NCBI GenBank assembly: GCA_963921825.1
Contig: OY997589.1
Coordinates: 1,922,001 to 1,986,000, forward strand
DNA: 64,000 nt
Direction of reading: 5' to 3'
Source: Erodium maritimum
Lineage: Eukaryota; Streptophyta; Magnoliopsida; Geraniales; Geraniaceae
The notes below the pieces were generated by a model, which worked only from the letters and a program-made list of their open reading frames with translations, had not been told where the DNA came from and did not search any database. Both the position numbers and the translations under genes were made by a program. This document shows positions 1 to 64,000 of this stretch, piece by piece (positions within the stretch are counted from its first letter, which is position 1; each line of letters begins with the position of its first letter).

Positions 1-89
1 CTGGGGTTCGTCGATTACATCAGATTCTGGTGATTTGATTCGGAAAAACATTTGTTTTTTTTGTATCGTATATTAATTGAGATTTTCAG

Positions 90-186
90 CTGATTCGTTT
101 GTTTCTATGGCATCGGTTTCAGATTCAGAGGCTTCCATTTGTGCCCATTTGAGGTTTCGTGTAGCAGGCTTGAGCTCATTATCGAG
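90..186 (+). other. Candidate exon upstream of SPT16
   Basis: An open stretch lies between a good acceptor (TTTTCAG ending at 89) and a donor-like GAG|GTGGGT at 187. It contains an ATG at 108. It could be a 5' UTR exon of the SPT16 transcript carrying a short upstream ORF, or a fragment of another gene cut by the window edge. The peptide is not recognised. Only splice-site quality and the open frame support it. Confidence 0.25.
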
Positions 187-756
187 GTGGGTATCGGAGA
201 TATCTATGATAAAAATCGAATTCATTAGGGTGTTTATGAATTTTTTGTTTTGGGATTAAAATGTTGGGATTGGATTGTTTTATAGACCTTGTTGCTTGTC
301 AGGCTCTAACTGTAAGATTTGTTTGTTTATTTTTCCTGATGTAGATTCTGATGTAGAAGTTTTTTTTTGATAATTAGCGTGGGATTAATGACTTGTTCTA
401 TAGGTATTGATAGATTGTTAATAGTATTTAACCTTTCATTTTGCTGGTAAGAAGGGCATGTGCTTGGGATTCGATCATTGATCACTGCAGTCTGCAGTAG
501 TTTTGCGTTTCTTAAGGACTTGTTCTAAACTGGAGCCTAAATACCTTAAGACCTTCTTAATTACACATTAATTCTCATTGAAATGATGCATCTTATCCAT
601 CAGAATCGCCCTTCAATCCTCATATTGTGTGGCATTATATGTGTAGAGATTAGTTATAGGGAAGATGTAATGCTGCAAGAGGTGTAGACGTTCTTGCTCA
701 CTTGTATTTTTTGAGCTCAAAACTTTAAAATGCATGAAATTCCATTTTTCATAATC
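187..756. other. AT-rich leader/intron region before SPT16
   Basis: No coding region recognised. The stretch is T-rich, and a strong acceptor (TTTTCCAG, AG at 990-991) lies just before the SPT16 ATG, so much of this is probably a 5' UTR intron. The transcription start is not visible with confidence. Confidence 0.4.
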
Positions 757-903
757 GATAACTGCAGAAAAGTACCCCGAGGTATTCACTATTTGCAACT
801 TTAAAAATTAATTTTCCCAGGGTAAATTTGTCATTTTGAAATAAATTTATACAAAATGCAAAAACTGAATAACTCTGGGTACTTTTTTATTTGCAATTAT
901 CCC
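757..903. mobile_element. MITE family A, copy 1
   Basis: A short inverted-repeat element. The left end resembles GATAACTGCAGAAAAGTACC and the right end reads GGTACTTTTTTATTTGCAATTATCCC. The same ends recur near 11443, 17950, 19803 and 42330. It lies in the presumed 5' UTR intron of SPT16. Confidence 0.6.
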
Positions 904-1006
904 TTTTTATAATTTTGCTTCTTATATTTTCATCTCTTGTTTTGTTCATTGTAGATAAATATATTTTAAAAAATAAACTTTTCTTTTCCAGGCCGCCCTT
1001 GCAACA

Positions 1007-4000
1007 ATGGCTGATCGGAATGGCAGTGCCAAGCCAGCAAATGGCAAGCCTTCAGGCAGCACCAGTCCGTACACTATGAACATAGAAAACTTCAGCAAGC
1101 GATTAAAAATGTTATATTCACATTGGAACGAGCATAGCAATGACCTATGGGGAGGATCGAGTGCCCTTGCTATAGCAACACCGCCTCCCTCTGAGGATCT
1201 CCGGTACCTCAAGTCCTCAGCTCTCAACATTTGGTTGCTTGGATATGAGTTCCCCGAAACAATCATGGTCTTCACAAAGAAACAGATCCACCTTCTCTGT
1301 AGCCAGAAAAAAGCATCATTGCTCGATGTGGTAAAAAAACCAGCCAAAGAGGTTATCAATGTTGAAGTTGTGATGCACGTGAAAGCAAAGAACAATGATG
1401 GCACTGGATTGATGGATGATGTGTTTCATGCCATTCGATCTCAATCTAACGGTCATGACACTGACACACCTTCAGTTGGGTACATAGCAAGAGAAGCTCC
1501 TGAAGGGAAGTTATTGGAGGCTTGGGTTGAGAAGCTCAAGAGCACCGAGTTTGAGCTCTGTGATGTCACAAACGGGTTCTCAGATTTGTTCTCTGTCAAG
1601 GATGAGAATGAGATAACGAATGTGAAGAAGGCCGCGTTCTTGACTTCTTCGGTGATGAAGCAATTCGTGGTTCCTAAACTTGAGAAGGTCATCGATGAGG
1701 AGAAGAAGATTTCTCATTCTTCTTTGATGGATGAGACAGAAAAGGCGATCTTGGAACCTTCTAGGATAAAGGTGAAGCTGAAAGCCGAGAATGTTGATAT
1801 TTGTTACCCTCCAATCTTTCAAAGTGGAGGTGAGTTTGATCTCAAGCCAAGCGCTTCGAGCAACGATGAGTTTCTTTACTATGATTCGACTAGTGTGATC
1901 ATTTGTGCTGTTGGGTCAAGATACAATAGCTACTGCTCGAATGTTGCAAGAACATTTTTGATTGATGCTAATGCTATGCAAAGCAAGGCTTATGAAGTTC
2001 TTCTCAAGGCTCAAGAAGCTGCCATAAGTGCTTTGAAATCTGGAAACAAGGTCTGTGCTTCATACCAAGCTGCTCTCGGGATGGTTGAGAAGGAAGCACC
2101 CGAGCTTGTTGGAAATTTCACTAAAACTGCAGGAACTGGAATTGGGCTTGAGTTTCGTGAGTCTGGGCTTAGTCTCAATGGGAAGAACGAACGGATTTTG
2201 AAACCAGGCATGGTTTTTAATGTATCTCTTGGGTTTCAAAACTTGAAGATAGAGACGAAGAACCCGAAGACTCAAACATTCTCAATGTTGGTGGCTGATA
2301 CTGTTATTGTTGGTGAAAATGTTCCTGATGTAGTGACTTCCAAAAGCTCCAAAGCTGTGAAGGATGTGGCATACTCGTTCAATGAAGATGATGAAGAAGA
2401 TAAGCCAAAAGTCAAAGCTGAGGCCAAAGGAGGTGAAGCCACATTGTCCAAGGCGACCCTCAGGTCAGACAATCAAGAGATGTCAAAGGAGGAGCTTCGG
2501 AGGCAACACCAGGCTGAGCTGGCACGTCAAAAGAACGAAGAAACTGCGAGGCGCCTTGCTGGCGGGGGACCCTCTGGAGGAGACAATCGTGGGTCTGCAA
2601 AGACAATCGGTGATTTGGTCGCTTACAAGAATGTTAATGACATGCCTCCACCGAAAGAGTTGATGATTCAGGTTGATCAGAGGAATGAGGCCATTCTCTT
2701 ACCAATCTATGGTAACATGGTACCGTTTCATGTTGCTACTGTGAAGAGCGTGACCAGTCAGCAAGACAGTAACAGGAACTGCTACATCCGGATCATCTTC
2801 AGTGTACCGGGTACTCCTTTTAATCCTCATGACTCGAATACTGTTAAGTTTCAAGGTTCGATTTACTTGAAAGAAGTCTCGTTTCGATCCAAAGATCCTA
2901 GGCATATAAGTGAAGTTGTTCAGTTGATTAAGACCTTGAGAAGACAGGTTGCTTCCAGAGAGTCTGAGAGGGCTGAGAGAGCAACATTGGTGACTCAAGA
3001 GAAGCTTCAGCTTGCAGGGGCAAAGTTTAAGCCTATAAGGTTGAGTGATCTATGGATTCGTCCTCCATTTGGTGGGCGAGGAAGGAAGCTTACTGGTTCA
3101 GTTGAAGCTCACACTAATGGGCTTCGATATTCAACCTCAAGAGCTGACGAGCGCGTTGATGTTATGTTTTCTAACATCAAGCATTCATTTTTTCAACCAG
3201 CTGAGAAGGAGATGATCACTCTGCTTCACTTTCATCTGCATAATCATATAATGGTTGGGAACAAAAAGACTAAAGATGTGCAGTTCTATGTTGAGGTGAT
3301 GGATGTGGTGCAGACCCTTGGAGGAGGGAAGAGGTCAGCTTATGACCCAGATGAGATCGAGGAAGAGCAGCGCGAAAGAGACAGGAAGAACAAGATCAAT
3401 ATGGATTTCCAGAACTTTGTGAACCGAGCCAATGATCTTTGGGGGCAACCCCAGTTCAAAGCATTTGATCTTGAGTTTGATCAGCCATTGAGAGAGCTTG
3501 GCTTCCATGGAGTCCCCCACAAAGCCTCAGCTTTCATTGTTCCAACCTCAAGCTGCCTCGTTGAACTCATAGAGACTCCATTTGTGGTGATTACTTTGAG
3601 TGAGATTGAGATTGTGAATCTTGAGAGGGTTGGTCTTGGGCAGAAGAATTTCGATATGGCTGTTGTGTTCAAGGATTTTAAGAGGGATGTGTTTAGAATC
3701 GACTCCATTCCTTCAACATCACTCGATGGGATCAAAGAATGGCTTGACACAACCGATCTCAAGTACTATGAGAGCAGGCTGAATCTGAACTGGAGACCGA
3801 TCCTCAAAACTATAACCGATGATCCTGAGAAGTTCATTGAAGACGGTGGGTGGGAGTTTCTGAACATGGAAGCTGATGATTCTGATTCTGACAACTCTGC
3901 TGAGTCTGATCAAGGATACGAGCCTTCAGATGTGCAGTCTGACTCAGGATCCGAGGATGAAGAAGATGATAGCGAATCATTGGTAGAGTCTGAAGATGGT

Positions 4001-4345
4001 GAAGATGAGGACTCTGAGGAGAACTCAGAGGAGGAAGAAGGGAAGACATGGGAAGAGTTGGAGAGGGAAGCAAGCTATGCTGATAGGGAGAAGGGAGATT
4101 CCTCAGATAGCGAGGAGGAGAGGCAGAGAAGGAAAATGAAAGCTTTCGGGAAAGCCAGAGCTCCTGATCACAAGCGGCCTCTTACAGGTGGGGGCCTTCC
4201 CAAAAGGCCCCCACCTGGCGGAAACTTTGCAAAAAGGCCCCCACCTGGCGGTAACTTTGCCAAAAGACCACCGCCTAGTGGGAGTCTTCCCAAAAGGCCC
4301 CCACCCTCGGGCGGGAGCCTTCATAAGAGGCCCAAGTTCAGGTGA
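1007..4345 (+). CDS. SPT16: FACT complex subunit SPT16
   Basis: Large subunit of the FACT histone chaperone, which with SSRP1 loosens and rebuilds nucleosomes during transcription and replication in the nucleus. The 1112-residue frame is unbroken. Visible parts: N-terminal lobe with LNIWLLGYEFPETIMVF (about 25-190); aminopeptidase-like M24 fold without metal-binding catalysis (about 210-440, GMVFNVSLGF near 400); charged linker; middle PH-like domain (about 550-720); Rtt106-like PH region (about 800-910, GFHGVPHKASAFIVPTSSCL); acidic Asp/Glu/Ser tail (about 945-1045); then a basic, proline-rich end with 10-residue repeats around KRPPPGGNFA. The start follows a strong intron acceptor by 15 bases. 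The length is slightly above the usual plant size, as I recall it, because of the C-terminal repeats. Identification is firm from alignment by eye to the known family. Confidence 0.97.
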   Translation: MADRNGSAKPANGKPSGSTSPYTMNIENFSKRLKMLYSHWNEHSNDLWGGSSALAIATPPPSEDLRYLKSSALNIWLLGYEFPETIMVFTKKQIHLLCSQKKASLLDVVKKPAKEVINVEVVMHVKAKNNDGTGLMDDVFHAIRSQSNGHDTDTPSVGYIAREAPEGKLLEAWVEKLKSTEFELCDVTNGFSDLFSVKDENEITNVKKAAFLTSSVMKQFVVPKLEKVIDEEKKISHSSLMDETEKAILEPSRIKVKLKAENVDICYPPIFQSGGEFDLKPSASSNDEFLYYDSTSVIICAVGSRYNSYCSNVARTFLIDANAMQSKAYEVLLKAQEAAISALKSGNKVCASYQAALGMVEKEAPELVGNFTKTAGTGIGLEFRESGLSLNGKNERILKPGMVFNVSLGFQNLKIETKNPKTQTFSMLVADTVIVGENVPDVVTSKSSKAVKDVAYSFNEDDEEDKPKVKAEAKGGEATLSKATLRSDNQEMSKEELRRQHQAELARQKNEETARRLAGGGPSGGDNRGSAKTIGDLVAYKNVNDMPPPKELMIQVDQRNEAILLPIYGNMVPFHVATVKSVTSQQDSNRNCYIRIIFSVPGTPFNPHDSNTVKFQGSIYLKEVSFRSKDPRHISEVVQLIKTLRRQVASRESERAERATLVTQEKLQLAGAKFKPIRLSDLWIRPPFGGRGRKLTGSVEAHTNGLRYSTSRADERVDVMFSNIKHSFFQPAEKEMITLLHFHLHNHIMVGNKKTKDVQFYVEVMDVVQTLGGGKRSAYDPDEIEEEQRERDRKNKINMDFQNFVNRANDLWGQPQFKAFDLEFDQPLRELGFHGVPHKASAFIVPTSSCLVELIETPFVVITLSEIEIVNLERVGLGQKNFDMAVVFKDFKRDVFRIDSIPSTSLDGIKEWLDTTDLKYYESRLNLNWRPILKTITDDPEKFIEDGGWEFLNMEADDSDSDNSAESDQGYEPSDVQSDSGSEDEEDDSESLVESEDGEDEDSEENSEEEEGKTWEELEREASYADREKGDSSDSEEERQRRKMKAFGKARAPDHKRPLTGGGLPKRPPPGGNFAKRPPPGGNFAKRPPPSGSLPKRPPPSGGSLHKRPKFR
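4186..4341 (+). repeat. 30-bp coding minisatellite in SPT16 tail
   Basis: About four imperfect copies of a 30-bp unit encoding RPPPGGNFAK-like decapeptides (AAAAGGCCCCCACCTGGCGG and variants). The unit length is a multiple of three, so copy changes keep the frame. Confidence 0.85.
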
Positions 4346-4943
4346 TATGTGACTCTAAATGCCCTTTCCCTGTCCTCACTCCTCCATAGAAGACTATGCA
4401 GCATCAAGATTCAAGAACAGCAGCTTTACACGGTAGTTGCAGAAACTTCACTTTTCAGAAAGATGTTTTCTTTATGTAGTTCCGTCTTAGATTTTTGTCG
4501 GGTATTGTTTGTTACGAGCTTAAATTCTATCGTTGAAATTGCAACGTTTGTACGATGAAATGACATGAACCTGAACTTGTTAACTTTGTCTGAACACTTG
4601 AGACACTGTCTTGTTGCAGGTCCTCAAGTTGCAGGAACTGGAGTTTGAAAGCTTTAAGAGCCATTGATCTTGCTCCTTCACCACAGGTGGAGCTTTGGCT
4701 GTGGCCTGTGGTCTTTGGAAGTGCATTGCTATGGAGAATCCAACAGCTTTGACATGAAAGCTTTTGCAAGTGCAATCAAGTTAAAGGGACTTCTTACCTT
4801 TTTCCATTATGCATATGCATAACTAAGTTGGTCTTGATATGTCATTACTGGGAAAATATTGTTTATTCATAGTTCATATATTAGATGAGTTTTTACACCT
4901 GAAAAGTCAACCTTAGTTGGAATGACTGTATTTTCCATTTTAA
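4346..4943 (+). other. 3' flank of SPT16
   Basis: Likely 3' UTR and terminator region. A possible 3' UTR intron acceptor (TTGTTGCAG ending near 4619) is seen. No gene recognised. Confidence 0.35.
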
Positions 4944-5172
4944 GGTTAGTTGCCAAAAATTACCCTTATGTATTGATCATGTGCAGAAAACTACCCCAAG
5001 TTATGGTAACTCACAGGATAAAATTTAGACACTCTTGACTTATTGTTCAATTCTTAATGTATGTAAATGATTTGTGGGCAATTCATAAGTCAGATCTGAC
5101 CAAAAGATAGTGTCATATTGGTTGTATTCCGCACGTGACCAGTATATAAAGGTAACTTTTGACAACTAACCC
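4944..5172. mobile_element. Short inverted-repeat element (GGTTAGTTG ends)
   Basis: The left end GGTTAGTTGCCAAAAATTAC pairs with the right end, whose reverse complement is GGGTTAGTTGTCAAAAGTTA. About 229 bp with no coding capacity. It is related by its terminal motif to the foldback at 5526-6018. No clean target duplication seen. Confidence 0.6.
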
Positions 5173-5286
5173 TTTCTTTCAAATGGACTTGAGATCATAT
5201 AATCACCGGTCTCGGTCTAACGACTAGTATAATTGGATTCTCGGTCGAGCAATCAAGGCTGTATAAAAACAAAATTCTTCCCGATT

Positions 5287-5440
5287 ATCAATTCTCTATC
5301 AAGTAATCATGAGTAATCTCCGCTTAGTAATTGGGTTCTCGAGTCCATTCAGGTCAACCTGGCGAGTTCTCTATCGAGTGATCATGATAGGACTCTCTGG
5401 TTAGTAATTGGGTTCTCAAGTCCACTTGGATTGACCTGGT
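5287..5440. repeat. Two-copy direct repeat, about 75 bp
   Basis: Two adjacent units share TTCTCTATC(A/G)AGT(A/G)ATCATGA, TTAGTAATTGGGTTCTC and a closing GACCTGG/CAACCTGG. A third diverged start is visible near 5235. Function unknown. Confidence 0.6.
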
Positions 5441-5525
5441 GGTCGTTAACTTTTCTCACTCCTCGAGACTAAGACTAGAATAAGATTTTTTTCGATTTTC
5501 GGATTCATTTTTCTAATTATAATAT

Positions 5526-6018
5526 GGGTTAATTGTTGAAACTTACCTTTATGTATTGGTCACGAACACTATGCTACACTCCTTTTCAATATGATATTTA
5601 AGGTACCTTATCTATTGGTCACGCGATTACGTTAGGAAAAATAGACGGTAAAATGCCGTTTTTTCCATTCCGATAGTCATATGACCTCAAGTGTCATATA
5701 ATGGATGGTAAAATGACCTTTTTTTCCCTTATGTATTTGACCTCTATATATTTTATAAGGAACAACAACGAGGGTACAATGATAATGTTCCTTATAAAAT
5801 GTATAAAACGTTTTTCCCTTATAAAACGTCATTTTACCATCCATTATATGACACTTGAGGTCATATGACTAACGGAATGGAAAAACGGCATTTTACCGTC
5901 TATTTTTCCTAACGTAATCGCGTGACCAATAGATAAGGTACCTTAAATATCATTTTGAAAAGGAGGGTAGCATAGTGTTCATGACCAATACATAAGGGTA
6001 AGTTTCAACAATTAACCC
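5526..6018. mobile_element. 493-bp foldback MITE with 9-bp target duplication
   Basis: Nearly the whole element is an inverted repeat: the left arm from GGGTTAATTGTTGAAACTTA is matched by the reverse complement of the right arm ending at 6018. It is flanked by a perfect 9-bp direct repeat TTATAATAT (5517-5525 and 6019-6027). The 9-bp duplication points to mobilisation by a Mutator-like transposase. It lies between SPT16 and ACLA, about 380 bp before the ACLA start. Confidence 0.9.
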
Positions 6019-6027
6019 TTATAATAT

Positions 6028-6396
6028 TAAAATCTGGTTTGGGATATCATTTTGAAAATTTGTTGTTTTTATCATCCACTACATATAAAGGCTATTTTTG
6101 TCCTTTAAAAATATAAATAAAACAGTTAACAAACCAATTTTCTTAGAAACTAAATAGAGAGGGGTAAGAGAGTCATTTCACAAGTGGGTCCCACTGCCAC
6201 CATACGGTTTCATAGAGCGCACGCTCTTCGTACATGCCACCCGCCACCAACCAAACCGAACCGGTCATCGTCATCATTAACCTCTCGCCTGCATCGGGTT
6301 AGGTTCGAGAGTTTGGTGACACACACAGAGACCCAATATCGTCTCTCAGAGCTCTCTCTCTCTCTCTCTCTTAGAAGCAATTGACTTGAACCAGCA
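6028..6396 (+). promoter_or_regulatory. ACLA promoter and 5' UTR
   Basis: Between the foldback element and the ACLA ATG. It ends in a CT microsatellite (6352-6371), a common feature of plant 5' UTRs. A precise TATA box or start site cannot be assigned. Confidence 0.5.
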
Positions 6397-9300
6397 ATGG
6401 CTCGGAAGAAGATCAGAGAGTACGACTCCAAGCGCCTCCTCAAGGAGCACCTCAAGCGCCTCTCCGGCATCGATCTCCAGATCTGCTCCGCTCAGGTCCA
6501 TCTCTCTCTGTATCATTGCTCGTGTTCAGTTCTTGCTACGGATATGGGTAAAGGGTCATTGACTTAGATTAGGACTGTGCTTACTCTGAGTGGAAACTGG
6601 GAAATGTTGTGTTTTGATTTCATGGGTTGTGATGTGTTTTCTATTGAGCTGCTTAGTGCACTATTTATTGTATTTCTGTTTCGGAATTTCTGGGTTTGTT
6701 TGGTTGGAGATGAAATTGAATTTGGATCAGTTTTTTTTTTAACTGAATTGGGTTGATCTTTGTTCATGTCCTTTGATTTGGATTTTGGTCATGGGTTGTG
6801 ATGATTGTGCAATTGAGCAGCTTAGTGGACTGTTTATTGTATTGCTGGTTCAGAGTTTCTGGGTTTGTTTGGTTGAAGATGAAATTGAATTTGGGTCAGG
6901 GATTTTTTTGAACTGAATTGGGTTGATCTTTGTTTATGTCCTTCAATTTGGACTTTGGTCATGGGTTGTGATAATTTTGCAATTGAGCAGCTTGGTGGAC
7001 TGTTTGTTGTATTGCTGTTTAGGAATTTTTGGGTTTGTTTGATTGAAGATGAAATTGAATTTGGATCAGGGATTTTTTGAACTGAATTGGGTTGATCTTT
7101 GTTCATGTCCTTTGATTTGGATTTTGGTCATGGGTTGTGATAATTTTGCAATTGAGCAGCTTGGTGGACTGTTTATTTTATTGCTGTTTAGGAATTTTTG
7201 GGTTTGTTTGATTGAAGATGAAATTGAATTTGGGTCAGGGATTTTTTGAACTGGATTGGGTTGATCTTGGTTTATGTCCTTCAATTTGGATTTTGGTCAT
7301 GTCCGACTCTAAGCTTCGTGGATTGTTTGATGGTACATCACTTGGTTTGAGATTTCTTTGTTTTGAATCTAGATTGAGATTTAACTCGGGTGATGCTTGT
7401 AATTGATCTGAAATCCCTTCAGGGTTTGGAAATTTCGGTTATTGTAGAGTTTAGTGATTTGATTTCTTTGGTAAGTAAGTTCAATAAAAGGGAAAGTTCG
7501 GGTAGAGCTTAATCGAAGTTTTCTCTCTCTCTCTTTTTTGGTAAGATATATCGGCAATTTGGTATGGAATGATGGGTAAACAACAATCTAAGTTTGGAAA
7601 TAGACTTTCTTCTGCATTTAATGATTTCCCCATGAGTTAGATTCTGCGCTGAAATCGTAATCTTTAATGCTTTCATCTTTTACATGAATGTTCACTGAGA
7701 ACTTGATTTTACTTTGGCTCCTGACATGAATTAAATGATTCCTGTTCTCAGGTGACAAGCTCTACAGACTTCACCGAGCTAACAAACGAACAGCCATGGC
7801 TTTCATCAACAAAACTAGTTGTGAAGCCCGATATGTTGTTTGGAAAGCGAGGGAAGAGTGGTCTGGTAGCACTGAATATGGATCTAGCCCAAGTTGCTGA
7901 GTTTGTGAAAGAACGTCTTGGTGTTGAGGTATTGCCTGAAATTTCTCGTCGCTATGTAGCTGATTATGACTCCATTTTAGTGACATTAAAATTAAATCTT
8001 CTTCAGGTTGAGATGGGTGGTTGCAAGGCACCGATAACGACATTCATTGTGGAACCGTTTGTTCCTCATGACCAAGAATTTTACCTATCGATAGTGTCCG
8101 ATAGGCTTGGCTGCACCATTAGCTTTTCGGAATGTGGAGGAATTGAGATTGAAGAGAACTGGGATAAGGTATCGTTATCAGACCATTTGTTCCTTATGAG
8201 ATTCATGTTAATGGAGGCATGGGTTTGATTTGCTTTTATCTTTATCTTGTAATAGGTCAAGACTATATTTCTTCCAACCGAGAAGCCTATGAGTTTGGAA
8301 GCATGTGCTCCATTGATAGCCACACTTCCATTGGAGGTAGTCTTTTCATATACTTTTGTACTAGCTCAGACACATAGAAGATGAACTTTACATTTTTGAT
8401 GAATTTCCATTGGTGTGACCCTCTATGGTAATTGCTAAATTCATCCTAATATGATGGACGATCTTCTTAATGATGTTAGCTATGAAGCTGGTAATTTGTT
8501 TTTTCTTATGTTTTGTGTCACTTCAGTGATGAAGGTTAAGAAAAGAACAATACATTGGCGTACTCTTATATATTAAACTAGGGGATAATCTCACAGTTAT
8601 CCTAGAGTATGCACCTTTACCCCGAAGTTTAATAAGCTTTTGTCAAACTCCCTAAGTTTTTGTAGTCTCAATTTTTATACCAATTCTGTCAGCTTTGGGA
8701 TGTTAAATGTCGAAAGTACCCTTATTTTTTTACACACGGGTATTCTTGTGATTTCACATAAAATTTGACGGAATTCGGGTGAAATGAGACTTAAAAAACA
8801 TATAGGGGTTTTAAAACTTTGGGGTAGTGAGTTGTGAATGGTACATACTTCGGGGGTAGCTAAGTGACATTTTCCCTACTTATTCTCTTTAATGACGTGC
8901 TAATGCTAATTTTGTCTACCCAGATTCGAGGGAAAATTTCTGACTTCATCATGGGCGTTTTTGGTGTGTTTCAAGGTACTTTGATTAACCTTCATTTTTT
9001 TCTTGATTCCTACTGACAATGCATTGTAAATTGCATGTATCCCCTATAGCATCTCTACTTCATGTACTCAACTTTTAGTAACATACTTTCATAAACTTAC
9101 CGTGTTATGCTAATGCAGATCTTGACTTCAGTTTCTTGGAGATGAATCCGTTCACGCTGGTGAATGGCGAGCCATTTCCACTCGATATGAGGGGAGAATT
9201 GGATGACACCGCTGCTTTCAAAAACTTCAAGAAGTAACGATTTGTTTACACAAACACGCTCACTCTTATACGTTATACCATAGTTCTGTACTTCAAAAAC

Positions 9301-11768
9301 ACCTTGTAAAATCTATTGTCTCATCGATATGTTTCTATGTTCTTAGGTGGGGTAACATAGATTTCCCACTGCCATTTGGAAGAGTTTTGAGCTCTACAGA
9401 AAGCTTCATTCATTCTTTGGATGAAAAGGTACTCGAGTTTACATTCTGGTTTGTGTGCAATGCATGAAACAACCGTAAGGAGCAAATACATTTATCATTT
9501 TTCTTCTTATTTTATGCTACAGACAAGCGCATCCTTGAAATTCACAGTTTTGAACCCGAAAGGGCGCATCTGGACTATGGTAGCTGGAGGTGGTGCAAGT
9601 GTTATATATGCTGACACTGTAAGTGCAAGAACTTTCCCATGTCTGATTGATTATCCGCGATTGAGGCACTTTGAACTGTATCCCACAAAAGTACACTAAC
9701 CTAGTAAATGATAAAAATACCCTTCATTAATTTTCAAATCCTCAAAAACATGTCATATATACATCAAATTTCACCTTTGTTTCCTAAATTGCTACAAGGA
9801 TATTCTTGTCATTTATTACTAAAATATATTATCTTTAACTTTTCATTTTATAGGTTAGGGATTTGGGTTATGCATATGAGTTAGGTAACTTTACTTGGTA
9901 ATAAATGACAAAAATACCCTTCATTAGTTTTTCAAAAATATGTCATTGTTACATTAAAATGCTACCCTAAATTGCTGCAAGGGTATTTTGTCATTTATTA
10001 CCAAATTATATGATCTTCAACTTTCCATTTTATAGGTTAGGGATTTGGGTTATGCATCCGAGTTTGGCAACTTTACTCTATTTTGGTAATAAATGAGTAA
10101 AATACCTTTCCCTTTCATTAATTTTCAAAAATATGCCATTGTTACATTAAGTATTACCTTAAATTGCTGCATGTTTTTTTTTTGTCATTTATTAAAAATT
10201 TCATTTTATAGGTTGGGGATTTGGGTTATGCATCCGAGCTTGGTAACTATGCAGAGTACAGTGGAGCTCCCAACGAAGAGGAGGTTTTGCAATATGCAAG
10301 AGTTGTTATCGATGTAAGGAATCATTTTTTTGGAACCTATGCCTCAGCTAAATTAAGAAACTGTAATGATGATGAATATTTTGTAGTGTGCTACTGCAAA
10401 TCCCGATGGACGTAAGAGAGCCCTTCTGATTGGTGGTGGCATAGCGAACTTCACAGATGTTGCTGCCACATTCAACGGGATTATTCGGGCCCTGAGGGAA
10501 AAGGTGCGGGCTCGAAATGCAATTACACAAACTTCGACTTCCGAAAGTGCAATTATACAAACTTTAACTTTGTGGATAGTTTGATCTTTGTTCTTACACT
10601 CGACTACATATGTTTATGACAGGAAGAGAAGCTAAAGGCGGCTAGAATGCACATCTATGTTCGAAGGGGTGGCCCTAACTATCAGACCGGCTTGGCTAAG
10701 ATGCGCACCTTGGGCGAGGAACTAGGAGTGCCCCTCGAGGTATGTAATATTATTTAGTCTATTTTTATACTCCCTTAAGTCCCGAAATAAGTGTTACCTT
10801 TCCATTTTTGCAAAAATTAAGAATGGGTTAGTCTGTATTAGAACATCGCCAACGGTGATCGCCCCAGCCCAGGCGAACCCGCCTCTTTACTGGCTGATTC
10901 ACCCAGCCTCCCTCAGTGGTATTAGCTTGGTGCATGGACAAATAGGGGCGAATAGCCACCTGTTGCGTGGCTAGTGGTCACAAGGTGGACGAATTGACCG
11001 GGGGATGAGTACTTCGCCCATAAGGAGGCAATTCACCAAAAACCCTTTTTTCGCCGATTCGCCCTGCATTACCGAAGCCCTTAGAGTTTCCCCAATACCC
11101 CTATATGCTTTTATTGTTCAGGGGTATTATTGGTAATTCACATATAAAGAACTAACACCAAAAATATCTCTTAAAAGCATATTAACATTGTCACATCTTT
11201 CACTTGACCATACTACAAAATATTCTCACTCAACTGCACTTCACTTTCAAATTTCCTCCCACTTTACTTTTTTTCGGTAATAAATGACAAAAATATCCTT
11301 CACAAATTTTCAAAAGTATGTCACTGTTATAGTAAATTTTACCTTAGTTCCTTAGTTCTCTAAATTGTTGCAGAGGTATTTTTGTCATTTATCAGCAAAA
11401 TAGAGTAAAGTGAGAAAATTTACAGGTGGAGTGTAGTTATTAAGGATAATTGCAAAAATGTACCATGAGATATTCACTTTTTGCAACTTGTAGCCCTCTT
11501 CTTTCGTAATTGCAAAAAAGTGCCCTGAACTTGTTTTTTGTTGCACTTTGGTTCCCAGAGTCCGATTCATATGCTGCATTTATCCAAATTTCATAGCGGA
11601 AAAAGATGACGCAAATTTTAATTTATGAACTTCGTATCGACTTTCTAAACCATCATTCACTTATATCTCCTTTGCTTGTGGCTTTTTCTGTTTCAGGTTT
11701 ATGGTCCGGAGGCCACCATGACAGGCATATGCAAGCAAGCAATCGATTGCGTCATGTCTGAAGCGTAA
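6397..11768 (+). CDS. ACLA: ATP-citrate synthase alpha chain (ACLA)
   Basis: With ACLB it forms cytosolic ATP-citrate lyase, which cleaves citrate with CoA and ATP to acetyl-CoA and oxaloacetate, supplying cytosolic acetyl-CoA for waxes, sterols and flavonoids. Exons: 6397-6495, 7752-7928, 8007-8168, 8256-8336, 8924-8975, 9119-9233, 9347-9428, 9523-9618, 10212-10313, 10387-10503, 10623-10739, 11697-11768. All junctions are GT-AG and in phase. The product is 423 aa, the length I recall for plant ACLA. It begins [20 protein letters not shown] and carries the ATP-grasp part ([18 protein letters not shown]) and [15 protein letters not shown] toward the C-terminus. Introns 1, 4, 8 and 11 are enlarged by repeats. 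A possible alternative last exon lies at 12165-12300. Confidence 0.97.
6622..7298. repeat. 169-170 bp tandem array, 4 copies, ACLA intron 1
   Basis: The motif CATGGGTTGTGAT recurs at 6621, 6790, 6960 and 7129, spacings 169, 170 and 169, with the whole unit (TGGACTGTTTATTGTATTGC, TGAACTGAATTGGGTTGATC) repeated between. The unit is not a multiple of three, so it is non-coding. Confidence 0.9.
8582..8874. mobile_element. MITE family B, copy 1 (ACLA intron 4)
   Basis: Left end GGGGATAATCTCACAGTTAT, right end GTAGCTAAGTGACATTTTCCC. The interior has the family B landmarks TATGCACCTTTA, CTCAATTTTTATACC and GTGATTTCACAT. Nothing coding. Confidence 0.7.
9690..10211. repeat. Tandemly repeated intron 8/exon 9 junction of ACLA
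   Basis: The segment ATTTTATAG|GTT(A/G)GGGATTTGGGTTATGCAT, which is the true acceptor and first bases of exon 9 (10212), also occurs with acceptors ending at 9853 and 10035 (periods 182 and 176). Each decoy has the AG and about 40 bases of exon-like sequence, then runs into stops. Between them are copies of family C repeat sequence (GACAAAAATACCCTTCATTA). Confidence 0.9.
10840..11100. repeat. GC-richer repeat family F, copy 1 (ACLA intron 11)
   Basis: The section around GGCGAATAGCCAC...CACAAGGTGGACGAATTGAC...CGCCGATTCGCC is homologous to the reverse strand of 43690-43830. A dispersed non-coding repeat; its ends are not precisely defined. Confidence 0.6.
11200..11440. mobile_element. MITE family C, copy in ACLA intron 11
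   Basis: Shows the family landmarks: CTCACTCAACTGCACTTCAC near the left, AATAAATGACAAAAATATCC, TGCAGAGGTATTTTTGTCAT, and a closing GTGGAGTGTAGTTA. Ends eroded. Confidence 0.55.
11443..11600. mobile_element. MITE family A, partial, ACLA intron 11
   Basis: The left half of family A: AGGATAATTGCAAAAATGTACC followed by TTGCAACTTGTAGCCCTCTTC and AATTGCAAAAAAGTGCCCTGA. The right end is missing. It abuts the family C copy. Confidence 0.6.
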
Positions 11769-12164
11769 TGTCCCGATTCCTTTCCATCGTGTTTCATCCA
11801 TAAAATGTCGTGTTACAAACTTGGATCGAATTGTTGTGAACTCCATAAACCTAATCTCTTGTTGCTTTTTATTTTCTATTCGAGCTTGTTTACATGAACA
11901 ATTCTATCAGAACAATTCATTTTGTTATGTTATTGATCGAGTGATAAAGTTTGATAACTATCATCTTTATACCATGGACTCGTATTTTCTGTTTTTGGAG
12001 ATACTTCAGTTATGTATTTCGAGAAATTGTATTGACATGGGATTCATGAACATAAAACGAAAGTTATCATTTTCTCACACATTCTCAGCCGAGAAAGTGA
12101 GATAAAATCCAACTGGGTCTCTGTAAATCAGCAAGAAAGTATTGATTCTGTTTCTGGAATATAG

Positions 12165-12300
12165 GTCTGCAATGGACATTGAAGCCGAAGTTTGTAGCAG
12201 CGGAGCTACAGAGGATACTGATTTTGTGCTCAAATGGGGAAGAAGAAAGAGATTTCGATTTGTGAAACCGACGGAGCTCACTCCGCAGCTTCAGCCGTAA
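12165..12300 (+). other. Possible alternative last exon of ACLA or small gene fragment
   Basis: An open frame of 44 codons lies behind an acceptor-like ATATAG (ends 12164). Splicing GAAGC|GTAATG (donor at 11765) to this point keeps frame and replaces the ACLA stop codon, adding SAMDIEAEVCSSGATEDTD and a basic stretch LKWGRRKRFRFVKP before TAA at 12298. Alternatively it is a separate small-protein fragment starting at ATG 12172. The basic WGRRKRFR motif looks protein-like rather than random, but I cannot assign a family. The standard 423-aa ACLA end at 11768 remains the main call. Confidence 0.35.
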
Positions 12301-12436
12301 ATCTTGGCCGGAGTTTTTGGAGATGATCGTAAATTTTGGGGTTCTGAGTAAAATCTTAATTAGTTTAATTCCTCCTTTCTCTTAAATATTTTTTCAAGCA
12401 TGGTGTTAAGATATGTTTATGGCAAAGATACTTTTA

Positions 12437-13200
12437 GAGCAACTTCAATGGTATATTGGGATTAACCCGCGATTAGCCCGACTATTCCATCTGACTCTTC
12501 CCAAATTGACGAGTCTCTCACAATGTAATCAGCTATTAGCCCGACTATTCTTTGGCATTCCAAGTTGTCGAGCGATTTTGTTCGACGTGAAACCCAAAAA
12601 TCACCTTCTCGTTGGACAAAAGTAGCACATTGAGATTTGTCTAGGGATTAACCCATGATTAGCCCGACTATTCCATCCGATTCTTCCAAAATTGATGAGT
12701 CTCTCACAATGCAGTCAACTATTAGCCCGACTATTCTTTGGCATTCCGAATTGTCGTAGCACATTGAGATTTGTCCGGGGATTAACCCATGATTAGCCCG
12801 ACTATTCCATTCGATTCTTCCCAAATTGATGAATCTCTCACAATGCAGTCAACTATTAGCCCGACTATTCTTTGGCATTCCGAATTGTCGAGCGATTTTG
12901 TTTGACGTGAAACCCGAAAATCACCTTCTCGTTGGACGAAAGTAGCACATCGAGATTTTTCCAGGGATTAACCCGCGATTCCTCCGACTATTCCATCTGA
13001 TTCTTCCCAAATTGACGAGTCTCTCACAATGCAGTCAGCTATTAGCCCGACTATTCTTTGGCATCCCGAATTATCGAGCGGTTTTGTTCAACGTGAAACC
13101 CGAAAATCACCTTGTCATTAGACGAATGTAGCACATCGAGATTTGTCGAGGCGACCTGAGCCAAAACCCGGATTCGCTCACTGTCAAAAATGCTCTTACA
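12437..13200. repeat. 186-bp tandem array, 4 units, inside a TIR-like element
   Basis: GGGATTAACCC recurs at 12458, 12644, 12778 and 12964 (spacings 186, 134, 186). The second unit lacks about 52 bp between GAATTGTCG and GTAGCACATTGAG. The outer edges TTTTAGAGCAACTTCAATGG and the reverse complement of TCAAAAATGCTCTTA suggest terminal inverted repeats. Located between ACLA and the tRNA gene. Confidence 0.85.
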
Positions 13201-13289
13201 ATTAATAGTTGTTATCTGATTAAAACTTTCTGATGATCTAAATAATCTAGTGTACTGTGGACAAGAAAAAGGAGCAAAAATAGTAAAAA

Positions 13290-13371
13290 CGTGAGCGGCA
13301 GGATTCGAACCTGCGCGGGCAAAGCCCACATGATTTCTAGTCATGCCCGATAACCACTCCGGCACGCTCAC
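13290..13371 (-). tRNA. tRNA-Ser (anticodon AGA)
   Basis: The reverse strand folds into a class II tRNA: acceptor GTGAGCG paired with CGCTCAC, D-arm CCGGAGTGG, anticodon stem-loop with loop CTAGAAA (anticodon AGA at 13336-13338), long variable arm TGGGCTTTGCCCG, T-arm GCAGGTTCGAATCCTGC, and discriminator base G at 13290. No intron. Box A and box B promoters are intact, so it should be transcribed by RNA polymerase III. It decodes UCU and, after inosine modification, UCC and UCA codons. Confidence 0.97.
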
Positions 13372-13469
13372 TGATTGGTTAAGGGACTGCAACAATTATT
13401 TATATATAGCTAAACTTAGCAACTTAGCAATTAGAATGCTAAATGTATTAATTTAAATCAAGGAGACGC

Positions 13470-14140
13470 CTTTTTTTTTTTAATCAGAAATTTTTATATA
13501 TTAGGATCCAAACCTTCAAAAACATAAAGGACGGACAAGAGTCGAAAAGCAACACTCTCACCAAACAAATGACACACAGATTTAAGACACACCTCAACCT
13601 TGATAAAGGCTGAAAGTCAAAACCTCAGCAATCCAACGTGAGTGTAAATCAGATAAATAAGGTTTAATAACCAAATTTTACAAACATAAAGCCGATAACA
13701 AGAAAATAGGTCTAAAACCCAAATTTTACTATCAGGAAGCTGGCAGACTAAAAACGGTCTTCAACCCAGATTTTTCAATCATGAAGCTCAATCGAAACTT
13801 GAAACAACTTAATTCTCTGTTTCATGACGAAGAGCACACTGTCTCATTAAGACCATCAACCTCTCACAAAAAGAGTACGACGGTGTCTAACAAATCGACG
13901 GTCAACACCGCAAATGACGGAAACAAATCCAACAGACAATACCTACCAGAACTCCTTACATCCTAAATTGAAACCGCAAGAATCACCCATAAAAATACTA
14001 TAACCACTCACCGACAATCAATACCTATAAATTGACAAACTCTTATCACCGTAATGAACCAGCCCTTACCGCCCCAAATCAATGAGACATTTGGTCATGG
14101 GAGCATCAAAATGTAATAAAAGCAGCTCAACTACTTATTT
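13470..14140 (-). mobile_element. Probable 3' fragment of a LINE (reverse strand)
   Basis: On the reverse strand the segment ends in a poly-A run (poly-T at about 13471-13481 on the + strand) after a UTR-like tail. No conserved reverse transcriptase motif is visible, so this rests on the tail structure only. Target duplication not found. Confidence 0.35.
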
Positions 14141-14649
14141 ATTTTATATTTTTTTTGTAATGAACCATAAATTCAATGTTTCTATGAATAGAAACCTATG
14201 AAAACAGCTAGCGGATAGACTGCTGAAACATGGGAACTAGAATATAGAAACAAATGATTCAAAAATACAGATGGCCAATGAGCCATAGACAAACACATTG
14301 CCTTAAATGCCCCTTACACATCTCCTCTTTTGTTGGTAGGTAAGGTGTAGTAAATTCTTGGTCTCAATGCCCATAACTTCTCCTTCAATGTTGGTTGGTG
14401 ACCCTCCTAGCCTTCCCCAAGGGCTTTTTCGTCATTTCATAATGACGTTTAGAAAAAATAACTATCTTAATTGTTGTATTATGGTTTATGGTGGACATTA
14501 GTTTGGCTCAAAGTCATAATAAGATTATCTCGAAGGTAAATAATTCAGCCTGAAATGTCCGAAGGTAATAATAGACGTTTCATGATATTTGCAAATCGCG
14601 CATAGTTCAGGTTTTATATACAAGTTTTTGTAATGATCCCTAATCATTA
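14141..14649. other. Intergenic, nothing recognised
   Basis: AT-rich sequence without an ORF, RNA or repeat that I can name. Confidence 0.5.
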
Positions 14650-14658
14650 TAGATTAGA

Positions 14659-15149
14659 GGGAAAACTCTGGGTCCTAACCTTTTTCAACGTTTCGTTTTG
14701 ACGTCCTAACCTAGACCAACGTTTCGTTACAGTTCCATACACGAAAGGTTGGAACTTTTACAAAACCTGATATGAACCGTTCAAATTAACGATTTCGTTA
14801 ACATAGGAAGTGAAAAGCCGAAACTACAACTCCATTTACGTTAACCTTTCAGCTCCCCATGCCCGTTAAACATGCAATTAGAACACTTAGTATACATATC
14901 CAACAATTTTTCAACACTGAATTTCAAAATAATGCATTATTTTTGGAAAGAGAGGCTGAAAGGTTAACGTGAATGGAATTGTAGTTTTGACTTTTCACTT
15001 CCTATGTTAACGAAATCGTTAATTTGAACGGTTCATATCATGTTTTGTAAAAGTTCCAACCTTTTGTGTATGGAACTGTTACGAAACGTTGGTCTGGGTT
15101 AGGACGTCAAAACGAAACGTTGAAAAAGATTAGAAACCAGAGTCATCCC
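14659..15149. mobile_element. 491-bp foldback MITE with near-perfect 9-bp target duplication
   Basis: Left arm GGGAAAACTCTGGGTCCTAA onward is the inverted copy of the right arm ending CCAGAGTCATCCC. Arms of about 190 bp flank a loop of about 100 bp. Flanks TAGATTAGA (14650-14658) and TAGATTAAA (15150-15158) differ at one base. Same size class and Mutator-like structure as 5526-6018, but a different sequence family. It ends about 150 bp before the promoter of the next gene. Confidence 0.88.
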
Positions 15150-15290
15150 TAGATTAAAGTATCAAACACATAACCCAGTTTGCATTCAAAGCACCCCCTA
15201 ATTGTAAATAGGGTTTCATTGATACCCTCCACCAACCTACCATTGATGAACTGACCAGAAGCTGGCAAGAGTGTTATGGAGACCCTTCCA

Positions 15291-15311
15291 AAACCCTAGT
15301 ACTATATATAA
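15291..15311 (+). promoter_or_regulatory. Telo-box and TATA box of the secreted peptide gene
   Basis: AAACCCTAG (15291-15299), a telo-box as found in many plant promoters, is followed directly by TATATATAA (15303-15311). The ATG lies 79 bases downstream, a normal spacing for a short leader. Confidence 0.75.
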
Positions 15312-15389
15312 CAATGAAGCTCTCCACAGAAACAACATCGTAGCAACAAAAACAAAAACCTCAATCTTTTCTAGGGTTTCTCAAAGGTT

Positions 15390-15668
15390 ATGGAGAGAGT
15401 CACAAAGGTTGTGCTGGTCCTAGCTTTGGCTTCAATAATGGTGCTTGCTCTTGATGTGGAAGGAGCAAGGATGCTCAAGACTGAGGACAAGGCTCTGAAG
15501 CCTCAAAACATCTATGGAGGAGTCATCGGAGGGTTTGATCCCGGGAACGGCGGTCCGGCCACCGTGGGAGGGCTCTACTGCGCCATGCCCGGCGGGTGTG
15601 TCCCTTTCCCTAGTGGTGGCTCAGCCCTTGGTGGGTTTGGCTCTCCTCCATTGGTGCCATTCCCTTGA
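15390..15668 (+). CDS. Small secreted Gly/Pro-rich protein, 92 aa
   Basis: Function unknown. Residues 1-25 form a clear signal peptide (KVVLVLALASIMVLALDVEG), with cleavage likely near GA|RML. The mature part is short, starts basic, then becomes rich in Gly, Pro and Ser, with YGGVIGGFDPGNGGP and two cysteines in YCAMPGGC, ending PLVPFP. There is no intron. The TATA box and telo-box upstream and a short leader support a real gene. It is probably secreted to the cell wall or apoplast. It could be a glycine-rich cell-wall protein or a peptide precursor; I cannot place it in a named family. Confidence 0.8.
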   Translation: MERVTKVVLVLALASIMVLALDVEGARMLKTEDKALKPQNIYGGVIGGFDPGNGGPATVGGLYCAMPGGCVPFPSGGSALGGFGSPPLVPFP

Positions 15669-15737
15669 GGTCTCTCTTGTCTAGGGTTTGGATGGACTTT
15701 TCTAGGGTTTTGTGGGTTCAATGAGGTTGTGTGTTTA

Positions 15738-16175
15738 GACTGTAATGGGATGTTTGGATGGAAGTTTATGTGTTGTGTCGTCATATTGTTACTTGCGTCT
15801 GTTGTAAAATAGGGGATATCGAACCCGAGAGTTGAGAATGATCATCTTGCTGGTCGTCTTTGGGATTCCCTAAAACGATCGGTGGGTTCTTTCCAAAAAA
15901 AGGTCTTTAGTGGGTTTTTAAGGTTTCATATGTTTCTATGAGGTCGTGTGTCGTGAGTCTTTTGTGGGTCAGGAACCTTCTAGGAACTTTAGACTGTAAT
16001 ATGATGTTTGAATGGAAGTTTAGGTGTTAGTGTCGTTATTTTGTTATTTTCGTCTGTTGTAAAATCAATGATATGAAACCTGAGAGTTGAGAGCAATCAT
16101 CGTGACGATCGGTGGGTTATTTCCAAAAAAGAGTCTTTAGTGGTTTTTTAAGGTTTCCTATGTTTCTATGTTAGA
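15738..16175. repeat. 254-bp tandem duplication of a 3' flank
   Basis: The block beginning GACTGTAAT(G/A)(G/T)GATGTTTG and containing CGTCTGTTGTAAAAT, GAGAGTTGAG and CGATCGGTGGGTT occurs at 15738 and again at 15992. It lies directly after the secreted peptide gene and probably duplicates part of its 3' UTR. Confidence 0.8.
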
Positions 16176-17184
16176 GGATTTGTATGGTGGTGTTTGTGTT
16201 GTGGTTTTAGGAAACCTCTTTGGTTGTTGGGTACTTGAGTTAGGCTCATTTTGGGTTACTATGAACCAAAGATAATGTATTAAAGTGGAGTGATGGAAAA
16301 TATTACTAAGCAATGTGTAATGTATTGATATGCAATTTATTGTGTGGTAGAATGGTTATGACTTATCTATTTGCTTTCTTTGCCACTTCACTTACAATAC
16401 TTGGAGATCTGTTAGCATGGAGTTCCATTAATTTCAATAATTGTAAAAAAGTACCATGTGTTTTCACTTTCATGCAAATCAGTCTTCTTGTTTGGTAACG
16501 ATAAAAATGTGTCGTGATCTTGTATTTTTGTTGCACGTATATTAATTTATTTCTAAATAACGATTTTACCCTTTATGATTTATATATAGAAAACAAAAAG
16601 TCTAGAATTTTCATCTCCCCTAACTCTCTTTTGAGTGATCTGTTTTGGTTGCTTATTGTTTCTCCTCTTGTCGTCTTTAAATAAAGAGATACATCGTGTT
16701 ATTCACTTTTATGCAAATCATAGTCTTGGTATCCTGATCTTATATTCTCGTTGCACATGTATGCGTTTGTTTTAAAATGACGATTTTACCTTTCAAAACC
16801 AATAAGTAGAAACAAAAAAACGTAGAACTTTCGTATCTCATTAACCCGGACGGGTGGTCTGGTTTGGTTGCTCATTGCTTCTCCTTGTCTTTAAACTTAT
16901 GCAATTGCTTGCAAGTCAAGAAACCTCCATCAATAAAGACCCACCAAGAGTAGCAGCAATAGCTTGTTTATGTTTCCTTGGAACACAAGCATTGAAACAT
17001 TAACATCATTAAACAAACTTGAAGATCAAGCTACCCAAATCCTATACACACACCATTCCTACTGTTATCTTTCTTCAATTCTCATCCTCTTTACAAAACC
17101 ATACATGTTCATACACAAACAATCATTCTCATCATCTACAAATATTTAACTGCATAGCGAACAAGACAGGAACGAAGAAACAAC
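16176..17184. other. Intergenic with decayed MITE family A sequence
   Basis: Around 16434-16560 a diverged family A match is visible (AATTGTAAAAAAGTACCATG, then TTTTTGTTGCACGTAT), with a second partial echo near 16680-16800. The remainder, including the 3' side of the reverse-strand kinase gene, shows nothing else. Confidence 0.4.
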
Positions 17185-20100
17185 CTAAGACCTCAGATAG
17201 ACTTTGCTCTCTGACCTCGAACCAGGATTGTCACTTCTATCCGTATCAGAACCTTCCTTTTGGGAGTCGATCTCAGTGCTGCCTCCATGATTTCTTCGTT
17301 GTCTCCGGTCCTGAAACATCATGAAGATAACTTTTTTTATCAAATCTTTTTTATTTATCAGCAAGAAAGCGGGGAAATCCTACTCTGCACCTTCACCTAC
17401 ATCTACTCTTAAGCATTTGTAACTACTGGGATTCAATCGAGCTCTTTGACTACCAGGCCAACCCAACTAGGCACTTTTTTATCGAATCTGGATCAAAGGT
17501 AAGTAAAGGTATACAAGGTTCTGGTCTTGCCTGAAGATGAAATCAAGAGCTTACCTCTCTTGGGATAGGATATTCCTCTGACTCGAGCATTCGAACAACT
17601 TGGCTCATCTTGGGCCTTTTCTCAGAATCCGGATCAACACACCTCAAAGCAGTCAAGAGGGCCCGTTTGATAGCTCTTGTTGAAGGCCTTGCCTCCATGT
17701 TCGGGTCCAAGACTTCTTCGGATCGCCTGCTCCCAACCATCATTTTTAACCAATCTACCAGATTTACCTGTAAACATTACAATGTGTGTATATGTTCAGT
17801 GAAAATCTTGCAAGTGTTACCGTTAAAACTATTGAATAAACAAAGCTGTCTGAACTAGATCCATGTTTAGCACGAAATAGTGCAATTATTCAATATGCCC
17901 CCATGAAAAAAACCAAAACCAAAAGACTACTGTGCATAAATATTTCGGGATCACTGCAAAGAAATACCCTCAATTATTCTAATAAAAGCAAAAATTTTGC
18001 CTCCCTTCATTTTCTTCCTCTTTGTACAGTACAAAGAAGAAGAAAATTACGGAAGATGAAATTTCTAGATTTTTTGTTTTTTACTTATTAATTTTTAAAT
18101 TTAAAATTTCAAGGGAAAAATCATCATTTTGGAACAAACTTACACAAAGTGCAACAAGAAGACTAATACAGTCACTTTTTTGCAATTATCATAGAAGAGG
18201 ACTACAACTTGGCTTGCTTGATACCTCAAGGTACTTTTTTGCAATTATTCCTAGATATTTAAAAGGGTCAATTTCACTCCGTTATCTTTAAGTACGCATC
18301 TTTATCAATCAACTACTCCCAATTTTAAAAAGTTTTTTACAAGCCCTCAAATTTTTTGGCCTCAATGTACCCCAAATCCGTCAAGTTTTGATTGTGACAT
18401 GACAAAAACACCCCAATTACTCATACTTATTTTTTCACAAGGGTATATTAGTCATTTCACATCCAAAACTGGACAGAATTAAGGTGAAATGGAATACATT
18501 TCAATGCAGTCTCTATCACTATATCATAGAAATAAACGTAGGGCAAAGTTACCGTAGCCGTTAAATTTATCAGAATATTTACCGGTGAAATTTTACTGCA
18601 TACCTCGTGAGCTGAACGGGCATAATCCACAGGATCTCTTCCCGTAATTACCTCCAAAAGCACAACCCCGAAACTATAAACGTCACTCTTTTCATTCAAA
18701 AGGCCAGTATTTGCATATTCGGGAGCCACATATCTGTCAGATTTCAAACGGGGTTGATCAAAGATCAACTTTTTGTACTTCAGTAACCGATGAAAATGTA
18801 GTTAAAAACAACATTAATATGCTGGTTACCCGAAAGTTCCCATTACTCGAGTGGTGACGTGACTTTTACCAGCGCCTAGCAGCTTGGCAAGACCAAAGTC
18901 CGATACTTTGGCATTGAATTCATCATCAATCAATATATTACTTGATTTTATGTCTCTGTGCACCACTTTTGGTTCTATGGCCTCGTGCAAGTAAGCAAGA
19001 CTGCAACAAAATGAATACCTTAGGGTACTTTTTTGCAATTATCCCTATTTACAATTCACGTCATCAATGATTTTTTTTAAAGTCTGAACCATCACCATGA
19101 TCTAATGATCCAGATGGGTTCTGAGTTTACATGAGAAAATGAGGTTGATGATGTGACTTACGCCTTAGCTGTGCCAAGTAGAACTTTCATACGGGCCTCC
19201 CAAGTAAGATATCCATATTGCTGCATAGCTCCGTGAAGCCACTGATCTAAGTTGCCATTGTTGACATACTCATAAACCAATATCCTGATATTTGAATTAC
19301 AAGTTAGATACAAATATCTCGTGTTTATCGATTAAGAAACCCAATTTGTGATTTTGGGTGCACCTTTCTCAATCAACTACCTCTTTATAGTTTTTTCGTC
19401 TCAGTTTTCCCCAATCCCGTCAACTACTGGGTGTGAAATGGCAAAAATACCCTCATGTAAAGAACAAGGGTATTTTCATTATTTCACATCCAAAAGTTGA
19501 CAGGTAAATCAAGACTAAAATACCTTGGGGATGTGTCTGCAACTGTTTTAAAGTTAAGAGGTAGTTGATTGATAACAGTGCATACTCAAGGGTAGCTGAG
19601 TGAGATTATCCCTGAAAGAAATAGTACCTATGAGTCCCTTCAACGCAGTATCCTAGAAGCCGAACCAAGTTCTTGTGGCGCACATGGCCAATAGCTTCAA
19701 CTTCCACGCTAAACTCTTTCTCTGCTTGGCCCCTGAAACGGATAAGCATTGGAGTTCAATGCCAGAAGAAGTCATAACAATCATATGAACATTGGAAAAT
19801 TTAGGGATAACTGCAAAAAACTACCCTGAGGTATTCAGTTTTTGCAACTTGTAACCCTCTCTTGATAATTGCAAAAAAAATATACTGAACTCGTCTTTTT
19901 GTTGCAACTTGTATAAAAATGATGATTTTACCTTTGCATTTAGATATTCAAAACAATAAGTAAAAAAAAAAATCCAAAATTTGACATCCCTTAATTTTGT
20001 TCCTCTTTGTACTGTATAAAGAGTAAGAAATTTAAGAGATACGAAAAATTGGATTTTTTTTGTCCTTTTATTAAATTTTTTTAAAAGGGTAAAATCTTCA

Positions 20101-20877
20101 TTTTGAAACAAATTTATACATAGTGCAACAAAAAGACATGTACATAGCACTTTTTTGTAATTATCAGAAAGGGGTACAGATCGCAAAAAGTGGATACCTC
20201 AGGGTACTTTTTTGCAGTTATCCCAAACATGTATCTGTGTGTAGTCAAACTCACAGGTTGTTTAGGATCTTTTTCACAGCCACAGGAGTCCCATTGATCA
20301 AATTTCCCTTATAAACAATCCCATACCCACCCTCCCCAAGGACACTGTCCTTCGAAAACTTGTTTGTTGCAAGCTCAAGGTCTCTCAGAGTAAACCAATG
20401 GCCCCAACCCAAGTGAGAAAACTCAGGCAAACCAACCAACGGTGAAGGCTTATACAGATTCACCGACCCATAGTCTTCTCCTGATTGAGAATCGGCGCTA
20501 TCTTTCTCCAAACGATGAAATGAGCCTGAGTGGCTGCTATTCGATTTCCCCATACCCAAATGAACCATAACTTTATCGGATTCTTTGTCACTTGATTTAT
20601 CACGAATTGTTAGGAGAATTCCATCGCATGGAGCAAAGTTGTTTGCTAATACTTGCTCTACCCGGACCTCCTTGATCTCTTTGGAAACGGTTGGGATTAG
20701 GGTAATGGGGATCTTGTCTTGGCCTCTTCTTGACTTCTTTCGCTTGGTTAGGCAGAAAGGCAATATGGAGAGGATGATTATGATGAATAATCCCACAGAA
20801 ATCCCGATAACCTCCCAAGCCTTGAGGCCAAATATGTCTGTTTTCTTGGATAATTCGGTGTTGAGATCAGTTGCCAT
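17185..20877 (-). CDS. Receptor-like protein kinase (At2g42960/At3g59110 type)
   Basis: Plasma-membrane Ser/Thr kinase with a very short outer part. Exons from 5' to 3' on the reverse strand: 20255-20877, 19628-19732, 19162-19284, 18830-19000, 18604-18733, 17555-17767, 17185-17310; all GT-AG, joining to 496 aa. Residues 1-22 are extracellular, 23-43 are one membrane helix ([20 protein letters not shown]), then a KRKK stop-transfer. The kinase domain runs about 175-445: Gly loop GEGGYG 181-186, VAVKK with Lys202, HRDIKSSN with Asp300, DFG at 318-320, APEYANTG and [12 protein letters not shown]. All catalytic residues are present, so it should be active. HRD marks an RD kinase. The ligand is unknown. 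A 5' UTR intron is likely. Nearly every larger intron carries a MITE. Confidence 0.93.
17950..18251. mobile_element. MITE family A, kinase intron 5
   Basis: From GGGATCACTGCAAAGAAATA to GGTACTTTTTTGCAATTATTCC, with the interior family landmarks TTTTCTTCCTCTTTGTACAG and AAAGTGCAACAAGAAGAC. It contains a small internal palindrome of the TCCTCTTTGTACAGTACAAAGA type. Confidence 0.7.
18260..18500. mobile_element. MITE family B, partial, kinase intron 5
   Basis: Diverged copy directly after the family A element: TAAGTACGCATCTTTATCAA, ATGTACCCCAAATCCGTCAA, GGGTATATTAGTCATTTCAC and GACAGAATTAAGGTGAAAT. The right end is missing. Confidence 0.6.
19010..19044. mobile_element. MITE family A end fragment, kinase intron 3
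   Basis: Only the right terminus remains: ATACCTTAGGGTACTTTTTTGCAATTATCCC. It begins about ten bases from exon 4. Confidence 0.6.
19352..19613. mobile_element. MITE family B, kinase intron 2
   Basis: Carries the family signs GGTGCACCTTTCTCAATCAA, GGTGTGAAATGGCAAAAATA, ATTATTTCACATCCAAAAG, and the right end GGGTAGCTGAGTGAGATTATCC. It lies between coding exons 2 and 3 of the kinase. Confidence 0.7.
19803..20226. mobile_element. MITE family A, best full copy, kinase intron 1
   Basis: Left end GGGATAACTGCAAAAAACTA and right end TACTTTTTTGCAGTTATCCC are inverted repeats of about 34 bp with few mismatches. The interior contains a second nested pair (GATAATTGCAAAAAA versus TTTTTTGTAATTATC). About 420 bp. 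It fills most of intron 1. Confidence 0.8.
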
Positions 20878-20908
20878 CTTTTTGGATGTTCAGGTAGCAA
20901 AGTGCCTA

Positions 20909-21786
20909 CAGAATTGTGTAAGAAACATGAAAATGCAACGTCATTAACTCAAGATCTTGCATTAAGGTTTAGGGATAATCTCACCCGGCTACCCTTAAGT
21001 ATGCACATTTCTCAGTCAATTGTCCTAAGTTCAAAAAAGTCACTGACAACCCTCTAAGTTTCTTTAGTCTCAATTTTCCCCAAATCCTTTGATTTTTGAG
21101 TGTGAAATGACAAAAAATACCCTCGTGTAGAAAAAGAAGGGTATTTTCATCACTTAGCACCCGGAAGTTGGCGGAATAATCAATTACTCCTCAGCTCAAA
21201 AAGTCTTTGATAACCCTTTAAAGTTTTTTTTAGTCTCAATTAACCTCAAATCCTTCGATTTATAGGTGTGAAATGATGAAAATACCCTCATGTAGAAAAA
21301 GAACAAGGGCATTTTCATCATTTCACATCCAGAAGTCGATGGAATTGGGGTAAACTAAGACTGAAAAACTTAGTGGTTGTCTAAAACTTTCGAAACTCAG
21401 GGATAATTGACTGAAAACGGTGCATACTTAAGAGTAGTCGAGCCAGATTTTCCTTAAGATTTATATCACTTCTTTCATTATATAAACATACTCAAATCTA
21501 TTCCAAATCCATTATTTTTCCTAGGAAGCCACCAAAGAAACCAATTAACTTTCATCATGCCAAAGATCAAAGCATTGAATATTGCAGACATAACATACCA
21601 TTCAGGTACTATGAAGGCCAACAAAACATATGCAACACACAAAACCAGTATCTATATAGGTCAAAGCTCGGAAGTTTCACCAATAAAAACCCAAACTTTT
21701 TTCATAAAACACAATCACAAAAGAGGAAAACAAAGCACAAAAACAAGTAAATAAAGCCCAGAATGCTCACTTCTCCATTCCTTACC
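20909..21786 (-). other. Probable 5' UTR intron of the kinase gene
   Basis: On the reverse strand a donor AAG|GTAAGG (gt at 21784-21785) and an acceptor AATTCTGTAG just before the leader of the ATG exon frame an intron. It holds the composite family B repeat. Inferred from splice signals only. Confidence 0.5.
20971..21456. mobile_element. Composite (duplicated) MITE family B
   Basis: The left end GGGATAATCTCACCCGGCTA at 20971 and the right end near 21456 enclose two tandem copies of the interior. The landmarks GTGTGAAATGA...AAATACCCTC...CATTTCACATCC each occur twice, about 190 bp apart. Confidence 0.7.
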
Positions 21787-22220
21787 TTCTTATGAAGCAA
21801 TTCACAAGAACAATCTTCAAGCAACAGATCCCAGAAAACCCCTAAACCCCATCTCCAGAGAAACCCCCAAATGAACCCAGATGACAGAAACCCCAGCTAA
21901 AACCCCCAAATGGCTTGATTTCCTTTCTGGGTCTTCCTGTGGAGCAAAAGGGTCTCCAAATCTAAGCTGGTCTGAACCTTCCAGCCACAAAGCTCTCACC
22001 TTTCTGAAAACCCAAAACTCAGAACCAAAAATGGAGACAGGTGTGGTACAGAACAAGAACATGGAGTTGGGAATGGGTGTGGTGGTGGGGATGAGGAGAA
22101 GAAGAGATGGAGTTTTCAGTGGTAGGTGATGGGTTTAGATGGCTTGTTCCAGCAGAAGAGAGATACAGTAAAGAAGAAGCATTTGGTATTGGAGTTGGAA
22201 TTGGAATTGTCTGTTACTGA
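21787..22220 (-). promoter_or_regulatory. Probable first (UTR) exon and promoter of the kinase gene
   Basis: Lies upstream of the inferred 5' UTR intron. The reverse strand is T/C-rich, suitable for a leader. The start site is not determined. Confidence 0.35.
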
Positions 22221-25200
22221 ACAATGACTGATTATCAGAAGCTTATAGCCTCCAATTTATATTTAATTTCTTTCTATTTTGGCTTTTTGTTTTTGGTAAA
22301 TTGTAATCAGATCAGGACATGCTCATTACTGACAACTGTGTTTTTCTTTTCTCTTTGTTGTGAACTTAAATATATTATTTGGATTGATTTTGACATTGAG
22401 TGAGTCAGTGAGCCATTAAGCACATGGAAATTGAATGAGAACCTCCTCAAGCTCAGCTACTTCAATTAATAAAAAAGATTAGAACATTTGCCACCAAAAT
22501 TCCATTGAGACATGTGTGATTGCCATTTCCAATACCCTCTAACATGGTGCATCAAAATCTGAAGTTTGTGGAGTAAAATAAAGTTTTGGGATTACACATT
22601 TGGACAAGGGTAAAAAGTACCTTGAGGTATTAATAATTACAAAAGAAAAAACATTAGACCGGTCTTTTTGTTATCATTTGTATAAATATAACGGTTTTAT
22701 TTTACTTTTAAAAATAAAAATCTAATTTTTTTTATCTCTAATAAGAAATTAAAAGGATATATGAAAATTTGATTTTTTTATTTTAAAATTTTTAAAATAA
22801 AATCGTTGTTTGAAACAAATTTATATAGAGTAAAATGAAAATAACAATAAAAATTCAAGTATCTTTATAATTATCAACAATAAAGAATAAAAATTACAGG
22901 TTCAGGCCTTGCGGCAGGTGCGAATGGCTTGAAGAGGGGGTCAGCTGGAGTGTCTCGGGATGAACAGGCGAAGGCCGGTAAGCAATCTCGTCAGGAGGGA
23001 TGTTAGACTTCAATGACTGGCTTCAGGAGGGGTCTTTGATGAAAGTTTTGTCTTCTACAATTGATGTAGTTCAAGTTCGGTCGCTTTGCTTTCATATGCA
23101 GCGTTTAGGCGCTACCTTGAGCAGGACTTCAAGTTTCATTTTCCAATCCCCCACTTTTCCTTCCTGTCTATATGGCGATTTCAACACCATTTGTGACGAT
23201 TATTTTGTCTCAGAATTACTGTGATGAGCCCTTTATGGACTCTTTATTTGTACTAACTCTTTTAAGTTTAGTAAAAAAGAATTAAAATTACAAACAAAAA
23301 AATGATATCACACTGTACTATTTTTCACTATTATTCCTTAAGCTTTTGAACAAACTCCATAGAGGGTAACAATAGTAACATTAATCAAATGTTTTCCCAT
23401 TCTTTGGTTTAGGGATCCTATGTCCTAAACTAGGTAGGACAGCCCTAAAGATTATGACCCTTAATTAAATCCATAATGGCCCATATAGTATTTGACTATG
23501 TGTGGCATGTTATGTTTGGATATTGAATTTGTAACCATCTGTCCATCAAATTACCAAAGACCTATTGAATTTGTAACCATCTGTCCATAAAAAAAAAAAC
23601 TATTTAATTGACTCTACATGTTTGGTTTCATGTGATTTTATTGTGTGTTGTGCCAGTAATTATGCTTAATTTAAATTAAAGGTCTAATATAATATGATTG
23701 GATATTCAAATGAAAACTTTAAACATATACAACCTACAAATTTGTACAACCACCACTCAAGCTTAATTAATAAATTAAGAATGTTTTAGTTGAAAAGTTT
23801 TTATCAAAGTTCAGTATGGAAAATATATAAATTTAGTCACCTTAAATTATATTATATCTTCATATTTTCATTTACCAACTTTTTTTATTTTAAAAATTGT
23901 TTTTTTATATAAATGAAAGAAAATATCATAATTTACCCATTCAATTAACCAACTATTGTTGCTACCCATCCTTGTCAAATCCCAAATTCAACTAAGCATT
24001 GAGTGTGTGCAACTGAAACCTACATTTAGATCTTTGCCAAAAAAATATATGCCAAATGCAGCTAATAAGTTAAGATTTGAAAATTGGAAGCAACTTGGAG
24101 TTTTGGAATTTTATCAAAATAAAAACAATTGTCTTAAATTCCCGATCAAAGCTTAAAAACCCTGCGTATCAACGTCAAGGTTGTAAAAAGTGTTAGACGT
24201 TAGTCGGACGGTTATGACCTCTAGAGATTAATCAGGGATTATCCGGTAATCCGATATGTATTTTTTATTTTTTAAAATAAATTATTTTATATATACATAT
24301 AATTAAAAAATATATATATATTTGCTAGGATAGTACTCACAATTAGGATGACTTAAAAGTTAGGAGGCCAACCTAAAGTTAATTATAATTTAATTAATAC
24401 ATTTTCTTTATTTAAAAAATCACAAGAAGATAAAAAAAAATCATGCCCGACCTCTCTTTGCTCGGCCACACCCGCCTTGCTTCGCTAAACACGTCTAGGT
24501 GACCCATCACCTGACCTGAAAAAAATCGGATTGGTGTTACAAGAATCAGTATCTAACTAATTGTTTTGATCGATTTTGCAACACTGACTAACGATCAATA
24601 GATAGAGTTCGATTGATTAAATTGTGTTTAGAGTTTGTGATTCCCTCATTTTTGTCTACATTGGACCCTCAAATTATCAAGTGGCACTCTACTTTCCCTT
24701 TGAAAGGAACTTATGTGCCCTAAAAGGCAAAACACAATTAAATGCAAATGGGTATTGAAAGAAGAAAAACATCAAATGGGCAAGGGTAGAGTCCTCTTTG
24801 GCTGATCCAGGCTAGCTAGGACATGCATACATTCCTCTTCGTTCTAACTGAATCGAGTATTACGATAAAAAATTATCAACGAGATGATTAATAAGGACTA
24901 AATTAAAATATTTATCGTTTCGAATTCTAAATCAACCGACTGATTGCAACTATCATCCTAGTTTTAAAGGATTGACTCGATTGCAGAAGCAGATTCCTAA
25001 CATTTCTTAGCGGAAAAAAGAAGAATAAAACTTGTAGTGCTGACTAATAGGATCTAGGGTTTATTCCATCTCAGCACCCTATTTTTTTGTCAGTACCTTA
25101 AACTTTTATTAATTTATTTAGAATACTCTAACTTTTTTTTGTCACCTTAGTACCCTAAATTTTCATTAATTTCATTTTAATACCCACCATTAACTTTATC

Positions 25201-26927
25201 CTAAATTTGGTTGTTAGTGAAGAGTATTATGGTCATTTTACCTGTTTAATTTGGATTGAAAATCAGATGTAAAGCTAACAGTGACTACTAAAATGGAATT
25301 AATGAAAGTTTAGGGTACTGAGGAGACACAAAAAAAGATTTAGGATACTCTAAATGATTTAATGAAAGTTTAGGGTACTGAGGTGACAAAAAAAATTTAG
25401 GGTACTCTAAATGAAATATGAAAGATATAAAATACTGAGGTGGAATTACCCCAACATAGATCTATAATATCGAGTTTCGTAGATTTGTGAAAACTTGAGG
25501 TTAGAATTTTTATATTTATGTAGTCATATCTAACTCGAGCACGGATTAATTCAAATATACTGTAATGATTTTAACATATCGTTTGTATTATATAAACCCG
25601 TTTAAAAGACAACACATCGATAGATTTGAGATATTTTAATCCAAAGATTTGATTCCATGGACAATCAATTTAGGTACAATGTGGCTTTCAAATTTCACAC
25701 ACAATCAATTTTTATTTGTTTTGTTTTGATCTTAATGGCCATTTCTTAAGTGAGATCAACGGTCCATTTTAAAACCTAATTGATGTTGAAACAATACTAA
25801 TCATATAATCAAATAAATAAGATTGAGAAAAAGTATGATGAGACAGATAATATATTCAGGCTCCTTTTCAGTTGATCTCAAAGTAGCAATTAATACAATT
25901 TGATATTAAAATTTCAAATTATTTTCCCATAATTTTTTTTGTTCATAAGTGATTGATGATAAAACCATTCTGTTCTAGGATAGGGAATGCTTTGTAGCCA
26001 AACACGACCATGCATATCGGCTTTCATTTGAGCTTCCTATGAACAAAAATTGAAACTTTCAATAACTCAAACAAATCCATATATGATTGAGAAACATGTT
26101 TTTAATAATGACTAATATTTTAAAATTATATATTATTCGTGATTAATATATAAAAATATATTTCACATTTAGTCATTTTTAATAACGAGTTTGTTTTTCT
26201 AGAAATAAAATTATAAATTATATATATTTTTAATTAACTATTGAATTAAACTTTTACCTCTTTTATTAATTTATAATGTAAAAAAGTACCATGGTGGATT
26301 CGTATTTTGTTAGTTGAAACTTTTTTTTTAATGATTCTAAAAGAGGATCTTGAACTTGCCTTTTTGTTGCGCTTTGTATAAATAAGTTTAAAAATGACGA
26401 TTTTATTTTTAAAATATAATAAGTAAAAATTAAAACTTAAATCCACACTTTTCGATCAATTTTAACAAATTTTACCTAACGCTCTGTAATGTGGTGGTTC
26501 ACATGATTGTGATATTTTAAATGGATGATGGTTGAGATATACGGTGTATTTTTTTAATTGTTTACATGTTATTGTTATTTTTATTTTATAATAGGTTGTT
26601 ACCTTATATTTTATTTTAATGGCCATGTCTCCAACAGATTAAAATCCACAAAAATCTTGAGGAAAAAAAAGTAAATTTCATTATTTTTAAAAAGTACAAA
26701 ATAACGGTCTTGAGAAAGAAGGGTAACAAACCATCAACCTGTATTGTCTTTTTCCGCCACTATTCCTTAATAGTAAAATATTATTTGCAAATAATTAAAA
26801 ATTTCATATACAATATCCAAACATATTTTAAATATTATTTCTAACAAATAAGGAGGATAGTGACCTGTTGATGACAATTATACAAATGTAGCAAAATTGT
26901 CTGTCATGGGATGACAATAATTTCACA
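22221..26927. other. AT-rich intergenic region with decayed repeats
   Basis: No gene recognised over 4.7 kb. Visible: a diverged family A copy (about 22610-22875, ends AAAAAGTACCTTGAGGTATT and ATCTTTATAATTATC); a GC-richer patch 22895-23280 of unknown origin, possibly a retroelement 3' fragment; a possible inverted-repeat pair near 24179 (TTGTAAAAAGTGTTAGACG) and 24590 (TTTTGCAACACTGACTAACG); a family D element (own entry); and a partial family A copy at 26280-26420. Confidence 0.5.
25058..25451. mobile_element. MITE family D, copy 1
   Basis: A palindromic element: the left half reads GGGTTTATTCCATCTCAGCA with repeated GTACCCTAAA motifs, the right half the reverse (TTTAGGGTACTGAGG... GAGGTGGAATTACCCC). 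Its sister copy is at 59807-60240. No coding capacity. Confidence 0.75.
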
Positions 26928-27207
26928 TTAGAATATCACATTCACAAATATCAAAACAATAAAAAAATCATCATGAATCCAATTCCAGTTGTATAAACCA
27001 AATATCATATGAACACAACAATCCTTGTACAGACACTGACTTCGGAAATGTCTATGATTATTGTGTTCTGACTTGTCTGTATAATCTCCTAAACGATTCA
27101 GGTATATCAAAAAGGTGTTCCTGTCTACGCTGACTCTATACTATGAACTATATCGGATTTTGAACTACGCTTCTTTGTACACGATATGACTATTATTGTA
27201 ACGAGTT

Positions 27208-30200
27208 TTACCTCTTTGAGACAATCACCAAGATCAGCATTGACATGGAGACGACGATCTTGAAACTCGAGCTTTCCCAGAAGTTCTGTTTCTCGTTACT
27301 CGCATCATCGTTCTGTTGCTTCACTGCCAACTGATCTTTGAGTTCTTTTATCGCTTTGTCCCTTCGCTCGCCCATCTGTTGCAGAAAATAGAATAAAACG
27401 CTAAGCGAGGAACCTACGATTTCGCTAATATGCAACGATCAAGAAATCGAATCATAATAAGATCGTGGGATAATCTCACAAAATTATATTAACTTTGTTA
27501 TGTTTATTACTCAACTACACTAAACTTTCAGATTTTCTTACTTTACTCTGTTTAAGTAACAAATGACAAAAATGCCCTTCATTGAAGTGAGTAAAGTGAC
27601 AAACTTTTGCTGCAGGGGTATTTTAGTCATCTATTGCTATGTTTCCCACTCAACCAGACTAAACTTTCTCACCTTACTATATTTTAGTAAGGAAAATACC
27701 CTTCATTAAAGTAACTTTAGCTGCAGGGGGATTTTAGTCATCTATTGTCAAAATAGGGTAAAGTGATGAAATTTCAAAGTTTAACATATTTGAGTCAGAA
27801 CACTTAAAAAGTCAATGTAGTTAAATGAAAAACATGACAAGATTAGTGTATTCCCTAAATTGCTACATGGGCATTTTCGTCAATTATCAACAAAATACAA
27901 CAAGGTGAGGAAATTTGAAAGTTTGGCATACTTGAGTCAGAAAATTCAAAGATCCATGCAATTAAATGAAAAGCATGACAAGGTTAGTGCAGTTTTACGA
28001 GATTATCCCTAAAATCATTACCCTTTGGAGCTTTCGGGTTTGTGATCGAGCTTCTTGGAGGCAGAACTCCAACTTCAGTACCCTCTTCTTCAGCTCTTGA
28101 TCCGCTCTCTTCTGCTTCTCCAACTGTTCCATGAAACGGGTAAAACCTTAAACTATCTTAAACTGCATACCATACGAAACCAACTAAAAGCAAGCATACC
28201 TGCAATTCAAGTTCCTCAGTTCTGAGCTTCCAATGAGCAGACAATGTCCTAATCTCATCTCTCAGTTTCGCTACTTCTTCATTCTTAGTAACCAAAACCT
28301 TGTTCATCTCATCAATGTTGTTTGGAGAAACCTCATCGAGTAATCTTCTCTCAGTAACTGCTTGCATGATATCAAACTTGATCCTCAAAACTTCATCTTT
28401 CAGGTTCTTCTGGGAGATCTCCCTCTCCTGAAGATCGTTCTGCAGCTGATCGACTTGCTTAGCTAGCTTGTTCACTCGTTCTTCGTGTTCTTTCAAGGAT
28501 CGGTTCTTGATGTCTAGCTCTTTTAATAAGGTTTTGCATTGAAGTTGAGCTGCTAGAGCCGATGCAGCACTTGAATCTGCTGTGGATCGAGTGGTTTTGA
28601 GCTGGTATTTTAGCTCATCCAACTCCTTCACATACTGAATTCGATAAAAATATACGATCATTTATCAAAGATTACTAAAAGAATGCATTGTAAAGTTCTC
28701 ACTATCTCCTACCAGTGATATCATTTTTTGGTTAATTTGATAAGATTGATGATCTTTTAAGGTAATAGTTCAACAATCAAAATAACTTGATTTATAGTAT
28801 TTAATGACATAACTACGTACAAGAGCCAACTTCTAAATAAATGATGCACACAAATACGAAAGACCCCATAAACGTTACCAAAACTTGCTTGGCCAACGGG
28901 TCAAACACTAGAAACTTGGGCCCTCGGGATCAGGGTTCAAGTCTCAACAGCCATATCCACCCCCACCTTTATGATCAATTTTTCCAACTCTTATTGGGCC
29001 TTTCTCTATCTCTCCTAAAATCTGTTGGGCCTCTTTCTTAAGGTGAAAGGTATTGTGGCAATATTAGAGCTCCTTTCTAGTTTAAAGGATGTCTAGAGTC
29101 ATGAAACATCAATCTTAAAAGTCTTAAGAATTTTAAGTTTGTCATGTTCATCATTCGATAATCCAATTAAATCATCACAGTTCCAAACAAAATAGGAATA
29201 ACTTCACTAAGCTCCCCAAGTATGTACCTTTCTCAACTAGTTTCCCCTAAGTTTGAAAAGTTTTTGACAAACCTCTAAGTTTTTTTAGCATCAAATTACC
29301 CTAATGCTATTAAATTCCGACCATTTTAGATGTGAAATGACTAAAACACCCTTACTATTCATTTTGTTACGTGAAGGAAATTAACGACATTGGGGTAAAC
29401 TGAAACTAAAAAATCATTTCAAACTAATTAAAAAGGTGTATATTTAAGGACACTTGACGGAGTTTTATACCCTTCAGTGTAAACCAAAGGTCTCTTTGGA
29501 TCGCGAAAGGCTTATTCGTCCCGTCGATATTGGGAAACAAGTTGAGCAAGTTCGAACCGGAAAAGTTCAGGTCGTAGCATCGTCACAGGGCACCGACGCA
29601 TGGGCTTCAATTCGTGAATTGGCTGCCAAGAAGGATGCGACGACTAGGCGTTGACCTCGGTTATCGAGGATAGGCGGGGTTTTTTTTTCGTTTTTTCAGT
29701 TCCTTGTTTTTATTTCTTTGAAAAGGTTTGGCCTTTTGGCTCCCCGTGGTGGAGCCCCTTTGTAACCGTTGGTCCCCACCTGTTTCTTTTTGAAACAGGG
29801 CATTCTGATTCCTTTTTGGAATTAGTCTTAATAATAATTTTTCGAGCTTATAAAAAAAAGGACAGTGGAGTGAGATCATCCCTTTAAAATAAGCAAATTC
29901 TAGCAAAATTTGTACATTGAAGACACTCCAGAGTTGACTCTAATCCTTTACTTGGCTTCAATGAACTTCAAATTTTGATTTGGAATAGTTGAATCAATAG
30001 TACTCTAGTAATATATACACTTATATACACTTATTGAACTTAAAATTTAACTTGGAATAATTGAATCAATGGAGAAGATGAGTTCAAATCGCATAGTACT
30101 CTAATAATATATACACTTATTGCAACCTAATTCATTCAACTACCAAAGACATCAACATTAAGATTAACTGTTAATACCATGTTGGCCCCCAAATCGCATC

Positions 30201-30729
30201 TTAAACTCGTTCTGTTAAAAGCATTTACCAAATTGCATGGTTGTTTAATACATTCAAACTTGTTTCATGATTGCATATTAAAGTTCATGTCATGAGGACA
30301 TCAAGTCCTGAAGTACTAAAAATGGCAAGAACAAGAAGATAAATCACCGAACCTTTTCAGCAATAGACGCTGAATCGAGGAGCTGTCTGTTCCGTTCTTC
30401 CAACCTCTTCTGCAATCTGCAAATCTCCTCCTCCATGTTCTTAGCTTTCCTTTCAGCTTCCTGTGAAACAAAGTTGCTAACTTTCAATACCATGAACAAA
30501 ACCCACATGAAGAAACGACGGTTCCAATCATCGAACATGCCTGTCTTGTTAAGGTTTCTTTGGAGAACACTTGTTCTTGCTGGGAAAGGCGGCTCCGGAC
30601 ATCCTTAAGCTCAGCAGCCAATGACACAATGTTGCTTCTGAAGCTTTGCTTCCTCTCATTCAAATCCTTCAACAAAGGATCGATTTCACGAACCCTTGTC
30701 ACAGATGATGGTGATTTCTCAGGCATCAT
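27208..30729 (-). CDS. NEAP: Nuclear envelope-associated protein (NEAP) type
   Basis: Plant coiled-coil protein of the inner nuclear membrane, a family thought to link the envelope with SUN proteins and chromatin. Exons on the reverse strand: 30541-30729, 30353-30460, 28200-28634, 28022-28123, 27208-27375, giving 333 aa. It starts MMPEKSPSS; both ATGs at 30727 and 30724 are usable. Residues about 20-290 are heptad-rich coiled coil ([57 protein letters not shown]). The C-terminus has one membrane segment, [18 protein letters not shown], a tail anchor. Intron 1 has a GC donor (CAG|GCATGT), the only junction here that is not GT-AG. Introns 2 and 4 hold SINE, LINE and MITE insertions. Assignment is by resemblance to the Arabidopsis NEAP family; paralogue number not determined. 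Confidence 0.9.
27467..28009. mobile_element. MITE family C, longest copy (NEAP intron 4)
   Basis: Ends GGGATAATCTCACAAAATTA and ACGAGATTATCCC, flanked by TAAGATCGT (27458-27466) and TAAAATCAT (28010-28018), matching at 7 of 9 bases. The interior motif ACAAAAATGCCCTTCATTGA...GGGGTATTTTAGTCATCTAT is repeated two to three times, so the element has grown by internal duplication. Confidence 0.8.
28874..29060 (+). mobile_element. Possible tRNA-derived SINE
   Basis: A box A-like TTGGCCAACGGGTC near 28888 and a box B-like GGTTCAAGTCTC near 28936 are about 45 bases apart, as in tRNA-derived SINE heads. A pyrimidine-rich tail with TTGGGCC repeats follows. No cloverleaf forms, so it is not a tRNA gene. 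In NEAP intron 2. Confidence 0.4.
29195..29885. mobile_element. MITE family B interrupted by a retroelement
   Basis: The left part of family B (AAGTATGTACCTTTCTCAAC through TGTATATTTAAGGACACTTG) ends near 29460. Its right end (GAGTGAGATCATCCC) reappears at 29870-29884. The two parts are split by the insert described separately. Confidence 0.65.
29463..29861 (+). mobile_element. Retroelement 3' fragment with poly-A, nested in a MITE
   Basis: About 400 bp ending TTTCGAGCTTATAAAAAAA, flanked by imperfect repeats AAGGACACTTGACGGAG and AAGGACAGTGGAGTGAG. The structure fits a 5'-truncated LINE inserted by target-primed reverse transcription. A short open frame ([20 protein letters not shown]) is visible but unidentified. 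Confidence 0.55.
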
Positions 30730-30780
30730 CAAAGATCCAAAATCCAAACAAACCCAAGTGGTTCTTCGAGATCTATCTGT

Positions 30781-31500
30781 CTAATTTGGTAGATGCAATG
30801 AATCAAGATAGACCTAATGGTCCACAGTGCAAGCATTCAAAGCTGTAACAACATTTCTGCATGTGAAAGAGGTGGTTGAGTATTTAATTCAATTCAGCCT
30901 CCAAAGAAATGGAAAATTTGAAGTATTAATTGTACAGTAAATTTTCTAGTTTTGTGGAGAAGTATCCTATAAAATTGTCATTTTCTCGGGAAAATCTAGG
31001 CCATGAAAATTTCATGGTACACAGCACCACACACCTTCAATCATGAAGAGAGAGATATATATAGATATAATAAATAACAATAAAAATAAACACGAGAAGA
31101 CCATTTCAGCGAAAGCGATGGAGCATGTGAAACCGATTGGACTGTAATGAAAATTCAAAAAAATTGAAGCTAAATCGAATCGACCCAGTTCAAGCAAACC
31201 TCGAGAAGATCGAAATCGAACCCAGAGAAGAGAACCTGAAGTTAATCTCAACAAAAACCAATCACCCATTCCCGAAAAAAAAAACAAATCAGAAAACGAA
31301 AATCTCCCAGATTTTCTCAGTAACCAAACACCATTTACAGACCCAGTGAACTAATAATCCAAATGGGTTTGAGAGAGAGTTTCTATTTACCTTTCGCATC
31401 CCCAAAACGACCCCGCTTCAGAGCTCAATCAAGCTCTGGCCTTCGGCTCTGCTTCTATGCCGAAACAGAGTGGCTTTGGAGAAGACGAGGACGCTATTTA
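30781..31500 (-). promoter_or_regulatory. Inferred 5' UTR intron, leader and promoter of NEAP
   Basis: On the reverse strand a donor GCGAAAG|GTAAAT (about 31390) and an acceptor-like TTAGACAG just above the coding exon suggest one intron in the leader. The first exon would lie at about 31391-31490. Confidence 0.4.
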
Positions 31501-31959
31501 AGGGTAGGTCGATCCAACGGCTTAGATTTACCCAAGGACTTGATCGGACGGTCGATAATTATTACTCTTGACGCAGATTCGGTAATTTGTTTTTCTATTT
31601 TTAAATTAATTTAATCATTTTATTTTTGTCTTATGCTGAGGAAGATCGACAGACACCAGTGGTAGGTTCGGATTTGATGGTTATGTGCGTCGGATCGGGA
31701 GTCCCGAGCCTCGGCTCCGAAGCTACGGTTCGGTGTTGTCGCGGGCAAATCCAAATTTTGGCTTGGACTTACAGATGCGCGACACGTGGAAAGCCGTAGG
31801 ATTAGGAAAATGGAATATTCTTGTCTGAAAATGAATATGGGTTTGGGCTTTTGCCGTAACCAGAAATGGGCTTTGTTTGTCGCTCTACTATAAATGGGCC
31901 GTGTTTGTAACGATAATAACTAAACAAAAAATAATAAAAGATGGTTTGAGCTTAACTAG
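31501..31959. other. Intergenic, nothing recognised
   Basis: Mixed composition, no ORF of interest and no clear repeat. Confidence 0.5.
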
Positions 31960-32519
31960 TAGGGTTGTCCATGGACCGGGGTCCAGCCCCATTAACGTAT
32001 TTTTAACCCAACCAAAAATGATAGGATTGTTCAAATTAGAACCATCCCCGACCCCAGGCCCATAAGGACATATAGAACCTACCCGTTCAAACTATGGGGC
32101 GGGCTACCGATTTGCACCAGCCCAACCGGAATAGATATCAAGTTTATAATTAAGAGCTTCAAATTTACATCATTCACCCGATTAACACACATTTTTTCAA
32201 TCTTTTTTCATTAGCCAATAAAACCATTAATAAGTGATCAAATAGTGCTTAAAAACTATGAATTTGATCACTTCTTAACGATGAAAAAATATCCTACCCT
32301 ATTGAAATTTCATCATATATTTAAACATCATACTGTACCGGTTGGGGCTGGGCTCTGGTGGTTTTTTTTTCCCAATCCATACCTCAGTCCAGTATTCACC
32401 GGGGCCTCTAATTCCAATCCACTACCGCCCCCGTAACCCATTGGGGGAAACCCAATGGGACGGGGGTTGGCCGGTTTGACCGGTTGGGTCGGGTTCCAGG
32501 TCCATTTTGGACAACTCTA
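31960..32519. mobile_element. Non-autonomous hAT-like element
   Basis: Left end TAGGGTTGTCCATGGACC pairs with the reverse complement of the right end, TAGAGTTGTCCAAAATGGACC. Such TAGGGNTGTCCA ends are typical of hAT-derived elements. GC-rich arms (CCCAACCGG, CCGGTTGGGTCGGGTTCC) and an AT-rich core. The 8-bp target duplication is not clean (TTAACTAG/AAGTCTAG). Confidence 0.6.
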
Positions 32520-32654
32520 AAGTCTAGTAATTTTACAGGTAAACGATTTGATATTATAAATACAGACAGATGAATGACTAGAAAAACAACCAAACACGAA
32601 AAAAAAAGTATTGAAATTGATAGACTAACATAAATAAATCGAAACAAAAAGAAA

Positions 32655-33060
32655 TATAATTCTTTGAACCGAACCGCTTCGTTGATACGTTCAGAAGGGA
32701 GGGTTATGGTAGCGTCGAGAGACACTGATATAACAAATCTGATCTGGAAGTTAGGCTATAGCGGACCCATTTCCGGAAGGGTACTACAGTGGACTACATA
32801 CTCCCCCAAGATGTCAGCTTACGTCGTCCTCCCTAGAATGATAAAATAGGGTTTCTTAACGTAGAATTGCTGGCCTCCGAGAAGATAGGGAAGTATCATA
32901 CCAGATCTTGGTGGAACCTCTACCACCTTACGTCTAGTGGACCGATGATGCTAACCGACCTCCCACTGAACCACTTCTTACTTATTTTGCGAGGCGAAGG
33001 TGTTTTAGCTCCCGCCGCTACAGATAACATGTCTCCAGGACATATATAACCTTCTCATTC
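32655..33060 (-). mobile_element. Unnamed transposable-element fragment (family R), copy 1
   Basis: The reverse strand aligns with the + strand at about 58915-59260, sharing GAGGTCG(G/A)(T/C)TA, CCACT(A/G)GAC(G/A)TA and GGTTCCACCAAG(A/T)TCTGG with regular substitutions. Conceptual peptides match (PLDVRW.RFHQ versus PLDIWWQWFHQ) but this copy has stops. It ends about 350 bp before the NYN gene. Confidence 0.65.
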
Positions 33061-33404
33061 CTGTCCTCACTTTCGAATTGGATCTTCGTAATATCGTTCC
33101 TAGGTTCGGTCCATAGAGTAGTGGTCTCTTTTACAATCATTTTTTTTTATCATAAGAATGTTTTATGGGGATAAAAAGTCAAGGTCTACTGTCCTAGTGA
33201 GTCAAGCGGGACCAACACGGTAAGAAAAAAGAATAAATATAAAAGCGAGCTCCGAAGTGAACGACACGTCCACAGTTAAGTCAACAGACACAGAGAGGGT
33301 CTAAAAAACCTCCGCCACTTACGCTCTCTCTCTCTCTCTCTCCCTTATCACTAACTCTCTAACCCTCGCCGGAGCCACCATTCCGATCCGCGGCGCAACC
33401 ACCG
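33061..33404 (+). promoter_or_regulatory. Promoter and 5' UTR of the NYN gene
   Basis: The leader carries a CT microsatellite at 33323-33342. TATA-like ATAAATATAAAAG occurs near 33232. The transcript start is probably around 33270-33300. Confidence 0.5.
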
Positions 33405-36367
33405 ATGGCCGGCGGCGGCGGAGGAGGAGCGGAGGCGCAGTACGTGACGGCGAAGACGTCCGTGTGGTGGGACATAGAGAACTGTCACGTCCCCAAGAAC
33501 TGCGACACCCACGCGATCGCTCAGAACATCAGCTCCGCCCTCGCCAACATGAACTACTCCGGCCCCGTCTCCATCTCCTCCTACGGCGACACCAATCGCA
33601 TCCCCGCCTCCGTCCAGCACGCCCTCTCCAGCACCGGCATCGCCCTCAACCACGTCCCCGCCGGTACTTGATTTCGCCCCCTTTTGTTGTTTCGATTGGA
33701 CCGGATCGAATTTGGTTGATCTGATCGGTAATTTGAGTTTCCGATGAGCTGATTCTGTTGATTTTGCTTGAAATGGTGCAGATCGATTCACCGATGAGCT
33801 GATCTAGTTGATTCGGTAGAATCGGCTGTTGATTTTGCTTGAAGTGGTGCTCATTGGATGAGTAATTTCAGATCTGTTGATGATTGGCTGTAGTTTGGTG
33901 ATTTCAGTTGATTTACTTGATTGGTTATGTTCTTGTGGAGCTGGATTAACTTGTCTTGCTTTGAATTTTACAATCTCATAACTTAACCAGTATGATGAGC
34001 TAATCTAATTGACTAACTAGTATATGATGTTGATTTTGCTTGAAATGGTGTTGATTGGATGATAGATTTCAGATTTGTTGATGATCAGGTTGTGATTTGG
34101 TGATTTCAGTTGACTTGAGGCTTGATTGGTTACTGATTATGATCGGTTATGTTCTTGTTGAGCTGGATTAACTTGTCTTGCTTTGAATTTTACAATCTCA
34201 TAACTTAACCAGTATGATGAGCTAATCTAATTGACTAACTAGTATATGATGTTGCTTTTTGCTTGAAATGGTGTTGATTGGATGATAGATTTCAGATTTG
34301 TTGATGATCAGGTTGTGATTTGGTGATTTCAGTTGACTGAAGACTTTATTAGTTCCTGATTCTGTTCTTTGTTATTTGTGTTGATGAGCTAATCTAATTG
34401 ATTAACTGGCATATAATGTTGATTGGATGATTAATTTTAGATTTGTCGATAATCAGGTTGTGATTTGGTGATTTCAGTTGACTTAAGACTTGATTAGTTC
34501 GTAGTTATATTCTTGTTGAGCTGGGGTTAACTTGTAGCATAACCGTTCTTTGTTATTCAACTTCTAAATTTTCAAATTGGATCTTGCAATGCTAACAGGT
34601 GTTAAGGATGCAAGTGACAAGAAAATTCTTGTGGACATGTTGTTCTGGGCAGTGGACAATCCTGCCCCCGCCAATTATCTGTTGATTTCCGGTGACCGGG
34701 ACTTCTCTAACGCCCTCCACCAGCTGCGTATGAGGAGATACAATATTCTCGTAGCACAACCTCATAAAGCATCCGCTCCCTTACTTGCTGCTGCGAAAAG
34801 CGTTTGGCTATGGACAAGTCTTGTGGTCGGAGGACCGCCACTAACAAATGGTGAATCAATGCAACTGGTTAATAACAACTTTGTATCGGGTTCTGACACC
34901 TTACAGGTTCCAGTTTCGGACTCCATGAATTTCAGACAACAAGATTTTGGTTCTGAGAATCCTCAATATGGAAATGAAAAGTTTCCTAGCACAGCAAGGT
35001 CTGTTGATCCTAAATATAAAGGAAAACCAGTTCGAAGATACCCGGGTCAAGCAAATGGATCAAGACAGTTCGGTCCACCAGGTGGAATTGAAGATCATAA
35101 CCAATTTAATCCCACCAGACATGGTAACTTCAATCCCAGAGCTAGTGGAGCTCCCCCTAATTATATTCCTGGAAATCCTGATCCTTCATGGAGTGGTAAC
35201 AATAATTTCCAGAGCAATTACCAAAATCATTATCCCCAGCCTATGAGGCCAAACTCTTTTGCTACACGACCCTCATTTGCACCTAAACCTAACATCTACC
35301 CGTCTCCTTCAATGCCTCCTCATAGGCCTGCTGGATCCACCCACACCTCTGGCCCGTCTACAAATGGTCTTGATATTGGTGCACAAAGTATCCTTGGAAA
35401 TCCAAACAGTGTTCACAACCCTTCTTTTCAACATCGCAACGGAGAGATAAATCCATCTTCAACTGAGTCTACAAACCCTGTAAGTAGTATTGATACCCAA
35501 AATGGACATATGGTGCACAACATGCCACCATCAATTCGCCCTATACCGAACAATAGAAGTCTTCATGGTTCAAGATATTCACCACCAATTCCATTATCAT
35601 CTTCAGAATCAGGTGCTGCTAATAGTCATGGTAATGGCGTATGGGGGACTGCAGGATGTCCAAAACCTTCTGAGTACGTCCAAAGCCTTATAGGTGTAAT
35701 CTTACTGGCCCTGAACACACTGAAATATGAAAAGATTTCCCCAACTGAAGCTAATATAACTGATTGTGTTCGGTATGGAAACCCCAAGCAACGTAATACT
35801 GACGTCAAAAAAGCCTTGGATAGTGCCATTGAGCAGCAGATGATAGTGAAGCAGAATTTGGGTTCTGTGCAGCTGTACATTAGTAAGAACGACAAATTAT
35901 GGAAGTGTGTGAACCCAATCGGAGGCAGCCCTAAGCAGTACCCAAAAGCGACATGGGATGAACTCGAAAACTTTCTTGCATCTCCTACTGGACGATCTGC
36001 AATGATGACCTCACAATGCAGGTAAAACCTCTTAACTCCTTCAGATTTATTTTTGCCTCCTTGATTTGTCTTCTTGCTTATACTTTCGTATCTGGTGTAA
36101 AGGTATGAGGCAGCTACTATTTTAAAGAGTATGTGTTTGAAAGATCTTGCTTTGGGAAATATACTCCATATCTTGCACATGGTTGTTATGATAAAGAAAT
36201 GGATCACACACCCCCAGTCGGGTTGGCAACCAATCACCATTGTTGTTCCCGAGGCCAACACTGAATTAGTTCAAGTGACTGAACTAGAGTCTGTGACTGA
36301 ATTAGGGCCTGTGACCGAATCAGCGAATGAGGCTGTGGCTGTAGCTGTAGCTGTAGCTGAGACATAA
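33405..36367 (+). CDS. NYN-domain, limkain-b1/MARF1-like RNA-binding protein
   Basis: Probable RNA-processing protein with a PIN-like nuclease fold. Exons 33405-33663, 34599-36021, 36103-36367; 648 aa. The NYN domain spans about residues 16-155: [11 protein letters not shown] holds the first acidic residue and [12 protein letters not shown] plus [12 protein letters not shown] the others, so the acidic site looks intact. A long Pro/Asn/Ser-rich disordered middle follows (about 160-430). A helix-turn-helix OST-HTH/LOTUS-like module lies about 440-520 ([37 protein letters not shown]). The last exon encodes [12 protein letters not shown] and a low-complexity AVAVAVAE tail from a GCTGTA microsatellite. 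Mammalian MARF1 silences retrotransposon and other RNAs; the plant role is inferred only. Intron 1 is expanded by tandem repeats. Confidence 0.9.
33780..34550. repeat. Tandem repeat (about 222 bp) in NYN intron 1
   Basis: The block with TTGAATTTTACAATCTCATA, GATGAGCTAATCTAATTGA and TTGTTGATGATCAGGTTGTG occurs at about 33960 and 34182, with a shorter third copy from 34370. Other echoes begin at 33740. Confidence 0.85.
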
Positions 36368-37331
36368 GTTGAAAACAGGCTTCTAAGTTGGGTACAGACC
36401 ATGTAAATATTGAAGAGGTCCGAGATATATTAGTGGTTGGGTTTAAGAGTAGTAGATGCTTAAAGGGAGGTTATCGAGAATTGTAGGGTAAGTAATCATG
36501 TGATATGGACGATGAGAAATTATAAGTACCTTAGAGATGTCCACAATGTCATAGGGCGGGTTTTACTTTGGGAAGTGTGGCTTTTCTCAGTTCAATGATC
36601 ACACAACCCCACATTATGCTTTCAAGAAGAAACAATTGCTTGGCAAAGTCAACCATTTTATGCTTCTTCGTCATGAGCTGTTCATGTGTTGCATTGGAGA
36701 AGAACGTATCTTTAGTAGTTACCTTAAACGGTTTATCGAGTTAGTATTTGAAGTACATCTGGATCACACCAGTACATATATTATCGCCATTGGTTACATC
36801 TTCAAGACACGAGGAAGAAGAAGAAGAAGTTTGACCGTTGATGCAGAAAGATGCATGCAAGTTATGCATAAAAGGCTATTTACAGTTTCAGCAATTACTT
36901 AAACTCCAAACTTCTCGTGGAATCTGACAAATTCTCTATGATCGAAATCAAGGTAATTCTCCTCGTACTTCACATTTCTGTCTATTTTCTTGCACATTCG
37001 ATATTATCCTCTGAAGATATCGAATGTATATCGGGTCAAGCCTTGATATGTTCATCACTAGCTGGTATTTATCGTATAACTTGGTACAATCTGTTTCGTA
37101 TTATTATGTTTAAGTCTTAAACAGTTGTGTAATTTGTATGCATAGCTGGGGTGCAAGAAGAACGTATATGTGCCTCGGTTTATGCCCGACTTGAGTGACA
37201 AAGCTCTTCTTTATTCATGAACTTATGAAGCTTTGGCTTTTGATGTTGAATCTATCCTCTGTCTGTGTATTGGTATTTTGGATCTGATTCATTGTTATTA
37301 CCAATTCATGTCTTTGCATCGGAAAAAAATA
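36368..37331 (+). other. 3' flank of the NYN gene
   Basis: Probably 3' UTR. A GAAGAAGAAGAAG run (36810-36825) and a few short ORFs, none convincing. A donor-like AAG|GTAATT at 36951 could mark a spliced 3' UTR. Confidence 0.35.
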
Positions 37332-37572
37332 GGGTTAATTACCTTTAGTACCTCTTATGTATTGGTAACACACCTTTAGTACCCCTTATGTATTGGTAAT
37401 GCATTGGACAAAAGTTTGGTCAAGTTTACGCCATTTTGATGATTTGTGACCAATTCATAAGGGGTACTAAATGTGTGTTACCAAAATGTAAGGATTCTTA
37501 TTGAACATTATAAAACTTTGGGATACTAAAAGTGTGTTATCAATTCAAAAGAGGTACAAAAGGTAATTAACC
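37332..37572. mobile_element. MITE family E
   Basis: Left end GGGTTAATTACCTTTAGTAC, right end GTACAAAAGGTAATTAACC, inverted over about 20 bp. Interior CTTATGTATTGGTAACACAC repeated. Terminal and interior motifs recall the foldback at 5526-6018. Confidence 0.75.
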
Positions 37573-37669
37573 TAAAAAAAAATATGAATGCTTGGGGGAT
37601 GTATTACTAACTTACTATGTTGAGGACATTTCTGCAATTGCTTAGCTTAGACCGCTTTAGTTTTTTGGA

Positions 37670-38035
37670 TATTTGCTAGGAAGGACCCTGAGGTATTCAC
37701 ATTTTGTAAATTATACCCTTCTTCTTTGACAATTGGGAAAACAGCCTTGACCTTGCCCTTTTTCGCAATTTGTAAATTTGTCTCAAACTGACGATTTCAC
37801 TCTTCAAAATATAACGACTGAAAAACAAGAAATCTAGAATTTTTCTCTCTTAATTTTCTTCGTAAGATCAAAAGAGGTGAAGATTTTTGTTATGTTAAAA
37901 TTTTCTAGAATAAAGTCAGTCATTTTGAAAGAACAAAGAGATAGGTTGAAGTTTTTTTTTATAATTTATTAAAGAAGACGGTTATATTTTTGCAATAAGT
38001 GAATAATATCAGTGTACTTTTTGCAATTATATCTA
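37670..38035. mobile_element. MITE family A, decayed
   Basis: Matches: AGGACCCTGAGGTATTCACA, TTATACCCTTCTTCTTTGAC and the right end GTGTACTTTTTGCAATTATA. Confidence 0.55.
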
Positions 38036-39662
38036 TTTTTTTCCGAAGGATAAAGATTTATGTCATTGTTTTGACTCATGATCATAAGGTTAAAACATGT
38101 GACCATCTAAACCAAACCATTTTCTATATATGTTGATGCTTATGGAAAATGATTTAAAATAATACCCTATCTCTTGACTCGTGTATTGTGTGGATATGTT
38201 AGCGAGGCTGAATGTGTATTTATGATATTAATTCAAATTTGATTATTTTGGAATAAATTTAGCAAGGATTAAAATTGAATAGGTTCAGGGTAATTTTGTA
38301 TATATGCATGCAATTCATGTCATGTGCAAAGTAATTGTCATTTTGTTAACACTAAACTAATCATACTAACACAATGTATAATTGAAATCGGATCTAATCG
38401 TTTAAACAACGAACATAACAACTCAATAAACTCACATTATGTAATTTTTTATGTAACACCTCAAGAGAATTGAATCAGTACTAAATTCATATAATGTGCA
38501 CAGTCACGGTGATTGTCATTTTGCTAACAGCAAAAACATGTACAGTTAATCGTTAAAGTGATGAACAAAACTATGTCGGTGGGATTCGATTTAGGTGCGA
38601 ACCATCTTCTTGAGGCGAAATTGTGAATCAATCTAGGTTATTGGATCGTCAAGATGAAAGTCTGATTTCATTAATGATACACGCTATAAATACATAGATA
38701 TTTGAATTTATATTCATATTTATTTTATAATCAAAACCTTCTTTAAAATCGTGGATCAAAGTCAAAAGTTCAGACACATGAATTCGTAAGTTAGTATCGT
38801 AAAAAGAGTGTGCGCATTAAAACCGGTGAACTTATGGTAAACAAACTATATGGTATTTCGAAAAAAGAAATCGCTATGCCACCTTATTGAATTATGGTCA
38901 AATACCGATTCATAACCCATACATATAGAATGTATTACATAATAATAAGTATGACAAATTAATTCTCAAAATATATCAAAATTTGTTAAGTGTGACTGAT
39001 TCCATAAAATACCAGTCGCATGCTTGTCACGAGCCTCTAAAACATTCCTGAAATGGCATGAGAAAACTTGATGTCATAACATAGACATTTCGTTTACTCT
39101 CAAATCATAATCCTGACCTATCAATTTTTCATGTTACTTACTTAACGACCGATAAACTTTTAACGAAAAATATCAAACGTTACGGTCAATATTACTACAC
39201 CAGAACGAACATTTGCTTGAGTTAAGATTTAGTAATAACCGAAAGATGAGGATACGAACATCGAGTTACCCATTTAAAGAATAATTTATATGAACGTGTA
39301 GTTCTGAAATAATTAGTTTTTGAAAGGACAAAACTACCCTCGTGTCTAATCAGTAATTACAGTTATGCCATCTTAGCTTAACCTCAAAACGCTGTACGAA
39401 CCAAAACCCCTGCAACTGGAAATACCAGTGAACAACACAGCCTAAAAACCCCTCAGAAAATCCAGAAAATTCATCGTCTTCCTCCGCTTCCGCCGCTTCC
39501 GCCGCAAAAATCATCATCACGGGTTCGATTCCGCAGCTCTCTTCTCGAACCAATCACTGTGTTTCGTACCATCTTCTCAGGTATGTAAGCAATCCCAAAA
39601 CCCATCTCTATCCTTCAATGAACTATCAGTGAAACTGGTATTGTTGTTCATGAGCTCCTTCA
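38036..39662. other. Intergenic and PPR leader
   Basis: No gene seen until the PPR leader. Near 39579 TCTTCTCAG|GTATGTAAG looks like a donor, so the PPR transcript may have a short 5' UTR intron ending before 39663. Confidence 0.4.
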
Positions 39663-41828
39663 ATGGCCACAAAGCTCGCGTCCTTCGCGTTTCCCAGGAA
39701 AATCCCCAAGTGGGTCAATCTCAGCGCATTCATTTCTTCTCTCCCGTGCCCGAATCCCATCGAGAATTTCCCAGAAGAGAGTCAAAACCCACCAAACAAA
39801 TTCGATTTCGAAGCAAGTGTCCAGTTCCTGAGGAACAAGCTTGCTCCGGAGAATCTGATCCGGGTTCTCGATAATTCCAGTGATTTGAACTCTGCTGTGA
39901 AGGTGTTCAAATGGGCTTCTGCCCAGAAAAAGTTCCACCACACTGCTGATACTTATTGTAGGATGATTCTGAAGCTGGGTTTAGCTGGAAATGGTGTGGA
40001 AATGAAGGGGTTTTGGAATAATATGGTGAATGATAGATGTTCTGGTGCCGAGGAAGCTGCTGTTTCATTGATTGATTCGTTTGTCGGACATGGTAAGCTA
40101 AAGGAGGCTGTTTGGGTTCTTGAGAACATGGGTATGAGTGGCTTTAACCCGTCTTTATATGGTTTCAATGTGGTGTTGTGTGCTCTTGTGAAGGACAAGA
40201 GAGAGTTTTGTGATGTTTTGTTTGTGTATAAGGAAATGGTGAAAGTAGGACTTGTGCCTAATGTTGATACTTTGAATACTTTGTTAGAGGCTTTGTTCGA
40301 GGCGGATCTTGTAGAGCTCGCTTTGAATCAGTATAGGAGGATGAACAATAAGGGTTGTAGACCTAATAGCAGGACATTTGAAGTACTTCTCAAGGGTCTA
40401 GTCCTAAAGAGTAGGGTTCATGAGGCTGATATAGTTTTAGCTGATATGTTTCAACTCGGGTGTAGGCCAGATTCGAGTTTCTATGCCTCTGTGATACCTC
40501 TGTTCTGCAGGGAAAACAAACTAGAGGACGGGTTAAGGTTGTTTAGAATGATGAAAGACTCAAAACTCGTTCCTGATTCGGTGATTTATGGGGATTTGAT
40601 TTCGTGTTTATGCAATAACCTTCGAATAGATGATGCTCATGAGCTTCTGGAGGAGATGATTGAGAGTGGCATAAAGCCAAACGATGAAACTTTTAGGGAT
40701 ATAATCGATGGGCTCTGCAAGATAGGGAAACTAAACGAAGCTATGAAGTTCTTGGAAGATAAACGAGTTCTTGGGACATCTCCACACAATGCATTGCTTA
40801 AAGGGTGCTGCAATGCCGATGATTTTATCATGGCAAAAGGTTTATTCGATAAAATGGTTATGGAGAACATAACGGATTGTGATTCTTGGTGCATTCTTAT
40901 CAGATGGCTCTGTGAAAATATGGAGATCAAGAGAGGTTTTGAGCTTCTTGCTAGAATGTTTAGGTCTTTTTTAGTTCCTAACTGTGCCATATACTCAGCT
41001 CTAGTTCTTGGCCTCTGTAAGGCAAGCAAGTTCGAGGAAGCTCTACATCTTTTTCATCGAGTTCATGACAAGGAATGGGTTTTGGATTCAATGTCATGCT
41101 CCGAGCTAATTGAAGCCCTTTGCCGGGCGGAGAAGGTTGAAGAAGCTATTGAGGTTTTTCACTACATGTCTAAGTATAAAACCTCGCTTCCATCTTCATC
41201 ATTCAATAAGTTGATTGAAGGTATGTGTGACTCGGGAAAGGTTGAAGAAGCGATCAAGATATGCAGTTCTTGCACATCTTCTGATCTCACAACTTACACT
41301 ACGATCATGCTAAGGTTGTCTGAATCATACAAGGCTATAAACATCCAGGCCATGCTCGGGCGGGTCTTGGTAGGGGGTTACACGTTAGATGTGAAAGCTT
41401 ATTGCATACTCATAGAGAGCATGAGCTCACAAACCCGTGTCAGAGACTGCGCTAACCTTTTCAATCTGATGGTGAAAGACGGTTTAGTCCCTGACTCAGT
41501 AACATTGTTGAAGTTACTGTCATGCTTGGCTAACCGTTCTCTATTGTGCATGGTTTCAAGTGCAATCGATGACCTTGTTTCTGATTCTGGTGCGATGAGT
41601 CCTGAGATTTTCAACTTGTTGATCAATGGCCTGTGGAAAGAGGGTGATAGGGACAAGGCTCATCGGTTATTGGATCAAATGTTGGAGAAGGGTTGGGTTC
41701 CGGATAGTATGACTCATGGATTGCTGATTGGGACTGAGGAAAGTGATGGGATAACATCAGTGAATACAAAGTCAACTGCACAAGACAATGTTAGTGAAAT
41801 ACTTGCTGAGGGTCTTGAGAAAGTGTGA
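39663..41828 (+). CDS. Pentatricopeptide repeat (PPR) protein, P class
   Basis: 721 aa without introns, typical for plant PPR genes. The N-terminus MATKLASFAFPRKIPKWVNL is basic, Ser-rich and free of acidic residues, suiting a mitochondrial or plastid targeting peptide. From about residue 130 there are some 15 or more 35-residue helical repeats, for example GLVPNVDTLNTLLEALFEA, GCRPNSRTFEVLLKGLVLKS, GCRPDSSFYASVIPLFCREN and KLVPDSVIYGDLISCLCNN. No E, DYW or SMR domain follows, so it is P class, which usually stabilises, processes or helps splice one organelle transcript. The RNA target could be predicted from the repeat code but was not computed. The Arabidopsis counterpart was not identified. 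Confidence 0.95.
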   Translation: MATKLASFAFPRKIPKWVNLSAFISSLPCPNPIENFPEESQNPPNKFDFEASVQFLRNKLAPENLIRVLDNSSDLNSAVKVFKWASAQKKFHHTADTYCRMILKLGLAGNGVEMKGFWNNMVNDRCSGAEEAAVSLIDSFVGHGKLKEAVWVLENMGMSGFNPSLYGFNVVLCALVKDKREFCDVLFVYKEMVKVGLVPNVDTLNTLLEALFEADLVELALNQYRRMNNKGCRPNSRTFEVLLKGLVLKSRVHEADIVLADMFQLGCRPDSSFYASVIPLFCRENKLEDGLRLFRMMKDSKLVPDSVIYGDLISCLCNNLRIDDAHELLEEMIESGIKPNDETFRDIIDGLCKIGKLNEAMKFLEDKRVLGTSPHNALLKGCCNADDFIMAKGLFDKMVMENITDCDSWCILIRWLCENMEIKRGFELLARMFRSFLVPNCAIYSALVLGLCKASKFEEALHLFHRVHDKEWVLDSMSCSELIEALCRAEKVEEAIEVFHYMSKYKTSLPSSSFNKLIEGMCDSGKVEEAIKICSSCTSSDLTTYTTIMLRLSESYKAINIQAMLGRVLVGGYTLDVKAYCILIESMSSQTRVRDCANLFNLMVKDGLVPDSVTLLKLLSCLANRSLLCMVSSAIDDLVSDSGAMSPEIFNLLINGLWKEGDRDKAHRLLDQMLEKGWVPDSMTHGLLIGTEESDGITSVNTKSTAQDNVSEILAEGLEKV

Positions 41829-42329
41829 TGCATTTGGGTGAGTATCTGAAACTATGACTGGACAGTATTCCTCTCCTTGGCAGTCAAGTACAGGTACATG
41901 ATTATTCACATGTTAGCTTAGCTAATCTCTGAAACTATGCAGTACATGCTCTCTTATATTTTGAACTAGCTTTATACAAACCTTTGGAAATGGCAAAGAT
42001 GTGATACATTGCGTTTTAGCACTTTGTTTCTTCTATGTTTAGCTTAACTTCACATTGATATGCGTAACTGCATACAATTGAGTTATCGAAAAAAAATACG
42101 CTGAGTATTTCAATATAGGTACTGAATAATGTACATATTACCTCTTTGATCGATTTTTTGTTGATCCTTTTTGGTATGTTGGTTTGTATAGCTTTTTAAA
42201 CCGTGACTCTGGTATATATTATATATGTTATGAATGATACTGCGCTTATACTGACAAAGAAAAGTCTTTATTTCAAAACAGGAACCGTATGTTGTAAAAG
42301 GCAATTCCAGACATGCATCATACAAAATT
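41829..42329 (+). other. 3' flank of the PPR gene
   Basis: Likely 3' UTR; AT-rich, no gene. Confidence 0.35.
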
Positions 42330-42660
42330 GGGATGATTGCAAAAAAGTACCTTAAGGTATTCACTTTTTGTTAGTTGTAGCCCTCTTTTTTTATCATTGT
42401 AAAAAAGTGCCATGAACTTATCTTTTGTTGCATTCTTGTATAAATTTGTATCAATATGATGATTTTACTCTTGAAATTTTAAGATTTAAGAAAAATCAGT
42501 AAAAAAATTCCAAAATTTTCGCCTCCCTTAATTTTCTTCCTCTTTAGAAGCACAAAGAGGAGGAAAATTAAAGAAGAAGAAAATTCTGGATTTTTTGTTT
42601 TCTACTTGATATATTTTTAAAGGGTAAATCGTCACTTTGAAATAAATTTATCGCTATAAA
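42330..42660. mobile_element. MITE family A, left-complete copy
   Basis: Starts GGGATGATTGCAAAAAAGTACC, with TTGTAGCCCTCTTTTTTTAT, AAAAAGTGCCATGAACTTAT and TTTTCTTCCTCTTTAGAAGC. The right terminus is lost near 42655. Confidence 0.65.
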
Positions 42661-44410
42661 ATTCATGCTTTGCTTGCCATAGAGCATCCTTAACATGAGC
42701 AAAGTACTCTTTGAATACTGGATACATTTCTCTTTCATTGTTTGTGGTTTGTTATTACACATGAAAAACAGAGGAAAATAGATCATATGGTAGCTACATA
42801 CTCTTTACTCAGTAGTCTTTACCTGTAGAGCGAGTTCACCTTGAAGAAAAGCGGTGAAAGCACTTAGAGATTCACTTAGTTGTTGAAACTCGGTGGTGAT
42901 TGTAGTACAGTGTTAAGTTCAGAAACCGAATCTTAATTAGTGAATGATCGAATTAGATAATTGTACCAAAACAGAGTAATCAATCGTCAAAGTTTAGAAA
43001 CGAGAACTGTAACTTAATTGCAGTGATTATTCGGTCAATCGAGTTTATATATGAATTAAAACCCTGCAACTTTTTTTCTGTTCAATACCATACGATATCA
43101 TGGCACTGAACTCATTTTATTTTACCTTCATGTATGTTCAGAGTACTCCAAACCTGGGCTGGGCTGTGAAGCTAGACATGCACATTATTCAACCATGAGG
43201 CTGAAAGCTCTGTGGATCGAAGTTTTGAAGCTTATACATACAACATTGACGAGATTGTAAAATTCTTGTCTGCATTGAGACTGAACATGTAGACCTTTCC
43301 CAAAAATGTTCTTACAACATAAATTATCAATATTGATTTTTTTGTACTTTTAGGACAAAATGAATAGAAAGCTGTGTATATGATTGTCTATACAAAGGGT
43401 TTTCTTAGAATGTAAAAGAAAAGTGAAGCTAGCAACAACATATACTTCCCAATCTATGAATTTAAAATCTAGGGAAAATTGCAGATAACTGACCCGAACG
43501 ATAGTCTTTTGCACATACTTATCCCCTATTCTCATTTTTCTGAGATGTTAAATATGGGCAATGTAAAATTTTGAAATTAAAAAAAGTCTAAAATGCAGTC
43601 ACCGTTATCATTTTTTTTCCCCAAATATTCATCTCTGATAAATAGTGAAGGGTATTCTAAACTTTTCACTTCCAAAATTGACTGGAGAAAAAAATAGATG
43701 TCAAGAGGCAAATCGGCTAAAGAGGGACTTTTGGCGAATCACTCTGTGGGCGGAGGATTCATCGCCCACTCAATTTGCCCACCTTGTAGCCAATTCCCAC
43801 ACGACACATGGCTATTCACTCATTCTGGATTTCGTTAAGGCTAAAATCGTAACTTCGGCTATATGGTAAAAGACAGATGCTACCCCCTAAAGACCCATTA
43901 AAGATAAGGCTATTCCTATAATTTCCCCCAGCTTTCTGATACTATGCATAGCAAGAAAATCGAAGGAAAAACTGAAATTTGCAGGAGGTTCATAATGTAG
44001 TAGCATTACTGAAGCACTAAGAGAAACAAAGACAATCTAACATTAATCACAAGCTGCAAAGATCGATCCACTGTGTGCATTAGATATCAGTAACTTTACA
44101 TCACATTCAGCAAATGATAGCAACTACCAGAATATATATGTCAAAAAAACGAGTCTTTGCAGCTCTTAAAGACCAAAATAGCATGTGCATAACTGCTTCA
44201 CTAGTTCTACCAAAGCAACATTAGTATCCTAAACTAACAAAATGAAATGTATGTGAAAAGAATTTTCCTTGCTCTTGCGGTAGGGGAAGCTACGGAGGGT
44301 GACTTCATGAACTGCAATTCGAGAATTCAAAACAGTTAGATCCTAAACAAGCATGATTCGATAATAAAGATCACGCCTTTCTACCTTTGATTTGAACTTT
44401 TATAGTCCTC
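42661..44410. other. Intergenic with a copy of repeat family F
   Basis: The reverse strand of 43690-43830 matches the ACLA intron 11 repeat (GGTGGGCAAATTGAGTGGGC, CGCCCACAGAGTGATTCGCC). From 43489 another AT-rich short repeat may start (AGGGAAAATTGCAGATAACT). The last part is the 3' side of the reverse-strand zinc-finger gene. No further gene recognised. Confidence 0.45.
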
Positions 44411-45412
44411 TCAGTTACTGCTCTGTAGAGGCGGCTTTTGTTCATTGTGATTCTCTAACTTAACATCATGTTTCTCTAACTTAACTCCATTGCTGCCATT
44501 ACTGTTCTGTAGAGGCAGCTTCTGCACATTGTGATTCTCTACCTTAACTGCATTGCTACCATTGATACTCGAACCAGTACCGGGAACCTTCCTAGGCAAC
44601 CCAGCAGTTTCAGCTACATACCGATCGAACCCTTCAATATGACTATGCCTCAGACCCACAGCACTACTCAGATTCGCTGACACCTCGCCTGGACAATGCT
44701 GCACTTTCACTACACCGCCCGGTTTCTGGTCAAACCGACCCACAGCACTACTCAGGCAATGCTGCACTTTCACTACAGTGCCCGGTTTCTGATCAGCACG
44801 CTCGAGTTTGGTCCTGGCATTGGGGTTTCCAATTACAGGCATTGAAGCCATCTCGACCGAATTAGTCTCCTTTCGAGCCTTCTCTCTGCTCACCGCACGA
44901 GCCAGATTATCCAGAGCAGCCCTGGCCCTCTTCCTGGCCAGAGCAGCCACCGAGGCTTGCTCGACAGCCTTTTCCCTGGCCGCAATAGCACCCTCTCTCA
45001 TCGACGCCGACGCGATCCTCGCCGCACAGACGAGAGCGGCGGCGAGCTTCTTGTCGAGGACCCGATTGGGAGCATCGAAAAAGGAGAAATTTGGGTCGGC
45101 GCAGGGAGGGCACTTGTAGGCGGACGAGAGGGAGGTGTTGGGGACGCAATGGGAGTGAGAGGAGGAGCGGCAATTGGTGCATTGCACGCGCTTCGACGGC
45201 GGAGGAAGAGGGTTGGCGGCGGCGGCTCCGCCGTGGAGGTGGAAGCAGGAGGGGCAGAAAGAGGGGCGGTGGGAGAGGAGGACGCAGGAGGTGCAGAGGC
45301 TGACGATACCGCCGATACTGCCTTGGTGCCGGAGTCGGTGGAGGACCCACCGGTTCTGGGATCGGCAATTGTCGCACGCGGCGGCGGCGGCGGCGGTGTT
45401 GGGGAGGTTCAT
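44411..45412 (-). CDS. Cys-rich PHD/RING-like zinc-finger protein, plant-specific
   Basis: 333 aa with ATG at 45410-45412; the open frame extends 108 codons upstream, but that part looks like leader and has no protein character. MNLPNT followed by polyAla starts like a real protein. Residues 10-115 hold regularly spaced cysteines: CDNC, LCTSC, FCPSCF, QCTNC, HSHC, YKCPPC, with WVLHRLRHQ between, as in a plant family annotated as RING/FYVE/PHD-type. The centre (about 120-185) is an Ala-rich helix (SVAALARKRARAALDNLARAV). The C-terminal part contains direct repeats: DQKPG(T/G)VVKVQHC twice and VKLE(K/N)H with QKPPLQSSN-like motifs. Function unknown; the Cys region could bind zinc and mediate protein or chromatin contacts, by inference. 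No intron. Confidence 0.8.
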   Translation of the reverse strand: MNLPNTAAAAAACDNCRSQNRWVLHRLRHQGSIGGIVSLCTSCVLLSHRPSFCPSCFHLHGGAAAANPLPPPSKRVQCTNCRSSSHSHCVPNTSLSSAYKCPPCADPNFSFFDAPNRVLDKKLAAALVCAARIASASMREGAIAAREKAVEQASVAALARKRARAALDNLARAVSREKARKETNSVEMASMPVIGNPNARTKLERADQKPGTVVKVQHCLSSAVGRFDQKPGGVVKVQHCPGEVSANLSSAVGLRHSHIEGFDRYVAETAGLPRKVPGTGSSINGSNAVKVENHNVQKLPLQNSNGSNGVKLEKHDVKLENHNEQKPPLQSSN

Positions 45413-45670
45413 GGAGGAGGGTTTCTCGGAAACCCTAGAAACCCAGAACGGATTTCGGAGAGAAGATACACGGTTGAAGAGACTGAAGACGAACGGGAGA
45501 GATTGAGGATCTGGGTACGACGAAATTGAGGTCAAAATTAGTTTTTTTGTTCGCTTCACTGCGTTGGATTTATATGGTAGAGACAGAGATTGGGGAAGAA
45601 GGTAGATGAAGAATCCCCGGACGACGTCGTTTTGGAGTGAAAAGACCCTCCACGAGTAATTTCTACAGTA
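45413..45670 (-). promoter_or_regulatory. 5' UTR/promoter of the zinc-finger gene
   Basis: Reverse-strand leader containing the non-protein-like open extension; the TTTATATGG region near 45571 could serve as TATA on the reverse strand. Approximate only. Confidence 0.35.
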
Positions 45671-45689
45671 AACATGATCGTCCTCCATG

Positions 45690-46060
45690 CGCTCGTGCCC
45701 TGTACTTAAGTCATCCGTCCGCGGTGGTTTCTCCATAGGTAAACTCGGTTGCCTCGCAGCACCCTTCGTTGCTCCGGACGCGTCCCCATTTCACGCTACC
45801 TCGAGCATGTATCCCAATTGGGGAACGTCCTCCACCACCGTCGTCCCCTCGACTTGGACGGCTTCCTCCTTCGAGCAGCATCCTTCTCGTTTGTCCCGTC
45901 CTCCCCGTAGTACACTCGGGAACCCTCCTCCGATTCTCGTGTGCTCGACTGCCGCACCTCCTCGTGATCGACAGGATCCATCATTCCTTTTTCTACACTT
46001 CCCTTCTCCGCGACGCGAGGCAGACAGTGGGCACAAGTGTCTATCATACCAATTCTAATA
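45690..46060. other. GC-rich open stretch of unknown origin
   Basis: About 370 bp with open frames on both strands and a base composition well above the AT-rich surroundings. No recognisable domain. Candidates: a retroelement fragment or a captured gene piece. Confidence 0.3.
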
Positions 46061-46519
46061 GATTATATACCAATATTCTTGGGGGTGACTTTGAGGAAGA
46101 TGAGTATAATTATGTGAGGAAATTTAAGAAACAATATAGTGAATTGAGAAATAGTGAAATACAATAAATTCAATATATTTATAAGAGATTATCTTTACAG
46201 TTCTGATACATATTCTTAAGTCGACTATCATCGACCCGACATTAATCCTAAGAAATTAGGAATTATCAATAAAAATTATCCACTTTGCAACTTTGTATAC
46301 ATCATTTGCATTTCCTTTTCCATGGCCACTTAAGAACAAAAACACATTATCACCATGAATGTGACCAATTCAGCGTAGTAATATAACAATGGCAAGAGAG
46401 GCACATAAAGTCACAGGTGATGACAAAGCAAAGCACCTTAAAATCTACATGAACTCGGTTTCTATAGAAACTGCATTATTTTACCAAAAACATCCTCAGC
46501 ACTGTCATAGCATCCTAGG
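46061..46519. other. AT-rich spacer, 3' flank of the small membrane protein gene
   Basis: Nothing recognised beyond a probable 3' UTR on the reverse strand. Confidence 0.4.
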
Positions 46520-47583
46520 TTACTTTTTCTGGTCATAAGCAGCTATGTTCTGTGGCTCGCACTCGGGACTCAACAGGCGAACAAGTAAAGCTGTAGCTGA
46601 GCTCACTGATACAGCTCCACAGCCTGCCCAGCGAAGACTCCTAGGAATAGTGACCCTTGGACCTGCATAAACATTAGAAACGATGAAGACTGTGCCAAAC
46701 CGAGCACATTGCAACATATTTATACAACTGAATAAAAATTAGGGATAATCTAACAAACATACACTAATTTCGTCACATTTCTCACTTAAATAACTTTCTA
46801 ATTTTCTCACTTCACTCTGTTTTGGTAGTAAATGACAAAAATACCCCTGCAACAATTTAGGAAACTCAGACAAAACGTATTGTAGCAATGAAAATTTAAA
46901 TTTTTTGAAAACCGATGAAGGGTATTTTTGAAAAATTGGATGTTTAGTGTAGTTGGGTGATAAGGTTTAAAAGGCAATGTAGTTAAATGAGAAAGAATTC
47001 GAAGTTATTGTACTTTTATGAGATTATCCCAACATATTACATTCATCCGTTGATAAGAAGCAAAATCAATATCAATATGCTTGAAAATTGTAAAAATAAT
47101 GACAGAGAGGATATAAATTTGCTCCTAGCAAGTGAAAAAAGTATACTTATATGTGTTTCTTCATACCTAATATGTCCTAAAATTGAATCATGTTATATTC
47201 TCCAGTTTATGTTATCCATTACACGAAGGATATGAAGACTACACTGAAAAACAGATGTGACTTGCAAACTCATTGAGGCGTTTAATTGTGAGCAATAATG
47301 CTTAAACAGATTGGACCCACCATCAGATATAAAGCATGCAAAATAAAGTAAAAAGAGCATGATGAATTGTAAAATAGTCTCGGTATTGCTAAAGTATAGT
47401 AAAGAACCGAGAAAAAAAAACATCATTGGAATTACCGTAATGCAGTCTACATAGGATCCAGAATCCCAACCCTCCTCCAACAGAAAAAATTCCAGCCGTG
47501 TGTCTCATTAATCTGGAACACGGTTTTGCATCTGATCTCATTACATCGCCTTCAGACCACCCTAGCATTTGCCTCAAAGACAT
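46520..47583 (-). CDS. Small two-pass membrane protein, 96 aa
   Basis: Two exons on the reverse strand, 47436-47583 and 46520-46662, GT-AG, joining ...CRLHYG with PRVTIP... in frame. It starts MSLRQMLGWSEGDVMRSDAK. Two hydrophobic segments: about 33-48 (TAGIFSVGGGLGFWIL) and about 62-80 (GCGAVSVSSATALLVRLL). The ends are hydrophilic, closing PECEPQNIAAYDQKK. The size, two helices and polar ends resemble small organelle inner-membrane proteins of plants, but I cannot give a name or role. Protein-like codons on both sides of the intron and clean splicing make it a real gene. The intron holds a MITE. The leader probably has a first exon near 48380-48600. Confidence 0.8.
46742..47030. mobile_element. 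MITE family C, compact copy
   Basis: Ends GGGATAATCTAACAAACATA and TTTTATGAGATTATCCC. Flanks TAAAAATTA and AACATATTA agree at 6 of 9 bases. 289 bp, within the intron of the 96-aa membrane protein gene. Confidence 0.75.
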
Positions 47584-48620
47584 GTTTTTGCTCTGCCACA
47601 AAAAACTTGGAGCTTTCAAGCCAAAATTGCTTCCGCTACTAAGAAGATTAAAAATGGTTCAGCTTTTGATAACCATTTCTTACATTTCAAGGATTTTAAT
47701 GGAAAAGGGGGAATTGTTTTGATGCTTAAACACCTCATGGTTAACATAATTGCAATAGATGGAACATCACTCCTATGAATGATGGAAAAAACAAATCGCT
47801 CACTCATGATTACACATTGGTTTAAGAACAACGGCGTTGGCATGTGACTTAAGCAATAAACCACAACTCTTGAAGACATAAGACCCTTGTAGAGGTCGAA
47901 ACTTGAGAAACAAAAGGCTTCAAAACAAACGGTTAATGCTAATTTTCGAAGACCCTTTGGTCTTTGGATCGATTCTCATAGGTGGCGATATAGCTTATGA
48001 AACAACTTCACTTGAGTCAAACAAGAAGGACATTCAGCAATCCATTGCTCAAAACCCAAACAATGTCCCTTTACTTACAAAACAGACCCACCAAACACAA
48101 GACCATAAAAACCAAACCTTGGTTTCAAATTCAACAAAAGTGAGCTTTTTTTCATACCAATCACACGTTTCTGAAGAAACCCAAGTGGGTTTCAAGGAAA
48201 TCAAAGAGACTTTGCTCCACAAACATACTATATCACTGCACATACCGACAAAACCCTAAACCCCCAAATAGATGCAAAATCAAAAATCAGACAATCAATA
48301 CAGAGAAAAGGAGAGAACAAGGTCCATGGTACTATTATCGAGACATTAAAGGTGACTTTACTGTAAAACCAGCTTACCCGCGTGGAAATCGGAGATGAAG
48401 ACAGGAGCTCCGGCGGTGAGGATTTCCGACGGTGGTGGTCGGGTTTGTATGAGAAATTGGTCGAAGGAAAGGAGGTGATCTTCGTGATGTTGGAGGTCTG
48501 GAAGGGACGAAACGCGAAGATCTGGAACTCAACACCACTGCATATAGACTCAGTGGTTAAGAGAGCAACGCGAGGAGGAAGAAGAGATTGGGAGTTAACA
48601 GTATTGAAGTGGCCTTAGTT
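47584..48620 (-). other. Inferred leader intron and first exon of the 96-aa protein gene
   Basis: The reverse strand shows donor CCACGCGG|GTAAGC near 48377, so a non-coding exon at about 48380-48610 could be joined to the ATG exon. No other gene seen. Confidence 0.35.
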
Positions 48621-48730
48621 AGTATTGGGCCGCTCAAATGGGCCCAGCCCCACTAAATTTTAGGCTCTAAATACAAATGGATCAATATATGGGCTTATGA
48701 TGAAGTAGGTTGAATGAGAGGGATGTGTAG

Positions 48731-49024
48731 GAGCATCTCCAATGGTTAGACATTAGGTAGTGTCAAGGAGCAGTGTCAGGAAGTGTTTTTTTGATGCCTG
48801 ACACTGCTTCTCCAATGGTCAGTATCAAAGAGTCATGGTAGGAAGTATTTTTTGAGCAAAATGGCTTCCTAACACGACTTGACGTCGTTGCTGGTATCAG
48901 GAACGACCGACAGGCACGCCCCCCTTGGCACGACCGACATGCACAACGAGCCGTGCTAGTGAGTAGTCTCAGAGCCGTCTCAACGCCTGGCACGACCCCC
49001 AGCCATGACACGTTGGAGATGCTC
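48731..49024. mobile_element. MITE with GAGCATCTCCAA ends
   Basis: Left GAGCATCTCCAATGGTTAG and the reverse complement of the right end, GAGCATCTCCAACGTGTCA, are inverted repeats. The interior repeats TCTCCAATGGT and GTCAGGAAGT. Such ends are common in plant MITEs. Target duplication unclear. Confidence 0.7.
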
Positions 49025-49559
49025 GGATCAACATATGAGCTTATTTTCTAGATGACGTCATTCAAAATTGTAATTTATTATTATCTAAACTGCTGGAGAG
49101 GGCAAGTATAGAGTTTATTAGACGTTCAACGAACGAAACAATCCATTAGATTGTCCAGGAGACCTGTTAACCGGGTATTGATCCTTTAGCAAGATCTAAG
49201 TCAAGATATGAGTGGTTGTGTTTAATTTTGTTTTTATGTTTTTTTTACTTGTTATACTCGTTTTCGATATTGAGAGTTCCAGTACAAACGTTTTGTTACC
49301 GAGCCATGGTGCTGAGTTTACCCAGACATTAATCTGACTCATTTATTTTTATCTTATGTAATGTTGATTCCGAAAAGGTAATAATATGTTTCGTCATTTG
49401 CTAAAAAAAGTAAAATTTTATACTAAAATACTTGGAAAAATAGATAGAAAATCATAAACCATATTAATATCTTATATTGTTAAACATAACATAAAATTTC
49501 TCTTTAGAAATGTGTTATTATTTCTTTAATTTTTTGAAATAAGTATTATTTTTCTTCTA
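49025..49559. other. AT-rich spacer before the PMEI-like cluster
   Basis: Nothing recognised. Confidence 0.45.
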
Positions 49560-49760
49560 AAACATTGATGAACCAATCTATAATATTAATGAGTCAATAA
49601 AGTTCTTCTAACGAGGAGATGAATTTGTACAAAATATTCATGAATATTACTTTTCTAATGGGAACATGAACCTCTATATATATAAATATAAATTCCGATC
49701 ACATTAATTATATTACGGACCAAAACTCAATTCAATAATTCATACTCTATTAAATCATAT
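49560..49760 (+). promoter_or_regulatory. Upstream module and promoter, PMEI-like gene 1
   Basis: Contains the cluster-specific block (CTAACGAGGAGATGAAT, ACAAAATATTCATGAATATT, TAATGGGAACATGAACC) at 49607-49672, also found before genes 2, 3 and 4. A TATA-like TATATATATAAATATAAA at 49675-49692 and the motif AAATTCCGATCA follow; the latter is shared with gene 5. Confidence 0.65.
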
Positions 49761-50285
49761 ATGACTAATCTAAGTCATACATTGATATGTTTCTTTCTTC
49801 TTACATTATTTCATTCTCCTACACCAACAAAGGCCACCGTAATCGAAGATTTTTGTAAACTCTTTCACAATTACAATTATTGTGTAACGATCATCCAATC
49901 CGATCCCAAAGCTTCGTCGGCCACGAGCCTCCATGACCTCGGAGGTGCAATAATCGAACTGGCAACGAGAGATGCATCCGACACAAAAAATCTCGTTCAG
50001 GGCTTGGAAGAGAATCAAAGACTCCCGCCTCCAGTTCTGAATGCGCTATCTACGTGCGGGGATCGTTATAAAAAAGTGCTTACGCATCTGAAAGACGCGT
50101 CAGAGAAATTTGGTGTAGGATTGTTTGACTTGGCTTTCGTCGGGTTTATGGGTGCTCGAGATGATGGTAACCTTTGCAAGATGGCAATGTCGAGCAATCC
50201 TATCGATAGCGTTTCGAAGCAAAACAAGGTTGTTTATAACATTTGCACAATGGGGGGAAGAGCTATGGTGGAACTTGGAAAATAA
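49761..50285 (+). CDS. PMEI/invertase-inhibitor-like protein, cluster gene 1
   Basis: 174 aa, secreted. Residues 1-24 are a signal peptide (LICFFLLTLFHSPTPTKA). The mature part has the cysteines expected of the pectin methylesterase inhibitor/invertase inhibitor four-helix fold: FCK...NYC near the N-terminus, STCGDRY near 98 and LCKM near 140, plus a fifth in NIC. The segment ATSLHDLGGAIIELA fits the second helix. Family members bind and block cell-wall pectin methylesterases or invertases, or are pollen allergens of the Pla a 1 type; the target here is unknown. No intron. It is the first of five same-strand paralogues and is closest to gene 5. Confidence 0.85.
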   Translation: MTNLSHTLICFFLLTLFHSPTPTKATVIEDFCKLFHNYNYCVTIIQSDPKASSATSLHDLGGAIIELATRDASDTKNLVQGLEENQRLPPPVLNALSTCGDRYKKVLTHLKDASEKFGVGLFDLAFVGFMGARDDGNLCKMAMSSNPIDSVSKQNKVVYNICTMGGRAMVELGK

Positions 50286-52446
50286 GCCTCCAACGATTGT
50301 ATGACATTAATAAATTTAAGTTTGTTTTGCCATGGTTATCGGGTGAGTGACTAACACTCTAAGAATATCAAATAGATGATTGGACAATGGTTGACACTTT
50401 CATGTTGAACTAATTTTGCTCAAATGGACCGTAATCATGTCTTGGTTAAAAACTTATGTCGCCCTCCCTTAGATATATGTGCCTCTTGAGTTAAGAGCGT
50501 GGTGAAAATATTGTTCGACTTGACGGGAGACGAAGTGATACCTAAAAGTGCTGGCTCCACCCTGAGCGGGGTGGTTGGGAAGTATCATCCCAATCACCCG
50601 CCCCTAAGACCTCCATTCGGGTAGGCAAGGGTGCTTCCTGCCTTTACATGTTGCACCTTTACCATAATAATTTTTGGTGTGTCGATATCAATATCTTGGT
50701 GAACCCCATATCGTGTACGATATGAAACCCAGTTGACGATTCCAATCGTCGCGAAGGAAATTTATGACGGTAACTCAAACTGAATACCAGATCCTTCCGC
50801 TATAGGGATTGGCTTTGAACTTAGCAAGCATATCATAGTGCTTGATCACAGATGTGTGCCAATTATGTGAGATGATAAGTAACAGAGCTTTGGAATTGTG
50901 GAGTGATTGGCTCTGATTGTTGTCGCTCATGTCTTGGTCATAAACCTTATGCCTTTTCTATGATCCAAAGCGTTCGAGGTCACCAATCCAAAGCGTCGTG
51001 ATCGCATCTCACATGACATGTTCCATTAAATAAATAAAGAACAAAGATTCTTATGAGATACACTTATTTTAATTAGGAAACTCCATATTAACACAATTAA
51101 AAAAACTGAAACCTAGGGTTTCCTTCTCAAACTCTTGTAACGCTATTTGCGATCAAGCTATCGCATCCACTCTGGAGCCCCCGATCAGCCCCGTCCACTA
51201 CTACCAAGGAGCCACAATAAGTACGCCCTACAACACCGACTGCATCTCGTCTACTATCTCGTAGTCCCGCTATAAGCCGCCTGACACGATGGGGACCTTA
51301 GAAACTTCCGAGGGAAGAATCCACCCACAACACCAAATATCGCCATAAACTCCCCCATGAGATGATATGCAGGCAGCCTAAGGAAGGACCTACCATGGAG
51401 GACTCTCGTCGATTACCACCGAGTAAGTTTTCTCGAACCACGGGGAATATGGATGAACCGACTATCCGCTGGATGCCAACGGAGACACTGATGGGGGAAA
51501 TATCCACTGAACGATTAAGAAGAGATCGACGGTGAGTGATCCACTGCAGACCTATACTAGGGCGCCGCCATCGAACCCAGGAGTTGATGATGCCCAGGCC
51601 ATCATGCACTAGAAAGGGACCCTAGGATCAAGGCCGCGACTCGTGTAGGAAACCTAGCGCCACGAGGGCAACCTCTCCTCGTCGACGATGATCCACCACT
51701 ATGAACGGGTTATCCCCAATCCAGCATGCATTGATCCCTTTAAACAAGGCTCTCAACAAATCCTAAAGGGTTGTGGAATCCGAAGGAGACTTCGGGTTGC
51801 AATAGATGTGTACATTCTGAGCATAATCTTAGTGCAGCCACTACCGGAACCATAGGACCCGGATCGAGGAATCGAGTCACCAAATAGCTTTCCACTGCTG
51901 ACAACACCTTGATGTTTCCAACGGGGTCCTACTGCCATCTGAATGGGACGCTCCCCCTGCTCCTACCCATCGGGTCTTGGACCCCCAATGGGACGTCTTG
52001 TCCAAGGACTCGAATGAGTTAGGCACCTATTTCCTAGGCAGCCCGTTCTCCACGAACGTTGATAACAATGTTGAGGTCAACCAACATGACGAAACAACGA
52101 GGCATGTTGGAATGCCTCACAGATCATCATGAGTTGTATCAAGGATCTTAGGGTGTCACTGAGAAGACACACCCCGATCGACACGAGTCAGCCCTCTATT
52201 GATCTCTACTTTCCTCCTTTCCTTGGCATACTCCTTGCCCGACTGTTGCGACACAACATAGGCGGTCAAGTCGAGACGGGGAATGACCTAAGAAGATATG
52301 ACGCCAAACATAGATCGAATAGGGAATCATCCCATAACTTCTCCCTGGTATACACCGAGATTTTAGCTATAAGATTAGTGTTTCGACTGTCATCAAAACT
52401 ATATCTCATCTTTTTTAAGTATTTCCGCTCATGTAAAGTCGTTTCG
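50286..52446. other. Degenerate retroelement-like region
   Basis: From about 51100 the reverse strand shows interrupted open segments (CLHIISWGSLWRYLVLWVD, GSYGSGSGCTKIMLRMYTS) with a composition like the LINEs nearby. Another possible boundary is the A-rich CTGAAACCTAGGGTTTCC at 51106. Frames are broken throughout. From 50286 to 51050 nothing is recognised. Confidence 0.4.
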
Positions 52447-52459
52447 ACTCCTTTATATC

Positions 52460-54298
52460 TTTTTTTTGAGCGAAAGGTGCAATTCTCATTACTGAAAAAC
52501 GATTACATAATCATGCATCGGGGAACAGGCTCCCCGACCATCAGGTCAGTATTCACGAACAATGGTTCAATGATCTTGTTAGTATCAGAACCGTCACAGA
52601 CGGTATTTGGATGCCTCGAGGGCAAGTGAAGAAAGTGATGAGAAAGAACGTGATGCCGGAGATCCTGAGGGACCTCGACAGTAATGGTGATGGTGGGAGG
52701 CAAAGCATTGTCCGGGGACCCCTCCCTAGGCCAGTCCCCAATACCAGGGACGAGCATCATCCTTCCCGGCAGGGTTTCACCCCCCCCCCCCCCCCCCCCC
52801 CCGCGCCTGTGATCGGACGCCCCACACCCTTGTGGATGCCTCTTTCATCAAAGTGCCAGCATCAGCACCCTTGGGGTGCGTAACCGAATCAACCGAGGGA
52901 CGAACAGCTCCGTGTCCCCGGATGATCCCGGGTAAGAACACACAGGGTGACCTATCACTGGCCACTTGTTTTGAACCGGGGGCCACTTGTTTTGAATCCG
53001 GGCAGAATCCGGGCAGTAAAGTGGCATGTCACTGGCCACTTGTCTCGAACCCTAATAGGGTGCCCGAAACCCGGATTAGGTATCAGGTCTAGTATTACAC
53101 CGGGTACCCTACTTCGAGGCAACTCGTTCTTAGATATCGGGTCTAGTGTCAATGTGCCGGCATCCTTTAAAATCCCTGGTCGGGGCTCCCAACGACCACG
53201 GGTTGCACATGGGCGAGATCTTGGCATCGCAGAATATCGGAGTGACGCTCTTCAAGACGCCTGGGGACGGCGTGACGGGTACCAGTACCAACGCGCCGAT
53301 CGGGCTTCCCTCTGAGACGGCACTGCCCCGAGCACCATAGCATCTTCCACCGCAACCCAGACGAAATTGCCCCCTGCAGTAGGAGGCCCTAAGCTGTACC
53401 CTCCAAGAGGCTCTTGCTCCTGCTTCCGATGCCGAGTCCACCTCCGGGGAAGCCGCTCGACGCTCCTCTTCAGGCCTCCACGGTCGCGCACCCAGTTCCT
53501 AATCCGAATGTTCCTCGACTGGGCCGGGGCAGTCGACGAGTACACCGTTCTCTCTCGAGTTTTCTTCCTCGCCGTCCCAAGAGTAGCAAACCAGGGCGGC
53601 GACCCCCTAACCCTAGAGGGCATGAGCGGCGGGTTAGGGTTCTGTCCACGCGACGTAGGGTTTGGCCCACGCAGATTAGGGTTCGACCCAAGAGGAGAGG
53701 ATCTTAGGTGTCGAGCTGAAATCGTCGAGAACCTCCAATACTCCTAGGTCGGCCGATAGAGGTGAGTACCAGGGGGAGTGGGGGGAAAGCCTGATGAACC
53801 ATAAGTCCCCGGAGAACCCAGCAATCCGACCTCGGATTCCCCGAGCCCACTCGCAAAATAAATTGGGGCACAACAGGGGGATCGGGGCATCGGAAGGCGG
53901 CGGCGGAAGGACCATCTGACCAGAAGATACAAGGGAGCCAGATGGAGTCGATAGAGAAAAGGAAGGAGGCATGGCGATTGGGCTAGGGTTGGCCGAGATC
54001 GTCGTAGGACAAGGGGGGAAGAGGCTCAGGGATGGGGGAATCAGGTAAGACCCACAAGGAAGATCGTGGATTCATGGTTGGCCCCGAAATCGCAAGAGGG
54101 ATGGGGGAGGAGAGAGACGACGAAGGTTGAGGGAATGCCAACCACTCCCATCCGTAGATAAACTCCGCACCAGGCGTGGTCTTCCACGTCATCTGGACAG
54201 AATAGGCGAACACGGGGATGACGAAATCAGACGTCCCAGGCAGCGCGACAGCAAAAACGATAGACGGTAACTCCATAATAACAACAGGCTAGGGCTAG
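52460..54298 (-). mobile_element. LINE-like retroposon with target-site duplication
   Basis: On the reverse strand it begins CTAGCCCTAGCCTGTTGTTA, has an ATG and a short open frame (MELPSIVFAVALPGTSDFVI), and ends ATTGCACCTTTCGCTCAAAAAAAA. It is flanked by ACTCCTTTATATC (52447-52459) and ACTCTTTTATATC (54299-54311), 12 of 13 identical. No reverse transcriptase is present, so it is internally deleted or non-autonomous. It includes a 23-base C run (52780-52802). It lies between PMEI-like genes 1 and 2. Confidence 0.8.
52780..52802. repeat. Poly-C run of 23 bases
   Basis: Uninterrupted C tract on the + strand inside the LINE-like element (G run in its sense strand). Could form a G-quadruplex; the length is also prone to sequencing error. 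Confidence 0.9.
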
Positions 54299-54311
54299 AC
54301 TCTTTTATATC

Positions 54312-54796
54312 AATAAAATCTCCTTGTTGGGTCAATCTTTTTTTTTATGAACCCCAAAATTCAAAATTGTATTTATGGACAAAATATCGAAATAAGTAAA
54401 ATACTTCAATGCACATAAAAACAAGAATTCATACCAGTGTAAATTTAGCCACCGTTACGTCTAATTAACAAAAACAACTACCGAATCAAGTTCTACTTAA
54501 ATATTCATAAATTAATATATTTTTCTAACGAGGACATGAATCTCTACAAAATATTCATGTATATTCTTTTTTTTTATTTAGAACATGAACCTCGTAGACA
54601 ATACCGATGAAATGTATTTTTTGGGGTGAGAAATCCAATTCATATTGCAAAATAAGTATCTCATTTAACTATTTATATAAAAATATTCAATCTTTGACTA
54701 TATTCCAAGAATTTTTTTTTTTTTTGAAATACCCTATAAATTATAGTTCATACCAATCTTGGGGCATTACTCCATTTCTTTGAAGAAGAAAAAAGT
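54312..54796 (+). promoter_or_regulatory. Upstream module and promoter, PMEI-like gene 2
   Basis: Has the shared block at about 54520-54600 (CTAACGAGGACATGAATCTCT, ACAAAATATTCATGTATATT, AGAACATGAACC), then GAAATCCAATTCATATTGCAA as before gene 4, a TATA-like CCTATAAATTATA at 54732, and the leader GGGGCATTACTCCATTTCTT. Confidence 0.65.
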
Positions 54797-55345
54797 ATGA
54801 AATCCCTAAGTATTATTACCATAATTTTCTCTCTTCTTGCATTACTCTATTCTCCTACGCAAACAAAAGCTACCTTAATCGAAGATGTTTGTTCCATCTA
54901 CCCCGATCCCGTCCCTTGCTCGAACATCCTGCAAAAGGATGTTCGAGCTTCGTCAGCCTCGAGTCTCATCGAGCTGGGAAGAGTTGTAGTGGAAATGGAA
55001 GCCGAAACCTTGCAAAAAGTGAAACATACGATCGATGAATTGCAAAGGGACGACGGATATCCTCCTCGCGCACACGACATCCTCAAAAATTGTGATGCTA
55101 AGTACTCGGGAACACTTATTTATCTCAAGATCGCAAGGGAGGATATTAGAGCGCACCGGTTCTACGTGGCCAGGTTCAGATTTTTCTCAATGTTCAATCC
55201 CATGGTTCTTTGCAATACACAAATGAAGGAGGCCTATCCGATCCAAAAACTTTCGATAGTGATCGATAGGGTAATTGCTATTGGCGATATCGGAATAAGG
55301 GTAATGGAAATGCTCCAGAAATCTCCTCCTCGTTGGGATGATTGA
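54797..55345 (+). CDS. PMEI/invertase-inhibitor-like protein, cluster gene 2
   Basis: 182 aa, secreted; signal peptide 1-25 (IIIFSLLALLYSPTQTKA after MKSLSIIT). Four mature cysteines in family positions: VCSIYPDPVPC, KNCDAKY and VLCNTQM. The typical block KDVRASSASSLIELG is shared with genes 3 and 4, so these form the second sequence type of the cluster, together with RDDGYPPRAHDIL. The acidic C-terminus ends PRWDD. Function by family only: an apoplastic inhibitor of pectin methylesterase or invertase, or a relative without inhibitory action. No intron; TATA box and leader present. Confidence 0.85.
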   Translation: MKSLSIITIIFSLLALLYSPTQTKATLIEDVCSIYPDPVPCSNILQKDVRASSASSLIELGRVVVEMEAETLQKVKHTIDELQRDDGYPPRAHDILKNCDAKYSGTLIYLKIAREDIRAHRFYVARFRFFSMFNPMVLCNTQMKEAYPIQKLSIVIDRVIAIGDIGIRVMEMLQKSPPRWDD

Positions 55346-55401
55346 TTCAATGTATGTCGTTCATAATAAATGAATAAAAACAAGGTATATCCATTTATTT
55401 T

Positions 55402-55745
55402 ATTTTGAGCGCAAGTTACAATATTATTAATTATTAATCAAAAGCCAACTACATTACTGTGTATCGGGGAACAGGGTCCCTGACCACCAGAAGGTCAGTA
55501 CAACGAACAATAGTTCACTGATCCTTTAATCTCATAACCGTCACAGACGAAACGCCGCTGCAACTCCTTCGGACACCGGAGGTTTTGACCGCCTCGAGGA
55601 GGAAATTGTATTTGGAAGAGAGAACAATGGCCGCCGCTGGAGAACTACCATCCGTGACGTCTCTTCCATCGCATACGCATGATCCGAGGGGGGAAAGGGT
55701 CCGCCGCCAGCGTCATGAAATCGCAAAAACCCTATCCTAGAGGGA
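55402..55745 (-). mobile_element. Short retroposon related to the 52.5-kb LINE
   Basis: The reverse strand ends TCCCCGATACACAGTAATG...TTGCGCTCAAAATAAAA, matching the 3' tail of the element at 52460 (CTGTTCCCCGAT, GACCCTG/AGCCTG, CGTCTGTGACGGTT). About 340 bp, heavily shortened. No certain target duplication. Confidence 0.65.
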
Positions 55746-56467
55746 GTCTGCGCCATCCGTCTTACGAAGATATAAGCAAAGTCCTTTATTTATGTATAGG
55801 AACCTCATTTGGGATTTCCTTTGTTTGTAAGTTTTTTTTTTGAGGGTTTCTCTTAAGCCCTTGTTCTTTGTTTCTAAAAGGCTTGATATATAAAATAAAA
55901 ACGGCTGATAAAAAAACACTAAGTGCGCTAATATTATTTTTGAACACAGAATATCAAATTTTCTTTTACAAATATGTTCCCTTGAACATGATTCTCTATC
56001 AAGGATTCATGAATCAATGCAATTTTCTAATGGGGTGATGTATATCTACAAAATATCCATGAATATTATTTTCTTTTTTTATTAGGAACATGAACTCCAA
56101 CATTAATGAAATGATATTTTTTTCGGTAAGGAATCGAATTCATCTTTCGGACATAAATATAATAATTGCTCCTTCGATCCATTGCAAAATATGTATCTCA
56201 TTTAATGATTCATAGAACTTAAATTCAATATTTAACTATTCCAAAAAACGAAGAACTTTTTTGGAATATCCTCCGTAGCTAATATCTTTTCGGATCAATT
56301 ATTAATACCTTAGTACCTCACAAACAAAAAATAAAAGTAAGGATTAGAGGGTACAATCAACTTTTAAAATAAGTTCGTTTCAAAAAAAAAACTTTCAAAA
56401 TAAGACTATTTTGTCAATTTCTATAGTTTAAACTCGAGTTCTTCTTCGTCTTTTTCCTCGGCCTATA
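55746..56467 (+). promoter_or_regulatory. Upstream region of PMEI-like gene 3
   Basis: The shared block lies at about 55985-56100 (AAGGATTCATGAATCAATGC, AATGGGGTGATGTATATCTA, AGGAACATGAAC), farther from the ATG than in the other copies. The TATA-like GCCTATAATG touches the start codon. Confidence 0.55.
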
Positions 56468-57016
56468 ATGAAAATTTTAAGTTTCATTATCGTAACGTTC
56501 TCTCTTCTTGCATTGCACTATTCACCAACGCCAACAAAAGCTACCCTAATCGAAGCTGTTTGTTCCAACACCTCTAATCCCGACGCTTGTTCCCAAATCC
56601 TCCGACCAGATGTTCGAGCTTCGTCGGCCTCAACTCTCATCGAGTTCGGAGAAGTTATAGTACAAATGGAGATCGAGGCCTTGGAAGCCGAGATAAATGT
56701 TATAGAAGGCTTGAAGAGGAACCGAGGATACCCTCCTAACGTGCATGGTATCCTTAATTCTTGCAATCTTCGGTGTAACGATACGATTTCTCTTTGCGCT
56801 TTCGCGAGTTATGACATTAGAGTGCACAAGTTCGGAAATGCCAAGGTCGATTTTTACGATATGGGCCATACCATGCAGTATTGCAGGGCGATTATGGTAG
56901 ATTGGACCGACGAAAGACTTTCGAGGAAGAACGATGAGACGATGTTGATCGGCGAGATAGGAGGTAAGGCCATGCTTTTACTTGAGCGTCACCCTCCCGT
57001 TCATCGGAATGATTGA
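56468..57016 (+). CDS. PMEI/invertase-inhibitor-like protein, cluster gene 3
   Basis: 182 aa, secreted; signal peptide 1-25 (VTFSLLALHYSPTPTKA). Cysteines VCSNTSNPDAC, NSCNLRC and QYCRAIM, plus an extra one in SLCAFAS. The block PDVRASSASTLIEFG and NRGYPPNVHGIL place it with genes 2 and 4. The coding frame is intact. The expected leader between the TATA box and the ATG (present in genes 2 and 4) is missing: the TATA-like CCTATAA runs directly into ATG, so normal transcription would start inside the coding region. It may be poorly expressed or use another promoter. Function by family only. Confidence 0.78.
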   Translation: MKILSFIIVTFSLLALHYSPTPTKATLIEAVCSNTSNPDACSQILRPDVRASSASTLIEFGEVIVQMEIEALEAEINVIEGLKRNRGYPPNVHGILNSCNLRCNDTISLCAFASYDIRVHKFGNAKVDFYDMGHTMQYCRAIMVDWTDERLSRKNDETMLIGEIGGKAMLLLERHPPVHRND

Positions 57017-57480
57017 TCTTGATGTATGTCATTTATAAATATATGAAAAGATAGGGTTTTGAATAATAATGTTGTTATTGTATTTGAATTGGTTCTCACA
57101 TTCTTAAAGTCATGAGATGTTTGAATGTTATAAGTGAGACAAAAGTTTATAGAAACTAAACGACTTTACAAAGCTCGGTTTTTGATACTACCAAAGATTC
57201 TGATCTTCATGTAGTTGTGAGGCCCCAAAACAATCAACCATGTCTTGATCCGGGCTGACCTAGGATGTCAATAATGTGTCTTGAACCTACTGGAGGATTC
57301 ATGGGATTCTGAGAGATGTGCTAGCTGTTCAATGAGGTATTTGTAGTGTGGTGGAGAAGTACGATTGGTCAAAACCAATCTCAAAGGAGACAAGACGTTC
57401 CCTTTCACAGACGTTCTGATTCTCCGCAGGTGCCTCAATGGACTTGACGAGATTGTTTAGTAAACCTCGCCTCATTTTTT
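57017..57480. other. Spacer after PMEI-like gene 3
   Basis: 3' UTR of gene 3, then sequence of unknown origin (57180-57470) with no clear ORF. Confidence 0.4.
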
Positions 57481-59300
57481 GAAAGCTCGGTTTTGTTGGG
57501 AAAATAGGGCTCATGCACAATGTCCGAGGAACTCATCCACGGACGGGTCAGGCAGGTGGCGGCGCCAGGAGATACAACACATGCCCAGGGTTCCAATTGT
57601 TCAGAAGGGCCATCGTTCCACGGATGGGCCGGGCTTGGCTGGACAAGGTCAGATGGGCTTGGGTCACACTAGGCCGAGAAGTGGAGGCTAGGTCGGGGTG
57701 GACCGGGCCTTCAAGGGTCGCCTCACAGGAACCCAAGGCAAAGCGAACTAAGGGGGGTCGGAGCCAGTAAGGTCAGCATGAACGTGGGAAGAACCCATTC
57801 TGGTAGGAGGACAACATACATCCTAAAATGAGGGACTTAGGGGCTCGGATGGGAGGTTTGGTCATAAGGGTGGTGGTGGTGCCTCAGACAGAACTATACA
57901 AGCGGGGCCTAATTTTTTTGCCTATGCGGTTGTGGAACATGTGATGACCACAAAGACTTTTTTCTGGAAGTCCTTGGTCAACTGGCTCAGTGAATTATGG
58001 AAGCTCGAGGACGTAGAAGCCCTGTCCTTTGGAGGTGAACATTGTGGTTTCTTCTTTGAATCTGCGAAAGAACAGGCTCAAGTGCTAGCTGGGGAACCGT
58101 TGACATTCTACCGCTCCCTAGTGCTCTTTGAGGATTTTGAGGCCCCAGATGAGGCCTCATGATATCTTTTTCACACACTTATCGGCGTGGGCTCATTTCT
58201 CCAATTTTGGCACATGTATGGCAGTGGACGGTGATGTGAACGGCATGAGCTGGGGGACTTCATGCAGATCAAGGTACAATTGGATGTCTTTCTACCCCTA
58301 TAGAGTCAGCTTTGGTTTTGTCTCTCCAAATCTGAGGTACAAACATTATTGCATATCTCTATTGAATGTCTGCCAGATCATTATTTTGATAGGACACCTG
58401 GTGTACGCCTTCCATACAGATCACAGGGATATGAGTCCTTCTTTTCGATCCCCTACTAACTCAAGATTGGTCGTCTCTCGGGCTCGCCATGGACGGATGA
58501 CCCCAAGTACCAATTGGGCCTACTTGGGGGAATCGTCTGGTCAACCGACGCCCAACTTTACCCCCGTGGCACCGAGACCAAGAGATCGCAAGGGCAAGGG
58601 AAAGGCAGTAGCGGAGGAGGTCTCCTCGACTAACCGAGTCAGATCTTTTCCCATTAGAGGGGCTTGTCCAGGCGATTCAGACTCTCCCTCATTGCGAGGA
58701 AGTGGGACTCAATCACATCTTTCACCCCTTAGGAGTCTCTCTCATTCCTTCCCAAGGAGCCGAGCAGAGGAGCACCCGAGCTTTACCAGGAACTTATCTA
58801 CATCTTCTCTCCCAATAGGTCGGAAACGACTGGCATAGGAGGCCCGTTACTTGGAGTTAGAAGGCTCTACACGCTCTGAGGGGGCGCACCGAACAACGAC
58901 GAGAGAAACAACCACCCTCGCCTCAGTCAATGAGGACCTAGGGGTCTAGTGAGAGGTCGACTAACAATATCGCCCCACTGGACATATGGTGGCAGTGGTT
59001 CCACCAAGTTCTGGCACGACACTCTTCTACTATCTCGAAAGTCATCACTCCCGCGTTCTTGGAGCCCTATTTTATCATTCTCGGGATGACGACGTGCGCT
59101 GGATCTCTAGAAGAGTTCATAGTCTTCCTAGGCGCCATTTATCCAGAAAAGGCCCTCCCTGTTCTAGCTTCCCGTTTGGATTCGTTGTTTCGATTTTTTC
59201 GGACACTATTGCAATATCACCTTCTAGACATTCCATTGAAGCATTTCGGTCCATGAGTTTTTACTCTTATTGTCTGTTTCCTTCTCCCATGACGTTATAG
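57481..59300 (+). mobile_element. Decayed LINE-like element with ORF1 remnants; family R copy 2
   Basis: Around 57990-58140 the frame GFFFESAKEQAQVLAGEPLTFYRSLVLFEDF resembles the DUF4283 region of plant LINE ORF1. Next comes a broken stretch with EVQTLLHISIECLPDH, like the part before the zinc knuckle, then a Ser/Arg/Pro-rich open frame (about 58430-58840, RPRDRKGKGKAVAEE). From 58915 the sequence matches 32655-33060 in reverse, reading PLDIWWQWFHQVLARHS and EPYFIILGMTTCAGS. Several frameshifts and stops, so it is inactive. Confidence 0.6.
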
Positions 59301-59324
59301 CTTTTTTCATGCCTTTTTAATACT

Positions 59325-59770
59325 ATTTTTTAACGTAAGAGACATATTTTATTGATTAAAATCGAAACATGGTACCAAAAGAACAAGGGGGAGTAGTCTC
59401 TCCGTAGACAAACTACAACTAATCTTCGAAAAGACCTAGGGGCATAGATGGGATTTTGATGTGAAACAAACTAAAACAACAATTAAAGTATGAAAAAGAA
59501 CTAGAACGAACACAATAATGAAACCAACTCTGGCTCAACCTAAACCCGACCATTATGGTCTGAATGCAAACGGGGCTTCCTACATAAATCACTAAATTTC
59601 GGAGGAATGCGCCTGGTATGGGGAGGTATCATGTGAGATGGTGGAGGATCCCCAAGAGGGGGCTGCCATTATTCTGAGACAGCCCAGGGCGGGGTGGCCT
59701 AATTGAACTTGGCGAGGCTGCATAGCAGACCTCGTCCGATTGCTTGGGCAAAGAGAGGATTAAATCTTGT
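59325..59770 (-). mobile_element. LINE 3' fragment, reverse strand
   Basis: The reverse strand has a typical tail, TGTTCTTTTGGTACCATG, TTTTAATCAATAAAATATG, then TTAAAAAATAG. About 440 bp, 5'-truncated. Possible target repeat TTTTTAATACTA/TTTTTAAATACA. Confidence 0.55.
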
Positions 59771-59806
59771 TTTTAAATACATAATTACGTTCCTCCGTAA
59801 AAATAA

Positions 59807-60240
59807 GGGATAATTCCACTTCAGTACCCTAAATCTTTCATATTTCATTTAGAATACCCTAAATCTTTTTTGTGTCACCTCAGTACCCTAAACTTTTATT
59901 AATTCATTTAGAGTACCCTAAATCTTTTTTGTGTCACCTCGGTAACCTAAACTTTCATTAATTCCATTTTAGTACCCACCATTAACTTTACATATGATTT
60001 CCATCCAAAATAGGTAAAATGACCATACTACCCATTACCAACAACCAAATTTATGGTTAAATTAACGGTGGGTACTAAAATGAAATTAATGAAAGTTTAG
60101 GGTACTGAGGTGGCACAAAAAAAAATTAGGGTACTCTAAATGAAATATGAAAGATTTACGGTACTGAGGTGACACAAAAAAGATTTAGAGTACTCTAAAT
60201 GAAATATGAAAGATTTAGGGTACCGAGGTGGAATTAACCT
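59807..60240. mobile_element. MITE family D, copy 2
   Basis: Palindromic element with ends AGGGATAATTCCACTTCAGT and GAGGTGGAATTAACCT. Units of GTACCCTAAATCTTT and TTGTGTCACCTCAGTACC are repeated in each arm. Sister of 25058-25451. Confidence 0.8.
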
Positions 60241-60339
60241 TAAAAATAATAACATATATTTCTAAAAGTTGAATATCCTATTTCAAAAAATATGAATATA
60301 TATCAAATTTCCTTTTTCAAATGTATTCCTTTTCTTATG

Positions 60340-60726
60340 TGTGAACATAAATCTCGGCTATGTCTACTACTTTTCTATTGTGGAGATCGAATTTCTACAA
60401 AATATTCGTGAATATTCCATTTTTTAATGGGAACATGAACCTGTTTTTTTGGTTAGAAATCCAATTCACATTGTAAAATAAGTATCCCGTTAAATTATAT
60501 TTTACATAAATTAAATTCAATACTTGACTATTCCAAAAAAGGAAATAAAATATATGTTTTTAACACATATCTTTTCGGATCAATTATCAATTAATACATT
60601 TGATTCAGAGTTCTTTTATGTTTCTCGTCAGCCTATAAAAAGTGATCGATCCTTTTCAACTGTTGTAATATTAATTTCCACATCATTCTTAGGGCATTAC
60701 TCCATTTTTCTTTGAAGAAAAATAAA
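60340..60726 (+). promoter_or_regulatory. Upstream module and promoter, PMEI-like gene 4
   Basis: Shared block at 60385-60442 (GATCGAATTTCTACAAAATA, TCGTGAATATTCC, GGGAACATGAACC), GAAATCCAATTCACATTG, TATA box CCTATAAAA (60632-60640), and the leader GGGCATTACTCCATTTTTC. The order matches gene 2. Confidence 0.7.
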
Positions 60727-61275
60727 ATGAAAACCCTAATTCTTGCTCTTACTCTAATTTTCTCTCTTCTTTCATTGCTCTATTCTCCTACACAAGCACA
60801 AGCCAAAAGAAAAACCGTAATCGGAGAAGCTTGTTACCTCTTCCCCGATCACTACCATTGCTTGAACGTCCTCCGAAAAGATGTTCGAGCTTCGTCGGCC
60901 AAGAATCTCGTCGATCTCGGTAAAGCCGTAGCACAAATGCAAACCGAGGCCCTGCAGGAAGAAAAAAGAATGATTGGTGACTTGAGAATGAACCGCGGAT
61001 ATCCTTCTCGCGCACACGACATCTTCAATAGTTGCGAAAATTTGTGCGATGAGTCACTTCCTTTTAGTGATTTAGCATTGGACTACATTAGAGCGGACAA
61101 GATCGCCGAAGCCAGGTACAAATTTTACAATGTAAGTGCTGCCATGTATACTTGCACGACGAATATGACGGCCTATCCCATCGAGAAACTTTCGAGGGTG
61201 AACGAGGAGGTGTTATATGTTAGCGGAATCGGAATAAAGGTCATGGCTTTGATCCTGTACCCTCGTCGTCGTTAG
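60727..61275 (+). CDS. PMEI/invertase-inhibitor-like protein, cluster gene 4
   Basis: 182 aa from ATG 60727 (no earlier in-frame ATG). Signal peptide 1-26 (LALTLIFSLLSLLYSPTQAQA), then the basic KRKTVIGEAC, an insertion compared with the other copies. Cysteines ACYLFPDHYHC, NSCENLC and YTCTTNM. KDVRASSAKNLVDLG and NRGYPSRAHDIF group it with genes 2 and 3. It ends YPRRR at a TAG where the related copies read on for three residues to a shared TGA. Leader and TATA box are intact. Secreted, function by family only. Confidence 0.85.
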   Translation: MKTLILALTLIFSLLSLLYSPTQAQAKRKTVIGEACYLFPDHYHCLNVLRKDVRASSAKNLVDLGKAVAQMQTEALQEEKRMIGDLRMNRGYPSRAHDIFNSCENLCDESLPFSDLALDYIRADKIAEARYKFYNVSAAMYTCTTNMTAYPIEKLSRVNEEVLYVSGIGIKVMALILYPRRR

Positions 61276-61665
61276 AATGATTGATTCGATGTATGTCGTT
61301 CATAAATGAATATAGGGATAGGGTTATTGTAGTGCTTGTTCTTAAGGTCAGATGTTCGGATCTTAATAACCGGTCATATGATCGGATCAATAAATATAAT
61401 AATAGTTTTGGATTATTGGGGTTAATTTTATGGTTAAGCGAGTTCTCTCATTAGGGATTGTTTATCAAAAAAGTCTAAGAAATCAAATTCATTGGCACTC
61501 TCCTTTTATGGTGGGAAATTTAACAATATATGCTCCTAAGTCCTAAATGTATGGTAATTGTGTTATGTAGGAAGGAAAGAGATCAAAGAGATATTATGTA
61601 AATAATAATAATTGTGTAAAACAATAAGAAAAGTATATATCAAATTTTAAATTATAGAAATTACA
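61276..61665. other. 3' flank of PMEI-like gene 4
   Basis: 3' UTR-like and AT-rich, nothing else recognised. Confidence 0.4.
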
Positions 61666-62812
61666 CGCGCAACCTTAGGGTTTTGCGAAAATCACCTTCG
61701 ATTGCAGGGATCATGGCATCTACGGGTGATCTTGACGGAGGTGAAGCGTGCTTCGATGCCGAGCTCTTCCGGGAGCCGAGTACTCCGGAGCGGGAGGTGC
61801 AGGAGCGGGATGCAGGAGTGGACACGAGGTCGGGGCTGCTGGCGGCGTCCATGGAGGGAGTAACGCTCACGCCGGCAGAGGCGCTGACGCCCCGTGGGGC
61901 CAGTATAACCCCGATGACGTTCTCGGCCCAGAGGACGGTGGAGGAGGTCCGGGGCGAGGGGGACTGGTACCACACGGCGGCGCGGGGCATTAGACGTACC
62001 CCGGCGAAGGGGCCGCAGCCGAGACGGGGCAGTGGCTCGGTGGTGAGATCGCAGGAGCCCGTGGAGGGATTTGGATGGAAGTCATTCCCGGGAACGGAGC
62101 AGGTCGGCACGGAAGAGTCCATCAAGGAGGGGGTGGGCTCCTGCCGATTGTGGTGTCATCGGATACGGGAGCTTCGCCGGTGGAGTCGCCGGAGGTGCTG
62201 GCGTGGAGGAGAAGCAAGGGGAAGGGCTTGGCGCGAGCATCGTCTGGGGTTTCGAGTGATGGGCTGGACCGGGGCTGTGGGGATGAGGGCCTGGGCCGAG
62301 GCTTCCTCGCCGACGCCCGTCGCGTCGGGCGTGTTGTGCCGAACTGGCTTCCACGAGCAGGACAAGGACCAGGCCGGCGGGTTCAGCCCACAGGCGTAGC
62401 AGGCTGGACTTGAGGTGGGCCGGGTGATGTGGTGCGATGGGCTGCCAGGTATGGGGCCGGGGCGGGGTGGGATCGGGTCGCTCAACCGCTGGTCGGTATG
62501 GATGGGCCGGGTGAGGAGCCTGCCGGATACGGGGACGGGGCGAGCCCGGGGCTCTAACCCGTGGGTCCATCCGTCTGGTCTTGGGCCTTATCGGCTCCGG
62601 TCGGGTAACCCGGGTGGGCCGAATCCGATGGCTGGGTCTGTCCCGATTGGGGTTGGAATAGGGACCACCTCCTACTGTCTCTTGGGTTCAACCAAACATC
62701 TTATTAATGTTTCGGCCATTACCAAAATTGTATTTCATCCTGTTAGTTGATTTTCATTTATATACGGTATTTATGACCTTTTTATTAATATATCAATAAA
62801 GTTCCGTCAATA
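61666..62812 (+). mobile_element. GC-rich LINE-like insertion with open frame
   Basis: Starts near CGCAACCTTAGGGTTTTGCG, has an ATG at 61712 and an open frame to 62399 (MASTGDLDGGEACFDAEL...), then a GC-rich part and an AT-rich tail ending ATATGCTAAAAAAAAG. The composition contrasts sharply with the AT-rich flanks. 5' leader, one frame and A-tail suggest a non-autonomous or internally deleted LINE. No known domain in the frame. Confidence 0.5.
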
Positions 62813-63096
62813 TGCTAAAAAAAAGTGATAACACTTGAAAGATCAATGTAATCAAGTGAAAAATATTCTTATACGATTATCCTTATTTTATTAAGAAACT
62901 CAAAAAGTCAAAATTCTATTGAAGGACAATATAATGAACACAGTATCAATTTTGTAACGAAAATAATTAAATACCATTTCAATGCACGTACATTTACGTC
63001 CATACCAAATCAAGCTCTAGTTATAAATTCCGATCATAAAAGTTACATCGCTAACCAAAACTCAATATTTTCTAGTAACAACGTTGTTTGGAAAAT
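62813..63096 (+). promoter_or_regulatory. Promoter of PMEI-like gene 5
   Basis: TTATAAATTCCGATCA (63019-63034) matches the TATA/initiator region of gene 1. The stretch 62890-63010 resembles the one at 54345-54480 upstream of gene 2 (TTCAATGCAC, TACGTC). The block with AGGAACATGAAC is absent here. Confidence 0.55.
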
Positions 63097-63882
63097 ATGA
63101 CCAATCCAAGTCACACGTTGGTATGTTTCGTTTTCCTCGTAGTTCTTTACTCTCCTACACCAACGAAGGCCACCGTAGTCGAAGATTTTTGTAAACGTAC
63201 CGACATTTACAATGATTGTATCACGATCCTCCAATCCGACCCCAAATGTTCGTCGGCCATGAGCCTCCACGATCTCGGAGGTGCAATCATTGAACTAGCA
63301 ACGAATGACGCATCCGATATGGAAAACCTCATTAGGGGCATGGGAGAGAACCAGAGACTCCCACCATCGGTTCTTAATGCGTTGTCTACGTGTGGTGATC
63401 GTTATAAGGATGTGATTACACATCTAAAAAATGCGTTAGACGATTTTGGTGGACGATTGTTCGACTTGACCTTAGTTGAGTTCATGAAGGCTCGGGATAA
63501 TGTTAACGCTTGCAAGATGGCAATGTCTAAGATCACTATCGACAAAGTTTCGAAGCAAAACGAGGTCGTTTATCACATTTGCGATCTTGGAGTGATAGCC
63601 ATGAGGGGACTTGGAAATTGGTCCATCGATTTGTGTTCCATTAATAAAATTAAGGTAGTTTTGTCATGTTTAGAACCTCTTGAATCTATCGTGTTTATAA
63701 TTATCATATTAGTTTTGAACTTAGAATATCAAATTTTGGATTACAAATATATTGCTTTTAGTAGGTGTGGATATGAATCTCCATCAAGAATTCATGAATC
63801 AATGCATTTTTCCAATGGGGTGATGTATATCTATAAAATATTCATGAATATTCCATTTTTTAATAGGAACATGAACATCTAA
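63097..63882 (+). CDS. PMEI/invertase-inhibitor-like protein, cluster gene 5, stop-loss form
   Basis: ATG at 63097. Residues 1-174 align with gene 1 without gaps at the ends (MTNPSHTLVCFVFLVVLYSP signal peptide, ATVVEDFCK, STCGDRYKDV, ACKMAMS, HICDLG). Where gene 1 reads GGA AAA TAA, this copy reads GGA AAT TGG: a small deletion plus changes removed the stop, so translation continues for 87 residues through former 3' UTR and the next upstream module to TAA at 63880. The added tail includes a hydrophobic run, VFIIIILVLNLEYQIL. The product may be membrane-held, misfolded or non-functional. The original 174-residue domain is intact. Family role as for gene 1. Confidence 0.78.
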   Translation: MTNPSHTLVCFVFLVVLYSPTPTKATVVEDFCKRTDIYNDCITILQSDPKCSSAMSLHDLGGAIIELATNDASDMENLIRGMGENQRLPPSVLNALSTCGDRYKDVITHLKNALDDFGGRLFDLTLVEFMKARDNVNACKMAMSKITIDKVSKQNEVVYHICDLGVIAMRGLGNWSIDLCSINKIKVVLSCLEPLESIVFIIIILVLNLEYQILDYKYIAFSRCGYESPSRIHESMHFSNGVMYIYKIFMNIPFFNRNMNI

Positions 63883-64000
63883 AATATTAATGTAATGCTT
63901 TTTTATGCAAAATAATAATGGGGTTTAATTTTAAAAAATATCCTTGTTTAGAAATATAATCGCACTATACTTCTTTAGTTTTACGTTTTTGATAAAGTTA
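63765..64000 (+). promoter_or_regulatory. Extra copy of the PMEI cluster upstream module
   Basis: ATCAAGAATTCATGAATCAA, AATGGGGTGATGTATATCTA, AAATATTCATGAATATTCCA and AATAGGAACATGAAC match the block before gene 3 (55985-56100) closely. It begins inside the extended reading frame of gene 5. A further PMEI-like gene would be expected about 90-370 bp past the block, at or beyond the window end. Confidence 0.65.

Follow-up and report, generated by a model that had tools for sequence, protein, structure and literature searches.

A tandem array of genes in Erodium maritimum probably encodes secreted inhibitors of the PMEI/invertase-inhibitor superfamily, one type of which (type A) is constrained and the other (type B) may be re-tuning its docking side. 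Half of the array appears to be changing unusually fast, on the side of the protein that probably touches the target. The first five genes lie in the window, which is the whole stretch of 64,000 nucleotides that was analysed (GenBank assembly GCA_963921825.1, contig OY997589.1, positions 1,922,001 to 1,986,000).

Organization of the array

The features of the window are listed in Table 1. All five genes are intact ORFs on the + strand, intronless and in the same orientation as a preliminary description of this DNA had stated. It had presented them as a cluster of five, which did not hold, as the array runs past gene 5 with four further genes on the + strand (genes 6-9, starting at C2:1987043, 1991392, 1995930 and 2000719; the first ATG of the ORF frame at C2:1995930 is 1995906) and a tenth, inverted, at C2:2203932-2204498. 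Nine genes lie in 30 kb and the tenth is about 200 kb away. The order of types in genes 1-9 is A-B-B-B-A-B-A-A-B, gene 10 being of type A, and the ORFs are open in all ten. With gene 1 as query, the E-value was 2.3e-73 for gene 5 and 4.1e-19 for gene 2, so kinship among the array genes is not due to chance; a search of the same genome with gene 4 gave ten scored candidates, all of them genes of the array. In gene 5 the position of the TAA stop codon of gene 1 reads TGG, which extends the ORF to 261 aa.

Table 1. Genes and shared upstream elements in the window (positions count from its first nucleotide).
Feature	Positions	Strand	Remarks
Gene 1, type A, 174 aa	49761..50285	+	intact ORF; PMEI-fold protein; signal-peptide-like N-terminus
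Gene 2, type B, 182 aa	54797..55345	+	intact ORF; PF04043 27.2 bits vs cut-off 29
Gene 3, type B, 182 aa	56468..57016	+	two additional cysteines within helix 2
Gene 4, type B, 182 aa	60727..61275	+	intact ORF; without own Pfam match
Gene 5, type A, 261 aa ORF	63097..63882	+	domain 63097-63618; ORF extension 63619-63882; PF04043 50 bits
Upstream element before gene 1	49577..49673	+	self-comparison
Upstream element before gene 2	54499..54646	+	self-comparison
Upstream element before gene 3	55931..56120	+	self-comparison, genome search
Upstream element before gene 4	60279..60440	+	self-comparison
Upstream element copy overlapping gene 5 ORF extension	63706..63904	+	self-comparison, genome search

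The division into two sequence types, genes 1 and 5 against genes 2-4, was recovered as proposed in both a 17-row and an 87-row tree. Genes 1 and 5, at 69% identity, have SLHDLGGAIIELA in common, and DVRASSA occurs in all of genes 2-4. The longer pattern DVRASSAxxLI, proposed for the latter, fails in gene 4, where it reads DVRASSAKNLV (LV, not LI), and the end SP(T)xTKAT, proposed for all five genes, was identified in four, the exception being again gene 4 (SPTQAQAKRKT). The common cysteine pattern is present in the five genes, and all ten genes of the whole array retain the four superfamily cysteines, which would form two disulfides per protein. Read by eye, the N-terminus is hydrophobic in 10/10 and closes with TKA or a similar sequence ahead of the mature start.

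The suggested block duplication stands in part. A second A-B pair (genes 5-6) is present on the right, and dS between genes 1 and 5 (0.57) is similar to that between gene 6 and genes 2, 3 and 4 (0.49, 0.58 and 0.33). A single clean block copy is not shown, however, because gene 6 branches within genes 2-4 in the 87-row tree. Site patterns in type B numbered 22 for g2g4|g3g6 and 10 and 8 for the two alternatives. Synonymous divergence is alike in the type B signal peptide and mature part, so gene conversion was not favoured as the origin of the conserved 5' end of this type (recombination was checked by site patterns).

Family membership and relatives

PF04043 was detected above its curated cut-off in six genes (1, 5, 7, 8, 9 and 10) and below it in genes 2, 3 and 6 (24-27 bits vs 29), and the Pfam profile search gave no match for gene 4. 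By this profile the array belongs to the superfamily as a clade, though not every gene does by itself. The predicted fold of genes 1 and 3 is a four-helix bundle with an N-terminal hairpin, and the PDB entries that matched best, both in sequence profile and in structure, were AdPMEI (1xg2) and AtPMEI1 (1x91, 1x8z). Pfam, PDB sequence and structure comparisons support the earlier assignment to PMEI/invertase-inhibitor-like proteins.

In the 87-row tree the array is one clade on a long stem branch, apart from 75 other PF04043 domains of its genome; these are 75 of 119 non-array matches, the other 44 being mostly long open frames, probably PME proenzymes, and short fragments (L091 was unused). 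The 17-row tree, from which row x018 was excluded, placed locus L052 (row x014), the next-best match in the same genome, beside the array at 98/97; this placement had no support in the 87-row tree. Three groupings of the array with PMEI, Nt-CIF or L052 (with L077), and one enlarged by L054, gave AU p 0.26-0.35 and none was rejected, so no placement among them is claimed. In the best tree the array is not grouped with Nt-CIF, yet a clade of both is not rejected (AU p 0.26). Of the 29 and 67 candidates that genes 1 and 2 drew from a large protein collection, not one reached E <= 0.001; the plant content of the collection is uncertain, so the empty search is not read as lineage-specificity.

Selection on the two types

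Fast evolution, earlier attributed to the whole group, was demonstrated in type B only. Type A is under moderate constraint, with dN/dS 0.34 between genes 1 and 5, and a relaxed value near 1 was therefore not common to all five window genes. In type A the M8a-M8 comparison gave 6.5 and M1a-M2a gave 4.2; positive selection is not claimed, as the latter drops to 0.4 once multinucleotide changes are allowed (the M8 comparison was made without them).

Mean dN/dS in type B is 0.93-0.97; for helices 2-4 the four-gene value is 1.16 and the five-gene value 0.99, neither of which can be told apart from 1. Under M1a about 70% of type B sites fall at dN/dS 1, and in the trimmed four-gene fit 81% fall at 0.97. 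The means and the M1a class suit ordinary inhibitor copies that were freed from constraint and drift redundantly, with no adaptive change, but this account is unlikely. The gain of M2a far exceeds 60 simulations under M1a (run without realignment and without multinucleotide changes) and persists when multinucleotide changes are allowed in the fit; the near-1 average is better accounted for by a mixture including a class above 1, with a minority of sites well above it. Type B ORFs are intact in 5/5 genes with their cysteines kept, whereas under neutrality an ORF as long as these stays open in 6% of trials at 0.15 changes per site and in 1% at 0.25. Finally, among the four closer type B genes the signal peptide shows a dN/dS of 0.44, with dS similar to the rest; over five genes it is 0.63, not distinguishable from 1.

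The eleven type B sites called above 0.9 by naive empirical Bayes are all on helices 2-4, a comparison picked after the sites were seen, and they neighbour three published helix-3 contacts and coincide with none. The case for selection in type B depends on mixtures of site classes, fitted to four or five sequences with a self-written codon program. Control groups were more diverged (M0 tree lengths 5.5-6.2 vs 2.7-4.1 in type B) and their alignments were made from domain pieces that lack the signal peptide.

Candidate targets and control

Counterparts of the kiwi PMEI contact positions Asn101, Asp109 and Thr113 (as given in PMC4512722) were identified by eye in 0, 6 and 1 of the ten genes, the sole Thr113 counterpart being the Thr of gene 4. 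In alignments read by eye, the PMEI helix-3 SAA motif and the invertase-inhibitor PKF motif with the following AE in helix 3 were each found in 0/10. Neither target fingerprint is present in full, which counts against the enzyme-inhibitor reading. Along with the long stem branch and the rapid change of type B, this would fit proteins that kept the fold for another job, such as a four-helix ligand, a decoy, an antimicrobial or a storage-like secreted protein. We consider that rather improbable: hairpin, cysteines and fold are kept, and the fingerprints are unreliable for the target because AtC/VIF2 is described as an active inhibitor without the PKF motif (PMC8990755, PMC5797552).

Under the preferred reading as inhibitors, each protein would be exported to the apoplast, fold with two disulfides and dock through one side of its helix bundle on a carbohydrate-active wall enzyme (pectin methylesterase, invertase or a relative), blocking it 1:1. 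Type A would have retained a stable target, and the docking side of the type B copies would have been re-tuned, either to follow a partner that changes or to divide several targets among the copies.

The shared upstream elements suggest that the copies may have inherited related control; one more copy lies directly before gene 6, just beyond the window. The element of gene 3 was found in three places of the genome including itself, all within the array; the more diverged copies ahead of genes 1, 2 and 4 escaped this search. CArG-like sites upstream of nine genes numbered 37 vs 25.7 expected (p 0.017, post hoc and unadjusted, in AT-rich sequence), an excess that is given no weight here.

Some 17 kb to the right is a MADS-box gene, which we take to be AGL80-like. 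In Arabidopsis, type I MADS dimers are activators of the endosperm inhibitor InvINH1, and by analogy this gene could be a local activator of the type B genes. It would have its place in a scheme that we hold to be quite improbable, where type B comprises diversifying apoplastic inhibitors caught in a conflict, either with enzymes of a pathogen or, in the seed, between the parental genomes, the target-facing side being remodelled per copy and the export signal and scaffold staying fixed. Dying pseudogenes or annotation noise, at which the missing Pfam match of gene 4 and the stop codon lost in gene 5, elsewhere in the array, might hint, are a very improbable account of type B given ten open ORFs, conserved cysteines and kept upstream elements.

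Comparison with known systems

PMEIs and invertase inhibitors govern wall stiffness and sugar unloading and, to our knowledge, the enzyme blocked by a given one is not reliably readable from sequence. Constrained and fast-changing types stand here side by side, with confident changes confined to three helices, which makes the array a natural experiment on target choice and renders the question testable by helix-face swaps between copies.

Gene rows of this sort have been described before, and the array is a vivid case of a familiar class. The Arabidopsis AT5G46930-AT5G46990 cluster, described as seven tandem PMEI/invertase-inhibitor genes (PMC3741192), is of the same family and layout and includes InvINH1 (AT5G46960) and InvINH2 (AT5G46950), both given as predicted extracellular and of 174 aa (PMC5797552), the length of gene 1. 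AdPMEI and AtPMEI1 have the fold, the hairpin and the four cysteines in common with the array, at identities in structure alignments of 18-20% for gene 1 and 9-18% for gene 3. They differ in the contact residues Asn101 and Thr113 (bar the Thr of gene 4) and in the SAA motif, not kept in the array, and tobacco Nt-CIF (1rj1, 2cj4, 2xqr) in the PKF motif, present in none of the ten genes. Tandem duplicates of Cardamine hirsuta, PMEIs included, are described as enriched in gene families with signs of positive selection (PMC8826541) and are linked in that account to seed and pod expression, whereas the signal of the Erodium array was located, from sequence, on helices 2-4 of one type.

Gene content and order

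The cluster of five genes claimed in the preliminary description is present, with five intact and intronless ORFs on the same strand at the claimed places in the window (C2:1922001-1986000, contig C2 being one of the 40 contigs of the 763-Mb genome). Searching the genome with the gene 1 protein produced 18 matches. Ten of them constitute the array, made up of the five genes of the window, four neighbours directly to the right on the same strand, and an inverted copy some 200 kb beyond. Genes 1 to 9 are numbered by chromosomal order and the distant inverted copy is gene 10. With gene 4 as query the identical ten genes and no others were recovered (10 candidates, 10 scored). The array proteins comprise 174-191 aa with the exception of gene 5, whose ORF has 261 aa. 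Type A is formed by genes 1, 5, 7, 8 and 10, and type B by genes 2, 3, 4, 6 and 9. Extra cysteines of helix 2, four and eleven residues past the third conserved cysteine, were both identified in genes 3 and 6; gene 4 contains only the first, gene 9 only the second and gene 2 none.

The order of types along genes 1-9 is A-B-B-B-A-B-A-A-B, the A-B pair 1-2 being repeated as pair 5-6. Pairwise dS was 0.57 for genes 1 and 5 and 0.49, 0.58 and 0.33 for gene 6 against genes 2, 3 and 4. These values and the repeated pair fit the suggested block duplication followed by local copying as a possible history, but gene 6 branches within genes 2-4 in the 87-row tree. Genes 7 and 8 form a local pair of their own, with 83% identity over 682 nt. 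Genes 1-4 and 6 have in common an upstream stretch of 100-190 bp. The interval from gene 5 to gene 6 contains two copies of it, of which the second belongs to gene 6, and the interval from gene 8 to gene 9 contains a weaker match. A genome search with the gene 3 copy identified it in at least 3 places, all within the array, with no sign of a dispersed repeat; this count is a lower bound, as more diverged copies known from self-comparison were missed.

Features in and around the window (C2 and L012, contig and locus of the same genome)
Feature	Position	Strand	Description
Gene 1	window 49761-50285	+	type A
Gene 2	window 54797-55345	+	type B
Gene 3	window 56468-57016	+	type B
Gene 4	window 60727-61275	+	type B
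Gene 5	window 63097-63882	+	type A
Gene 5 C-terminal extension	window 63619-63882	+	contains hydrophobic run; DNA intergenic in other copies
SPT16 (FACT complex)	window 977-4342		single unbroken frame of 1122 aa
Tandem repeats	window 6620-7301, 12458-13151, 33918-34361		units 169, 134-320, 222 bp; 88-96% matches
tRNA-Ser	window 13290-13371		near tandem repeat 12458-13151
Inverted repeat	window 59808-60239		184-nt arms, 89% complementary, made of 59-nt tandem units
MADS-box ORF and second open stretch	C2:2016926-2018682 (L012:926-2682)	minus	MADS-box ORF: SRF-TF E 3.4e-19

Extension of gene 5

The TAA stop codon of gene 1 corresponds to TGG in gene 5, whose frame continues for 87 codons. AATAAA lies 22 nt past the TGG codon, and 24 nt past the stop of gene 1. 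Since the frame enters DNA that sits upstream of a gene in other copies, the extension reads as recruited intergenic sequence, putative as protein, although the lost stop may be an assembly error.

Family placement

The 87-row tree was built from the ten array proteins, 75 further PF04043 domains from the same genome and two references from PDB. The array proteins form a single clade (support 100/99) on a long stem, in which type A is arranged as (1,5), (7,8) and 10, and type B as 9, then 3, 6, 2 and 4. Groupings of the array with the Nt-CIF clade (AU test, p 0.26), with kiwi PMEI (p 0.35) and with loci L052 and L077 (p 0.30) were not rejected; profile scores are better to kiwi PMEI and lean that way, without being a test of placement. 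In alignments read by eye, the PKF motif of invertase inhibitors was found in 0 of 10 array proteins, and counterparts of kiwi PMEI Asn101, Asp109 and Thr113 (residues as given in PMC4512722) are kept in 0, 6 and 1 of the 10. Because these fingerprints are missing or partial, and such fingerprints are described as failing in some cases (PMC8990755; PMC5797552), the proteins are assigned to the superfamily, neither as PMEI nor as CIF.

Other PF04043 loci include two near-identical gene pairs on opposite strands about a common centre (C1:136139845-136164090; L065, L067, L068, L069), which look like a recent inverted duplication; C1:136.19 Mb (L064) and C4 (L062) carry near relatives. A further run of partial matches, one with an internal TGA, lies at C5:3090583-3101045.

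Rates of evolution

Pairwise dN/dS was 0.34 for genes 1 and 5, 0.59 for genes 7 and 8 and 0.61-1.16 among genes 2, 3, 4 and 6. Codon models (M0, M1a, M2a, M8a and M8) were fitted with a program written for this analysis. For the five type B genes M0 dN/dS was 0.93, with 2dlnL of 30.8 for M2a over M1a and 31.0 for M8 over M8a; four genes gave 0.97, 22.0 and 22.0, and type A gave 0.53, 4.2 and 6.5. The M1a-M2a gain of type B was 30.3 on an alternative topology, and 34.1 (five genes) and 28.4 (four) after removal of the signal peptide and near-gap columns, which leaves 130 codons; no more than 10.1 was reached when 60 trimmed five-gene data sets were simulated under M1a. Allowing double and triple nucleotide changes reduced the type B gain to 24.1 for the trimmed and 22.1 for the untrimmed five-gene set and to 14.1 for the trimmed four-gene set, and brought that of type A down to 0.4. 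Three PF04043 control groups of the same genome had dN/dS of 0.18, 0.33 and 0.12 with no M1a-M2a gain, nor was there an M8a-M8 gain in the two fitted.

Mean dN/dS of type B helices 2-4 was 1.16 (four genes) and 0.99 (five), not distinguishable from 1; the hairpin and helix 1 had 0.81 and 0.70, and the signal peptide 0.44 and 0.63, the latter not distinguishable from 1. The adaptive reading of type B hinges on a mixture of site classes that was fitted to four or five sequences. Mature coding DNA of genes 2, 3, 4 and 6 (61-69% identity) is no better conserved than their 5' flank (61-73%); the corresponding values are 77% against 52% for genes 1 and 5 and 79% against 53% for genes 7 and 8. Pure neglect of type B is unlikely: all five ORFs are intact, and neutral simulation at 0.15 changes per site left an ORF of such length unbroken in 6% of trials, falling to 1% at 0.25 changes per site.

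Sites of change on the fold

Eleven type B sites had naive empirical Bayes posteriors above 0.9 under M8. Helices 2 and 3 contain four each and helix 4 three; the signal peptide, hairpin and helix 1 (83 residues together) contain none, nor do the 22 residues of loops and tail. The Fisher comparison of helices 2-4 with the 83 residues (p 2e-4; 0.002 without the signal peptide) was picked after the sites were seen. Posteriors track the helix turn in helices 2, 3 and 4 (permutation p 0.003, 0.029 and 0.011), and no such pattern was found in signal peptide, hairpin or helix 1 (p 0.28, 0.74 and 0.95). The mean direction of the four helix 3 sites is about 46 degrees off that of three published kiwi PMEI contacts, on the same side and at different residues. 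The kiwi inhibitor is described as contacting its enzyme via three bundle helices, without the hairpin (PMC8990755), and the changing sites would fit this mode of contact.

Neighbourhood and comparison with known arrays

Left of the array are ordinary genes: SPT16, ATP-citrate synthase, a PPR protein and a NYN-domain protein. The inverted repeat of the window resembles a small mobile element. A MADS-box ORF, presumably AGL80-like (type I, M-gamma), lies about 17 kb beyond gene 9 on the right; a second open stretch 900 bp downstream of it, without Pfam match, may be its C-terminal part, and the two together are placed 16-17 kb from gene 9. This neighbour is suggestive because type I MADS dimers, including AGL62-AGL80, are reported to activate the InvINH1 promoter in protoplasts (PMC8734259), although its position may be due to chance.

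InvINH1 and InvINH2, of 174 aa each, bear locus numbers of the Arabidopsis cluster (PMC5797552), and are reported to act in the endosperm, regulated by type I MADS proteins (PMC5797552; PMC8734259). That cluster is described as having seven genes (AT5G46930-46990) in PMC3741192, which also gives one exon for most plant PMEI genes and, for tomato, Arabidopsis and poplar, Ka/Ks > 1 in a large share of the PMEI domains. For Cardamine hirsuta, tandem duplicates including PMEIs are reported in families under positive selection (PMC8826541). In literature searches on PMEI/invertase-inhibitor families and selection no paper could be tied to this array, which says little. The array is a further case of an already described kind of gene array.
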